Position numbers and translations under genes: made by a program. The notes under the pieces were generated by a model that saw only the letters and a program-made list of their open reading frames with translations, made no database searches and had not been told where the DNA came from. This document shows positions 1 through 44,669 of a DNA stretch of 44,669 nucleotides, in pieces (the stretch's first letter is position 1; every line of letters starts with the position of its first letter). The DNA comes from a virus. The DNA lies in IMG/VR virus record IMGVR_UViG_3300046535_000838, positions 1-44,669 of that record; one strand, given 5' to 3'.

Positions 1-116
1 GCGCGGGCTTTTGCGTTGGCTGCGTGAGATTTGTCGGGTACAGGATAGCTTCTATCGCTCCCAGCGAACGCCGATGCGGGAAGCTTGTTGCGCGCCTTCG
101 CCGTCAGCTTCGCCAT
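1..116 (-). CDS. small conserved phage virion-associated protein, partial (N-terminal 38 residues)
   Basis: The reading frame starts with ATG at 116, sharing its A with the TGA stop of the preceding gene (TGATG), and stays open to the window edge. It begins MAKLTAKARNKLPASAFAG and continues with SYPVPDKSHAANAKAR. This matches a small lysine- and alanine-rich family, with the pattern KLPxSxFA then YPxxDKxHAxNAKAR, that is common in tailed phage genomes and of unknown function. Family members are about 60-80 residues, so roughly half is missing. The family recognition is from memory of the pattern; the frame and overlap are read directly. Confidence 0.75.
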   Translation of the reverse strand, partial: MAKLTAKARNKLPASAFAGSDRSYPVPDKSHAANAKAR

Positions 117-895
117 CAGCCAGCATCCTGCAATAGCGCCGCTTCCCTCGCCTCAACTTCCTCCCGGCGGGGACGCCCCGGCCGCCGCTTTGTCTCGACA
201 AAAGCGCCGAGCGACGATTGTGGTTGCTCCCGCGCAATATCGCCAGCCTGCTGCATGTTCCGCGCCTGCTGAACCGGGTCCATCATCCCCGGAATGACCG
301 TAGCGAGCGGATTGGGCGCGTTCTTCAACCCCATCAACTCGCCATGCATCCGGGTGCAGAGTTCCTTCAATTCCTCAATCTGCCGCGCTTGAGAGGCAAG
401 CTCCGCGCGCTGCTTCTCAAGCTCTGCGCCCTGCTGCTCGGTAAGTGCCATCGCCGCCGCGTCATCGAGGAACACACGCGCCTTGATGCGCAATCCCTGC
501 AACCCCATCGCCTTCTGACAAGCAATATCCGATAGGTTGGCTATTTCCTCGATCGTCTGGATGCCGAGCGAGCGCAATTCCATGACCTGCGCGCGATTAA
601 CGACCGGCCATTCCTCGATCGGAGTGCCTTCCGCCGTCTGCTCCATGCCCTGCCGGAACAGTTCGTATTCGCGAGGCCAACGGTTGCGGTGATCATCGTT
701 TACCCGATGGACGGGCATGGTGTGGGGATTACCGGGAAGGAAAATCTCGACCCGTTCCTCATTCTTGAAGATCGGCCGCCCCTCGCGGGCGCTCGCCAAT
801 TCGTCCTGAACCGGCTCCATATAGAATCGCGGGCGCACCAAATTGCCGTTCGGCGCTTCCGAGCCAGCCCAAGACCGTGTGTATGCTGCCTGCAT
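116..895 (-). CDS. conserved phage structural-region protein with coiled coil and AT-hook-like tail
   Basis: The protein has 259 residues. The N-terminal half carries a pattern I recognise from many phages next to the capsid gene: RPRFYMEP, then EGRPIFKNEERVEIFLPG, then RWPREYELFRQG and GTPIEEWP. A short helical segment around residues 105-140 (MELRSLGIQTIEEIANLSD) resembles a helix-hairpin-helix type repeat. A glutamate/glutamine-rich coiled coil follows at about 150-195. The C-terminus has KRRPGRPRREE, an AT-hook-like basic patch. Start ATG 895 has a GGGAGAG ribosome site. It lies just downstream of the fibre genes in the late operon. Its function is not established; DNA contact is only inferred from the basic tail. 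Confidence 0.8.
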   Translation of the reverse strand: MQAAYTRSWAGSEAPNGNLVRPRFYMEPVQDELASAREGRPIFKNEERVEIFLPGNPHTMPVHRVNDDHRNRWPREYELFRQGMEQTAEGTPIEEWPVVNRAQVMELRSLGIQTIEEIANLSDIACQKAMGLQGLRIKARVFLDDAAAMALTEQQGAELEKQRAELASQARQIEELKELCTRMHGELMGLKNAPNPLATVIPGMMDPVQQARNMQQAGDIAREQPQSSLGAFVETKRRPGRPRREEVEAREAALLQDAG

Positions 896-904
896 GATCT
901 CTCC

Positions 905-1267
905 CTATGCGCTGAGAATGGCAATCCAGCCAGTGCCGGCTGCCCTGAACTGGGCCGCTTTCAGCGTCGTGACCGAAAATCCAGTCGAACCGGCGATGCC
1001 GTTGATCGTCTGGGTGCCGTTGCCATAGACTTTTAGGGTATTAGCCCCACCATTATAGATCACAACGGGCGCGGCCCCTGCCGCCGTCATCAGAACCACG
1101 CCAGAACTGGACGGAGCCGTTGAAATCAGTGTGAAGTTGCTCACAACGGCCGTGGCCGTGCCTTGCGTCGTGCCGGCCCCAGCAATTGTCCCAACCGGGT
1201 CTTGCCCGATCATCCCTGCTGGCAGAGGAGCCGTTCCACCACCCATCAGTTCCGTCTTGAGCGCCAT
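905..1267 (-). CDS. head-fibre or capsid-decoration-like protein, short
   Basis: The protein has 120 residues and is rich in Gly, Ala, Thr and Val. It starts MALKTELMGGGTAPLPAGMIG, which resembles the start of the neighbouring 198-residue protein (ELIGAGMPALQASLLG). The rest looks like a small beta-structured domain ending VYGNGTQTINGIAGSTGF and then W-I-A-I-L, a pattern seen in phage head-fibre and trimeric decoration proteins. GGAGAG precedes the ATG. The shared N-terminal motif suggests both proteins bind the same virion site. The function is an inference from pattern and position. Confidence 0.65.
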   Translation of the reverse strand: MALKTELMGGGTAPLPAGMIGQDPVGTIAGAGTTQGTATAVVSNFTLISTAPSSSGVVLMTAAGAAPVVIYNGGANTLKVYGNGTQTINGIAGSTGFSVTTLKAAQFRAAGTGWIAILSA

Positions 1268-1277
1268 TTTCTCTCTC

Positions 1278-1874
1278 CTACGGCCACGTCGCGATGGCGA
1301 CGCGCTTCCATGTGTTCGTATTGATGCAAACGTAGAGGAAGCCGCTATCCCACGCGATTGTCCCGGTCACGCCTGCGGCATTCGCGGCTGATGGCGTGCT
1401 AGTTGGAATTCCGAAGGCACCAGTCGCCAGCGTAAAGCCGCCCGCCGCGCCAAAAACCGCTCTAGTCGAACCACTCGTATTGATGTTAAGGGGAACACTT
1501 GAATCTGACCCAACAGTCGCCGCTGTGCTGGTGGCATTTAAGAGCGCGTTGACGCTCTCTGTTGGGGAATACACGTCGAATTGCCCGAACGTCGAGGTCG
1601 AATAGACAGCGGCTATTGCCTTGCTAGTCGCTGATCCAGTCTTCTGCCTGAAGAAGAACCCCTCGCGGGAACTGTTCTCGTTATTGACAAGATTCCAGAA
1701 ATCTACTTCGCCAAGGCTGCTGTAATTGCTTGTTATCTCGAAGCCGGCCGTCGTCTGCGACGCCGGCACAACACCAGCGCCATTGAAAGTAGACCGAATG
1801 CCGTTGCCATCGCCGAGCAGGCTAGCCTGCAAAGCAGGCATACCCGCGCCAATGAGTTCATTCGTATCGGCCAT
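1278..1874 (-). CDS. head-fibre-like protein
   Basis: The protein has 198 residues. An N-terminal motif, ELIGAGMPALQASLLG, is shared with the next gene. A Ser/Thr/Ala-rich beta-type body follows, and the C-terminus is FLYVCINTNTWKRVAI, a typical ending of phage fibre and head-fibre proteins. There is no signal peptide. It lies four bases after the stop of the glycosyltransferase gene in the same late operon. Its Ser/Thr richness makes it a plausible substrate of the adjacent glycan cassette, but nothing in the sequence proves that. Confidence 0.65.
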   Translation of the reverse strand: MADTNELIGAGMPALQASLLGDGNGIRSTFNGAGVVPASQTTAGFEITSNYSSLGEVDFWNLVNNENSSREGFFFRQKTGSATSKAIAAVYSTSTFGQFDVYSPTESVNALLNATSTAATVGSDSSVPLNINTSGSTRAVFGAAGGFTLATGAFGIPTSTPSAANAAGVTGTIAWDSGFLYVCINTNTWKRVAIATWP

Positions 1875-1878
1875 TTCT

Positions 1879-3330
1879 CTATGCCGCCTTTTCCGCAGCC
1901 CAGAAGGGACCGAACGCCTGTTTCGCCATTTCCGGCAGCAACCCGCTACCGTGTACCGTGATCATCGCGCCGTGTTCGGCCATCAGTGCGGCGAATGCAG
2001 GGAATGCCTTGGCTTGAGCGAACATCCCTGGAGCACACACGAACTTCTTGCGACCAACCCACACCTCTCGGCGCTCAGCCTCCGCGCCCTTCTGCGCCTG
2101 CTCATAGGCGTGACTCGCGTTCTCGCGATCCGAGCTGTCGTAGCCGTAGAGATGGATCTGCCGGTAGCCCATCGCGTAGACAAGCGCGATTGCCGTCAAT
2201 CCGACCGTAATACCACCGCCGATCAGGACCGATGGTTTGTGATCGAAACAATCGGCAATCCCCTCTTCCCAATGATGGAAAAGGATCACACTCTGCCCCG
2301 AAAGCGTCTCAAACACAGACGGATCACATTGAGAAGCAACCAAGAAGGCGCTGGCGTCGAGCGACGAGACAAACCGGCAATTTTCCGGGCGGGCATCGAG
2401 GATGACCTGGTAGTCGGCCTCAATCCCTTCCTTCTTCAGCCATCCCGCCGCCCCATTCAAGGCAAAAATGGTCTGATGCTGGTAATAACGGTGCCAAATT
2501 TCGTCAATGTCGTCTGCCGCCGATGGTCCGCCCCCAACGAGCACCGCATGACCATCGTGCTCCGGCACTTCGACGACCCACGACACGTTGCGCTGGCTAT
2601 TCACCCTGACGTTGGCAAAAACCTGCTCCTGCGGCGAGTTTGGCCGGATGTCCCATTCGACGCGCGAGCCGATCCCGAGCCAATCCGCGCAATAGTCCAT
2701 CATCCAGTCTTTGCGCGGCCCCCGGAAGTGCAGGACCGTCCCGCGCGTGCAATCATCGCCGGGATACTCGGGAGCCAGGTTGAACGGATCAACAGGCAGA
2801 AAGCGAATGATCGGGCCGCCATTGCCTACCGTCACGCTGGGCTCCAGCGTCGGATGCACGACGGCGGCGAGCGCCTTCTGATCGTCGCCCCATTCGGCAT
2901 CAAGCCGCATCGACCCCAGCGCCCGTTCCCAGATGTACGCGACACCCGACCCGCCACGGATGTAAATCGCGCCCGTGTTCAAAATGCAGTCGGTGAACGG
3001 CCCGGTCGTGAATGCGATATCAAATTCCTGCTTGAAAACCTCCGCCGGGTCGCGCGCCAGCGCGCAATCGGCCCCCAGCAGGACCGTATCCTCCTTCGCC
3101 AGCGCCGATTGGAGATAGGCGAGTTGCCCCGCAAGAATCGCCCGCATCAGATTGTCCGGCAGCGGCGTAACGAAGGCATCGTCATCTCGTCCTACCGATG
3201 CGTCATCCGTAATGACGATGTGCCGATGCCCGAACTTCTCGCACGAAGCTCGCAGGATGTTCAGGAACGGCGAATAGTCCTGGTAAAACGGGTGGTCGCG
3301 ACGCGGAGCCATGAAACTAACGATGTGCAT
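1879..3330 (-). CDS. two-domain glycosyltransferase: GT-A-like N-terminus fused to DUF115 (Maf-type)
   Basis: The protein has 483 residues. The start is ATG 3330, which shares its A with the upstream TGA (TGATG); a longer in-frame extension to 3531 would overlap the hydrolase gene and is rejected. Residues 1-210 resemble a nucleotide-sugar glycosyltransferase: MHIVSFMAPRRDHPFYQDYS, a metal-site-like GADC, and GDDQKAL near the domain end. Residues from about 255 carry DUF115 features: AVLVGGGPSAADDIDEIW, FALNGAAGWL, YQVILDARPEN, IGGGITVGLTAIALVYAMGY, and HLYGYDSS. DUF115 is found in Maf proteins that glycosylate flagellin. The gene sits in a tight cassette with a hydrolase and an acyltransferase inside the capsid operon. 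Substrate and sugar are unknown. Confidence 0.75.
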   Translation of the reverse strand: MHIVSFMAPRRDHPFYQDYSPFLNILRASCEKFGHRHIVITDDASVGRDDDAFVTPLPDNLMRAILAGQLAYLQSALAKEDTVLLGADCALARDPAEVFKQEFDIAFTTGPFTDCILNTGAIYIRGGSGVAYIWERALGSMRLDAEWGDDQKALAAVVHPTLEPSVTVGNGGPIIRFLPVDPFNLAPEYPGDDCTRGTVLHFRGPRKDWMMDYCADWLGIGSRVEWDIRPNSPQEQVFANVRVNSQRNVSWVVEVPEHDGHAVLVGGGPSAADDIDEIWHRYYQHQTIFALNGAAGWLKKEGIEADYQVILDARPENCRFVSSLDASAFLVASQCDPSVFETLSGQSVILFHHWEEGIADCFDHKPSVLIGGGITVGLTAIALVYAMGYRQIHLYGYDSSDRENASHAYEQAQKGAEAERREVWVGRKKFVCAPGMFAQAKAFPAFAALMAEHGAMITVHGSGLLPEMAKQAFGPFWAAEKAA

Positions 3331-3881
3331 CACACGGCCTCCATCAGAAGCCCGCGCAATTCGCCACTCTCCTTCAGTCGATACGGCAGGTCGTGCCCCC
3401 CAGACGGCCAGACGCAATGCCGCGCGTCGAGCCTCATCGCGTGTATCACATCTTCCGGCTCGTCCGCCGCGTAATGCACAACCGCTTGCGGATATGATCC
3501 AGCGATGTCTCTCGATGGCGTCGAATAACACAGACCAGGCCAGCGATGGTCGCCCAACTTCCGCTTAGCCTCGCCGCATGCCGATTGCGGACAGAACGCG
3601 ATGATCCGATCCGCCCCGATCCGTTTGCCGAACCAAAGCGCCGCAAAGCCGCCCGCCGAGCCGCCGATAAAGATCATCGGTCGCCGAACTCGACGGAAAA
3701 GCTCACGCAACACCCGAAACGCGCTGTACTGATACCAGCAATTGTCTAAATCGCGCACACCGACGAAGTTCGCCGGGAAATCCTCGAACGTCTTGGTCCA
3801 CTCGAACATATGGTTCAGCGGCGCCATGCCGGAGAAGGCCACGACTGTCGTCTCGTAACCGCGATGGTCAACCGCTATCAT
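3330..3881 (-). CDS. alpha/beta-hydrolase-fold protein
   Basis: The protein has 183 residues. It shows a nucleophile elbow, FIGGSAGGFAAL, of the GxSxG type at about residues 72-83, and a late histidine in WPSGGHDLPYRL, which would complete a Ser-His-Asp triad. The order of strands around the elbow fits a small alpha/beta hydrolase or esterase. ATG 3881 overlaps the acyltransferase stop (ATGA), and its own TGA overlaps the glycosyltransferase start. The tight overlaps imply translational coupling of three enzymes. A possible role is de-esterification or trimming of the glycan made by its neighbours, but this is not shown. Confidence 0.7.
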   Translation of the reverse strand: MIAVDHRGYETTVVAFSGMAPLNHMFEWTKTFEDFPANFVGVRDLDNCWYQYSAFRVLRELFRRVRRPMIFIGGSAGGFAALWFGKRIGADRIIAFCPQSACGEAKRKLGDHRWPGLCYSTPSRDIAGSYPQAVVHYAADEPEDVIHAMRLDARHCVWPSGGHDLPYRLKESGELRGLLMEAV

Positions 3882-4612
3882 CCAACGCTCTCAACGCCGT
3901 TCGGATAAACCTGGCGTGGCATCCCGGCCAAAAGCTCATCCTCGCTAACAAACCCGAGCACTGCTTGCCCTAGATCCCGCGAGGGGACCGAGACAACCCG
4001 CGAAGGCTCGCCCTTTATCAATGCCCCCGCCGGCACATCACGAGTCACTATCGCGCCCATAGCAACCGTTGCCCCAGCCCCGATCTTAACCCCTGGTCGG
4101 ATTACAGACGCGGCCCCAATCACACAATCGTCTCCGATCGTGATCGGCGTAATACCCTTCCACACATACCCTCCCGGCCTATCGTCGTTTGCCGTGCAGG
4201 TATGCTGCGCCACGAAGCACCGGCTACCAATCACCGTCCCGCCGCTGATGTGGGCGTGATCCATGATCTGCACGTCGTCGCCAATCACCGCATCGTATCC
4301 AATGCTGACACCGATCCCGATCACGCACCGCTTGCCGATCCGAACGCCCTCGCGAATAGAGACATAAGGGCAGATCATCGTGTGATCGCCGATCTCCGAC
4401 CCGGCATAAACCAACGCAAACGGTCCGACGACTACGCCTTCTCCCAACTTTGTCGGCGGCTGTTTCTCAACCGGGCGTGCAAAAGTCGGCCCCCGCATAG
4501 GCTGGAAGCCGACAATCGCAAAGGGATGGATCACAACACCATCCCCAAACGCAGAACCAGTCGCCACGACTGCCCGCGAATTAACGCCCGAAAAGTCGCT
4601 GTCGTGCGACAC
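3878..4612 (-). CDS. left-handed beta-helix (hexapeptide repeat) acyltransferase
   Basis: The protein has 244 residues with many hexapeptide repeats of the [LIV]-G-x-x-x-x type: IGDHTMICPYVSI, IGKRCVIGIGVSI, IGDDVQIMDHAHI, IGSRCFVAQHT, IGDDCVIGAASVI, IGAGATVAMGAIV. It ends with VPAGALIKGEPSRVV, the common closure of sugar O- and N-acetyltransferases such as the WbbJ/LacA group. A histidine in IMDHAHI is a candidate catalytic base. It starts six bases after the decoration gene and overlaps the hydrolase gene. In bacteria such enzymes act in O-antigen or capsule synthesis; here the context suggests modification of virion or host surface glycans. Confidence 0.85.
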   Translation of the reverse strand: MSHDSDFSGVNSRAVVATGSAFGDGVVIHPFAIVGFQPMRGPTFARPVEKQPPTKLGEGVVVGPFALVYAGSEIGDHTMICPYVSIREGVRIGKRCVIGIGVSIGYDAVIGDDVQIMDHAHISGGTVIGSRCFVAQHTCTANDDRPGGYVWKGITPITIGDDCVIGAASVIRPGVKIGAGATVAMGAIVTRDVPAGALIKGEPSRVVSVPSRDLGQAVLGFVSEDELLAGMPRQVYPNGVESVG

Positions 4613-4620
4613 AGGAAGTC

Positions 4621-5121
4621 CTACGCAACCGCGCCCTGGAGGAAAGGCCGCTGGGTCAGCACCGTGATCGTGCTCGTCGCCGACAGCACCGTCGCCGCAT
4701 TGACCGAACGCGCGTTCATCAGTTCCTTGCCCGACGCCGCCGTGCTCATCATGCGCCCGATCGTCGCCGACTGGTAAACCGGCACGTTCGGCGAGACCTT
4801 CACGGCGGTCTTTTTGATCACCGACGCGCCCGCAATCTGATACCAGCCATAGTTCGCCAGCACATTCGCCGACATCGCAACCGCAACCGGCTGGTCGAGG
4901 TTCGCCGTGTTTGGTGTCAGCGTCGTCGTGGCGTTCACCGGGTCATAAACCACGGCCATTCCAACGACCGTGTTGGCCGCACCCTTCAGGTAGATGAATT
5001 CGCCCCCGCCATACGTCGCGTCGATCGCGCGGACGATGGTGCCGAGCGTGTGGTTCTGCACCGTGCTCGTCTGCTCGATCGGCTGAAGGCCGAGGCGGTT
5101 CTCAGTCGGATACCATGCCAT
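4621..5121 (-). CDS. capsid decoration-like protein downstream of the major capsid gene
   Basis: The protein has 166 residues, is Ala/Thr/Val-rich, and carries the pattern NRLGLQPIEQTST, then HTLGTIVRAIDATYGGGEFIYLKG and VVYDP. This family lies directly behind the major capsid gene in many phages and is generally taken as a head-stabilising or decoration protein. ATG 5121 overlaps the TAA stop of the HNH endonuclease gene (TAATG), so the endonuclease has slotted in between capsid and decoration genes. The role is inferred from position and family resemblance. Confidence 0.7.
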   Translation of the reverse strand: MAWYPTENRLGLQPIEQTSTVQNHTLGTIVRAIDATYGGGEFIYLKGAANTVVGMAVVYDPVNATTTLTPNTANLDQPVAVAMSANVLANYGWYQIAGASVIKKTAVKVSPNVPVYQSATIGRMMSTAASGKELMNARSVNAATVLSATSTITVLTQRPFLQGAVA

Positions 5122-5741
5122 TACGCTTGCTCCTTGCCTTTTACAGGCTCTGAGAGAGCCCTTTCGATGGACCAGCCGTAGCCGAGACGCGAGGTAATCG
5201 TGTCACGGTTTAACCCAAGCTTCCGTGCCCATGTCGTGAGCGTGTGCGTCTCTCCGCGAAATTCCAGATAGTGGTTGCTCCGCTTATTATTGTGCTGCTG
5301 TCTCGGGCTGGCCCACCGACAATTGGCCTTAGAGTAGCCTTTTGAATTGTCGATGCGATCAAGCGACCCATGCGCGGGGCAGTCGCCCATGTCCGCATAG
5401 AAAACCGCAAAATCGCGCCATTCCTCGCAAACCCTAATCCCGCGCGCTCCATAATTCTTATAGGAGGCGCAGTTCGGATTTTCGCAGCGCTGGAAAATCT
5501 GCTTCCAGACGGCGTAGACGGGGGTTCGGGCCATGCCGTGGCGCTGAATACGCTCAGCGTTCAAGCACCCGCATGATTTTACTTTCCCCCGAGCCAGATC
5601 CTGGCCGTAAGCGATGACCGACTTCCCGCAATCGCACCGACAGTGCCAGCGAGCATTCGTATCCCGCTCGCTCATATTCGGCGCCCTGCCGGTAACAGTC
5701 AGCCGCTCGTAACGCTCTCCGCTCCGATCAATTAGACGCAT
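5121..5741 (-). CDS. free-standing HNH-type homing endonuclease
   Basis: The protein has 206 residues if started at ATG 5741, where GGAG sits nine bases upstream and the protein opens MRLIDRSGERYERLTVTGRA, the usual start pattern of this family. The frame extends to ATG 5765 and to ATG 5810, abutting the capsid stop, so the start is uncertain. An N-terminal zinc-ribbon-like cysteine set (CRCDCGK, then SCGC) is followed by CENPNCASYKNYGARGI. The HNH core is SLDRIDNSKGYSKANCRWAS, then QHNNKRSN. The C-terminal helix-turn-helix-like part (LTTWARKLGLNRDTITSRL) probably reads DNA. It sits exactly between the capsid and decoration genes and is probably a mobile gene with no virion role. Confidence 0.85.
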   Translation of the reverse strand: MRLIDRSGERYERLTVTGRAPNMSERDTNARWHCRCDCGKSVIAYGQDLARGKVKSCGCLNAERIQRHGMARTPVYAVWKQIFQRCENPNCASYKNYGARGIRVCEEWRDFAVFYADMGDCPAHGSLDRIDNSKGYSKANCRWASPRQQHNNKRSNHYLEFRGETHTLTTWARKLGLNRDTITSRLGYGWSIERALSEPVKGKEQA

Positions 5742-5810
5742 AGGATGAAACTCCGCTATTGACATCGCGGGCGTCATCCTATAGCATCCTGGGTGTGAAG
5801 CAAGCAACAT

Positions 5811-7567
5811 TTACACGCCCAGCACGCCTTGTAGGAAGCTGTTGGAGATGGTCATGTTGCCAGCCCATCCAACCAATTTTACCATCGCGTCCTGATTCAC
5901 TGAGAATCGATCTGGGTCTAACGGGACCATATCCCGATCCCTATGGGGCCGCAGGAAGATGTAATCCGTGTTGAGGAAGTACATGTGCGAGGCCGGGGCA
6001 CCCGTGCCCGAGGTCCAGGTAATGCCGTTGCCATCGATCACGGTGCCGGTGCCTGCTGCGACGCCTTGAAAGCCGCCGTCGAACACCACATCGGCGTCCA
6101 TGAACTTGAGGCTCTGGAACCCCGCCATCGCGTCGGTGTCGCTAGCGATGCGCTGGATGGCCTGGAGGCTCTCCCAGTAGTACCGGAAGAAGATGTTGTC
6201 GGCGATGATCAGGTCTGGCCGATCGGCACCACGCGCTTGAGCGAGCCAGGTCCGGTTCATCATCGTCTGCATCGTGGCGGGTCCGGGCGCTAGGCCAGCG
6301 GTCGCGAACGATTGGTTGTTGGGACGCCAGAACGGCCACGTCTGGCGTGAGATGCCGCCGACCGTGCCGGAGGTGCCGACATCGGCAACGAGAAGCTGAA
6401 GACCGCCGATCTGCTTGCCGCCGTCCGCCGTGCCGTCCGAATAGCAGTCAGACGACAGGTTATTGGTGAATGTCCGCTCGGCGTTCCCAATCCGGCTTTC
6501 GAGCAGGTTGATCATCTGTTCCTTGCCGGAGTTCTGGAGCATTTCCAGGCCGGAAATCGAGACGGCAACCGCAGCCTGCGCAAAGGAAAACTGCGCTGCG
6601 GTGAAGACATCGGAAGGCGTGATATTAAGTACATCGTAGCCGCTGTACCTTTTATATGTTCCATTTTCTGCGTATTCAAGCTCTTGTACTATAGCTTGTC
6701 CGCCGTCAACTGGCTTTACTTTGCCTTTCATTGATAGCCGGCGAAGTAATGCGTTATTTTTCGTCCTTGTGTTCCTGTTCCGGCTCTTTATCCGAAACCT
6801 ACGGCTTCCGTGTTTCGCCGCAGAGCAGACTATCTCATCACTTGTTTGCGGCGCGCCCGTTTGGTCGCGCTGATCTTCGCACCATGCCCCTTCGGGATGC
6901 CGAGTTGCGCTTGGCTGCGCTTCTCGTTGGCTTCTGCCGTCCATCTGCGTCCAGGCCGAAGGTGAGCGTTCGCAACGCCCTTGGCTATAGCCGCGTCTGT
7001 CGGCCGCATAGAGATGCGGTGTTCGTTGTAGAGACCGCCCTCGTTTGCGTAGAAGTCCATCCATTTCAGTTCTGCCGCTCGACGCGCAGAGAGATCATCG
7101 GAATCGATCTGCTCCAGCACCCTAAGCTCGAACGAAATGAACCCGTATTGCCGCCAGTCCGCGAGCAGCGCAGCGCACTGATGCTTCCCACTGCCGAGCA
7201 ACGATCGATGCTCTCGGAAGCGTTTCGCTGGCTTTGCTCTCGTACTGCCAACATATCCCTTGAGATTCCTCAAACATACCAGTGCGTAGATCGTGACCAT
7301 TCGGGATCCCCCTCTTTGGCTTCGCTAACAAGGCCGGGCGCTCGTGGGCGGATTATTCTTTCGTCACCACCTAGTCGTTACACCTGCCGCGCCCCTGGGC
7401 CTTTCGGCTTACATGCGCGGATTGGCTCGGTATTGGCATCTCAGCGTTCACCGAATTCACCCGGTTTTACAACGTCCACGAGGTTAAACGTTGTCGGCGA
7501 GTTGCCGCGACCTGTTATAGAGGGTCGTGGTGGTAATTTCGCCCCAATTGGTATTCGGGCTTGCCAT
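5811..7567 (-). CDS. major capsid protein (HK97-type), interrupted by a group I intron
   Basis: The gene is a join of exon 1 (7487..7567, 27 codons, MASPNTNWGEITTTTLYNRS to ADNV) and exon 2 (5811..6764, starting TKNNALLRRL). Together they give 344 residues, a normal size for this family. The joined junction ADNV-TKNNALL restores the conserved capsid N-terminus. Exon 2 holds the family core: YAENGTYKRYSGYDVLNITP, ISGLEMLQNSGKEQMINLLE, and DLIIADNIFFRYYWESLQ. GGAG precedes ATG 7567 by nine bases, and the scaffold gene lies just upstream. Without splicing, exon 1 meets a TAA at once, so capsid production depends on intron removal. The 417-residue frame reaching 7064 includes intron sequence and is not the real product. 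Confidence 0.9.
6765..7486 (-). ncRNA. group I intron (722 nt) in the major capsid gene
   Basis: All positions refer to the minus strand. The exon end ACAACGTT pairs with GACGTTGT (internal guide, about 7468-7475) to form P1, with the closing G-U at the splice site. Upstream of the guide, TCGT can pair with the exon 2 start ACGA to form P10. Conserved core blocks follow: CCGGGTGAATTCGGTGAA, then ATGCCAATACCGAGCCAA, then TAACGACTAG at 7371-7380 (P7 5' strand). GATAGTCTGC near 6825-6834 is the P7 3' strand; GACTA pairs with TAGTC. The last intron base (6765) is G, as expected for omega-G. The intron carries a GIY-YIG gene between the two P7 strands. The boundaries also restore the capsid frame. 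The intron subgroup is not assigned. Confidence 0.9.
6830..7300 (-). CDS. GIY-YIG homing endonuclease encoded in the intron
   Basis: The protein has 156 residues. The N-terminal GIY-YIG domain shows IYALV and GYVGST, a catalytic-type arginine and histidine in RFREHRSLL, and a glutamate in the FELRVLEQ segment. The C-terminal part (GVANAHLRPGRRWTAEANEK, then QAQLGIPKG) resembles NUMOD3-type modular DNA-binding repeats. The gene lies in the intron loop between the two P7 strands, and its TAG stop falls within the P7 3' strand. The family cuts intronless alleles to spread the intron. It is likely expressed from the capsid transcript. Confidence 0.88.
   Translation of the reverse strand: MVTIYALVCLRNLKGYVGSTRAKPAKRFREHRSLLGSGKHQCAALLADWRQYGFISFELRVLEQIDSDDLSARRAAELKWMDFYANEGGLYNEHRISMRPTDAAIAKGVANAHLRPGRRWTAEANEKRSQAQLGIPKGHGAKISATKRARRKQVMR
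7487..7567 (-). other. exon 1 of the major capsid gene
   Basis: There are 27 codons from ATG 7567 to GTT 7487, followed immediately by an in-frame TAA that belongs to the intron. The last exon base is T, as required for the G-U wobble at a group I 5' splice site. The exon's final eight bases, ACAACGTT, pair with the intron segment GACGTTGT. Confidence 0.88.
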
Positions 7568-7647
7568 GCTTCAAGCTCCATCTGGCGGCACTCGGGCCGC
7601 GCTGGGATACGGGCGCCATCACGGCGGCCGATTACGGAATGGAAGTC

Positions 7648-8865
7648 TCAGCCAGCCTCCAATTCGGCTGCGGCTTCCGCGATTTGCTCTCGCAGTGATC
7701 GTGCGCCACGGCGCTCTGCCGGCGATCCTCCGGTTCCTGGGGAACCGTTGACGCTGGAAGCGGCCCGTGTCGCCGCTACTGCTTGCGCTTTCCGTTCGGC
7801 TGCCGCTTTGCGCTGTTCCTGGGCCTGATTGGCTGCCAGCAGCTTGGAGCGGGTCTCCGGGTTAGCGTACACGGCTCTCTGATAGAGATCCGCGATCGTC
7901 GGTTGCATGCCCTGAGACAACATGGTCTGGGCAAGCATCGTCATATCACGTTCCAATTCGGAAAAATAGGGGTGTTTTAGCTGCCCCGTTTCGTCCTTCT
8001 CGTTGATGAACACATCCATTTGCGAGTTGACCGCCGCTTCCTTCGCCGCTTGGTCGGCAGCCTCGCGCTGGTTCAAGCGTTGTTCCAGGGAATTGAACGC
8101 TTGTAGAAACTGCTGGGGGATCGCGGCTGGCGGCTGTGCAGCCGCGCCCATGTTGCCTTCAGGCTGCTCGCCCCGGAGCAGCGCAGCCACCCGACCAGGG
8201 TCAATGTTGTAGGCCGCAATCATGCGGGCAACATGCTGGGCACCCATGTCATTGACACCGCCCCGCGCCGCATATTCACGGCCTTGTATCATGTCCTGCT
8301 CGATCGAATGCCATCCACGGATGATGTCCGATGGGGTTTTACCTGCCTGCCGCAAACCTCGCATATGCGGCTCGAAAATCTCCATCGCGCCTCGATATTC
8401 CTGCTCAATTTGAGCTGCGCGCTGTAATTTTGGGGCATAGCCAGCTTCAATGGCCTTGTACCGCTCGACCACCTTGCCTTGGTGCTCCTTGGGAAGACCC
8501 GCGATCATATCCTTGTCAGATTGCGACCAATGGGCAGGAACATCTGGAGCGGTTTCGACTGGCGCGGGCGGCGCGCCTTCATCCGCGCCCGTTTCATGTG
8601 CCGTTTCCGCCGCCAAATCGTCGGGTTTGCCTTCCTGCGTGCCCTCTTTCGGCACAAACTTGCCGTCCGGCCCGCGCGGGCGATCGTCGGCGACCGACAC
8701 AGCCGGTTCAGCGCCCCCGCTCTCCGCAAGCGCCGCTGTATCGCGAACCTGACGTTCAGGCCGTTCTGGCGTCTCAGTCGCAGCAGCCGGCGTCTCAGAC
8801 TCGTCAACCGCCCGCGACAGCATCGAGCGAAGGTCTTGCGGCTGTTCCTCAGTATCAGGCGGCAT
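7648..8865 (-). CDS. scaffolding-like capsid assembly protein
   Basis: The protein has 405 residues, is highly charged and is predicted to be mostly helical. An acidic, proline-rich N-terminal third contains GPDGKFVPKE. A central region, VPAHWSQSDKDMIAGLPKEHQGKVVERYKAIE, is typical of scaffold-like proteins encoded upstream of the capsid gene in P22/N4-like phages. Long Gln/Ala helices follow, and the C-terminus is basic then helical (RRGARSLREQIAEAAAELEAG). It starts exactly at the stop of the preceding small gene and precedes the capsid gene. It would guide procapsid assembly and then leave or be cleaved; this is inferred from position and composition. Confidence 0.8.
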   Translation of the reverse strand: MPPDTEEQPQDLRSMLSRAVDESETPAAATETPERPERQVRDTAALAESGGAEPAVSVADDRPRGPDGKFVPKEGTQEGKPDDLAAETAHETGADEGAPPAPVETAPDVPAHWSQSDKDMIAGLPKEHQGKVVERYKAIEAGYAPKLQRAAQIEQEYRGAMEIFEPHMRGLRQAGKTPSDIIRGWHSIEQDMIQGREYAARGGVNDMGAQHVARMIAAYNIDPGRVAALLRGEQPEGNMGAAAQPPAAIPQQFLQAFNSLEQRLNQREAADQAAKEAAVNSQMDVFINEKDETGQLKHPYFSELERDMTMLAQTMLSQGMQPTIADLYQRAVYANPETRSKLLAANQAQEQRKAAAERKAQAVAATRAASSVNGSPGTGGSPAERRGARSLREQIAEAAAELEAG

Positions 8866-9206
8866 CAGCTGTTCCCTATCTTCATGGTGGCGGCAGCAGC
8901 CCGCTCGCTCACAGCACGCGCCTCTGCATGCCTCTCCGGAGACGCATCAATCGCCCCTCGTACCGCAGCCGCGACCGGCGGTAGTCCTTCTCGCGTCGCG
9001 CTCGGCATCTCATTCCCCACCTCAACGCACCCGTGCTGCCGCAAATGCGCCCGATGCTCCGAACGCGACGTAATCGGCTCTCGCGTAATCACCGACCGAT
9101 ACGGCGCGATGTCGCTCTGGATGTACGGCCCTTTACGTGGGGGTAGCGGAGCATCCAGGTCAAGCTCAACCAACTCTCCGCCCCGAAAGACGAAACGGCG
9201 TCTCAT
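8865..9206 (-). CDS. conserved phage protein between portal and scaffold
   Basis: The protein has 113 residues. The N-terminal pattern MRRRFVFRGGELVELDLD, then IAPYRSVITREPITSRSEHR and HGCVEVGNE, is a strongly conserved phage family usually encoded between portal and scaffold. The C-terminus is alanine- and arginine-rich and variable. It overlaps its upstream neighbour by four bases. The function is unknown; the conserved position argues for a head-assembly role. Confidence 0.75.
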   Translation of the reverse strand: MRRRFVFRGGELVELDLDAPLPPRKGPYIQSDIAPYRSVITREPITSRSEHRAHLRQHGCVEVGNEMPSATREGLPPVAAAVRGAIDASPERHAEARAVSERAAAATMKIGNS

Positions 9207-9415
9207 TCGCTTCCCTCGTCCAGCATCTCAAGGCGCGCCGGGTTGCCGATGGCGCCAAATCCCCTCGCTTCGAGCGGCGTGCGCGGGTCAGGCTGCCGAT
9301 TCAACACCATCAGGTGCGTCATGCCACAATGCCGACAATGCTCCGTCGTCACGGACCAGATATGCCCCTGCTCCAGACACTCTGCATAACGGTCAGGATC
9401 GAACTCGCGTCTCAT
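9203..9415 (-). CDS. small protein with a CxxC zinc-knuckle-like motif
   Basis: The protein has 70 residues from ATG 9415, which overlaps the upstream TGA (ATGA). It reads MRREFDPDRYAECLEQGHIW and then TTEHCRHCGMTHLMV. The Cys/His pattern (C...H...CxxC...H) could hold one zinc ion. It lies in the head-gene block but has no recognised family. A longer start at 9442 would overlap the upstream gene by 31 bases. Confidence 0.6.
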   Translation of the reverse strand: MRREFDPDRYAECLEQGHIWSVTTEHCRHCGMTHLMVLNRQPDPRTPLEARGFGAIGNPARLEMLDEGSE

Positions 9416-9675
9416 GGCTGCTGAACGCCGCATCGGCGGCAATATTCTTCAGCAGTCTCCTGTAGTGTCCCTTTATCAGTTGCCGCCGCACGCCGCCAAT
9501 CTGCGTATGACGATTGAGGCTTTACGAAAGAGTTATCCTCATTCACGAGCCGATCCCCATGTTCGGTTTTAACGGGGCGATCCATCGTTTGAAGCAGATC
9601 AACTAGCTTCTCGACCGCCTCCCGCGTCCGCCGAATCTCATCCAGAACGGCTGCGTCCCATCCGGTATCCGCCAT
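9412..9675 (-). CDS. small hypothetical protein, coupled to portal C-terminal fragment
   Basis: The protein has 87 residues from ATG 9675, which shares its A with the portal fragment's TGA. The first half is helical (VLDEIRRTREAVEKLVDLLQ) and could form a coiled coil. The second half, SYADWRRAAATDKGTLQET then YCRRCG, is polar. No family is recognised. Tight overlap places it in the head operon. Confidence 0.55.
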   Translation of the reverse strand: MADTGWDAAVLDEIRRTREAVEKLVDLLQTMDRPVKTEHGDRLVNEDNSFVKPQSSYADWRRAAATDKGTLQETAEEYCRRCGVQQP

Positions 9676-10424
9676 CAAGTCAATCCCTCGGTGTTCCGTA
9701 TCCCGATCCGCGTTAGCCGCGCCGCATCCAGCGCCTCGCGGCCAGCAACCTCACGCCCCCGTAACGCCAGTTCCGCCACCCGCAACTGATTCTCCGCCTG
9801 CGCCTTCGCCTGGTCGGCCTGCGCCTCAACCTGCGCCGCCATCACTCGCGACGCGCTCTCCTGCTGGGCAATCTGTGCCTTTACCTGCGTGTCATGCACC
9901 GAGGCCGCAACCTTGGCCTGCCCAAGCTGCGTCTCCATCTGCGTCTCGGCAACCGTCTTCCCCTTACCCTCTGTCGGAGGCTGCGGAGGCGCCCGTTTCA
10001 TGTCCTCAACGAACTTCTCCAGCGCGTCATCCATCTCGCGCGATGCCGGGAATGCCCTGAACCCGAACCTCAGCAGCGCCCCCGCAAAGTCCGCCACCGG
10101 ACCAGACTGCATCATCTGCGGGATCAGAACCTCGCTTAGCGGTATAATCGCCCGCATGAATTCCGTAATCGCTGCCTGCTCTGCCTGCTGGTCCGCAACA
10201 ACCGTCGAATCCGCCTCAATGTCGATCTTGTACGACTTCGCCGCGTCTTCCTTGATCAGCGCGCAGGCCGCCATGAACTTCTGCTGCCGCCGCGCATTCT
10301 CCGCGTCCCATGCCTGCTTCAACTGCATCCATTGCTGAAACGCCGGGTTCAGCATCATCGGCGGCGCTTGCGGGGCCATCAGCCCCCCACCGCCCTGGAA
10401 AGGAATGACGTTCGAGCCGATCAT
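9675..10424 (-). CDS. portal protein, C-terminal fragment (split gene)
   Basis: The protein has 249 residues. Residues from about 55, FMAACALIKEDAAKSYKIDI and EADSTVVADQQAEQAAITEF, match the segment that follows the proline-rich linker in one-piece portal proteins of this family (pattern YRIDIETDSTIAxDEQAEK). A helical wing-like stretch to about residue 150 follows, then a long Gln/Ala coiled coil (roughly 155-235). The N-terminal 683 bases of separation from the other portal piece (10425..11351 plus overlaps) hold three small genes. ATG 10424 is preceded by weak ribosome-site sequence. The portal is probably assembled from two chains, or this piece is a relic. Confidence 0.75.
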   Translation of the reverse strand: MIGSNVIPFQGGGGLMAPQAPPMMLNPAFQQWMQLKQAWDAENARRQQKFMAACALIKEDAAKSYKIDIEADSTVVADQQAEQAAITEFMRAIIPLSEVLIPQMMQSGPVADFAGALLRFGFRAFPASREMDDALEKFVEDMKRAPPQPPTEGKGKTVAETQMETQLGQAKVAASVHDTQVKAQIAQQESASRVMAAQVEAQADQAKAQAENQLRVAELALRGREVAGREALDAARLTRIGIRNTEGLT

Positions 10425-10430
10425 CGCGCG

Positions 10431-10685
10431 CTATCCACCAACCTTACGCCGCACAATAGCTACAAACTCTGGCTCTCCATCGGCAACATCTTCTTCCGTT
10501 ATGTCATATTCAATCTTCCAGTCTGTCGGCCCTATGCCGCTCCTTTCCGTGTCTTTGTCAAAAGCGTCGTTGATGGCTCTCCCAACATCGCCATTATTAT
10601 ACCACCCCGTAGACGGGTAATACTTACCCAGGTAAACACGTTCCCCAAGGCGTTCGTTGACGAGCCACATGACATTATTAGACAT
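10431..10685 (-). CDS. small hypothetical protein inserted in the split portal region
   Basis: The protein has 84 residues, MSNNVMWLVNERLGERVYLG and then WYNNGDVGRAINDAFDKDTE, ending VRRKVGG. It has an acidic centre and no recognised domain. Its ATG at 10685 directly follows the TAG of an 17-residue remnant frame. On both sides lie diverged copies of one 36-base segment (10692-10727 and 10389-10424), as if the gene arrived with a target duplication. Codon use looks less GC-rich than the neighbouring portal pieces. Confidence 0.65.
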   Translation of the reverse strand: MSNNVMWLVNERLGERVYLGKYYPSTGWYNNGDVGRAINDAFDKDTERSGIGPTDWKIEYDITEEDVADGEPEFVAIVRRKVGG

Positions 10686-10739
10686 CTACTCACCACCCCG
10701 GAAAGGAACCACGTTGGACCCGATTATGCCCGCCCCCAT
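10686..10739 (-). pseudogene. duplicated, truncated start of the portal C-terminal fragment
   Basis: This is a 17-codon frame, MGAGIIGSNVVPFRGGE, ending in TAG. Its IIGSNVVPFRGG corresponds to MIGSNVIPFQGG at the start of the portal fragment at 10424, 303 bases away. The two 36-base segments differ at about seven positions, mostly third codon positions. It overlaps the 3' end of the 124-residue gene in another frame. It is best read as the leftover 5' end of the portal fragment after insertion of the 84-residue gene. Confidence 0.6.
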
Positions 10740-11098
10740 AGACGCGGGAGCCACTTCTTAATCTCCCACGGCTGAACTCGTCTGCCGTACCGCCCCAGCC
10801 ATGCCGTTTCCAAATCAACCCGCGCACGATCTACCGCTTCCTGGTTGATTGCCCTGGCCCATATGGAAGGTTTTGTCTGCTCGCGTAATTCACCAACGCG
10901 GTTAGACTGGCGCGCCACAATCAACTGCTGCTGCACGATGTCCGCATGCGAAGGCATCCGACCCAATTTTCCATGAATCATCAACACGCTGACCAGATCA
11001 GGACGAATTTCCTCCGGCCTATCAAAACCATACTTAGCAAGCCGACAAAACGCCGTCGTCACCAGAATCTCGCCAAGCCTATCCTCTCCGCCAATCAT
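10724..11098 (-). CDS. small hypothetical protein in the split portal region
   Basis: The protein has 124 residues from ATG 11098, which overlaps the upstream TGA (ATGA). It starts MIGGEDRLGEILVTTAFC, is mostly helical, and ends WLGRYGRRVQPWEIKKWLPR. No family is recognised. It lies between the two portal fragments, coupled to the 86-residue gene. An alternative start at 11152 would overlap that gene by 58 bases. Confidence 0.6.
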   Translation of the reverse strand: MIGGEDRLGEILVTTAFCRLAKYGFDRPEEIRPDLVSVLMIHGKLGRMPSHADIVQQQLIVARQSNRVGELREQTKPSIWARAINQEAVDRARVDLETAWLGRYGRRVQPWEIKKWLPRLWGRA

Positions 11099-11355
11099 TG
11101 CGACATCCATGCCGGATCTCGGCCCGCTCGGATCTCTTGAAACTCTCCCCATTGCCGTGTCTTGGCGAAAAAATCACACAGCATCCTTGCGGTATCCAAA
11201 TCGTTCCGCGCAATTATCTTGATGCTTTCCTGCGCCGCTTCGCGCGCCCCGCGATCTTCCGCAAGAACCTGCCAATGGGCCAACTTTGTAATCAAAGCTG
11301 CCTTTCCATCCGTTGAGCAGATGATATCAGCAATCTCCGCCTCTATGTCGGTCAT
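11095..11355 (-). CDS. small hypothetical protein directly after the portal N-terminal fragment
   Basis: The protein has 86 residues, MTDIEAEIADIICSTDGKAA and then WQVLAEDRGAREAAQESIKI. It is acidic and helical, ending GRDPAWMSQ. ATG 11355 overlaps the portal stop by four bases, so it is probably translated after the portal. No recognised domain. Confidence 0.6.
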   Translation of the reverse strand: MTDIEAEIADIICSTDGKAALITKLAHWQVLAEDRGAREAAQESIKIIARNDLDTARMLCDFFAKTRQWGEFQEIRAGRDPAWMSQ

Positions 11356-13031
11356 TGCGCCCCACCCATCGCTACAGGCACAGGCGGCGGAGACGGTCCC
11401 CCGACCGCCCCGCCTCCCGGCGCATTCCCAGCGGCCGGCAGGGGAACAGGCCCGCCCCCAGGCTGCATCGGTGGGCCGCCGTTATGGCCCATCATCCCCG
11501 TAGGCATCGGACCCTGCGGCCCCGCCTGCTGTCCACCCATCGGGGCCGGAATCATAATCGGTGGTGGCGGTGGCATCGCCGGCAACGGCTCCGGAAGCCC
11601 GCTCATCTCCCCAAGCGTCTCCGCCGAGAAATGCCGAGCCATCACAAAGCCCCGTAACCGCATCAAATCCCGCGCAAACCGCGCCACCTCCTTCTGCGCC
11701 CGCGATATCCGCCGCGTCGCAAACTGCGCCTTCAACTGCTGCGCCCCCAACGTCTCCGTCGGGTTCGTCTCCCCACGCAAAATGTCCGCCATCCCCGTGA
11801 TCTCATACAACGTCCGCTTCACCCGCTCCCGCGCGTCGTACAACTGGATCAAAACCTTCGCGATCTGCTCCATCGGGAAAAACATGATCGCCTTCTCAAG
11901 ACCGCCCTTGTCCGCGTACACCGCCGCAGCCTCAACCGGGACCAGCATGTTCTCAGTACCCTGGTCATTCACCATTTGCGCAATTTCAGCCTTGAATTGC
12001 GCGTCATATAACCCCTTTACACCAAGCGCCGTCGTCAGCCGATCAATCCGTGATGTCAGAATGTCCAACTCAATCGCCTGGTCCTGATACTCCGAATAGT
12101 CCGCCACAGGCACCAGCGTCTCGTTCGTCGTCGTCGCGCTCAATGGCCTCGGTGCCGGGAAAAACCCAGGCAATCCCAACGGGTCGCCCTTCTTATCCAG
12201 CGGCCCCTCCGGGTAACTCGGCGCAACCCACACAACCTGCTTCTTGTACCGGTCCCATAACTCCCACACCTGCGCCTTCTTGAACGCATCCGCCTGCGGT
12301 CCCTTCTCCCCATCCCCACCGTCATCCAACCCCTTCGGCGTGTAATCCAGCGTGACCTGCTTCCCAACCTTCGCCCCAAACCGCTTTACCAACTCATCCC
12401 GCGTCATGTACGAGCGGAACCCCATCCACCATACATCCCGCTCCGTTCGAGCCGGACTAATCCGGAAATCCTCCCAGAAAACATACCGAACCGGCGCCCG
12501 CTCGTTCGCTACCGGGCGAAACGTCGCCGGCTTCCCGTCCTCGTCCGGCTCCCCGTCAAGATCTTCCTCCGGCTCCCCAAACTCCGGCTCGTAAAACACC
12601 CGCGCCACCCCACGACCCGGCAGCAGCCGATCCTCAACGACCCGCTCCATCACCTCCGAGAACTCGTCCAGATCATCCTCGTACCCCAGCGCCCGCTCGA
12701 TGATCTCCGCCCCCATCAACGCGATCTCATCGTCATTCTTATGCCGCCGCTGAACATCCGGCTTCGGCGTCCGCCCATACAAAATCGGCTTCAGCGTCTC
12801 AACATTCGCCCACAAAATGTTGAACTTAGCCGCCTGCCGACCCGTCGATGTCGCATCCCGCCGCTCGTCCCGATACCGCTTCACAATCAGCCGACCCGTC
12901 CGAACCCACTTCCGGTCCTCGCGCTCCGCCAGCTTCAACTGCTGAAGCCAAAACCCCGCTACATCGCTCGGCTCATCCCCAGCATCCGATCGGCTCTCGT
13001 AAGAGCCTAAAAACCCCCCGTAGTCAGCCAT
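11352..13031 (-). CDS. portal protein, N-terminal and core part (split gene)
   Basis: The protein has 559 residues. P22-like portal features are present: AKFNILWANVETLKPILYGR, VRYVFWEDFRISPARTERDV, then DYSEYQDQAIELDILTSRID and a late clip/stem region, RERVKRTLYEITGMADILRG then TNPTETLGAQQLKAQF. From about residue 490 it runs into a Pro/Gly/Met-rich low-complexity tail that ends the protein. Relatives usually continue past this linker into a further helical part, which here is found as a separate gene at 9675..10424. The portal forms the DNA entry ring and docks the terminase. ATG 13031 overlaps the preceding gene. Confidence 0.88.
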   Translation of the reverse strand: MADYGGFLGSYESRSDAGDEPSDVAGFWLQQLKLAEREDRKWVRTGRLIVKRYRDERRDATSTGRQAAKFNILWANVETLKPILYGRTPKPDVQRRHKNDDEIALMGAEIIERALGYEDDLDEFSEVMERVVEDRLLPGRGVARVFYEPEFGEPEEDLDGEPDEDGKPATFRPVANERAPVRYVFWEDFRISPARTERDVWWMGFRSYMTRDELVKRFGAKVGKQVTLDYTPKGLDDGGDGEKGPQADAFKKAQVWELWDRYKKQVVWVAPSYPEGPLDKKGDPLGLPGFFPAPRPLSATTTNETLVPVADYSEYQDQAIELDILTSRIDRLTTALGVKGLYDAQFKAEIAQMVNDQGTENMLVPVEAAAVYADKGGLEKAIMFFPMEQIAKVLIQLYDARERVKRTLYEITGMADILRGETNPTETLGAQQLKAQFATRRISRAQKEVARFARDLMRLRGFVMARHFSAETLGEMSGLPEPLPAMPPPPPIMIPAPMGGQQAGPQGPMPTGMMGHNGGPPMQPGGGPVPLPAAGNAPGGGAVGGPSPPPVPVAMGGAQ

Positions 13032-13239
13032 CTACCGCCTCTACCATCGCCCGCCACACAATGCGTGCCGACGGCCATTCGCCGCCATCCAGGATTTCCT
13101 GCGCCCCAGCCTCACTCATCTCGTCACTCGGCGCGAGAGGCACAATCACATAACCCGCAACCCGAAGACGCGACCTCAGAAGCGCCACGCTAACCCCAAT
13201 GGATGAGGCTAAAATGTCGCCAACCCGATCATCAGCCAT
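13024..13239 (-). CDS. small hypothetical protein, possible HTH
   Basis: The protein has 71 residues. The segment VGDILASSIGVSVALLRSRLRVAGYVI looks like a helix-turn-helix or a short amphipathic helix pair. It is overlapped by the portal start (8 bases) and by the upstream gene's stop. No family is recognised. Confidence 0.55.
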   Translation of the reverse strand: MADDRVGDILASSIGVSVALLRSRLRVAGYVIVPLAPSDEMSEAGAQEILDGGEWPSARIVWRAMVEAVDG

Positions 13240-13555
13240 TGCGCACCCGCAGACTCTCTCGGAGGGTCTCTAGCCGACACCATTCCTCAAATGACGGGCG
13301 CGGCGGCGGCTGGTTTGCCTCGATAGCCCAAAGTGGCGTCGTTAAAATAGCCCAAATGCACTTGGCCCAGTCCCGCAGACCCGCTCTCAATGCCGGACGC
13401 GGCCGCTCCCCAAACTCCCGACGATCCGCCGACGCATGAACCACAATGTCCCCGTCCTCTATCCGAGGCCCGCACCAGCAACCCATGTCCGGCTCGTGCC
13501 GACGCCGATCCTCTACCGGGACAACATGCACCTCCCAACCCTCACCCAGCCTCAT
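13232..13555 (-). CDS. hypothetical protein with CWCGP motif
   Basis: The protein has 107 residues. MGCWCGPRIEDGDIVVHASAD is a short motif seen in small phage proteins from terminase-portal intervals; it could bind metal with PDMGCWC. An amphipathic, Trp-rich stretch, DWAKCIWAILTTPLWAIEAN, follows. It overlaps neighbours by 4-8 bases. The function is unknown. Confidence 0.6.
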   Translation of the reverse strand: MRLGEGWEVHVVPVEDRRRHEPDMGCWCGPRIEDGDIVVHASADRREFGERPRPALRAGLRDWAKCIWAILTTPLWAIEANQPPPRPSFEEWCRLETLRESLRVRNG

Positions 13556-13842
13556 CGCAAATCTACCATCTTCGGCACGTTCCGAACCCGACCTACCCCA
13601 GCCGTCGCCCTCAGCACCGCGTCACACCGCGCTTGCAGTGCCTCGCACCGCTCAAACAACGTCGTCGGCTCCTGTTTCCGAACCGGAGACCCATGCCGCC
13701 GCCACACCCCCGCAATCACGTTCTTGCTCACCCCAATTCGATCCGCTACCCAACCCTGCGACTTGCCCGCATACAGCCAACCAAGAACATCTAGCTGCTC
13801 ATCAACCGTCAAAGCCCCAGACCCCCGATACGGCAACCCCAT
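13552..13842 (-). CDS. small helix-turn-helix protein
   Basis: The protein has 96 residues from ATG 13842 (TGATG overlap). A clear helix-turn-helix lies at about residues 12-45: LTVDEQLDVLGWLYAGKSQG, WVADRIGVSKNVIAGVWRRH. A basic C-terminal segment follows. Homeodomain-like HTH of this type occurs in terminase small subunits and in regulators. Here it lies downstream of the large terminase gene, so it may regulate late genes or assist packaging; neither is shown. Confidence 0.65.
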   Translation of the reverse strand: MGLPYRGSGALTVDEQLDVLGWLYAGKSQGWVADRIGVSKNVIAGVWRRHGSPVRKQEPTTLFERCEALQARCDAVLRATAGVGRVRNVPKMVDLR

Positions 13843-14048
13843 CACTGCCCATCCCCAGGAAACGCCGTTGGCTCCCCATCCCCATCCCAAAAATGCGTCA
13901 CCATGATCTCGTTCGCCGGATGACTATGCCGACGCCAAGTCGTCACATCCCACCGCAAAGGCGTGATGAAACTGTCCTTTGCCTCACGACCCTTGAAAAA
14001 ACAGTACGCGTCCGTATCCACCGTTGCCTCACTTACACGGCGCCACAT
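13842..14048 (-). CDS. small hypothetical protein
   Basis: The protein has 68 residues from ATG 14048, which overlaps the preceding TGA (TGATG). It reads MWRRVSEATVDTDAYCFFKG and then PLRWDVTTWRRHSHPANEIM. It ends in acidic FWDGDGEPTAFPGDGQ. No family is recognised. Confidence 0.6.
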   Translation of the reverse strand: MWRRVSEATVDTDAYCFFKGREAKDSFITPLRWDVTTWRRHSHPANEIMVTHFWDGDGEPTAFPGDGQ

Positions 14049-14419
14049 CACTGCCCCTCCCGGATCGTGATCCCCGGCGTCGAACTCGCCGCGATGAAAC
14101 AAAACTGATTAATCGGCGCCGTCGGCCAGTAATGCAAGCTCCCCGCCGCCAACGTCGTCGTCGGTGCCGTCCCAATCACCGCCGTACACGGCGTCCCCGG
14201 CGTGCTAGGGCTCGTCTCGCAATACCCAATGTTGATGCTACCCCCCGTGTTGTCCAACGTCAGCGTCTTCCTCGCCGAGTTCACCGCCAAACAATTCCCG
14301 CTCGTCACGCTCAACGTCGATGCCGTGATCTTGTCCGAGACGCCCGCCCCCTTCGACTGCGCGTACCCCTCGCCGCTGATCAGCACCAACACCCCAGCCG
14401 CTACCCATATCGCTCTCAT
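14048..14419 (-). CDS. secreted small beta-rich protein (Sec signal peptide)
   Basis: The protein has 123 residues from ATG 14419. The N-terminus MRAIWVAAGVLVLISGEGYA followed by Q-S-K is a typical signal peptide with AxA-like cleavage near residue 20-21. The mature part is Thr/Ser/Gly-rich with four cysteines (CLAV, GYCET, TPCTA, QFCF), which would fit disulphide bonding outside the cytoplasm. It sits directly behind the large terminase gene, an odd place for an exported protein. A surface-exposed or host-exclusion role is possible; no family is recognised. Confidence 0.65.
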   Translation of the reverse strand: MRAIWVAAGVLVLISGEGYAQSKGAGVSDKITASTLSVTSGNCLAVNSARKTLTLDNTGGSINIGYCETSPSTPGTPCTAVIGTAPTTTLAAGSLHYWPTAPINQFCFIAASSTPGITIREGQ

Positions 14420-14421
14420 GC

Positions 14422-15906
14422 TCACACCCTCTGTGGCCTCGAACCCCGACGCCGATGCCGCGTCTCCCACTCGTCCAATTCCCCATACGTCATCTCAGAC
14501 AATCCCCGAATCGGCTCAGCCTCCCGAATGTCGTCGCCCCGAACCAACGTCGCTAGCATCCGACCCACAAGGCTCAGCACATCAACCTGGTCATCATTCT
14601 TCCCCGCCGGAAACCGCAGCATCTCGCTCACCAAATCCGTCGCCCACGGCGCCCGCTTCGGGAAATATACCTTCCCCATCGCCATCCTCGCACGGATCGC
14701 CTGTGCCCGCGTCTCCTTATCATGGCTCGATATGTATGCCTTCCGATACCCGTAAACCCGGCGCTCCATCTGCCGCTTCTGGATGAACGGGCCAACCGAC
14801 TTCAAAATCTGCCCCTGCTCCTCCGCCCACATCAGTGGCGACCACTGCTCCATCAAGTCCAAAAACGCCTCAATCCATGCGTCCGAGGTCGTCTGCTGCC
14901 GCCACCAATCCAACACATATATATTGTCCGCCGGATCAACCCCAATGACCCCGTGAACCGTGTAATCCCCACCCAGCGACGTTACCGCGTAGTCGCTCGC
15001 CCCATACGTCTGCATCGTCCGAATGTCCGGCATCTCATCGTACCAGCGCACCCACTCCGCCTGGAAATAGTTGCCGCTGTCCGGCGTCGGCTCCTGTTGA
15101 TACAGCGCCGACCAGTTCCTCACGTCGCGTTTCGCCTCCGCGAACATCGCCGGCGTGAACCATTCCGGCCATAGCAGCTCCCCGGGAGCGCGGCCAAGCG
15201 GGTCGTTCGCGCCAGCCTCCGCCGGGAGCGACAGCACCTCCCATTGCTCGCCCCCGACCGCCTGCTCGGCAAGCAAGCGGCCGGCCAAATCATCCTCGTG
15301 CCAACGGGTCATTATCAGCACGATCCGCGCCCCCGGCTTCAACCGAGGCCAGAAGTCAGCCTTGTACCAGTCCCAGGTCCGTTGTCTGATCGCCGGACTA
15401 TCCGCTTCTGCCCTACCCTTGACCGGATCGTCCAAAATTCCAACGTCGCAGCGCCTCCCAGTTACGGATGCATCGACGCCAACCGCATAATATTCCCCAC
15501 CTTTTTCGGTCTCCCATCGACCCGCCGCCGCATTGTCGCCCGACAGCCCGAAACCAAACACACGGCGGAACTCGCTCGACCCGACGAGGTTACGTACCCG
15601 TCTGCCGAACCGCTCAGCAAGCTCCCCCGCATGGCTGGCACCGATGATGGACATCTTCGGGTTGCGGCCGAGGAACCAAGGCGGAAACAGCACCGAGGCG
15701 TAGGTTGATTTGGCCGATCCAGGTGGGCAGGCGATCATCAACCGAGTGATCTCGCCACGCTCGACCGCCTCCAGCTTCTCTATAATGAGCCGGTGATGCG
15801 CAGCCGGCACGGTATCCGGCGATAGGATCGCAATGCACTTCTCCAGCGACCGCTGCGCGTCGATCCGCAGGATAAGCTCGGCCGCCGCCTGCTGCTGGGT
15901 GATCAT
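14422..15906 (-). CDS. terL: terminase large subunit
   Basis: The protein has 494 residues from ATG 15906 (ATGA overlap). The ATPase domain shows the Walker A-type loop CPPGSAKST at residues 60-68, a Walker B GILDD ending at 160, and the coupling motif MTRWHEDD near 200. The C-terminal RNase H-like nuclease shows YGASDYAV, then GVDP and DDQVDVLSLV near residue 460. The length is normal. It cuts concatemeric DNA and pumps it through the portal. It follows the small terminase gene by about 0.5 kb with two small genes between. Confidence 0.93.
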   Translation of the reverse strand: MITQQQAAAELILRIDAQRSLEKCIAILSPDTVPAAHHRLIIEKLEAVERGEITRLMIACPPGSAKSTYASVLFPPWFLGRNPKMSIIGASHAGELAERFGRRVRNLVGSSEFRRVFGFGLSGDNAAAGRWETEKGGEYYAVGVDASVTGRRCDVGILDDPVKGRAEADSPAIRQRTWDWYKADFWPRLKPGARIVLIMTRWHEDDLAGRLLAEQAVGGEQWEVLSLPAEAGANDPLGRAPGELLWPEWFTPAMFAEAKRDVRNWSALYQQEPTPDSGNYFQAEWVRWYDEMPDIRTMQTYGASDYAVTSLGGDYTVHGVIGVDPADNIYVLDWWRQQTTSDAWIEAFLDLMEQWSPLMWAEEQGQILKSVGPFIQKRQMERRVYGYRKAYISSHDKETRAQAIRARMAMGKVYFPKRAPWATDLVSEMLRFPAGKNDDQVDVLSLVGRMLATLVRGDDIREAEPIRGLSEMTYGELDEWETRHRRRGSRPQRV

Positions 15907-16106
15907 CGCTTCGCTCGCAACGCCAGCCATTCAGCGACGAATACGGGCACCCCATGCAGGATGGTCGGGCGCGGCGTATAGTCCGGGGGCGCATCGAACG
16001 GCAGCATCCCCGCATAATCCTCGCACAACGCTTCCCATTGCTCACAATCGATTACCCAGCCTCCGCTAGGCGTTTTATCTATCGCTGCGAGCATGCTGGC
16101 TATCAT
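15903..16106 (-). CDS. small hypothetical protein upstream of terL
   Basis: The protein has 67 residues, MIASMLAAIDKTPSGGWVID, CEQWEALCEDYAG, ending EWLALRAKR. It is coupled on both sides by ATGA overlaps. No family is recognised. Confidence 0.6.
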   Translation of the reverse strand: MIASMLAAIDKTPSGGWVIDCEQWEALCEDYAGMLPFDAPPDYTPRPTILHGVPVFVAEWLALRAKR

Positions 16107-16303
16107 GGCGGATACAGCGGCCGCATTATCGGCTCAAAACGCGCCGCAACGGTCAGGCGCTCGATCCTATCCCGCAGCCGGTCAATTTCGGCTGAAAGCA
16201 ATTCTATCTCTCGATCACGCTGCGCAAGACGCATCGCCCCATCATCAAGCTGCGCGATCAGCGCCACGCGGCCCATGTCCAGGCGAGGATCATGGGATGT
16301 CAT
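16103..16303 (-). CDS. small coiled-coil protein upstream of terL
   Basis: The protein has 66 residues from ATG 16303, MTSHDPRLDMGRVALIAQLD, with a coiled coil AQRDREIELLSAEIDRLRDR. The frame is open back to an ATG at 16402, which would add 33 residues of less natural composition. The shorter start is preferred but has only a weak ribosome site. It overlaps the next gene by four bases. Confidence 0.55.
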   Translation of the reverse strand: MTSHDPRLDMGRVALIAQLDDGAMRLAQRDREIELLSAEIDRLRDRIERLTVAARFEPIMRPLYPP

Positions 16304-16428
16304 TGGACACGGAATGTTGCTGCGCGGGACCCCCGCAGGACCCCGGCCGTAATATCGAGGAGCGACTGGGCAAACCCAAGCGTTTCTGCCACTTTTCGGC
16401 ATAGGCTACACGTGTGTAAGACGTAGAG

Positions 16429-16905
16429 TCACACATCGTCGGCATCGGTGGTGCCCGCGTCTTGCTGCGGTCCAGCATCGTGCTCGATCGTCAAGTGCGG
16501 TGCCTTCGCCATAGCAAGCGCCATGAGTTCTTCATACCCGAGCGCCGTCGTGTCCGCATGCTGGCGATGCTCAACCATATGCTTATCCGCATACATCGGG
16601 TTGAACTTCCCGGCCAGCCAGCGCCGCTGATCGCAGCGGTTGCGCAGCAAATTAGCCATCGCCGGGTTATCGCTGCTGTCGGCTATCGCGATCACCTCAT
16701 CGGCCAAGGCATGAGCGCTGTCAAGTCGCGCGCGCGCTACAGCGTCAGCGACCGCTGGATTAGCACTCATGGCATCGTAGAGGGCTTCGTAGCTAGGGAT
16801 ATCTTTATCTTTGCAGACGTCACGAATGGTGCGGCCACGGGCAATACGCCGGCATATTTTGTCGAGGACGAGGGGGGTTATTTTGGAATACCCGGCTGGC
16901 GGCAT
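16429..16905 (-). CDS. terS: terminase small subunit
   Basis: The protein has 158 residues. The N-terminal helix-turn-helix (VLDKICRRIARGRTIRDVCK, then IPSYEALYDAMSANP) is typical of phage small terminases. A helical oligomerisation segment follows (ARLDSAHALADEVIAIADSS), and the C-terminus is acidic. It recognises viral DNA and loads the large subunit. It is the first gene of the late unit. A promoter (TTGACG, 17 bases, TATTAG) ends only nine bases before the ATG, so the transcript probably has almost no leader. Confidence 0.85.
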   Translation of the reverse strand: MPPAGYSKITPLVLDKICRRIARGRTIRDVCKDKDIPSYEALYDAMSANPAVADAVARARLDSAHALADEVIAIADSSDNPAMANLLRNRCDQRRWLAGKFNPMYADKHMVEHRQHADTTALGYEELMALAMAKAPHLTIEHDAGPQQDAGTTDADDV

Positions 16906-16914
16906 GGGGTGAGG

Positions 16915-16943
16915 CTAATACGCCTGTATGGGGCGAGCGTCAA
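16915..16943 (-). promoter_or_regulatory. sigma70-like late promoter, near-leaderless
   Basis: On the minus strand TTGACG (16943-16938), a 17-base spacer and TATTAG (16920-16915) form a near-consensus promoter. The predicted start of transcription is about 16908, some three bases before the terS ATG at 16905. Confidence 0.7.
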
Positions 16944-16989
16944 GCGTGTGGTGCGGGGGGATCGGGGGGGGGTGATTTTGGCATAGGGC

Positions 16990-17007
16990 TGAAACAAGAT
17001 GAAACAA
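16990..17007 (+). promoter_or_regulatory. tandem TGAAACAA boxes between divergent promoters
   Basis: TGAAACAA occurs twice with a period of exactly ten bases between the late and early promoters. The reverse complement contains GTTTCA, the core of the repeat array at 19475-19593. It may be an operator for the same protein. Confidence 0.45.
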
Positions 17008-17015
17008 CTTCCGGA

Positions 17016-17044
17016 TTGACGGAAGGAAGATGATAGCCTACATT
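17016..17044 (+). promoter_or_regulatory. sigma70-like early rightward promoter
   Basis: TTGACG (17016-17021), a 17-base spacer and TACATT (17039-17044) precede the rightward early genes. Transcription would start near 17051, leaving a leader of about 45 bases with GGGGAGAGACGGGGA before the ATG at 17097. Confidence 0.65.
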
Positions 17045-17096
17045 CCCGATTGACGGCGCGACGCTGGGTCGGGTCGGGGAGAGACGGGGACAGAAG

Positions 17097-17315
17097 ATGA
17101 CCTACGATCGGCAGATTGAGACCGTGCGGAGCCTGATGACGCCGCCCAACAGCAGCTATGAGTTGCGGGGGTACGAGGTAGATCGCGTTGGCTCAACCTC
17201 AACGCTGCAAGTTGTGCGCACGTACAGCCAGCCGGGAATGAAGATAGAATATCACGAATGTATCTTCGTTGGCCCGCGCGGCGGGTGTAAGACAATTTAC
17301 AACAGCTTCTACTAG
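17097..17315 (+). CDS. small early protein
   Basis: The protein has 72 residues, MTYDRQIETVRSLMTPPNSS then YELRGYEVDRVG, ending CIFVGPRGGCKTIYNSFY. It is a mix of strands and turns. It is first in the rightward early unit. Its leader shares a 16-base segment with that of the gene at 17685. No family is recognised. Confidence 0.65.
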   Translation: MTYDRQIETVRSLMTPPNSSYELRGYEVDRVGSTSTLQVVRTYSQPGMKIEYHECIFVGPRGGCKTIYNSFY

Positions 17316-17332
17316 GGGGGTAGGTGAACATC

Positions 17333-17581
17333 ATGGCGTACAAGCCGATTGAACTGATGACAAAGGCGGAATTACTAATGGAATTAGAGCATATCCCGCA
17401 AAGCTACTGGCCTCCGCGCCCGACGCGGCAAAACAAGGCCACGATATTCGCAGCATGTCTTCGCGCCCGATCGGATCGTCTTTTTGAGGCGCGTCTTAAC
17501 AGCGCCATCTACCGGCGGCAAGCGTCCTATGAGGCGGCAAACGCTCGCTGGCCTTTGCCGATCAGCGGCACCAGCGAATAA
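17333..17581 (+). CDS. small early protein
   Basis: The protein has 82 residues from ATG 17333 (GGGGGGTAG upstream; a GTG at 17324 is also possible). It reads MAYKPIELMTKAELLMELEH, is basic and helical, and ends NARWPLPISGTSE. That ending is nearly the same as the end of the protein at 17977 (NARWPLPLSGTGE), although the rest is unrelated. No family is recognised. Confidence 0.6.
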   Translation: MAYKPIELMTKAELLMELEHIPQSYWPPRPTRQNKATIFAACLRARSDRLFEARLNSAIYRRQASYEAANARWPLPISGTSE

Positions 17582-17684
17582 CCCTCCCGCTCAATCCCCA
17601 ACGGCCCGCATGGATGACCCCAGCGGGCCTGAGGGCGTAGGAGGCTCGGCTGTCGGGCCTCCGGGGAGAGACGGGGAACGGGAA

Positions 17685-17975
17685 ATGAATGTTTTCGGTG
17701 GAACAATCCACTCTGCGCTGGTTCACGCGGTCACAGAATACGATCGCAAGGAGTCCACCAAGAAGTATTACAACCACTATGCTCTCGGACAATACCTGAT
17801 TCGTATCGAACAGGTTGAGGAGGATATTGCGAGCGGCACCGCTATTCGTGCGGCGTTGCTTGCCGGATTCAACGGCCGATTGCTCGACCATGTTTTGAAG
17901 GCAGTCGGAGAGCCAAAGTTCACGACTGAGGAAATGCAGGCTCAGAGCTACGTTTACCACGGAAAGGGGTACTGA
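17685..17975 (+). CDS. small early protein
   Basis: The protein has 96 residues, MNVFGGTIHSALVHAVTEYD, then YYNHYALGQYLIRIEQVEED and ASGTAIRAALLAGFNGRLLD. It is helical and resembles small phage proteins of unknown role. GGGGAGAGACGGGGAACGGG precedes the ATG. Confidence 0.7.
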   Translation: MNVFGGTIHSALVHAVTEYDRKESTKKYYNHYALGQYLIRIEQVEEDIASGTAIRAALLAGFNGRLLDHVLKAVGEPKFTTEEMQAQSYVYHGKGY

Positions 17976-17976
17976 G

Positions 17977-18198
17977 ATGGCAAAGTGGCATATACGAGAC
18001 GAAGCAAACCATGACCGCGCTATTTGTTCGCCAAACAACGAACGCGATTTTGTGATCGACAACAACGATTGGGGGAAGCGCATTGCGAGTGATCGGTGTG
18101 GCAAGTGCGCCAAAATAACGGCAGGACAGTTGCGGAGACGAGCATGCAGAAGTGCGAACGCACGGTGGCCTTTGCCGCTCAGCGGCACGGGCGAATGA
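17977..18198 (+). CDS. small protein with possible zinc site
   Basis: The protein has 73 residues, MAKWHIRDEANHDRAICSPN and then IASDRCGKCAKITAGQLRRR. Cysteines at C17 and in CGKC could form a single zinc site with a nearby histidine. The C-terminus NARWPLPLSGTGE repeats that of the protein at 17333. ATG 17977 follows the previous stop directly, with AGGGGTACTGAG upstream. Confidence 0.6.
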   Translation: MAKWHIRDEANHDRAICSPNNERDFVIDNNDWGKRIASDRCGKCAKITAGQLRRRACRSANARWPLPLSGTGE

Positions 18199-18488
18199 CC
18201 GCCGGTCACATCGAAGCGGGAGCGCCCGAGAGGGCGCTTTTCGCGCGAGTGGGCGCGGCGCTGTATGGGCCGAACTGGCAGGGGTGCATGGCGCGGGCGC
18301 TTGGGGTGAGCGATAGGAGCGTGCGGTACTGGCTGATAGGAGATCATCCGATTCCGGCGCGAGTATGGCGCGATCTGCCGGGGCTGATTGAGGGTCATCG
18401 GGCGATGCTGGCGGAGATTTCGGGGACGATCACTACGTTTTCCCCACCGTGCCGTAAACGCTCAAATTTGACCGCTGAGCGCGTTTAG
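18195..18488 (+). CDS. helix-turn-helix (Cro/XRE-like) protein
   Basis: The protein has 97 residues from ATG 18195 (ATGA overlap). The HTH lies in WQGCMARALGVSDRSVRYWL, followed by GDHPIPARVWRDLPGLIEGH. This pattern is that of small phage DNA-binding proteins. It is last in the early unit and could regulate the early or replication promoters. Confidence 0.7.
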   Translation: MTAGHIEAGAPERALFARVGAALYGPNWQGCMARALGVSDRSVRYWLIGDHPIPARVWRDLPGLIEGHRAMLAEISGTITTFSPPCRKRSNLTAERV

Positions 18489-18504
18489 GGGGTCGGCAGC
18501 TAGT

Positions 18505-18521
18505 GGGGTAGCCGCCACCCC
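18505..18521 (+). terminator. weak hairpin terminator candidate after the early unit
   Basis: GGGGT pairs with ACCCC across a seven-base loop, followed by CCTTTCC. The T tract is poor. It lies between the convergent early and replication units. Confidence 0.35.
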
Positions 18522-18614
18522 CCTTTCCTGCACTGTACGGGCAGCGGAAGAGGGTTTTAGAAGCATCCTATCACCGCCATGTTGCCGGTTACGGGTTTAG
18601 CCTAGCGAATCTCA

Positions 18615-19145
18615 TCACACAAACTCTTCCGCCTCGTCCTCTACGGGCTCACTGACATGTCGCGACCGGACGCTTTCGACGGTTGCGCCAGGGAAGGTTT
18701 GTTTTGCGGTTCCGAGGCCTGGGAACGCGAACATGATGCGGGCTATCTCGTCGATCGTCCAAACTTCAAGGTGCCTTCCGCTTCTGACTTCTGCATGGGC
18801 GTCGGCATTGGTACGGCATATTGCTACAACGCGTCCGTCCGCAAGCCTCACCTCCCAGGCATCGGGTTGTAGTTGTTGCTGCCCGGCTTCGGTGGCGGCT
18901 TGATCCAACGCCTGCCATGCCCGCTTTGTGGCTGCACCTGTTTGCCGGATACGTTCGATATCATTCGACACGATAGCCTGATCGAACCGGCGTAGTTGGC
19001 GGGAAAACTTTTCTCGCAATTCGTCGGACACGAGGAGGGGCAGGCGCCCGACACCCCAGCGGCTTTCCATCTCCACCGCGACTGCATCGACACCTGCCGT
19101 CACCGCCGAGATCACATCGTGTTCCTGCCAGGAGAGTTGGGTCAT
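18615..19145 (-). CDS. hypothetical protein at the end of the replication unit
   Basis: The protein has 176 residues from ATG 19145 (TGATG overlap). The first 90 residues are helical, MTQLSWQEHDVISAVTAGVD then ELREKFSRQLRRFDQAIVSN. Then comes a small alpha/beta-like part, WEVRLADGRVVAICRTNADA and HLEVWTIDEIARIMFAFPGL. The C-terminal tail is acidic (EPVEDEAEEF), as in proteins that contact SSB or polymerase partners. No family is recognised. Confidence 0.65.
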   Translation of the reverse strand: MTQLSWQEHDVISAVTAGVDAVAVEMESRWGVGRLPLLVSDELREKFSRQLRRFDQAIVSNDIERIRQTGAATKRAWQALDQAATEAGQQQLQPDAWEVRLADGRVVAICRTNADAHAEVRSGRHLEVWTIDEIARIMFAFPGLGTAKQTFPGATVESVRSRHVSEPVEDEAEEFV

Positions 19146-19357
19146 CAATCCACCATCATCATGTTCAGCCCGGTTTTTTGACAAACCAGGCGATAAAACC
19201 TGTTCCGCATTTTTTGATAGTGTTTAAGGTCCGCCTGTGTGATTTCGCCCTGCTTTGGCACATCGGGTTCCCATTCAACATTGGTTTGCTTCTCCTCGAC
19301 ATTGAACCGCATCTCACACTGGAACCGCCCGACCTTGAACGCTGTCTCGAAAATCAT
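19145..19357 (-). CDS. small hypothetical protein beside the origin-like repeats
   Basis: The protein has 70 residues from ATG 19357, with AAGGAGGATGGG upstream. It reads MIFETAFKVGRFQCEMRFNV, then EWEPDVPKQGEITQADLKHY, ending LVCQKTGLNMMMVD. It is coupled to the next gene by a TGATG overlap. No family is recognised. Confidence 0.6.
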   Translation of the reverse strand: MIFETAFKVGRFQCEMRFNVEEKQTNVEWEPDVPKQGEITQADLKHYQKMRNRFYRLVCQKTGLNMMMVD

Positions 19358-19474
19358 CTTCACCCATCCTCCTTGCCAATCTGGCATTTTCTCAACGAAC
19401 AACGCCACGCGGGAAGCCGCCGCAGCACGCACGGCCAATCGGCTCTCCGCCGTAGGCGGCGTGCGCGCGAGGCG

Positions 19475-19593
19475 GTTTCATCAGTTTCATCATGGTTTCA
19501 TATGGTTTCATTGGCTGTTTTCCTATGGTTTCATCGTGGTTTCATAAAGCGTCGCGGGCGGGCATGAAACCGCCCATTTTTCCCATGAAACCA
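19475..19593. repeat. phased GGTTTCAT iteron array, candidate replication origin
   Basis: Direct copies of GGTTTCAT or AGTTTCAT start at 19475, 19484, 19495, 19505, 19528 and 19539. Inverted copies ATGAAACC start at 19565 and 19586. The steps of 9, 11, 10, 23, 11 and 21 bases put them on about the same face of the helix. The array lies in the non-coding gap next to the primase-helicase gene, and AT-rich sequence with a DnaA-box-like site follows. This fits an iteron-type origin, or alternatively a large operator. Confidence 0.7.
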
Positions 19594-19610
19594 CACCGTT
19601 TCCGTTCTTT

Positions 19611-19619
19611 GTCGATAAC
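19611..19619 (-). promoter_or_regulatory. DnaA-box-like site
   Basis: The minus strand reads TTATCGACA, one mismatch from the DnaA box TTATCCACA. It lies 18 bases beyond the last repeat of the iteron array. A single nine-base match could be chance; its position gives it weight. Confidence 0.4.
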
Positions 19620-19638
19620 ATTATTCTACCTATGGGTG

Positions 19639-21696
19639 TTATATCGTCCATATCAGGTCATTGTTGCATCCGATCATATCGCATGCGATTAGCTCCCTTT
19701 GGTACTTATCGAGCAGCGACCTGTCACTTCTCGTAAATTCCTCATCAACAAGACCCAGGAGCATTGCCTCACGCCTCCACCGTATTTTTGTTGTTGCCGG
19801 GCGCCCTGAAAACCGTTCCGTGGCATCAGGCACGGCAAGGGCATTAAGAAGAGCCTGATAGAATTTTAAGCCCAGTGGTGATGGGGCCGTTCTTCTTATT
19901 ACAGCCCCAGTTGACTCCCATTTGTCATCGGTCAAAGTTATCATTACCGGCTGAAAGTCATCCCGATTAGTGGGCGATCGTTCGCGGGCTTTTGTAAATG
20001 TTAGGTTGAAAGAAATATCAACATCTAGACGCTCTGTTTTTTCCATTAACATTACCGTGTCGAGTTGCCATTCGCGTGTTTTTGTTCCATAGCTTTGCGT
20101 TTCATTGTGCCCCGTATGATGCAGCCATAACTGTCCGATGTTTCTATGTGTAAGATTTCGTATCCAAGGCAACGTGGCTTGCCACGGCACTTCGTCCTTC
20201 ATGTCTCCCTCAAGCAACGCCTGCACGTTGTCGAAATGAACAAAATCAACACCACCTATATTTTCAATAAATTCATCAATGAATTTTTGTCCGGAGACCG
20301 TATTAAGCGGCGGGAGGTTTTCAATAGCATCACGAGAGAGAACATAAAGCCTCTCGGGCGTGGCGGCGGCGCGTCTTACACCATCGGAAATACGCGTCTT
20401 GACAAGGCGTTGAGACATTTCCCCCTCAACAAACAAGACGCGAGCAGGGCGGCGCGACACCCAATGAAGGAACGGGGTGCCTAGCGCCATTGCAAACGCG
20501 AGAGCTAGACCAAAATTGGTTTTTCCCAACCCGGTAGGTGCCACCATCATTCCCCGGCTAGTGGTGCTGAACACTTCACCAAGAAGGAAATCCGGCTGAG
20601 GAATATCCTTGGCTAGCCATGCTGCCACTGTACAATCTTCTGCGGGCGGCACGGTTGCGGGATCGCCCGCGCTGAAATCCTCGTCCTGATTCGGGATGCC
20701 CCATTTCTCTCGCCCCGATATGATCATCCGGGACAATTCGGCGTGGGTCTCGGCAACGGTATATCCTGGCGTTGTAAGCCCTGGCGCGAGGGCCAGGATC
20801 AGAGCGTCGGGGTCGCCGCGATTAATCATATGCCCGGTAAGGGCGAGAGCGGCTTTATGCCAGCCGCCTTGCCCTGCGGCCATAATTTGGATCAGTGACT
20901 TGATGCTGCGGCGATCGGTCTGGAAATTCGGACGGCTTTGCGCCTGCTCCTCGAACACCTCGCCGGTATCCGGGTCGTGCCCGTTCCTCGCGTGCCCGTT
21001 GGCGTAGCCGTTCGGTTTGACGTTAGGGTAAGCGCGGTCGAGGATTTCCCACGGCAGCGGCTCACGTTCCACGCCGTCATAAAGCGTGCGCAGCGTGACG
21101 GGTTCGACGACATAACCCCTTGCAGCCTTCTTTGGAGCTGGATAGTTGGTTGTCCCGGCCAGCCGCATGATGCGGGGCGGGTCGATTACGTGGTCGGCTC
21201 CGAAAAATTCGGCTAACGCAAGCTGCCTATCGGACCACGCCTTAAGGTTGCGGGTTGGCTCTTCTAGATCCCAGTATGCCTGTGGGCGCGGGTTAGGGAT
21301 GCGCCCAGTGGTGACAGCCCAGGAATAGGGAATGGGTGCCTGGCGGAGCTTATCGGCGGTCTGCGGGCTGTCGCCGTCGATAAACTGGACGAAGGCGATT
21401 TCCACGTCGGCGGCACTGGCGCGGCCGAACGGCGGGGAGTCTGGTTTGCGGGGATTGACGCCGACATAGGTATTGCGTCCGGCGGCGTTGTAGCGAGCTG
21501 CGGTAGCGGTAGCGGCGTCGAGGCTATCCGGGTCGAGGCCGAAGGTCTCGGCGGAGTTAACTGCACCCCTGGCGTCGGCCCAGGCGATTTCGCAGCGTCC
21601 CTCGGGATATTCTGTCCTGGCGCGGCGGAACAGGCGTTCCAGGTGCGCGCGGATCGTGGTCGGGTCGGGTTGCGGGTTTAAATTGTCATCGGACAC
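19639..21696 (-). CDS. bifunctional primase-helicase (RepB-like primase plus RepA-like AAA ATPase)
   Basis: The protein has 685 residues from GTG 21696; no ATG fits upstream. Residues 1-220 look like a RepB/Prim-Pol-type primase: YVGVNPRKP, IAFVQFIDGD, AVTTGRIPNPRPQAYWDLEE and PPRIMRLAGTTNYP. A linker with VEETHA-type helices follows. The RecA-like helicase core has Walker A APTGLGKTN at 386-394, then RVLFVEGEMS, VDFVHFDNVQALL (Walker B), LWLHHTGH (sensor) and FTKARERSP. Such proteins unwind and prime phage DNA. The iteron array lies at the 3' side. Confidence 0.88.
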   Translation of the reverse strand: MSDDNLNPQPDPTTIRAHLERLFRRARTEYPEGRCEIAWADARGAVNSAETFGLDPDSLDAATATAARYNAAGRNTYVGVNPRKPDSPPFGRASAADVEIAFVQFIDGDSPQTADKLRQAPIPYSWAVTTGRIPNPRPQAYWDLEEPTRNLKAWSDRQLALAEFFGADHVIDPPRIMRLAGTTNYPAPKKAARGYVVEPVTLRTLYDGVEREPLPWEILDRAYPNVKPNGYANGHARNGHDPDTGEVFEEQAQSRPNFQTDRRSIKSLIQIMAAGQGGWHKAALALTGHMINRGDPDALILALAPGLTTPGYTVAETHAELSRMIISGREKWGIPNQDEDFSAGDPATVPPAEDCTVAAWLAKDIPQPDFLLGEVFSTTSRGMMVAPTGLGKTNFGLALAFAMALGTPFLHWVSRRPARVLFVEGEMSQRLVKTRISDGVRRAAATPERLYVLSRDAIENLPPLNTVSGQKFIDEFIENIGGVDFVHFDNVQALLEGDMKDEVPWQATLPWIRNLTHRNIGQLWLHHTGHNETQSYGTKTREWQLDTVMLMEKTERLDVDISFNLTFTKARERSPTNRDDFQPVMITLTDDKWESTGAVIRRTAPSPLGLKFYQALLNALAVPDATERFSGRPATTKIRWRREAMLLGLVDEEFTRSDRSLLDKYQRELIACDMIGCNNDLIWTI

Positions 21697-21734
21697 ATAG
21701 AGCAGCCTTGGCAGCCGAGATGGCGGGAAAGCAT

Positions 21735-21819
21735 CGAGCGCGGGCCAGTAGTCCTTGCCGGGCTGCTGGTCGGCGTGGGCTTGGCACTCAGACCGTCGCC
21801 TGAGTGTGGCCCGCGCTCG
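21735..21819. repeat. nested inverted repeat upstream of the primase-helicase gene
   Basis: A 13-base perfect inverted repeat, CGAGCGCGGGCCA (21735-21747) and TGGCCCGCGCTCG (21807-21819), encloses a second hairpin CACTCAG/CTGAGTG (21785-21791/21800-21806). A minor GCCG/CGGC arm lies between. It sits in the 158-base gap before GTG 21696 and could fold as a leader RNA that controls translation or transcription. Confidence 0.5.
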
Positions 21820-21854
21820 GTCGTCAGCTTACATCATTGCATCATTCTGCGTAA

Positions 21855-22454
21855 TTAGAACTCTTCTGCGCTTTCCGTCTCTGTCGGCGGCGCGGCTGCC
21901 GCCGGCTTGGCGCTGTTGACAGGCGGCGGCACTTCGGGTTCGGCCGCTATGGTTGCAGGCATCGCCTGCGGGCGAGGCACCCATTTCGTGATCTTGAGCA
22001 CCGGCTGATAGTTTGTCCCCTGCCGCGATTTGACTGGGAACACCTTCTCACAGGTGACGACGGGGACCATACCCTTCTTTGCTTCCGGTGCCGATTCGTA
22101 CTGTTCCTCGTACATTTCCTTGATCGCGATGATCGCGGCATTGCTGCTGCTGGAGAACTCCCGCAATCCGCCGATCTCTTTAGGGGAGAACACGTTGACG
22201 GAGAATCCCCGGCGATGCTGCGGCGTCGGTTGCGGTGCGGTTGCTCCGTTGTCCCAGACTGATGAGGGGGCCTGCCCCTCGGTGAAGAGAATCCATCCGG
22301 TTTTGATCTGGGCGAGGTCGAAGATTGCGGTTAGGTTAACTACCTCCTGTTCACCTCCGTCTTCTGTTTTAGAATACCATCTCCCCGCCTTAGCATTAAA
22401 TTTCAAGTACGGGATAAAATCTCCGCCAATTCTCGGCTCTACATTGAGTGACAT
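21855..22454 (-). CDS. single-stranded DNA-binding-like replication protein
   Basis: The protein has 199 residues. The family pattern is EPRIGGDFIPYLKFNAKAGR, WYSKTEDGGEQEVVNLTAIF, FDLAQIKTGWILFTEGQAPS and RGFSVNVFSPKEIGGLREFS. I recognise it from phage replication modules, where it is usually annotated as a putative SSB. A Pro/Ala-rich linker and an acidic tail (PTETESAEEF) match the partner-recruiting tail of SSBs. ATG 22454 overlaps the HNH gene stop by 16 bases. Confidence 0.65.
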   Translation of the reverse strand: MSLNVEPRIGGDFIPYLKFNAKAGRWYSKTEDGGEQEVVNLTAIFDLAQIKTGWILFTEGQAPSSVWDNGATAPQPTPQHRRGFSVNVFSPKEIGGLREFSSSSNAAIIAIKEMYEEQYESAPEAKKGMVPVVTCEKVFPVKSRQGTNYQPVLKITKWVPRPQAMPATIAAEPEVPPPVNSAKPAAAAPPTETESAEEF

Positions 22455-22975
22455 TGCTCTTTTCCTTTGCTACTTCTCGGACGGATAACGCCGCCCACGT
22501 TATTGGGGAAATTCAGCATTGCAAATTCTCCCCAAATTTCGATAGCTACTTCATCATATCGTTGCGCCGCCGCCTCGGGCGTGTCGAATACGCCAATATG
22601 TCGCTCTTGGGCGCGGCAACGCCAACGACCATTCGGATACGGTTCGACGCCACGATATCCAGAAACTCCGATGATTTTTTGACTATTAGCCCCGTTCTGA
22701 GCGGGGGTGGCTATTCGCAAGTTATATTTCTGGCAATTTAGTCCATTGCGATCTTCATGATCAACATGGATGCCACTTGGCGCATCCATGACAAAGCGAT
22801 GCAGAAATATATTTAGTCGGTTTGTGCGGCGGCTGCCTGGTGTTTTCCTGACGCCATATACTCGTTTGATCTTAACGCCGGTTTCGAAGGCGCACCATTT
22901 ATGCATCGACACGCGCTCATAATCCTCATCATCGATGAGGGCCACATAACCTTTGGTCAGCGGAATCTCACGCAA
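22439..22975 (-). CDS. HNH homing endonuclease with AP2 DNA-binding domain
   Basis: The protein has 178 residues. The N-terminal part is MREIPLTKGYVALIDDEDYE with VSMHKWCAF. The HNH core is FLHRFVMDAPSGIHVDHEDR then NGLNCQKYNLRIATPAQNGA. The AP2-like domain is SGYRGVEPYPNGRWRCRAQE then HIGVFDTPEAAAQRYDEVAI. This layout is typical of free-standing phage HNH-AP2 enzymes. It overlaps the genes on both sides (8 and 16 bases), so it has been inserted neatly into the replication operon. Confidence 0.9.
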   Translation of the reverse strand: MREIPLTKGYVALIDDEDYERVSMHKWCAFETGVKIKRVYGVRKTPGSRRTNRLNIFLHRFVMDAPSGIHVDHEDRNGLNCQKYNLRIATPAQNGANSQKIIGVSGYRGVEPYPNGRWRCRAQERHIGVFDTPEAAAQRYDEVAIEIWGEFAMLNFPNNVGGVIRPRSSKGKEQCHSM

Positions 22976-23870
22976 CCTGTTTCTCCTTGCCCACTGTCCA
23001 ATGCTGGGCGGAAATGAAATCCTCTGTTGCTTTGATTAGGCGTTGCCCCTGCTCGCAGTAGGGTAGGGCGGCGCAGTAGTCGGCGCAACGCTTTTGCTCG
23101 GCCGGGCGTTCGCGCAGATCGTATCCGGGGCCCGCAGCATCTAGTGCGGCTTCACCCTCTGCCAGCGTGTCGTATAAACGGGTCGCACGCAAGTTCTTGC
23201 CTTTGTATAACGCATAGATTGCGGGGCGTTCCCAGCGTTCGTCGGCGCTGCACTCAGGTAATTCGTGTTGGGCCCGCCCATGTTCTATTAGCCGCTCCTT
23301 GATAAAGGCTTCGGTGCGATCCGTGGGCCACATTACAACGGGGATGACGAGGGCCGGAACCTGGGGATAATCCTTGGTGTGCTTTGCCTTGGCCTTCTGC
23401 CAATCTCGCAGGATGGCGACGACATCGAGATTGGTCACGGTGTAGCCGTGCTCGCGCAGCATCAGGGCATAGATGTTTTCCTGGGCTTCCCATTCCGGCT
23501 TGTTGCCGTCCTTGATTGCGTAGGTCGAGGTCAGCTTGTAGTCCTGAAGCCGCCCGTCGCTTTCGAGGAGGTAGCGGTCGAATGCTCCGGATATGCGCCA
23601 GCCGTGGCGCTCGATAAACAGGCGTTCCTCGCACCATGCCTGATCGTCGGCGCGTTCGAGGATGCCGTGGGCGATCTGCCCGATCAACGCCCAGATGCGT
23701 TCCGCGACATCTTCGGTAAGCTCGTCGGCGTGCGCTATCTCAATGGCGCGTTTGCGGGCGGGGCCGATGAGGCCAGTGACCGAGATATTTGCGTCACCCC
23801 TGCTGTATCGGTCGTTCTTTACCGCTTTGACGATCGAGGAGGGGAGGTTTAGGCGGTTGGTGATAATCAC
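22968..23870 (-). CDS. PD-(D/E)XK nuclease, RecB/Cas4-like exonuclease
   Basis: The protein has 300 residues from GTG 23870, which overlaps a small upstream gene (GTGA). The start reads VIITNRLNLPSSIVKAVKND. The nuclease core is ISGAFDRYLLESDGRLQDYK, with the Asp, Asp and Lys of the PD-(D/E)XK motif, then EWEAQENIYALML (QxxxY). C-terminal cysteines in KRCADYCAALPYCEQ fit an iron-sulphur cluster as in Cas4/AddB. It probably processes DNA ends in phage recombination or replication. An extension to 24071 has non-natural composition and overlaps other genes. Confidence 0.82.
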   Translation of the reverse strand: MIITNRLNLPSSIVKAVKNDRYSRGDANISVTGLIGPARKRAIEIAHADELTEDVAERIWALIGQIAHGILERADDQAWCEERLFIERHGWRISGAFDRYLLESDGRLQDYKLTSTYAIKDGNKPEWEAQENIYALMLREHGYTVTNLDVVAILRDWQKAKAKHTKDYPQVPALVIPVVMWPTDRTEAFIKERLIEHGRAQHELPECSADERWERPAIYALYKGKNLRATRLYDTLAEGEAALDAAGPGYDLRERPAEQKRCADYCAALPYCEQGQRLIKATEDFISAQHWTVGKEKQVA

Positions 23871-23971
23871 GCCAGCCTCGCGCCGATGGTGTTGCTGCGG
23901 TCGTCGAACACGCGCGCGGTAGCGTCGGCGTAGTCGGCGAGGATCGAGGCGATTTGGAAGGGCGCGCTCAT
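23867..23971 (-). CDS. 34-residue protein coupled to the Cas4-like nuclease
   Basis: ATG 23971 overlaps the preceding TGA (ATGA), and its own TGA overlaps the nuclease GTG (GTGA). It reads MSAPFQIASILADYADATAR and then VFDDRSNTIGARLA. It is a single helix with a polar end. The perfect overlaps on both sides argue that it is translated. Function unknown. Confidence 0.55.
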   Translation of the reverse strand: MSAPFQIASILADYADATARVFDDRSNTIGARLA

Positions 23972-24168
23972 GATCGATCCATTTCACTATATTCAGCACC
24001 AAGCCATAGGGTGCCTTTATCGACATACAGATGAAAAATGCCGATCGTCCAAAAAGTATCTGGATCAACAATTCTGAACGGCATGGATTGGTCGAATTGC
24101 TCTAAGAGCGCCCTGAACTCTCCGATAGTTGGGTCGGTTATAATTACGTTATCATCGTCGCCCATCAT
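23968..24168 (-). CDS. small hypothetical protein in the replication unit
   Basis: The protein has 66 residues from ATG 24168 (a second ATG is at 24165). It reads DDDNVIITDPTIGEFRALLE, then FRIVDPDTFWTIGIFHLYVD and AEYSEMDRS. It is acidic with alternating strands. Overlaps on both sides. No family is recognised. Confidence 0.6.
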   Translation of the reverse strand: MMGDDDNVIITDPTIGEFRALLEQFDQSMPFRIVDPDTFWTIGIFHLYVDKGTLWLGAEYSEMDRS

Positions 24169-24521
24169 CCTAAAATCCCCCGCACGATCATGTAGACATC
24201 CGGTTCCTCGTCCATCACGGGATCGTCGAACGGCGGGAGACCCGCACCCTCGCGGATCTGCCGGATGCGGGTCGAGACGATTTCGAGCGCCAGGGCGCGT
24301 GTGTCGGGGGAGGTGTTGCGCAGCCATGCGCCGTGATGGGCGCGGACCAGCGATATGATCAGGTGGGCATCTCCGATCCCGCAGCGGCGGATTTCACGGC
24401 TGAACGCCTGAAGCTTCGGCTCGGCTGCGAACGCCGCCTCGTATTGCGATTTTTTCGCTCGGTGAAAATTGCGGGTGAGTCGGGTGCGCTCATCGAGAGC
24501 GCGGGTCAGCGTATCGGTCAT
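24165..24521 (-). CDS. hypothetical helical protein in the replication unit
   Basis: The protein has 118 residues from ATG 24521, MTDTLTRALDERTRLTRNFH, then FSREIRRCGIGDAHLIISLV, ending DEEPDVYMIVRGILG. It is arginine-rich and helical. It follows the preceding gene by four bases. No family is recognised. Confidence 0.6.
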   Translation of the reverse strand: MTDTLTRALDERTRLTRNFHRAKKSQYEAAFAAEPKLQAFSREIRRCGIGDAHLIISLVRAHHGAWLRNTSPDTRALALEIVSTRIRQIREGAGLPPFDDPVMDEEPDVYMIVRGILG

Positions 24522-24525
24522 CAGA

Positions 24526-24891
24526 TCATTCCGACCTGAAACGGTTGCAATATTCTCTCTCAAGAAATTGAAACATCCGCTCATGGTTGTCCGGTTCTTC
24601 GCGCCAGAACGGTACGACGCTTTCTTGAGCATAGAGGCTTGTACCGTCATGCCAGCATGGCCCGCCGAGTAGCCAGCATTTCTCATGGCTTGGAGCGTCG
24701 TCGTCGCCTAACGGCGTGCGTGAATGCATTTCCAGGCCGGCACTCCATTGGAGGCCGTTTCCGCGCTCGCAATCCTCGCCTAAATCGGTAACGTGGAAAT
24801 GCATCGCACCTTTTGCTCCGGTTACAGTCCAGATATGCTCAGGGTGTCCGAAACGTGGCGCATAGCGGTATTCGTGGCGATACTTGCTCAT
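24526..24891 (-). CDS. conserved phage protein of unknown function
   Basis: The protein has 121 residues from ATG 24891 with AAGGAG upstream. The pattern YRHEYRYAPRFGHPEHIWTV, GLEMHSRTPLGDDDAPSHEK, CWLLGGPCWHDGTSLYAQES, then VPFWREEPDNHERMFQFLER belongs to a conserved family in phages of Proteobacteria. It is the first gene of the replication unit. The many His, Cys and Trp residues would fit a metal site. The function is unknown. Confidence 0.75.
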   Translation of the reverse strand: MSKYRHEYRYAPRFGHPEHIWTVTGAKGAMHFHVTDLGEDCERGNGLQWSAGLEMHSRTPLGDDDAPSHEKCWLLGGPCWHDGTSLYAQESVVPFWREEPDNHERMFQFLEREYCNRFRSE

Positions 24892-24924
24892 CAGGTACGG
24901 CACTCCTTCAGCGGCGCGCGGGAC

Positions 24925-25006
24925 AGCGAGCGGTGACTTAAATCCCGTGGAGCGCCGCGCTTTAGAGGACAAATCGGATGATCAGTCCGATCGGCCACCG
25001 CTCGCT
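24925..25006. repeat. nested inverted repeat with palindrome at the replication-unit leader
   Basis: AGCGAGCGGTG (24925-24935) and CACCGCTCGCT (24996-25006) are an 11-base perfect inverted repeat. Inside it lies ATCGGA-TGATCAG-TCCGAT (24973-24991), a symmetric operator-like palindrome. The element is in the 194-base divergent gap before the leftward replication unit. It may act as a structured leader, an operator, or both. Confidence 0.5.
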
Positions 25007-25085
25007 TGCCTTATATGATAAGCACCAATCCGATGCGGGCGCAAGCGGTATTGCGACAATTGATATTGACTGCTAAGCTGGGCGC

Positions 25086-25319
25086 ATGGACACACCAAAG
25101 CGCGGGCGTCCCCGCCAGACCCATTGCCAGCGCGGCCACCCGTTCACCGGCGACAACATCTATACGGAGCGCGACGGGACGCGCGGCTGTCGGGCCTGTC
25201 GGGCGGCTACGCATGCGCGCTGGCGGGAGGAGCACCCGGCACGGTGGGCGGCGATCAGGGATGCTGCGTCGCGGCGGGCGAAGGCGCGGCGGCGGGCGGC
25301 GGGAAATAATTCTGATTGA
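25086..25319 (+). CDS. small basic zinc-ribbon protein
   Basis: The protein has 77 residues, MDTPKRGRPRQTHCQRGHPF, then TGDNIYTERDGTRGCRACRA. The CxxxH...CxxC set would bind zinc, and the flanks are very rich in arginine. The pattern is shared with HNH-related small phage proteins, but no catalytic His-Asn-His is visible. A second protein of this kind lies at 34655. It probably binds nucleic acid. Confidence 0.65.
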   Translation: MDTPKRGRPRQTHCQRGHPFTGDNIYTERDGTRGCRACRAATHARWREEHPARWAAIRDAASRRAKARRRAAGNNSD

Positions 25320-25334
25320 CGGGCACGATTTCGG

Positions 25335-25363
25335 TTGACCGGCATGCCGTCAATGACTATGTT
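25335..25363 (+). promoter_or_regulatory. sigma70-like rightward promoter
   Basis: TTGACC (25335-25340), a 17-base spacer and TATGTT (25358-25363) give a good promoter. Transcription would start near 25370, just before GGAGG and the ATG at 25389. Confidence 0.65.
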
Positions 25364-25388
25364 CGGTGTCGAGAGAACGGAGGACACC

Positions 25389-25532
25389 ATGACCACAGAA
25401 ATGATCCGATGCAGAAGCCGCTCAGTCGCACTCAGACTAGCGCCTTGGGCTTGTGTGCTGGCAAAGGTCGAGGGCGGCTTTATGGCCTTTGAGAGTTACG
25501 CCGATTATCGGACGTGGCGGCGGCAACGCTGA
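25389..25532 (+). CDS. small hypothetical protein
   Basis: The protein has 47 residues, MTTEMIRCRSRSVALRLAPW and then FMAFESYADYRTWRRQR. It is basic. An 18-base segment covering the ribosome site and the start codon is identical to that of the next gene at 25551. Confidence 0.6.
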   Translation: MTTEMIRCRSRSVALRLAPWACVLAKVEGGFMAFESYADYRTWRRQR

Positions 25533-25550
25533 CCCGCGACGGAGGACACC

Positions 25551-25724
25551 ATGACCATAACCAAGACTGAGGCGATTGCTCGACTGACTAGGCGCTGGGA
25601 GGAACAGGCCGAGAAGTTCCCGACAATGCGTAACGAAACGCCGCTCGAAATGTACCTCGCAATGAACTGGCGGCGCGTAGCAGCAAACGGGATGCTCGCA
25701 CCATACGCCACGAACGCAGCCTAA
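25551..25724 (+). CDS. small hypothetical protein
   Basis: The protein has 57 residues, MTITKTEAIARLTRRWEEQA then EKFPTMRNETPLEMYLAMNW. It is helical and basic. It shares its start segment (25540-25557) with the gene at 25389. No family is recognised. Confidence 0.6.
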   Translation: MTITKTEAIARLTRRWEEQAEKFPTMRNETPLEMYLAMNWRRVAANGMLAPYATNAA

Positions 25725-25752
25725 CCCGCAACACCAGCCGAGGGGACGGACG

Positions 25753-25923
25753 ATGACCAAGCGTGAAGCAACAGCAGCAGCCTTGCAGCGATCGGGCCGG
25801 GTGGTGAGCATGTTTGTCGTGCGCAATCGCGCGCTTGGTTTCGGCGTTTGCACCGAGCAAGAGTTGGCCGAGTTGCGCATACCGCGTGCGGATGTCGTCG
25901 CAGACATTCGGCACCCTGAGTAA
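25753..25923 (+). CDS. small hypothetical protein
   Basis: The protein has 56 residues, MTKREATAAALQRSGRVVSM then FVVRNRALGFGVCTEQELAE. The 25-base leader-start segment at 25737-25761 is identical to one at 26347-26371 in front of a different gene. Confidence 0.6.
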   Translation: MTKREATAAALQRSGRVVSMFVVRNRALGFGVCTEQELAELRIPRADVVADIRHPE

Positions 25924-26006
25924 GGGGACGCCCGCCGGCACCAGGGTCGGACATTTCTGAGCACATTTGAGCACTAAAATGCCTGTCTCGAGTAAGGGGA
26001 ACGACG

Positions 26007-26177
26007 ATGACAGACCGTGAATTGCTAGAAGATATCGCCCAGCGACTCTTCAAAATAGAAGGCGAGATTGGCAATATCCCGGAGGTCAAGGCCGTTCGAG
26101 ATGCGGCCGCTGTGTACCGCGCCTTTTGCCAACAGGAAGCTGAAGCCATCAAGAAAGGGCAAAAGGTGCCGGCATGA
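26007..26177 (+). CDS. small hypothetical helical protein
   Basis: The protein has 56 residues, MTDRELLEDIAQRLFKIEGE, then CQQEAEAIKKGQKVPA. It probably forms a coiled coil. AAGGGGAACGACG precedes the ATG. Its TGA overlaps the next start (ATGA), which opens the first copy of a 27-base repeat. In the 83-base gap before it, TGAGCAC occurs twice ten bases apart (25958, 25968). Confidence 0.6.
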   Translation: MTDRELLEDIAQRLFKIEGEIGNIPEVKAVRDAAAVYRAFCQQEAEAIKKGQKVPA

Positions 26178-26323
26178 CCAGCCGCCTCGCGCTCCACATG
26201 CAAGGGAAACGACGAATGACGGATCGCATCTTTGGAATCGTGTTGATAGTCTCCGGGTTGGCACACGTGTTTGGGGCCGTCTGCGCCTACAATCACTGGT
26301 TCGGTATGGCAATCAGCCGATGA
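26174..26323 (+). CDS. small membrane protein starting in a repeated module
   Basis: The protein has 49 residues, MTSRLALHMQGKRRMTDRIF, then a membrane helix GIVLIVSGLAHVFGAVCAY. The first nine residues are encoded by a 27-base repeat present three times. An internal start at 26216 (MTDRIFG) with AAGGGAAACGACG upstream would give 35 residues and may be the main product. Confidence 0.5.
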   Translation: MTSRLALHMQGKRRMTDRIFGIVLIVSGLAHVFGAVCAYNHWFGMAISR

Positions 26324-26382
26324 CCAGCCGCCTCGCGCTCCACATGGCCGAGGGGACGGACGATGACCAAGATGGCCGTTAG
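26320..26382 (+). CDS. 20-residue frame made of two repeat modules
   Basis: It reads MTSRLALHMAEGTDDDQDGR. It consists of the 27-base repeat (26320-26346) fused directly to the 25-base leader repeat (26347-26371) that starts the next gene. It may be only a coupling relic left by recombination rather than a functional protein. Confidence 0.35.
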   Translation: MTSRLALHMAEGTDDDQDGR

Positions 26383-26629
26383 TGCCGCGAAGGCGATCGA
26401 ATTGCATTACGCCATGAACCGGCAAGACCCGTTCTCGTGGGGATGGCGGCACGGGTTTCAGACCAAGGCGGTTTGCCGCCGCGAGGATGCCGAAAACTTC
26501 TTCGGAACGCATCGGCAGCCTCCTCTAAAGCCGCAATTTAGCGCAGAGCAAATTGACGAGTACATGAAGGGTCGCGCCGCTGGTGCTGCCAGCGATACGG
26601 GCGCGCTTTTGCAGAATGCCGGTCTATGA
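26363..26629 (+). CDS. small hypothetical protein
   Basis: The protein has 88 residues from ATG 26363, inside the 25-base leader repeat. It reads HYAMNRQDPFSWGWRHGFQT, then CRREDAENFFGTHRQPPLKP and QIDEYMKGRAAGAASDTGAL. No family is recognised. Its TGA overlaps the next start. Confidence 0.65.
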   Translation: MTKMAVSAAKAIELHYAMNRQDPFSWGWRHGFQTKAVCRREDAENFFGTHRQPPLKPQFSAEQIDEYMKGRAAGAASDTGALLQNAGL

Positions 26630-26820
26630 CCAGCCGCCTCGCGCTCCACATGGTCGATGCGCTGCCGCTGCGCTCGGTCTGGGTCGGACGCCCGTCACCA
26701 AGGCGTAATCCTCGACTGCTGCCGTGGTGGCTGCGTGCGCTGGGTCTGTTCACGGGTTTGTCGATCGGCGGGGCGGTCGTCGTCATCGCCACGGCGAAGA
26801 TCCTGCGGATTGGGCTGTAA
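26626..26820 (+). CDS. small membrane protein starting in a repeated module
   Basis: The protein has 64 residues. It starts with the third copy of the 27-base repeat (MTSRLALHM), followed by an arginine-rich stretch and one membrane helix, ALGLFTGLSIGGAVVVIATA. The ATG overlaps the preceding TGA. Confidence 0.6.
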   Translation: MTSRLALHMVDALPLRSVWVGRPSPRRNPRLLPWWLRALGLFTGLSIGGAVVVIATAKILRIGL

Positions 26821-26834
26821 GGGAATTTCGAGGG

Positions 26835-26927
26835 ATGGGGAACATGCTAATCTTCTGTCTAGGTGTGCTCGTCGGATTGGTGCTCGCACTCGCCATTAGC
26901 GGAATTGTGCAATTACTCAACCGATAA
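26835..26927 (+). CDS. 30-residue single-helix membrane peptide
   Basis: It reads MGNMLIFCLGVLVGLVLALA then ISGIVQLLNR. Almost the whole peptide is one membrane helix. GAGGG precedes the ATG closely. Small hydrophobic peptides like this are common in phage early units. Confidence 0.5.
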   Translation: MGNMLIFCLGVLVGLVLALAISGIVQLLNR

Positions 26928-26992
26928 GGGCCGCACTGTGAGCGACCGAGGACAAACAGAGCTTATTCTGGGGGTCGGGAAAGGGTTTAGCG

Positions 26993-27328
26993 ATGGCTGA
27001 CGATGCCATTGATATCGTCAAGATTGTTATGTTCAAGCAACGTGAGTGGTTTGTTTATCGGTTCAACCAAGGGAGCCTAGAGGGCTGGCGATCGTTCGGT
27101 GTTTCGCATGAGCGCATTACCGATAATCGAGATGTTACGGTGCTGACGCGAGCACTGGCGATCTTAGACAAGGCATATCCTGACGAGCCTTGGTTTGATG
27201 ATTTTCACGAGTATTGGGTTTCAGCCCTGCCGGCTACGTTACCGATTGTTTGCGTGAGACCGCGCATGAATCCATTCGAAGGCGGCTGGGTTATATCGCC
27301 GATCCCTTTGGCCCATCTTTGCCGTTAA
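26993..27328 (+). CDS. hypothetical protein
   Basis: The protein has 111 residues, MADDAIDIVKIVMFKQREWF, then EGWRSFGVSHERITDNRDVT and LDKAYPDEPWFDDFHEYWVS. It has mixed alpha/beta character and no recognised family. A GGGAAAGGG ribosome site precedes it. Confidence 0.65.
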   Translation: MADDAIDIVKIVMFKQREWFVYRFNQGSLEGWRSFGVSHERITDNRDVTVLTRALAILDKAYPDEPWFDDFHEYWVSALPATLPIVCVRPRMNPFEGGWVISPIPLAHLCR

Positions 27329-27342
27329 TCGAAACACGCTCT

Positions 27343-27504
27343 ATGAGTAAGCCGAGCGCCATAGATGCCCTGCGACAAGCTATGCAGCACGAAGGAGCGC
27401 CGCGCTGGTGGTGGATCACGGGGCTGTTCGCGATTGCCGTCGTGATGCCGCTGTTTCGGGGCATGGGATGGTTGCGGGAGAGGATAAAGGACTTAAATCC
27501 GTAG
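27343..27504 (+). CDS. small membrane protein
   Basis: The protein has 53 residues, MSKPSAIDALRQAMQHEGAP, then a membrane helix WWWITGLFAIAVVMPLF and a basic end. It would sit in the inner membrane with the N-terminus inside. Function unknown. Confidence 0.6.
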   Translation: MSKPSAIDALRQAMQHEGAPRWWWITGLFAIAVVMPLFRGMGWLRERIKDLNP

Positions 27505-27596
27505 CCGTGCCGTGCTATCTACCGCTGATGCGCAACATGTTCCGCCGCACGCTCGTCTATCGCATGCTCGCGGCGATCCTCAACAACCAGGAGAAA

Positions 27597-27809
27597 ATGA
27601 TGGCAACACTCGCCGACATCCAAGCCGCCGTCGCCGCCGAGAAGACCGTCGAGGATTCCGTCGTCGCTCTGTTGGGGCAGATTTCCCAGCAGTTGAAGGA
27701 CGCCATTGCGGCCAATGACCCGGCTGCGATGCAGGCTGTCGTGGATCAGATTGACGCCAACACGAAGGCGCTCAGCGACGCCGTGACGGCCAACACCGTG
27801 ACCCCCTAA
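27597..27809 (+). CDS. small coiled-coil protein
   Basis: The protein has 70 residues from ATG 27597 (CAGGAGAAA upstream). It reads MMATLADIQAAVAAEKTVED, then VVALLGQISQQLKDAIAAND. This helical pattern is common among small phage and prophage proteins of unknown role. An upstream ATG at 27528 would add 23 residues. It ends overlapping the convergent VRR-NUC gene by four bases. Confidence 0.65.
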   Translation: MMATLADIQAAVAAEKTVEDSVVALLGQISQQLKDAIAANDPAAMQAVVDQIDANTKALSDAVTANTVTP

Positions 27810-28252
27810 CCCTCCTCTGCGGCGAGCGCGGCGGCCATGCCGCGCTTGATCCGCTCTGTCGCCGGCTTCGACTCGCGAATGCATGCCTGCAAAGGCCACC
27901 AGGGGCCGGCCAGGAGGGCGCGGAACTCATCCAGGCTCCGCGCTACCGCGACCAGTTGCTTGGCTGCCAGCAACTCCTTGTGAGTGTCTTCCTGCACCTT
28001 TGAAACGACACCCTTCCGAACTTTCCGAACGGTGTCTTTCTCTGTCTTCAGTTCGAGAAGCCAGACACGCCCATCGTAAAAAATCTGGATGTCAGGCATG
28101 CCAGCCTTGAGGCCGGTAGCCTTTAGAGCCTTGCCGCGTGCAGCGCCGCCGCCGCCTGCCGGGAAACTCGTGAATATCGCGGGCGGGGCAAGCGCCCACG
28201 TGAGATACCCAACGATCTGTCGCTGGAGCGCCTGTTCGGGTTGCGACCTCAC
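27806..28252 (-). CDS. VRR-NUC domain nuclease
   Basis: The protein has 148 residues from GTG 28252, which overlaps the upstream TGA (GTGA). It reads SQPEQALQRQIVGYLTWALA, FTSFPAGGGGAARGKALKAT, GLKAGMPDIQIFYDGRVWLL, then ELKTEKDTVRK. The order E...G...PD...ELK is the VRR-NUC active site. Such enzymes act on branched or structured DNA and are common in phages. An upstream start at 28429 would overlap a secreted-protein gene fully in another frame. Confidence 0.82.
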   Translation of the reverse strand: MRSQPEQALQRQIVGYLTWALAPPAIFTSFPAGGGGAARGKALKATGLKAGMPDIQIFYDGRVWLLELKTEKDTVRKVRKGVVSKVQEDTHKELLAAKQLVAVARSLDEFRALLAGPWWPLQACIRESKPATERIKRGMAAALAAEEG

Positions 28253-28533
28253 CGACAATGCCCCTCGGGGCGCGGACCCTGGTAGTTTTCGATGCAATTC
28301 GATTGGGCCGTGAAACAGCCGGCCGGACGCGGCTCGCATCGAAGCCCACTGCCTGATGGCAGGATGGGCCACCAGCCACGCTCGATCGCCCGGATTGCCG
28401 CATTGCAGGTATCGGCTGATTTGGCACAAACCTCCTCGCCCGTAGGCAGAAGTAGCACGTAATCTCCCGACGATGCGACGGCAGCGCCAGCGACCAGCAG
28501 CCCGATCGCGGCGTATGAGGCGAGCGCGGTCAT
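28249..28533 (-). CDS. secreted cysteine-rich small protein
   Basis: The protein has 94 residues. MTALASYAAIGLLVAGAAVA is a signal peptide with cleavage near residue 20. The mature part has six cysteines (VCAK, TCNAA, LRCEP, GCFTA, NCIEN, HCR), likely disulphide-bonded in the periplasm. Coupled to neighbours by overlaps. It could act in superinfection exclusion or envelope change; no family is recognised. Confidence 0.65.
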   Translation of the reverse strand: MTALASYAAIGLLVAGAAVASSGDYVLLLPTGEEVCAKSADTCNAAIRAIERGWWPILPSGSGLRCEPRPAGCFTAQSNCIENYQGPRPEGHCR

Positions 28534-28883
28534 TTCTTCATGTGCTCGTAACAGGTTCTGCGGTAGCCGCTTGGGCTAGGCCAGCCGCATCCGGCCACCC
28601 GCGTACATCCTGGTTCATCGCACACGTTCTCAAAACTTTCAGCAGATCGGCACTCGGGACATATGTTCCATAGATTGCTCGCCTGATCGGGATCGGGGAA
28701 TTGGATGATCGCTTTTTCCTCTCCACTCCAGCCGCACTCCTTGCACCGAAACAGCAATGCGGGGTTGCTCATCGCGGGGCTAGGAAGGCGTTGCCACGTT
28801 TCACCGCGCCTTTCGATGGCCGGCGGGGCGGCTGCCGCTTCGTTCTGCGGCTTGCGGGGAGGCTTGGGCGATTTCCACGTCAT
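28530..28883 (-). CDS. zinc-ribbon protein
   Basis: The protein has 117 residues from ATG 28883. A basic, Pro-rich N-terminus leads to FRCKECGWSGEEKAIIQFPD, then NICPECRSAESFENVCDEPG and CTRVAGCGWPSPSGYRRTCY. CxxC pairs form at least one zinc ribbon. An alternative start is ATG 28772 (MSNPALLFRC). Probably binds nucleic acid or protein. Confidence 0.65.
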   Translation of the reverse strand: MTWKSPKPPRKPQNEAAAAPPAIERRGETWQRLPSPAMSNPALLFRCKECGWSGEEKAIIQFPDPDQASNLWNICPECRSAESFENVCDEPGCTRVAGCGWPSPSGYRRTCYEHMKK

Positions 28884-28896
28884 AGCACGCTGATCT

Positions 28897-30198
28897 TTAA
28901 AGTTTATTCTGGTCAGATAGGAAGAAATCGGGAACCGGAGCGCCAGCCTTGACGCTCTCGCCGATGACGCGCACGGCTTCGTCGTAGCTGCCACGAGCGT
29001 CGGCTACCTCGTCATATGGCTGCTCGAACAAACCGCCCAGAGGCTTATCTTGCTGCCGCCGGGCCTTGCTGGCAAGCGAGTGCCGCCCGCTACCCTCATA
29101 ATGCGCCATGCGCTCGCGGATGTCGGCGACGTAGGACGCCTCGCGCTCGATCAGGATGCAGTCACGCCCGGTTGCTAGAGCCGCAACCCCTGTGGTCCCG
29201 CTGCCGGCGAATGGGTCCAGTAGCAGGCCGTCCTTCGGGCAGACAAGTGCTACCAACCATTTCATCAATTCGACGGGTTTAATTGTTGGATGACGGCTAC
29301 CCCATCTGTCCTCTTTTTGAGCCTTACTTGAGAAATGGAATCGTCGCTGGTCGGACCCGGGTGTCCCCGAGAAGAAGAACCGCGCAGCCGAACCGTCATC
29401 TCCATACCCAACACCAAATCCGTCCCGCTTTTCGCCATCTGAGCCGACATCAAATCCGCGCGTTCCTCCTTGCCGAACGGGGTGATTAGGACTTGCTGTC
29501 GTCTGCGGAAACGCCGCCAGCACCTCCTCGGAGCCGTCGTGGCACACGTTCGCTGGCCAGCGGCCGAGCATCGGATCGTCGGACACGGTGAACGCGCGAC
29601 CCTGTTCCCACGCGCCAGACCCCTTACCGTTATTCCGCGTATCGCCGTTGGCGGGCGCCGCGCGAGTGTGCGTCGTTCCCCGCGAGACAGGCGCAGCAGT
29701 CTCGATCCGGCACTCGTCGATCTGCATCGACCGCTTGCCGCCCGGCTTGTACGCCAGCACGATCGGCTCATACGCGGGCTTGAGCATGTCGCGGCGCTTC
29801 GGAAAGCCGGTCCCGAACAAAAACATGATACAATCTTGAATTACGAACCCAGCATCTTCGATTGCACAGGTTAGCCGATGGTGCGTGCGACAACCGCCAA
29901 ACGCGGCCAAGAAAGCTCCGGGTCGCATTATTGAGGCAATTTCGCTCCATGTTTCCGGTCTGAACGCTATATCGCCACCATCCCATTGGCTGTTCATAAA
30001 TCCTGATGAAAGGCGAGCCATCGCACCGTCCCGCCCGTGTTTTGCGGGCGCGGCGTTCAATGCCCCAAATCGCTTTTGTGTCGGCAACAAATGATATGGA
30101 GGATCGCAGCACACGGCATCAATAATGATCCCGCGCTCTCGCAGCTTCGGGATTTCCGCTAAGCAATCGCCGTGGATAACCTCGATATTTACTCCCAT
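28897..30198 (-). CDS. DNA methyltransferase, beta-class, probable N6-adenine type
   Basis: The protein has 433 residues. Catalytic motif IV DPPY is at residues 32-35, before motif I FAGSGTTG near 330, which is the beta-class order. HPTIKPVELMKWLVALVCPK just before motif I is typical. The middle, about 150-300, holds a long insert (target recognition) with several Gly/Asn-rich stretches. No restriction partner is visible, so it is an orphan enzyme, which in phages usually protects DNA from host restriction or tunes gene expression. Confidence 0.9.
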   Translation of the reverse strand: MGVNIEVIHGDCLAEIPKLRERGIIIDAVCCDPPYHLLPTQKRFGALNAAPAKHGRDGAMARLSSGFMNSQWDGGDIAFRPETWSEIASIMRPGAFLAAFGGCRTHHRLTCAIEDAGFVIQDCIMFLFGTGFPKRRDMLKPAYEPIVLAYKPGGKRSMQIDECRIETAAPVSRGTTHTRAAPANGDTRNNGKGSGAWEQGRAFTVSDDPMLGRWPANVCHDGSEEVLAAFPQTTASPNHPVRQGGTRGFDVGSDGEKRDGFGVGYGDDGSAARFFFSGTPGSDQRRFHFSSKAQKEDRWGSRHPTIKPVELMKWLVALVCPKDGLLLDPFAGSGTTGVAALATGRDCILIEREASYVADIRERMAHYEGSGRHSLASKARRQQDKPLGGLFEQPYDEVADARGSYDEAVRVIGESVKAGAPVPDFFLSDQNKL

Positions 30199-30228
30199 TG
30201 GTCTACTACTTCATCATCGCTCATAATT

Positions 30229-30420
30229 TTACATTCTCGGCTGATCGTCGCCAACGATAGCGTCGTGCTGTTCATACTCGGCCTGCACTTGGCGCTCGCG
30301 CGCCAGGATATCGGTACATAAATCCGCGCATTCATCGCAGATGAAAGCAGTCATGCCAGCGAGCAATGTTTCAACTTCATGCTGTGACTTTCCGCAAAAC
30401 GAACAATAAATGGTGCCCAT
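30229..30420 (-). CDS. stand-alone ClpX-type zinc-binding domain
   Basis: The protein has 63 residues. [18 protein letters not shown] and then [15 protein letters not shown] match the N-terminal C4 zinc-binding domain of the ClpX unfoldase, with Cys 6, 9, 28 and 31. The AAA ATPase part of ClpX is absent; a short acidic tail ends the protein. In ClpX this domain dimerises and binds adaptors and some substrates. A lone copy could compete for adaptors or form mixed dimers and thereby adjust ClpXP proteolysis. This is inferred. Confidence 0.85.
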
Positions 30421-30426
30421 TCGTCC

Positions 30427-30612
30427 CTAAGCCTTTTTCTGAGCGTTGAGGTGCTGCCGGCGGTTTAATTCTTGCTCACACTGTCGCCTGAAATTATCGG
30501 CGACCGCGACTGCCGCTCCCCACCCAGTCGCATTACGGACTTCGGCAGCCCATCTGTCAGCCTCCGCGCGAAGTTGGTCATCAGTCATTTCTCGGAAAGG
30601 CTTGTCTGTCAT
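30427..30612 (-). CDS. small helical protein
   Basis: The protein has 61 residues from ATG 30612, MTDKPFREMTDDQLRAEADR, then WAAEVRNATGWGAAVAVADN and EQELNRRQHLNAQKKA. It is a likely helical hairpin. Its start overlaps the preceding gene by 32 bases. No family is recognised. Confidence 0.6.
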   Translation of the reverse strand: MTDKPFREMTDDQLRAEADRWAAEVRNATGWGAAVAVADNFRRQCEQELNRRQHLNAQKKA

Positions 30613-30790
30613 CGACCACACCCTTCTTCTGGGCACGCGGCCGGCGTCGGGCCGCATTGACACGCCGTTTTCGTTCCGCATAACGAATTGGATCGGCCTT
30701 GATCGCCTGGAATTTTGCCGCCTCATAGGCTACGGGGTCTGCTATACGAGATATGCCGTATTTACCAGGTCCAGGATATCCTTTCGGCAT
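30581..30790 (-). CDS. small basic protein
   Basis: The protein has 69 residues, MPKGYPGPGKYGISRIADPV, then AERKRRVNAARRRPRAQKKG. It is strongly basic and would bind nucleic acid. It resembles small HNH-free basic phage proteins. No family is assigned. Confidence 0.6.
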   Translation of the reverse strand: MPKGYPGPGKYGISRIADPVAYEAAKFQAIKADPIRYAERKRRVNAARRRPRAQKKGVVDDRQAFPRND

Positions 30791-30795
30791 TGACG

Positions 30796-30966
30796 TTAAT
30801 CCATATCAACAGCAGGCGTGGGCCGTTCGCCCTCACAACAATGCGCGATCCCGGACCCATTGCAGGACGGGCAAGGCAATTCCCGCTCAACGACCATTCG
30901 TGGCCCTAGAAGCGGAAACCTTAGAACCGGGAGCTTTCCGCTGCCGCCGCAATCCTCGCATCTCAC
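30796..30966 (-). CDS. DnaJ-like zinc-finger mini-protein
   Basis: The protein has 56 residues from GTG 30966, which overlaps the GapR-like stop (GTGA). It reads VRCEDCGGSGKLP and later LPCPSCNGSGIAHCCEGERP. The two CxxCxGxG motifs are those of the DnaJ/Hsp40 cysteine-rich domain. Here they stand alone, a type I know from other phages. It could bind unfolded proteins or simply be a structural zinc unit. Confidence 0.7.
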   Translation of the reverse strand: MRCEDCGGSGKLPVLRFPLLGPRMVVERELPCPSCNGSGIAHCCEGERPTPAVDMD

Positions 30967-31253
30967 TTCGCGGCGTCCCGCAGCGCGGCCTCGCCGAGCG
31001 GGGTGCTGGCGAGTGCGCCAAGCCGCCCTAGTAGGTCTTCCGCGCTCTCGTCAAACTTCTTCCGCTTGCGGCGCTTCTCGTCGCCCTCCATGTGGAGTTT
31101 GACGGTACGGCGCAGCAGCTTGACATCGACGCCCTCGGTCTCTTTGGCGTCGGCATATAGCTGTTTGATGTCAGCCTTGCGCTCGGCGATCTCATCTTCA
31201 AGCGCAATGATGTCCATGAAGAACGGATTTTCCGGCGGCCGGTTCGCGAGCAT
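30963..31253 (-). CDS. GapR-like (DUF2312) DNA-binding protein
   Basis: The protein has 96 residues with AGGAG upstream of ATG 31253. IIALEDEIAERKADIKQLYA, DAKETEGVDVKLLRRTVKLH and then a basic stretch KRRKRKKF match the helical pattern of GapR, in which DIKEVYAEAKxxGFDVKILR is typical. GapR coats overtwisted DNA ahead of forks and is restricted to Alphaproteobacteria and their phages. A phage copy may assist replication of its own genome or interfere with the host chromosome. The extra basic segment after the core is unusual. Confidence 0.75.
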   Translation of the reverse strand: MLANRPPENPFFMDIIALEDEIAERKADIKQLYADAKETEGVDVKLLRRTVKLHMEGDEKRRKRKKFDESAEDLLGRLGALASTPLGEAALRDAAK

Positions 31254-31280
31254 GATTTTCTCCTACCGAGAATAGTATTA

Positions 31281-31484
31281 TCAGCGATCGGCAACCGTCA
31301 GCGCCGCTCGGCCCATCGCTGCGACCGCATTCCCGAACCGGATCGCGGCCTCCGCGTCGAGATACGAGAAGTTGACAGTTCCGGTATATTCTGAATCGCG
31401 AAGCATCGTCTCGATGATGACGCGGGGGCCTAAGTGTCCATTGGGTAGACGCTCGCGCGAGGCGGCGATTGCGTACTCGGTCAT
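31281..31484 (-). CDS. small hypothetical protein
   Basis: The protein has 67 residues, MTEYAIAASRERLPNGHLGP, then GTVNFSYLDAEAAIRFGNAV. It is a small mixed fold. It overlaps the upstream gene by four bases. No family is recognised. Confidence 0.6.
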   Translation of the reverse strand: MTEYAIAASRERLPNGHLGPRVIIETMLRDSEYTGTVNFSYLDAEAAIRFGNAVAAMGRAALTVADR

Positions 31485-31693
31485 ACAAACACCCGCTGCC
31501 TATCCAATTGCTCGAAACCACAACGCGCGCATGTGCGGCGCTGCTGAAGCCCTTCGCCAATCTTCTGTGAGGGATTGTCTCCTGAGTTTATCGCGTACCG
31601 TTTAACAACCTCCCACTTTCCATAGTCGTGACAGACAAAAGGCCACCAGCGTTCGCAGGCACTAGGATCGGCCTTAGTGGCGGTGTCGGTCAT
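31481..31693 (-). CDS. small protein with paired cysteines
   Basis: The protein has 70 residues, MTDTATKADPSACERWWPFV, CHDYGKWEVVKRY, then RRTCARCGFEQLDRQRVFV. The C...H...CxxC pattern fits a zinc site. It overlaps neighbours on both sides. This kind of protein is common in phages, with unknown role. Confidence 0.65.
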   Translation of the reverse strand: MTDTATKADPSACERWWPFVCHDYGKWEVVKRYAINSGDNPSQKIGEGLQQRRTCARCGFEQLDRQRVFV

Positions 31694-31902
31694 TGCGTTG
31701 CCTCCGGTGGCTCGCTCACATTGAAGAAGTCATGGGGCATAACTTGCCCAGCGGTACACAGTGCGATCTGCTGCGCTAGGCGCAGGCTCGGCTGTCGATT
31801 ACCCGCGCATAGGTCGCTGAGATACCCTTTGGATATCCCTAGCTGTATCGCAAAGGCAGACTGCCGTGTTTTATTGGCCCAAAGCCAATCATCTAGCTTC
31901 AT
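31690..31902 (-). CDS. XRE/Cro-family transcription regulator
   Basis: The protein has 70 residues from ATG 31902. The HTH is NKTRQSAFAIQLGISKGYLS, then DLCAGNRQPSLRLAQQIALC, which is the YdaS/Cro type. It is the first gene of the 31.9-27.8 kb unit and faces the rightward small-gene unit across a 165-base gap, the usual arrangement for a repressor controlling both. The promoter leaves almost no leader. A longer frame to 32196 crosses that promoter and is rejected. Confidence 0.82.
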   Translation of the reverse strand: MKLDDWLWANKTRQSAFAIQLGISKGYLSDLCAGNRQPSLRLAQQIALCTAGQVMPHDFFNVSEPPEATQ

Positions 31903-31909
31903 GGGCGGC

Positions 31910-31938
31910 ACCCTAGCGGCGACAAAAATCTTTTGCAA
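31910..31938 (-). promoter_or_regulatory. promoter of the repressor gene, near-leaderless
   Basis: On the minus strand TTGCAA (31938-31933), a 17-base spacer and TAGGGT (31915-31910) precede ATG 31902 by eight bases. Next to it lies GCAAGCGAA-AAAAG-TTCGTTGC (31935-31956), an imperfect inverted repeat that could be the repressor operator. Confidence 0.5.
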
Positions 31939-31989
31939 GCGAAAAAAGTTCGTTGCGTGCCGGTTGGTTTTGTGCCACCGTCTGTCTCG

Positions 31990-32051
31990 CCGCCGACCCC
32001 GCTCTACCCCTGTGGGCGTGAGCCGGTTCCAATCCCGGTGAGGGTCGGCGG
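31990..32051. repeat. inverted repeat in the leader of the 32 kb unit
   Basis: CCGCCGACCC (31990-31999) and GGGTCGGCGG (32042-32051) form a 10-base perfect inverted repeat. It encloses CCC/GGG and CCGG/CCGG mini-hairpins and GGTTCCAATCC, which looks like a tRNA T-loop. It ends 16 bases before ATG 32068, so it lies in the leader of the first gene. The total of 62 bases is too short for a tRNA. Confidence 0.45.
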
Positions 32052-32067
32052 TACTTGGAGGGATGAT

Positions 32068-32250
32068 ATGACAAAAGGCGTAGATCCTGACTGCTATGAT
32101 CTGGCCGCCAAATTTCTCGGGGACGCCTATAAAGGGATGCCGCCGACAAAAGAGGAAGCAGCCGCCGATCTGCGTACTCTCTCTGAGGCGATCCAAGAAG
32201 CGATCGACGATTGGTTCTACGCTAAATATGACGGGGAGCGCGGGCCATGA
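32068..32250 (+). CDS. small hypothetical helical protein
   Basis: The protein has 60 residues from ATG 32068 with GGAGGG upstream. It reads MTKGVDPDCYDLAAKFLGDA, then EEAAADLRTLSEAIQEAIDD. It is acidic and helical. It is the first gene of the rightward small-gene unit. Confidence 0.65.
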   Translation: MTKGVDPDCYDLAAKFLGDAYKGMPPTKEEAAADLRTLSEAIQEAIDDWFYAKYDGERGP

Positions 32251-32483
32251 GTTTCGCAGACGACATCTGGCAGCAGGCCAAGGCGCATCAGGAATGCTAC
32301 ATCGCCGGCATGCGGGCCTCCGATGGGGAAAGCGCGCGGAAACTGGCGGCGCTGATCGAGCAATGTGAGCAAGTCCTCAACCATCTGAACGAATACGGAT
32401 GTGCGCCGGCCTTTGGCTCGACGCCATTTACCTACCATGCGGCGGCGCTACTGAACGCTGCGATAAAGGAAGCCCAAAAATGA
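32247..32483 (+). CDS. small hypothetical helical protein
   Basis: The protein has 78 residues, MSFADDIWQQAKAHQECYIA, then ARKLAALIEQCEQVLNHLNE. It is helical. ATGA overlaps link it to both neighbours. No family is recognised. Confidence 0.65.
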   Translation: MSFADDIWQQAKAHQECYIAGMRASDGESARKLAALIEQCEQVLNHLNEYGCAPAFGSTPFTYHAAALLNAAIKEAQK

Positions 32484-32653
32484 GCGACTGGCCCACCGAT
32501 GAATACGGCCCGTGGGACCACGGCTGGAACCTCGTGAAGCGGACGCTGCGCCGGATCGAGTTGGAGAAGCAGTTCCCTGGCTTCACGCTTGACCAGATCG
32601 TCGCTGGCCTGCGCCGCCCGGTGCTGGAGAACCCGCCGAGGTTAGAGCCATGA
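32480..32653 (+). CDS. small hypothetical protein
   Basis: The protein has 57 residues, MSDWPTDEYGPWDHGWNLVK, then RTLRRIELEKQFPGFTLDQI. Its first 12 bases are identical to those of the gene at 33032. ATGA overlaps on both sides. Confidence 0.6.
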   Translation: MSDWPTDEYGPWDHGWNLVKRTLRRIELEKQFPGFTLDQIVAGLRRPVLENPPRLEP

Positions 32654-32829
32654 TTGATTTTACTTGTTCTGTCTGCGGCGCAATCTGCAACATCGCTCCT
32701 GATCCACCGGGACGCGCTGTATGCCAGGATCACTGCGAAGATCACGAATACGAATACGACCGCTCAGTTGGCTGGCATGTCTGCAAGCACTGTGACAAAG
32801 CCGCTCCCTACGATTGGAATGATCCATGA
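32650..32829 (+). CDS. small double-zinc-ribbon protein
   Basis: The protein has 59 residues, MIDFTCSVCGAICNIAPDPP, then CQDHCEDHEYEYDRSVGWHV and CKHCDKAAPYDWNDP. Three CxxC-type pairs could bind one or two zinc ions. It overlaps neighbours by four bases at each end. Confidence 0.65.
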   Translation: MIDFTCSVCGAICNIAPDPPGRAVCQDHCEDHEYEYDRSVGWHVCKHCDKAAPYDWNDP

Positions 32830-33032
32830 CGCCGTGCCGCTACCCGCCCCACGATTGGGAGGCGTCCTTGGATCATTTCGACGACGAGCCGATAGAGACG
32901 TGCGCCGACCCGCTCGGCGTCGGTGGCACGGAGACCATCATCCGGCACGGCTACGGGCGCGCGGCCCTCGGGGTGATCGGGATCGTTGCCACGGTCTGCG
33001 GGTTCGGCGCGCTGCTGTACGGTCTCAGTTGA
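32826..33032 (+). CDS. small membrane protein
   Basis: The protein has 68 residues, MTPCRYPPHDWEASLDHFDD, then a C-terminal membrane helix RAALGVIGIVATVCGFGALL. The soluble N-terminal part is acidic. Overlaps on both sides. Confidence 0.6.
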   Translation: MTPCRYPPHDWEASLDHFDDEPIETCADPLGVGGTETIIRHGYGRAALGVIGIVATVCGFGALLYGLS

Positions 33033-33151
33033 TGAGCGACTGGGCCGGCTTCTGGGTCGCCGTTGCCATGCTGATGATAGCCTTCGGGGCAGCGGACTGC
33101 CAGCACGGCACCAGCATTGCGCAGGCCGTCGTGACACGCCTATCGAAGTGA
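33032..33151 (+). CDS. 39-residue membrane peptide
   Basis: It reads MSDWAGFWVAVAMLMIAFGA then ADCQHGTSIAQAVVTRLSK. One membrane helix. ATG shares its A with the previous TGA. Its first 12 bases match the gene at 32480. Confidence 0.55.
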   Translation: MSDWAGFWVAVAMLMIAFGAADCQHGTSIAQAVVTRLSK

Positions 33152-33156
33152 CCAGA

Positions 33157-33408
33157 ATGGCTAATAACCGACCCGAAACACAATCCGGCTGGCGGCCGAT
33201 CGAGACCGCCATCAAGGACGCGCAAGCCAATAACGATGGTTGGATACCAGCCTCGTTGTTCGCAATTAAGCGCGACTGGGGTTGGGAAATGTGGGTCGGG
33301 CAATGCGATGCGGGCGATGTTTGGTTGGGTCGCACAGATGATGGTGCGTGCTTCGATACAGAGCCTCCGACCCATTGGATGCCGCGTCCGGACGAACCAA
33401 CCTGCTGA
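33157..33408 (+). CDS. small DUF551-like protein
   Basis: The protein has 83 residues, MANNRPETQSGWRPIETAIK, then WEMWVGQCDAGDVWLGRTDD and PTHWMPRPDEP. The W-R-P-I-E-T-A opening and the THWMP ending are those of the DUF551 family found in many phages. A GTG at 33148 is an alternative start overlapping the previous stop. Function unknown. Confidence 0.72.
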   Translation: MANNRPETQSGWRPIETAIKDAQANNDGWIPASLFAIKRDWGWEMWVGQCDAGDVWLGRTDDGACFDTEPPTHWMPRPDEPTC

Positions 33409-33433
33409 GAGCAATTAACGTCAGGAGAACGCG

Positions 33434-33628
33434 ATGTTTGAACCGAAGGATATGCGGACCGGCTACTATCGTGTTCGCAAGGGCAACTTTCCGCGCTCAC
33501 TGGATGGTGTCGTCCATCCGCATTGGAGCGTCGCGCGGTGGATGCCTGCGGCCGAGGAATGGCGAACGGGGAACGATGGCAACTTCCCGCGCGGTCACTG
33601 GGACGAAATCGGCGACAAGGTAGCGTGA
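33434..33628 (+). CDS. small hypothetical protein
   Basis: The protein has 64 residues, MFEPKDMRTGYYRVRKGNFP, then WMPAAEEWRTGNDGNFPRGH. AGGAG precedes the ATG. Its ending GDKVA overlaps the next GTG start. No family is recognised. Confidence 0.65.
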   Translation: MFEPKDMRTGYYRVRKGNFPRSLDGVVHPHWSVARWMPAAEEWRTGNDGNFPRGHWDEIGDKVA

Positions 33629-33795
33629 GCGGCCGCGCCCTCAATACAAGGCAATGCGCCTGGGTGCTGACCGCGACTGTCTTCATAATCGGTGGCGGCA
33701 TTGGGAGCGCATTCGGGGAGCCGGTCTTGGGCGCGGGTATAGCCTGCACGCTGTTAGCTGCCGTCTCGTATGGCATAAGGATCATCGGACTATGA
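33625..33795 (+). CDS. small two-helix membrane protein
   Basis: The protein has 56 residues from GTG 33625 (GTGA overlap). Two membrane helices: WVLTATVFIIGGGIGSAF and VLGAGIACTLLAAVSYGI. The start region, GTGAGCGGCCGCGCCCTC, resembles that of the next gene (ATGAGCGACCGCGCCCTC). Confidence 0.6.
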   Translation: MSGRALNTRQCAWVLTATVFIIGGGIGSAFGEPVLGAGIACTLLAAVSYGIRIIGL

Positions 33796-33998
33796 GCGAC
33801 CGCGCCCTCTCGATGCCGGAACCAATTTGCGGGGAAGACGCCGCGTACCGCTATACATGGCCCGGTAGAAATGAATCCTTCGTTTGCGAAGCGCACGCCC
33901 TACGGCTCGCCTCGGTCGCCGCCGCAATGGGGCTGAATCTGCAACTCGTCCCCGTTCCGCCTAAACAAGAGTATTGCCAGCAAAGGGTCGCTCGATGA
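33792..33998 (+). CDS. small hypothetical protein
   Basis: The protein has 68 residues, MSDRALSMPEPICGEDAAYR, then NESFVCEAHALRLASVAAAM. Two to three cysteines and a histidine (ICGED, VCEAH) might bind metal. ATGA overlaps link it to both neighbours. Confidence 0.62.
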   Translation: MSDRALSMPEPICGEDAAYRYTWPGRNESFVCEAHALRLASVAAAMGLNLQLVPVPPKQEYCQQRVAR

Positions 33999-34156
33999 GC
34001 GCCCTCTCCCGCGCCAACCGGGGATTCCAAGCCTGGATCCATCGGCCTGCGCAATGGTGGCAGTTTTGGAGACCCCAGAGCGCATCACCGGGCGGAATGA
34101 TAATGGCACTCTTGCTGGTTGTGGCGGGCGCGCTAGTGTTGGTTCTGAGCAGATGA
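33995..34156 (+). CDS. small membrane protein
   Basis: The protein has 53 residues, MSALSRANRGFQAWIHRPAQ, then WWQFWRPQSASP and a membrane helix MIMALLLVVAGALVLVL. Trp/Arg-rich before the helix. Function unknown. Confidence 0.6.
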   Translation: MSALSRANRGFQAWIHRPAQWWQFWRPQSASPGGMIMALLLVVAGALVLVLSR

Positions 34157-34338
34157 ATCCAGAGGAATATGGTCCAGGCGATTGGACGAATGGCGAGGTA
34201 GAGGCCGCTAAAGCGCTGTGGGACGCACATAACCCACATCGGCGCGTCGGTCTGCTTCATCCAACCATAGCCGACGCATGGATGCGGTATTTGCCTGATG
34301 CGCGAACCTGCTTCCGTATCTTCAAGTCGTACTCATAG
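34153..34338 (+). CDS. small hypothetical protein
   Basis: The protein has 61 residues, MNPEEYGPGDWTNGEVEAAK, then VGLLHPTIADAWMRYLPDAR. ATGA overlap with the previous gene. The segment after its stop matches the one after the gene at 34354. Confidence 0.62.
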   Translation: MNPEEYGPGDWTNGEVEAAKALWDAHNPHRRVGLLHPTIADAWMRYLPDARTCFRIFKSYS

Positions 34339-34353
34339 ACGGTGTTCTGAGCA

Positions 34354-34638
34354 ATGGATGATTTGATTGCACGGTTGGAAGCGGCAACCGAAGGCGGTGC
34401 CGTGAACGATGTTTACATTGAGCTTGCGATCCACGGGCGCGCAACCCGAGATCCACCAGTCCCTCACTACACAACCTCGCTCGACGCAGCGCTGCCGGAT
34501 GAGAAAATCATCAAAACGGAAATCGACGCGCAGGGTTGGCACGCTACCGCGCTGGCGGTTGACGGGCGCTCGGTTTACGGTTTCGGGCGTACCGAGGCAC
34601 TTGCCAGGCGCATCGCTGCCCTCAAGGCGCGCTCATAG
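34354..34638 (+). CDS. conserved small phage protein
   Basis: The protein has 94 residues, MDDLIARLEAATEGGAVNDV, then HYTTSLDAALPDEKIIKTEI and VYGFGRTEALARRIAALKAR. The MxDLIARLEAA opening and the TTSLDAAL segment are shared by a family often seen in phages of Alphaproteobacteria. Function unknown. Confidence 0.75.
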   Translation: MDDLIARLEAATEGGAVNDVYIELAIHGRATRDPPVPHYTTSLDAALPDEKIIKTEIDAQGWHATALAVDGRSVYGFGRTEALARRIAALKARS

Positions 34639-34654
34639 GCGGTATTCTGGAGTA

Positions 34655-34867
34655 ATGACCGTCAGCGAACTACGGGAACTGGCTAAGACTATGGGATTTT
34701 ATCTCGTGCCTAGGCGCGTGTCGCCAGAGCGGGCGGCGAAGACCCATTGTAAGTTTGGGCACCCTCTGAAATTCTGGCCGTGTGGAGAACATTCGTGCCC
34801 CATCTGTAAGAGAGCGGGCGTCAAACGACGCCGCGCTGAGATCGCAGCCGGGACACGAATTGGCTGA
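34655..34867 (+). CDS. small zinc-finger protein
   Basis: The protein has 70 residues from ATG 34655. MTVSELRELAKTMGFYLVPR leads to THCKFGHPLKFWPCGEHSCP and ICKRAGVKRRRAEIAAG. The CxxxH...CxxC set and basic tail resemble the protein at 25086. The leader CTCATAGGCGGTATTCTGG is an imperfect repeat of the one before 34354. It is last in the rightward unit and converges with the lysis genes. Confidence 0.68.
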   Translation: MTVSELRELAKTMGFYLVPRRVSPERAAKTHCKFGHPLKFWPCGEHSCPICKRAGVKRRRAEIAAGTRIG

Positions 34868-34888
34868 GAATTCTCGGCAACGTACCGG

Positions 34889-35173
34889 CTACAGTTTCCC
34901 GAGAGCCGTTTTCAGGATCTGCGACTGCTGGCAGAGCCATGCCGCGCTCGACGGGTCGCCGACCAACTTCGCCACACCGCTCGCTGTACCACATCCGACC
35001 TGCACGCCAGCCGCGACTGCTGGCCCGATGGTGGGGATAAATATGGCGAGGTTGGCGAGCGGCAACGCTTCCGCGCACCCGGCTTGGACAGCGGCGCTTG
35101 TATCCTGAATTTGTGCGGCAGTGCATGCTGAAACTGCGAGCAGAGCGGCAGCGGCGATCGGTTTGCGATGCAT
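34889..35173 (-). CDS. small lipoprotein at the end of the lysis block
   Basis: The protein has 94 residues. MHRKPIAAAALLAVSACTAA has a lipobox VSAC, so the mature protein should be lipidated at Cys 17. Two hydrophobic segments follow (LANLAIFIPTIGPAVAAGVQ). It may act in outer-membrane disruption or be a small phage lipoprotein of another kind. It ends the late unit. Confidence 0.65.
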   Translation of the reverse strand: MHRKPIAAAALLAVSACTAAQIQDTSAAVQAGCAEALPLANLAIFIPTIGPAVAAGVQVGCGTASGVAKLVGDPSSAAWLCQQSQILKTALGKL

Positions 35174-35186
35174 GGATCTCTCCTAG

Positions 35187-35345
35187 TTAGCGAATAGGCG
35201 CGCCGAAAACTCCCCAGCCGAGGAGGCCGATCAGGATATAGATTAGCAACATCGGTCCGCGCTCGATATTGAAGGGCCACCACCAGTAGCCCGTGAACAG
35301 CAGCGAGATCACATATAAGATCCAGAACCAGATGCCCGCGGTCAT
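35187..35345 (-). CDS. small two-helix membrane protein, holin-like
   Basis: The protein has 52 residues, MTAGIWFWILYVISLLFTGY, WWWPFNIERGP, then MLLIYILIGLLGWGVF. Two membrane helices with a short loop. It starts three bases after the stop of the holin candidate. This could be a second holin or an antiholin. Confidence 0.7.
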   Translation of the reverse strand: MTAGIWFWILYVISLLFTGYWWWPFNIERGPMLLIYILIGLLGWGVFGAPIR

Positions 35346-35347
35346 GG

Positions 35348-35713
35348 CTACGTTCCTTGTGTTGGAGGCGGTGCGCTTACCGCCAGTGCCGCGCTGTTCG
35401 CGGCAATCGTGTCGTCCTTCTTCGCCGCGCTCGTAGCTAACACGGAATCCTTGTCCTGGCTCGACTTCGATGAGCCAAACCAGAAATTCACCGACGTTGT
35501 AGCCATCCCGATAGCAGCGCCCAGCGCCACGTTAAAAAGCGTCTGCTCCGGCAGCATGTACGCTAACCCTAACCCGACCACGAACACGATCAGGGTCATA
35601 GCCGTTAGGCTAGGCAGCACCCACCATGGCGCACCCGACCGGCGATCGGCCGGTACGGATGACGGCGGCCCAGCATCTTTTGTTACCATCGTGGTTGTGT
35701 CCGTATCGCTCAT
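35348..35713 (-). CDS. holin candidate
   Basis: The protein has 121 residues. A polar N-terminus leads to two membrane helices, WVLPSLTAMTLIVFVVGLGL and LFNVALGAAIGMATTSVNFW, then a polar tail. The placing next to the endolysin gene supports a holin, which would let the endolysin cross the inner membrane. A C-terminal Ala/Pro-rich tail is unusual. Confidence 0.72.
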   Translation of the reverse strand: MSDTDTTTMVTKDAGPPSSVPADRRSGAPWWVLPSLTAMTLIVFVVGLGLAYMLPEQTLFNVALGAAIGMATTSVNFWFGSSKSSQDKDSVLATSAAKKDDTIAANSAALAVSAPPPTQGT

Positions 35714-35721
35714 ATGCTGCC

Positions 35722-36438
35722 CTACTTCTGTGCCGCGTAGTCCTGCATCGCCTGATAGGTCTTCGGTCCCGGCTTGCCGTCGATCTTGCCGTCGTAGAGA
35801 CTGTCGAGCGCGAGCGCAGCCTGTAGCGCAGCGATCAGATGCTCGATGAGGGCATTGTCCAGGTCTGGCTCGACAGGCGCAGGCGCAGGTATAGGGGCAG
35901 GCGGAACCGGTGGGATTGGTACTGGCGTCGGCTCCGATTGCTCAGCCGCCATGACAGCAGCTATCGCCGCATTGTAGCGTGCCGGGAACGTCGCATCGCT
36001 CAGCGAAGTCCACGTCGCTCGCAACGCCGAACCGATCCCGCCGATGCGCCCAGAACTTAGCATCGTGAGGAGATTGGCCCCGGTGCGCGAGTGATAGTCG
36101 CTCTGCGCGAGCATCCATCCCCCCCAGTCCTGATCGCCGGGGTTGCGGAAGTTTGGCGTCGTGCCGGCGGGGAACAGATTGGCGCAGGTGCCTTTCCACG
36201 TCGCCGGCTCGAACTGATAGCGCCCCGCCGCATGGCTGTTGTCCTTACCCGCCCACAGCGGGAAGCCGTTATATCCCGGTCGATCCGGCATGCCCTCGAA
36301 CGAACCGCCGCCGTAGAGGATTAAATACGGTGATATCCCGGCGTGTACGGCAGATGGATCACTTTCCCCCTGCGCGATGGCGATCAACAGCGCCCGCGCC
36401 TCTCGCGGCAGGTTCGCGGCAGGTAGGATCACAGCCAT
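35722..36438 (-). CDS. endolysin, lysozyme-like with C-terminal peptidoglycan-binding domain
   Basis: The protein has 238 residues. Residues 1-150 look like a lambda R or lysozyme-like muramidase/transglycosylase: LLIAIAQGESDPSAV with a candidate catalytic Glu, YLILYGGGSFEGMPDRPGYN, then DNSHAAGRYQFEPATWKGTC. A proline-rich linker follows (about 162-185). The C-terminal part, ALDSLYDGKIDGKPGPKTYQ, is a PG_binding_1-type repeat. No signal peptide, so a holin is needed. Confidence 0.85.
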   Translation of the reverse strand: MAVILPAANLPREARALLIAIAQGESDPSAVHAGISPYLILYGGGSFEGMPDRPGYNGFPLWAGKDNSHAAGRYQFEPATWKGTCANLFPAGTTPNFRNPGDQDWGGWMLAQSDYHSRTGANLLTMLSSGRIGGIGSALRATWTSLSDATFPARYNAAIAAVMAAEQSEPTPVPIPPVPPAPIPAPAPVEPDLDNALIEHLIAALQAALALDSLYDGKIDGKPGPKTYQAMQDYAAQK

Positions 36439-36439
36439 A

Positions 36440-36673
36440 TCAATCTTTCGTTGGTTCGTTCATCGCTGCCGTGCGCTCCGCCGCAAGCTCGGCGAGGCGC
36501 ACCCCAATTTCAACGTAGGCTTCACTCGCGTACTCGTGCCGGGCCGGCTCGGGCCTCAACGGTTCTGACGACCACCGTGGCACGCAAGGCTGGGCTACAG
36601 CTTCGTGATGCGCTTTCAGCGTGCCGCAATGAACGCATCGCTCGCTGATCCCGGAAAAGTCATGCTCGATCAT
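36440..36673 (-). CDS. small zinc-site protein in the lysis block
   Basis: The protein has 77 residues, MIEHDFSGISERCVHCGTLK, AHHEAVAQPCVPRW, ending ERTAAMNEPTKD. The CxxC plus HH/C set could bind zinc. Coupled to neighbours. No family is recognised. Confidence 0.6.
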   Translation of the reverse strand: MIEHDFSGISERCVHCGTLKAHHEAVAQPCVPRWSSEPLRPEPARHEYASEAYVEIGVRLAELAAERTAAMNEPTKD

Positions 36674-36915
36674 CTCGCGTACTCCTTTTCGCGCAGACTA
36701 TCTAGCGTCTTTAGCTTGTCTCTCAACCCGCGCACCTCATCCTGCACCGTGCCAAGCTTCTGATCACGCTCGACCTCAGATGGCTTAGCCGGACGTGTGG
36801 GCACCGCCTTCCTAGCTGGCTGCTGGATAATGACTTGCGGGCGCTGTATCGGATCCTCACACCCGGCAAGCGTCACCAAGGATACGAAGGTCAGAGCCAG
36901 GACCATACTGTTCAT
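36670..36915 (-). CDS. lipoprotein with proline-rich and coiled-coil parts, outer-membrane spanin candidate
   Basis: The protein has 81 residues. MNSMVLALTFVSLVTLAGCE has a lipobox (LAGC). A proline-rich segment, PIQRPQVIIQQPARKAVPTR, precedes a coiled coil (VQDEVRGLRDKLKTLDSLRE). o-Spanins are small, proline-rich lipoproteins, and the upstream gene is a candidate partner. The four-base overlap supports pairing. Confidence 0.6.
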   Translation of the reverse strand: MNSMVLALTFVSLVTLAGCEDPIQRPQVIIQQPARKAVPTRPAKPSEVERDQKLGTVQDEVRGLRDKLKTLDSLREKEYAR

Positions 36916-37289
36916 CGTCGCTTTTGAAGCTGATCATCCCTGATGTTGGAAAGTTGCGTGTCGATCCGGGTAAGCTGTTTTGCTACATCCAAAAGTTGGC
37001 CGGTCAGGATCGTCTGAACCTGTCGCTGGTCCGAGATGTCCTTATCCTGCCGATCCACGTGGGCGACCATCGTCGCGACCGTCGTGCTGATACTCACGCC
37101 CCAGAATATGAGCGGCAGACCGAGGACAACCACGATCCCGAGCAACTGAAGCCCGTGCCCGAGCCAATCGCGCTGAATCGCACGCCGCTCCCCCTGAAGC
37201 TGCCCGCTGTCGCTCAATGTCACCGCTATTCTTCTCTCAGATTCAGCCAATACCGCTCCTGACGAAGCTCCCACCACCGTCTTATCCAC
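36912..37289 (-). CDS. single-pass membrane protein, inner-membrane spanin or holin candidate
   Basis: The protein has 125 residues from GTG 37289, about 13 bases after GGAGG; the start is uncertain since the frame is open further upstream. One strong membrane helix, LQLLGIVVVLGLPLIFWGVS, lies near residues 52-72, then a coiled coil, DRQDKDISDQRQVQTILTGQ to VAKQLTRIDTQLSNIRDDQL. This fits an i-spanin-like protein that would meet the lipoprotein encoded next. Confidence 0.6.
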   Translation of the reverse strand: MDKTVVGASSGAVLAESERRIAVTLSDSGQLQGERRAIQRDWLGHGLQLLGIVVVLGLPLIFWGVSISTTVATMVAHVDRQDKDISDQRQVQTILTGQLLDVAKQLTRIDTQLSNIRDDQLQKRR

Positions 37290-37311
37290 CGCAACATCAC
37301 CCCCTCCTTTA

Positions 37312-40300
37312 TCACGCGCCAAAATGATCCTGATAGGCGTTGCGCACGTCGGCGAGGAAATAAGCGTTTGTCCCGACAGCGCCAGACCGATTACTGGCAT
37401 CGGTGATATGATCCGCCAGCGCCGAGGTCGCTCCCAGCGCCGTAAAATTCATCAACTGGGCGCGCTTCCAACTCATGTACGAGCCGCCACCGACATAGCC
37501 CGTGTTCTCAGACCCGAATATGGCAGGAACGTCGGTCACCGGAACGTACCAGTGGAACGTGGCGTCGGAAGTGAAGTTGCCGGAACCCGCCGGGACTTTG
37601 ATATCCGCCGCGCTGCCCGCCACCGTCGTCAGATTGAAACTGCTCCCGGATCTTTGGATAACATAATACGCCGTATCCTTAACATAAGGAGAGGGAACAT
37701 TTGCGTAGTGGAACGTGTTGAAGATGAACTTGTCCCCATCTGCCAAAGCAGTCCCCGTACATTTGGAAGTCCCGACCGTCCACGCCGGATTATTCGCGCC
37801 GTTCCATGTCAATGTCAGCCACGGGCTTGTTGTGCCCCATTGATCATTCGCGCCAATCATCGGGAAACCAAAAGCATTAGCGTCAAAATTCAAAGCGTTG
37901 TGCCCAAAGTACGTCGTCGTGCAGAAATACCCAAAGTTGGCGACAATAAAGATTTCCCACAACGCTTCATTTTCAAGCCACGTCAAGGCATTTGCGTTCT
38001 CACGAGCACCCGCCGCAAAAGCCATGCCTGCCCTGGTGTATTGTTGTCCAAATCCCCGGATGAGGAGTTGTGGCGAGCCGGTCGTCGGGTTGTAGTTGTC
38101 CCAGAAGTGGTTGGTCACGCCATAGGAGCCAGTGATCGTGGTGCTGGCGCCAATGTCGATCATCGCTTGCGGGGTATCGTCGGCCAAGCCGTTGAGGCAA
38201 GCAAATAGGTCCGATTCATCCGGCATGACCAATGGGCAAACAGACGCTGCGTTTTGCAGGTCGCGATGACCCCACGCTACGCCTCGGTCTCCACCCGAAC
38301 TAGCCCATATCATGATCCCGGTGTAGTTTCCCGGATTGGTGCCGGTGGTGTTGCGATAGGTCGGCAACAAATCCATTACCCCGCCTGCCGCCATCTCGAT
38401 CAGGCAATCAAGGAACTGGGGTTCCCCGGTTCGCAGATACGGCCAATAGAAAAATGCCGGCTTGTGAGCATTGTCGCTTTGATCGAAGATTTGCCCGACG
38501 TTAAGGGTCGGAGGCTTGGCCGAGCCAGGGAACGGATTGGCCGAGTTGTTCGTATCAGATTTCCAATAGGCCGTATTCAGCATCGTCATCCCGGTATGTG
38601 CGACGCCACGAAGGTTGATGATATTACCGTTGGCGCTGTTTCTGATGCAGTTGATATCGTGAACGCCCGGAAAGGCATTGATCCTGATCCGGCGCTCGCT
38701 GTTGGCTGTCTGGCGCAGGAAATCGATGCCCTGCCACCCTTGCATCCCCCCAAGGTCTTGCCGTCCTGAATTGCCGCCGCCGCCGCTCCTACTGACAGTC
38801 AGGCTGCCAACTCCATACGGCGTCCAGTTGTAGGTAAAAACCGGATCGGTGGCGAGACCAACGAGTGCGAGGTCGTATGGCGGGATCAAACTTAGCTTGT
38901 TTGTCGGGTCGCCGTGCCAGTAGTTCTGGTCGATCGTCGTCCTGACGGTCGGCTCGGCAGCGATCGATCCGGCACCCTGAAAATAGTTCCATCTGCCGTC
39001 CACAGTCGGCATAAACAACCGGCCAAAGCAATTCAATGTCGGTAACGGAGTGGCCGTGTTCGTGCCGTCGCCGGCCCCCGTAACGGTCTGGCTGCTGCCG
39101 AAATGCCCGGATTTCGCGAACGAGATCGTCGTGCTGCCATTGGTGCCCCGGCAATACCACGGCTCGGTGCTCGTCAACGGACTGGGAAGCGTTGTTCCGC
39201 TCGTCGTCAAGAGGCACGGAATGTTGAAGGAGTTGTCCGCTGAGCCAGAATAAAAATCGCTGGACCCCGTTCTAGTCGAATTGACGCTGGCCCCCGCGAC
39301 GTGCGTGAAGGTGATCGCGGTTGCGCCGATTGCCAGAGGCACCGTCGTCGGCCCCGCGCCGTGCTGCCAGTTGACCGTCGTGAACGAGCGGATCGCTTTG
39401 GGAATCGGCGTCGCCCCAACCGTAATATCGTTGTACCAAGGCTGCGCTACACACGGCAGATAGCGGAACCCGCCGAGATTGCCGCTCGCATCCGTTAGCG
39501 CCGCGACGTAGTGATAGCACTCTATCTGACCGTGCCGCGTCCCCCCGATCGTCGGGGCCATGTGGGTCAGCACCCGCCAGACCTTCCCGGCATCGCCGTC
39601 GAGGTAGACGAACTGCTCGACGTTGTTGGCGTCAACGCGGAGCCAGCCGCCGAGATCGCCGGCCAGGCCAAAGCCTGCCCCTGCCCCGGTTACGTTGACA
39701 ATCAGACTTTCGGCATAAACCTCGGTGAGTGTCCGCGCCCCCGCTGCCGGCGCGGTCCCGCCGCTCCACACTCCGATCGAGACCGACCCATTCCCCGCGA
39801 TGCCGGCGGTCGAGCGCAGCATGAACGAGGCAAACTTGAGACTCCCGTCGCTCCAATAGGACTGAAGCCCCCACGAATACGGCTGCGGCGTCGAGCCATT
39901 CTTAAAGAGCGGCGCGGTAGCTGCCGGAATGTCGCCCTTGTGGAACACCCAGCCAAACATCGGGGAGATAAAATCAGCCGCCTGTGCGGAAGCCGAGGTA
40001 TTGACCAAAGTCAGGGTCGAAAGCAGATCACCCGCGCTGCCGGTAACGACCACCGGCTGGGTAAAGGGCGATCCCGTCGCGCCAACCTGAGTGGCAACGA
40101 TATTCAGATTGTAAACCGCCGCTCCAAGAACACCGTTGGTTTCCAGATTGCTCGGTAACGTGGCGCTCGAAAGCTTGAAACTTGCCGCGTCGGCTCCGGT
40201 CAGCGACAGCGTGCCGGTAAACGCCGGAACTGATGGACTCATCAGTACATTAATCGCGCTGATAACCGTCCCATCTGCCGCGCCAGCCGTAAACCCGCCA

Positions 40301-40440
40301 GAGGACGGTGTGACCGAAACAATTATTGATGGAACGACCGGCGGCGGCGTATTCGGCGCATGCGATCGCCGTGCCGCCCACGCCAAGGTAGGCGCACTAG
40401 CGGCTAGACCGGCAAGAACGCTCCGTCGCGTGCGCCTCAC
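37312..40440 (-). CDS. large spike or depolymerase-like protein with Tat-type signal
   Basis: The protein has 1042 residues from GTG 40440, which overlaps the preceding stop (GTGA). The frame extends upstream to 40851 but overlaps the spike gene and has unnatural composition. MRRTRRSVLAGLAASAPTLA then WAARR is a twin-arginine-type leader with an AxA site. A Ser/Gly-rich beta domain follows, then SPMFGWVFHKGDIP and WSDGSLKFASFML (beta-sandwich). Helical stretches with SDNAHKPAFFYWPYLRTGEP and FLDCLIEMAAGG look like an alpha-toroid carbohydrate-active domain. It may degrade or bind a surface polysaccharide. The enzyme family is not assigned. Confidence 0.72.
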   Translation of the reverse strand: MRRTRRSVLAGLAASAPTLAWAARRSHAPNTPPPVVPSIIVSVTPSSGGFTAGAADGTVISAINVLMSPSVPAFTGTLSLTGADAASFKLSSATLPSNLETNGVLGAAVYNLNIVATQVGATGSPFTQPVVVTGSAGDLLSTLTLVNTSASAQAADFISPMFGWVFHKGDIPAATAPLFKNGSTPQPYSWGLQSYWSDGSLKFASFMLRSTAGIAGNGSVSIGVWSGGTAPAAGARTLTEVYAESLIVNVTGAGAGFGLAGDLGGWLRVDANNVEQFVYLDGDAGKVWRVLTHMAPTIGGTRHGQIECYHYVAALTDASGNLGGFRYLPCVAQPWYNDITVGATPIPKAIRSFTTVNWQHGAGPTTVPLAIGATAITFTHVAGASVNSTRTGSSDFYSGSADNSFNIPCLLTTSGTTLPSPLTSTEPWYCRGTNGSTTISFAKSGHFGSSQTVTGAGDGTNTATPLPTLNCFGRLFMPTVDGRWNYFQGAGSIAAEPTVRTTIDQNYWHGDPTNKLSLIPPYDLALVGLATDPVFTYNWTPYGVGSLTVSRSGGGGNSGRQDLGGMQGWQGIDFLRQTANSERRIRINAFPGVHDINCIRNSANGNIINLRGVAHTGMTMLNTAYWKSDTNNSANPFPGSAKPPTLNVGQIFDQSDNAHKPAFFYWPYLRTGEPQFLDCLIEMAAGGVMDLLPTYRNTTGTNPGNYTGIMIWASSGGDRGVAWGHRDLQNAASVCPLVMPDESDLFACLNGLADDTPQAMIDIGASTTITGSYGVTNHFWDNYNPTTGSPQLLIRGFGQQYTRAGMAFAAGARENANALTWLENEALWEIFIVANFGYFCTTTYFGHNALNFDANAFGFPMIGANDQWGTTSPWLTLTWNGANNPAWTVGTSKCTGTALADGDKFIFNTFHYANVPSPYVKDTAYYVIQRSGSSFNLTTVAGSAADIKVPAGSGNFTSDATFHWYVPVTDVPAIFGSENTGYVGGGSYMSWKRAQLMNFTALGATSALADHITDASNRSGAVGTNAYFLADVRNAYQDHFGA

Positions 40441-42038
40441 GTAATCCCCTCCAGCTTCGCGTCGAGGTATACCGTCGTCGTGGCAATCGCGATCGCGATC
40501 TGTCCCCGCAGCAGCCCATCCCGCGACGCCGTAAGAGCTCCGGTATCGATTAGCTGCACGACTGGTGTCGCAATCCCAGTCCATGTTGCGGTATCGGTCG
40601 CCCATGTCGATCCCGCCGCAACAAACGGCTGGGTCGCCCGGCTGCTTTGAAAAGTATACTTGGTCGTCGTTCCGGATGCCCCGAAATCGATGATCGCCCA
40701 GCAGTTCCGGTTTGTCAGCCCGGTCGCCCCGCTCGCCTGCGCGATGCTGACTGTCGCAGTCTGTGACGTGTTCGTCGTATCCCAAATCTGCATGTAAGGC
40801 GTGCGGAACGGGTTGAACTCGGTACATGCCGCCGTGGTCACGACTTTCCACGAGACCGGCGTGCCGTTGAAGGTCGCCCCGCTGTTTTTGAAAACCCCGG
40901 CGTCTGCCGTCAGCGTCCCCGTGCCGGTGGTGTACTGGAACTCGTAATCCGTATTGCCGCTATCGACGTTCTGCAACGTGATCGACGCATTCGAGCCAGC
41001 TAGCCAAGTATTGATCGTCACGGTGGGGGTCGCATGAACGACGAGGTTGAAAAACGTGATGTCGGTGAGCCAGGCAGCTACGTCTACCAGCCCCCCGGCT
41101 GTATAAGACGAAATATCCCCGTCACGAACGATTATGTAGCCGCCGCCGGGAATGCCAGCGACACCGCTGAACATCGAGGCGGGCTTTGTTGCCCCGAAAG
41201 TCCAAGTCGGGTTTATCATCTCCATGTTGATGTCGCGGCACACAAACGCCGGTCCAGCCCTTGACCCAAAAGAAAACGTGCAATCAATGAATCGGGCACG
41301 GGGCCTTGAGAACGTTGCGTTCTGCCCGAATCTGGTCGATGCCGATGTCGAAGTGGTCGGAAGAGAGATAGTGCAGGACTTTGCCTCTAGAAACCCGTTA
41401 ACCGTTGCCGTTGGCATAATATCAAAACTACAAGTGCCGCTGACGTTCGTGCCTGCCGCCATCGTCAGCCCGAACAGATACATCGCGGACGACGCAGCGG
41501 CCGCTATCGTGAACGCCGCCGTCGCCGCCCCGACGTTCTCGGTCGCCCCGGCAGTAAAGGCCGAGAAGCTTGACGCTCCACTCGGCGTCACACTGATGAT
41601 CGCAAGCCCCCCAGCGGGCGGCGTATAGGTGATTGCGGCGGTTGCCGTTACCACAAGGGTCGCATCGACCAGCAGATAGTCGCCGGCACCGCAGACCGCG
41701 ATGCCGGTTGTGATCGTCGTCTTTGCCTTGGCCCAGGTCGTCCCGTCGCTGTTGTCGCCGGTTGTCGCCGCGAAGAACGTCGCGCCAGCGGCAAAAACCG
41801 GAGCGCCAGGGAACACCCCCAGCATCGCAATCGCGCCGATGGTCAGGCCACGTTGCAGAAACCATCGCCGCGTCGGCCCCCTGTCGTCCTTCTCGCTCTG
41901 GATATGCGCCGACACGATAAGGTCCATCATAGTCGGCTCGCGCCGCGTGCCTCGCGTCGTCACGTCCTGATAGAATGCCTCAAGGTTGCCGAGTTGGAAA
42001 TCAGCCAACGCAAGATCGAGCGGGAGCAGATTTATCAT
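40437..42038 (-). CDS. tail-spike-like beta-rich protein with internal Tat-type sequence
   Basis: The protein has 533 residues from ATG 42038 (TGATG overlap). Residues 1-50 are helical and polar. Residues 54-84 read GPTRRWFLQRGLTIGAIAML then GVFPGAPVFAAG, a twin-arginine motif followed by a hydrophobic helix and AxA site. The rest is Thr/Ala/Gly-rich with repeating short strands and Cys, as in right-handed beta-helix spikes (FAATTGDNSDGTTWAKA). It probably binds the host surface. Why it should carry an export signal is unclear. Confidence 0.72.
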   Translation of the reverse strand: MINLLPLDLALADFQLGNLEAFYQDVTTRGTRREPTMMDLIVSAHIQSEKDDRGPTRRWFLQRGLTIGAIAMLGVFPGAPVFAAGATFFAATTGDNSDGTTWAKAKTTITTGIAVCGAGDYLLVDATLVVTATAAITYTPPAGGLAIISVTPSGASSFSAFTAGATENVGAATAAFTIAAAASSAMYLFGLTMAAGTNVSGTCSFDIMPTATVNGFLEAKSCTISLPTTSTSASTRFGQNATFSRPRARFIDCTFSFGSRAGPAFVCRDINMEMINPTWTFGATKPASMFSGVAGIPGGGYIIVRDGDISSYTAGGLVDVAAWLTDITFFNLVVHATPTVTINTWLAGSNASITLQNVDSGNTDYEFQYTTGTGTLTADAGVFKNSGATFNGTPVSWKVVTTAACTEFNPFRTPYMQIWDTTNTSQTATVSIAQASGATGLTNRNCWAIIDFGASGTTTKYTFQSSRATQPFVAAGSTWATDTATWTGIATPVVQLIDTGALTASRDGLLRGQIAIAIATTTVYLDAKLEGIT

Positions 42039-42223
42039 GGCGTCGTCAGGCTCCCTTGTGTCGTCCACACCTCGCGCGCCGCCGTGCGCTGAAAGCCGCC
42101 CTCGGTCGTCCAGACCCCGGTTACGGAGGCAGCGACCACGGGCGGCGGCACGAGGATCAAATTGGCTAATGCATAGCTGCCGAAAATTACCAATGCAGCG
42201 AGCGCAGTCAGAAGTATTCTCAT
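42035..42223 (-). CDS. small secreted or membrane-anchored protein
   Basis: The protein has 62 residues. MRILLTALAALVIFGSYALA is a signal peptide or membrane anchor. The tail VTGVWTTEGGFQRTAAREVW then TTQGSLTTP is short and polar, with two repeats of VWTTxG. Coupled to the spike gene by TGATG. Function unknown. Confidence 0.62.
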   Translation of the reverse strand: MRILLTALAALVIFGSYALANLILVPPPVVAASVTGVWTTEGGFQRTAAREVWTTQGSLTTP

Positions 42224-42235
42224 TGAATGAAGACC

Positions 42236-43198
42236 CTAGCGTACAAAAATCGTCACAACGCCCGTCGCCACGCCGCTCGATGTCCAGATCGTCGTGCCGG
42301 TCGTCACAAGACCCAGCCGATCACCGGGGGCGAGCACCCAGTTTGCCCCGGTTGCTGTGGTCAGATTCTGATCTGTCGCCGCACCGCTGTTAGCGTTGCA
42401 ACTGGCGCTGTCCGTCAGATTCGTTCCGGCGGAAATAGCAGTGGCGCTCGGAGCCTTATAAACTGAGATCGTTGCTACCCCGCCGGCCAGAACTTCGGGG
42501 TTGCACCTGATCCCGATAATCGTCCTAGCTTCTGAAAAGTTCGCAATCGGCATGCTGTTCGGGTTGATCCCCGGCGGATAGGTTATCGCATACCCGGCCA
42601 GCGGCGGATAATCCCGCGTGATGATCCCGGTGTCGGGGACCGCCGTTACAAACTTACCTGCGACCGCTGTATCCGCGCCCAAGGTCGGGGGCGCTATCGT
42701 CGCCCATTTACCCGCAACGGTCGGAACGTAGGTCACGCTCTGCCTTGCCGCCCCGAGTGTCGTTCCCGTCGTCGCTCCGTCGATCGTGTCGCTCGATTGA
42801 CGAGTTGGCGTGACTACATTCGTCGCGTTGAAAATCGCCGCAAGGTCTACCACGGTCAGCGGACAACCTAGCGTGTAGGATGCCACGGTCGGCAAATTCA
42901 TCGCCCGGCCCGCCGCTATCGGCGTTGAGCCGGTCGTATAGAGCAACCCGGTCGTCGCTCCGATAGTCTTTGCCGCCGTGCCGTCCCAAGTGTCTATTCC
43001 GACCGGACAGTTATTGCTTAGGCTGACAATTACATCGCCTGTAATCGGCGAGACCGTGACGCCGCCCGTGCCCGACACGCTGCTGACCGCGCCAGTACCA
43101 CCGCCAACGCCGCCTGATACCCATTGCGCGCGCACAGCGTCGCCACCTGCCAGCGCGAGCAGCCCGATCCCGACGATCGGCAAAATGAATTTTCGCAC
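42236..43198 (-). CDS. secreted or virion fibre-like protein with Sec signal peptide
   Basis: The protein has 320 residues. MRKFILPIVGIGLLALAGGD then AVRAQ is a Sec signal peptide. The mature part is Thr/Gly/Ala-rich and beta-type: GGTGAVSSVSGTGGVTVSPI resembles phage tail-fibre segments, and the last 100 residues (ARTIIGIRCNPEVLAGGVAT, SVYKAPS) look like a receptor-binding or trimeric fibre end. It belongs to the spike block. Confidence 0.68.
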   Translation of the reverse strand: MRKFILPIVGIGLLALAGGDAVRAQWVSGGVGGGTGAVSSVSGTGGVTVSPITGDVIVSLSNNCPVGIDTWDGTAAKTIGATTGLLYTTGSTPIAAGRAMNLPTVASYTLGCPLTVVDLAAIFNATNVVTPTRQSSDTIDGATTGTTLGAARQSVTYVPTVAGKWATIAPPTLGADTAVAGKFVTAVPDTGIITRDYPPLAGYAITYPPGINPNSMPIANFSEARTIIGIRCNPEVLAGGVATISVYKAPSATAISAGTNLTDSASCNANSGAATDQNLTTATGANWVLAPGDRLGLVTTGTTIWTSSGVATGVVTIFVR

Positions 43199-43272
43199 TA
43201 GCGTCTCCTCACGGGCATTGTGCTGTCATCGGATGCCGCATATATGTCAAGCGAATTCGGCGGAGAGCGGAC

Positions 43273-43509
43273 GTGATCTGGGCTGATCGGCTGGCGTTGG
43301 TTTGGGGCATCCTTCTTATCGTCGTCATGGCGATGGTATGGAAAGGCCCCGGTTTTCTCCTGGATGACGCCGGCATCTGGTACATTCTCGAACTCGTTGT
43401 CGGCCTGCCGTGGATCGTCTTGCGAGGGCTTGACATCGTTCTTACCGGCCAGGTGCGTTTGAGGTTGCCTGCCCAGGCAGCACAAACGGCAGCGCACCGG
43501 CACCTCTGA
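43273..43509 (+). CDS. small membrane protein on the opposite strand of the late unit
   Basis: The protein has 78 residues from GTG 43273 (GGAG upstream). Membrane helices are LALVWGILLIVVMAMVW and WYILELVVGLPWIVLRGLDI. The pattern MIWADRLALxW ... LPWIVLRGLD is that of a small membrane-protein family found in many phages. It is the only rightward gene in this block and overlaps the 3' end of the convergent internal-virion gene by 68 bases. Confidence 0.65.
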   Translation: MIWADRLALVWGILLIVVMAMVWKGPGFLLDDAGIWYILELVVGLPWIVLRGLDIVLTGQVRLRLPAQAAQTAAHRHL

Positions 43510-44669
43510 ATAGCCGCGACATTTCCGTGCCGGGGCCTCCAGTTGGCGCGGCCAAATAGCGCGTCAGTGCTTCTCTCGCCGTTAGATTGCTTGCAATCGG
43601 CCCCGTCAGATAAGGCAAAGTAGCGGTTCCAGCACCGACAATAGCACCCGGCATCCCACCGATTTCGTGACCCCCATATCCCGCTGCCGTAATCTGTAGA
43701 GGCGCATTCAGAAGACCGCCATGCTGGGTCATGCCTGCTGTGCCGCTTGGATTCCCATATCTCTGAAACGTCTCTTTCCCACGTTCTGCGACGGTCTGGA
43801 GTGCATCAAGGCCAGGATTGTATGATCCGAAAAGCGCATTGCGCGCCTCGGGCGACAAACGGTTCAACTCGGTCGAGAAGGTGGTGGCCGAGGTCGGCGA
43901 TGCCTGTGTGGCACGCCCAGGAGTGGCCGACGCCATATCCCGTAGCTTGAACGCGGCCAACTCATTCACCGATTGAGGCATCATCGAGCGTAAATCATTC
44001 AGGGTAGTGCCTCCGGCACCTGTACCACCCAACGCAAATCTAGCCGCGTCTTCCGGCCGCACCGTGTTTTGCGCCCCCGGATGATCTATGATGTTGCTCA
44101 GCGTATTCTCAATGAATTGGTGGCCCCGGTTCGTAACGGTATTTGCCGCCTGCCACTCGCGGCCAGCACCAGCCGCCGTAGCTGTGCCGCCTAGCGCATC
44201 GGATAGCGCGCCATAGATGCGCTTCCACGCCTTGTCGTTCCCATCGCGTGACACAAGCGAGGTCTCTAATTGCTCTCCGACCTTTGTGCGCCACGCTCTA
44301 GCAGTATCCCACTCTAAGGCAGCCCGACTCGTCGGGGTTCCCGACAAGGTGCCAGTGGTCGCATAGAGCGGATCGTTCAGATACGGAGCGGGGTTACGCA
44401 AATCTCCAGCAAGCGATTCAGACAACCCCCGGAAAACTGGGTTCGTCATCATCGCCGCAACGCGCGGCGCATCTGGCATTTCCGATATAGTCTGTTCAAG
44501 CACTCGGCTTACCGGAGCCATGCTTACCGGCGCAGTCGGGGGCACTCGCGCGCTGACAGCGGCCTCCGCTTGCTGTTGCGCGGCCCGAAACTGCTGCATC
44601 CAATTCCGACCGTCTGCCTGAAGGGCTAAGCCGGCGTCCGTAGCGGTCCTCGCATTCCCGAGATTAGCG
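43442..44669 (-). CDS. internal virion or DNA-ejection-like protein, C-terminal part (partial)
   Basis: About 408 codons are in the window, and the frame is open at the right edge (it begins ANLGNARTATDAGLAL). It is Ala/Gly/Thr-rich and helical: PVFRGLSESLAGDLRNPAPY, RAWRTKVGEQLETSLVSRDG, KAWKRIYGALSDALGGTATA and QFIENTLSNIIDHPG. Near its end are Gly/Ala-rich possible membrane-active segments, GGMPGAIVGAGTATLPYLTG. These features fit large internal proteins ejected with the DNA in podoviruses. The ATG at 44599 is internal and should not be taken as the start. Confidence 0.65.
   Translation of the reverse strand, partial: ANLGNARTATDAGLALQADGRNWMQQFRAAQQQAEAAVSARVPPTAPVSMAPVSRVLEQTISEMPDAPRVAAMMTNPVFRGLSESLAGDLRNPAPYLNDPLYATTGTLSGTPTSRAALEWDTARAWRTKVGEQLETSLVSRDGNDKAWKRIYGALSDALGGTATAAGAGREWQAANTVTNRGHQFIENTLSNIIDHPGAQNTVRPEDAARFALGGTGAGGTTLNDLRSMMPQSVNELAAFKLRDMASATPGRATQASPTSATTFSTELNRLSPEARNALFGSYNPGLDALQTVAERGKETFQRYGNPSGTAGMTQHGGLLNAPLQITAAGYGGHEIGGMPGAIVGAGTATLPYLTGPIASNLTAREALTRYLAAPTGGPGTEMSRLFRGAGALPFVLPGQATSNAPGR

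Follow-up and report, generated by a model that had tools for sequence, protein, structure and literature searches.

What does a phage gain from carrying carbohydrate-modifying enzymes within its capsid operon? The question arises from the window analyzed here, an IMG/VR virus record (IMGVR_UViG_3300046535_000838) taken at its full length of 44,669 nucleotides, whose capsid operon is read on the minus strand. An initial annotation of this DNA had described three tightly overlapping genes, for a hexapeptide acyltransferase, an alpha/beta hydrolase and a glycosyltransferase-DUF115 fusion, and had proposed that this trio glycosylates and acylates virion proteins. We asked whether the trio is the relevant unit, what its enzymes resemble and which molecule they are likely to modify.

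Organization of the capsid operon

All three predicted open reading frames (ORFs) are present on the minus strand, closely packed behind the decoration gene (Table 1), and the order of the operon is decoration gene, acyltransferase, hydrolase, fusion glycosyltransferase, fib1, fib2 and g259. Eight nucleotides separate the decoration stop codon from the acyltransferase start, and the two following junctions are ATGA and TGATG overlaps, respectively. In other viral contigs the cassette reading frames are preserved, with 40-70% identity, and are therefore not due to chance. The fusion gene was correctly recognized in the initial annotation, but its proposed length of 550 residues from position 3531 does not hold: that ORF extends back across the hydrolase gene, and relatives begin at the codon equivalent to 3330. 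The label of head-fibre genes, given to the stretch from 1874 to 905, stands in part, since fib1 matches the C-terminus of a tail protein family and fib2 has no family match. Besides the window, a fib1 relative was found only in L035; fib2 is present in relatives with and without DUF115, and g259 is found downstream in almost every relative whose sequence extends far enough.

Table 1. Features of the window discussed in the text (all on the minus strand).
Feature	Position	Strand	Basis or remarks
Terminase	15930-14422	-	
Portal	13031-11352	-	
Capsid	ends 5811	-	phrog_9953
Decoration protein gene, 166 aa, P-type	4621..5121	-	phrog_29386 virion structural protein, E 1.4e-28; proposed substrate
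Ser/Thr motif NAATVLSATSTIT, decoration residues 141-153	4663..4701	-	column comparison; proposed acceptor region
Left-handed beta-helix (hexapeptide) sugar acyltransferase, 244 aa, GTG start	3878..4612	-	PF00132
Alpha/beta-hydrolase-fold protein, 183 aa	3330..3881	-	predicted structure
GT-A + DUF115 fusion glycosyltransferase, 483 aa	1879..3330	-	start from TGATG overlap and relatives
GT-A (GT8-like) domain, residues 1-222	2665..3330	-	fold and profile match
DUF115 / PF01973 (Maf/MptE-like) domain, residues 231-471	1918..2640	-	Pfam, profile, fold
fib1, Ser/Thr-rich protein, possible fibre	1278..1874	-	phrog_17312 tail protein C-terminus, E 2e-10
fib2, small conserved protein flanking the slot	905..1267	-	
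g259, conserved gene bounding the variable slot	116..895	-	phrog_20268, E 4e-20

Other features were observed in the window. A group I intron apparently splits the capsid gene in its 5' part (6830-7467, minus strand), with an RF00028 match at 7333-7467 that lies below the gathering score (E 0.001) and a GIY-YIG ORF at 7300-6830; split capsid genes also occur in relatives L020, L021, L036, L044 and L102. Between the capsid and decoration genes (5121-5810, minus strand) lies an ORF that is HNH-like by eye and has no Pfam match, and relatives L002, L007 and L020 carry similar ORFs there and also between the decoration and acyltransferase genes. At the far end of the window (37312-44669, minus strand), four large ORFs (1179, 543, 320 and 385 aa) have no PHROG match; the two that were tested have no Pfam match, and these ORFs possibly encode ejection or tail proteins.

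Domains and folds of the cassette enzymes

The C-terminal part of the fusion protein matches PF01973 (MptE-like/DUF115; E about 4e-19, 69.8 bits against a gathering score of 34.6), as do 82 of 82 slot proteins. In the predicted structure of the fusion (pLDDT 87), residues 233-471 align with the Maf flagellin glycosyltransferase 5mu5 with a Z of 20.9 and an rmsd of 3.1 over 222 residues, and a profile search of the fusion returned the same Maf structure for DUF115 (E 9e-12) and Skp1 galactosyltransferase for the GT-A domain (E 5e-7). Maf enzymes O-glycosylate surface-exposed Ser/Thr residues with no fixed sequon, and their architecture comprises an N-terminal Rossmann-like domain, DUF115 and a C-terminal helical domain (PMC11339370). 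The likeness to Maf noted in the initial annotation is thus right for the central Rossmann-like DUF115 domain, and the transfer to Ser/Thr residues of a self-assembling surface protein that we predict here would be a second likeness. However, the analogy does not extend to the Maf architecture or genomic context. The phage proteins lack the Maf N- and C-terminal domains and carry GT-A or methyltransferase fusions instead, the window chain stopping about 10 residues past DUF115, and they are encoded in a phage structural operon, with no flagellin gene seen in the virus record. The NCBIfam model FlagModPseD (PseD) gave the fusion 17.6 bits against a cut-off of 670.

Fold matches of the N-terminal domain include LH3 (Z 15.4), the PBCV-1 capsid glycosyltransferase 2p72 (Z 15.3) and the GT8-type enzymes glycogenin (Z 14.7) and Gat1 (Z 14.6). 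The PBCV-1 enzyme, described in the title of entries 2p72/2p73 as involved in major capsid glycosylation, is likewise virus-encoded; however, it belongs to a eukaryotic algal virus, resembles the window domain in fold at only 10-15% identity and has no DUF115 domain. With the GT8 enzymes glycogenin and Skp1 galactosyltransferase (Gat1), the window domain shares the GT-A fold and a family-wide profile match, but it has no Pfam match above cut-off, no Pfam GT8 match at E 1, and a DxD metal-binding motif that reads GAD in the window and its clade. This substitution suggests that the GT-A domain of the window may be weak, altered or inactive; DLD (DLDT) is present in 24 of 33 slot relatives.

The acyltransferase is assigned to the hexapeptide-repeat proteins (PF00132, E 4e-29, 99.5 bits against a cut-off of 27). 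Its nearest solved structure is QdtC (profile E 9e-27), WxcM-like sugar N-acyltransferases are also close, and its best NCBIfam match is NeuD/PglB/VioB (TIGR03570; E 1.6e-26), at 93.2 against a subfamily cut-off of 160.8. It thus shares the hexapeptide fold and the conserved ND motif region with QdtC and NeuD-type enzymes but falls under the subfamily cut-off, and a sugar is its predicted substrate. The product of 3881-3330, which has no Pfam match above cut-off, is by its AlphaFold model (pLDDT 71.5) a predicted alpha/beta-hydrolase-fold protein, with Foldseek matches to serine hydrolases (best E 1e-6, probability 1.00). It contains a GGSAGG nucleophile elbow (S75) and candidate D144 and H163 residues, all three conserved across four aligned sequences, three of which are closely related. 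Its bacterial relatives are distant and do not fix its substrate.

Coupling of DUF115 to the decoration protein

The space between the decoration gene and g259 varies among capsid relatives, being near empty in many and filled in others. The exact trio is rare, occurring in the window and in four IMG/VR contigs (L003, L008, L009 and L045, the last three close relatives of one another). Hydrolase relatives were found only in these four contigs, and acyltransferase relatives only in the wider window clade. Therefore, the trio is not supported as a functional unit, and the general unit is the decoration protein together with DUF115. A stand-alone DUF115 protein has about 265 aa; in other loci the domain is joined to GT-A, to methyltransferase domains or to both, with layouts that include GT-A+DUF115+methyltransferase, DUF115+methyltransferase, DUF115 with a separate GT-A, and DUF115 alone. 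Among 84 dereplicated slots, the DUF115 protein has at most 290 residues in 15, five of which hold no other gene of at least 100 aa. The GT-A, methyltransferase, acyltransferase and hydrolase parts come and go within the slot, and these accessory domains are of carbohydrate-enzyme type.

The position of DUF115 is much more constant. It normally lies directly behind the decoration gene, across capsids 29-90% identical to that of the window, and within 150 nt of it in 64 of the 84 dereplicated slots (median gap, 44 nt). An IMG/VR scan seeded with DUF115 only, the kind of survey for which the initial annotation had called, found the decoration gene upstream in 54 of 54 loci with enough upstream sequence (53 by script; L124 was added by eye, its ORF start having been over-extended). 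DUF115 is also present in contigs that lack this decoration protein, namely L170, beside kinase genes, and L171, from another phage. In the latter, a contig binned as Thioglobus and of a different phage type, the stretch 3538-4979 shows DUF115 directly behind a 195-aa gene with no decoration homology. Two unusual slots were also seen: in L102 the DUF115 gene is flanked by two decoration genes (8227-8739 and 10743-11261), and in L018, a relative without DUF115, a 604-aa protein that reads as pectate-lyase-type-spike-like (8174-9988) occupies the slot beside an extended fib2.

Among isolated phages in INPHARED, no match was found for the DUF115 gene (none of 50,697 phage records) or the hydrolase gene, and a P-type decoration query reached only Myxococcus phages Mx8 and Mx9. 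Their homologue adjoins the capsid gene and is annotated as 'major virion structural protein'. We found no solved structure for the decoration family.

At equal capsid identity, decoration proteins accompanied by DUF115 are more similar to that of the window than those without it; for capsids 70-80% identical, the values are 54-61% and 34-49%, respectively. Column comparison attributes this to a C-terminal stretch, NAATVLSATSTIT in the window, that is conserved in the former group and not in the latter, and the columns that discriminate between the groups are concentrated in this Ser/Thr motif. A simple Ser/Thr count gave a less clean separation than the aligned motif did, and a strict regular expression matched only 58 of 81 proteins with DUF115, so we used a position-wise motif score. 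The exact motif is missing from the divergent DUF115-bearing loci L039 and L057 and from the L053/L158/L167 type, which keeps another Ser/Thr stretch; L060, whose decoration protein has a motif-like stretch and whose contig ends soon after, was left out of scoring.

Because the motif had been defined on the first set of loci, it was tested on new ones. Most of these came from scans that used decoration proteins of both types as seeds, the rest from genome contigs, and loci sharing a decoration sequence with the first set were left out. All 93 motif-bearing decoration genes had DUF115 downstream, and 51 of 56 motif-less genes did not; of the five loci with DUF115 and no motif, four have another Ser/Thr stretch. 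Restricting the set to the decoration-seeded scans gave 86 loci with both, none with the motif alone, 51 with neither and three with DUF115 alone, and dereplication at 80% identity gave 21, 0, 30 and 3, respectively, although Fisher tests on such counts overstate significance because P-type decoration proteins are mostly one clade and the loci are not independent. Mapped on the capsid tree, the presence of DUF115 requires 10 or more changes, seven of them forced by well-supported branches; the decoration tree, built with the motif columns removed, requires two. Of seven phylogenetically independent pairs taken from the capsid tree, 5-6 show the motif changing together with DUF115 and none shows the opposite pattern (median p 0.03).

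Pairwise identities of DUF115 and decoration proteins are also correlated (rho 0.43; partial 0.42 given capsid; reached in 0 of 300 permutations), a linkage that may be partly physical because the two genes adjoin; the control flank, g259, is more distant. For comparison, rho was 0.12 for DUF115-capsid, 0.08 for DUF115-g259 and 0.79 for capsid-g259. Co-variation, motif and tree tests together indicate, as judged from sequence, that the pair of decoration protein and DUF115 behaves as a single module on an otherwise co-evolving backbone.

A proposed virion glycosylation module

We propose, with a probability of roughly 0.6, that the slot behind the decoration gene is a virion glycosylation module in which DUF115 acts on the decoration protein as an O-glycosyltransferase and the other enzymes build further on the glycan. 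The acceptor role of the motif, the sugar, the order of steps and the benefit are, like O-glycosylation itself, what we infer from genomic association, domains and folds. DUF115, with its Maf/sialyltransferase-like fold, would transfer a host-made activated sugar to the neighboring decoration protein, at Ser/Thr residues of its C-terminal motif, before or during head assembly. The scan of window proteins revealed no recognizable gene for nucleotide-sugar synthesis, and the donor would therefore be supplied by the host. The GT-A domain of the window may then add a further sugar, the acyltransferase may place an N- or O-linked acyl group on the sugar or on its nucleotide form, and an ester may be added or removed by the hydrolase. 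Methyltransferase domains would replace these tailoring enzymes in relatives. The modification could serve shielding, stability or adhesion.

Glycosylation could instead target another virion protein, namely fib1, fib2, the g259 product or the major capsid protein, all encoded in the same operon, and fib1 is itself Ser/Thr-rich. We consider this unlikely: fib1 is confined to the window and L035, fib2 and g259 occur without DUF115, and after correction for the decoration protein neither g259 nor the capsid co-varies with DUF115. The distribution of fib1 and fib2 also led us to reject the Ser/Thr-rich fibre genes as the likely substrate. The best reading is therefore more specific than virion proteins at large and points to the decoration protein.

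Seroconversion cassettes typically carry acyltransferase and glycosyltransferase genes, and the module might accordingly alter a glycan of the host surface (O-antigen or capsule), as a means, for instance, of excluding superinfecting phages. A distant alphaproteobacterial relative of the hydrolase, which by sequence reading lies beside methyltransferase-like and glycosyltransferase-like genes, fits such a role. However, DUF115 keeps its place directly behind the decoration gene and is coupled to its subtype, no membrane flippase or polymerase gene was recognized in the slot, and the nearest fold to DUF115 is that of a cytoplasmic protein-glycosylating enzyme; we consider this explanation unlikely too. 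The preference of the initial annotation for virion modification over O-antigen change is thus well supported, by the 54 of 54 loci and by the tie to the Ser/Thr-motif subtype.

There is perhaps one chance in ten of simple hitch-hiking, in which recombination moved two neighboring genes together with no enzyme-substrate relation, given the short gap between them and the essentially single clade of P-type decoration proteins. Against it, the motif never occurred without DUF115 in the 93 new and 13 dereplicated capsid-seeded loci, DUF115 stays constant while the other enzymes of the slot vary, and the discriminating decoration columns cluster in the Ser/Thr motif. Finally, that DUF115 acts as a diphosphokinase or an assembly factor with no glycosylation is very improbable, since the archaeal MptE pyrophosphokinase 8sd5 shares the fold (Z 14.3) but Maf is clearly nearer in sequence and fold, and the fusion of DUF115 to GT-A and methyltransferase domains speaks for glycan chemistry.

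Glycosylation of the decoration protein would add to a short list, since few systems with glycosylated phage virions are known. Phage enzymes that glycosylate virions and Maf enzymes that O-glycosylate flagellin have both been described already. In mycobacteriophages, phage-encoded glycosyltransferases modify virion proteins, with glycans at the C-termini of capsid and tail-tube subunits (Freeman et al. 2023, as cited in PMC12619734 and PMC10877033), whereas here a decoration protein is proposed. We found no description of a DUF115-decoration protein pair in the open literature searched or in INPHARED isolates, and open-access searches on DUF115/MptE-like proteins in phages and on decoration-protein glycosylation returned nothing relevant.

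Together, these results favor a system for O-glycosylation that is widespread among phages. In it, a Maf-type DUF115 enzyme and a dedicated Ser/Thr-motif decoration protein probably form a module exchangeable between capsids, with interchangeable GT-A, methyltransferase, acyltransferase and hydrolase tailoring. If so, this locked pair would yield, from sequence alone, predictions of the enzyme, its substrate and the acceptor region, and would provide a compact protein O-glycosylation system in which to test shielding, adhesion and particle stability. It would also mean that phages exchange the chemistry of their coats as a module.
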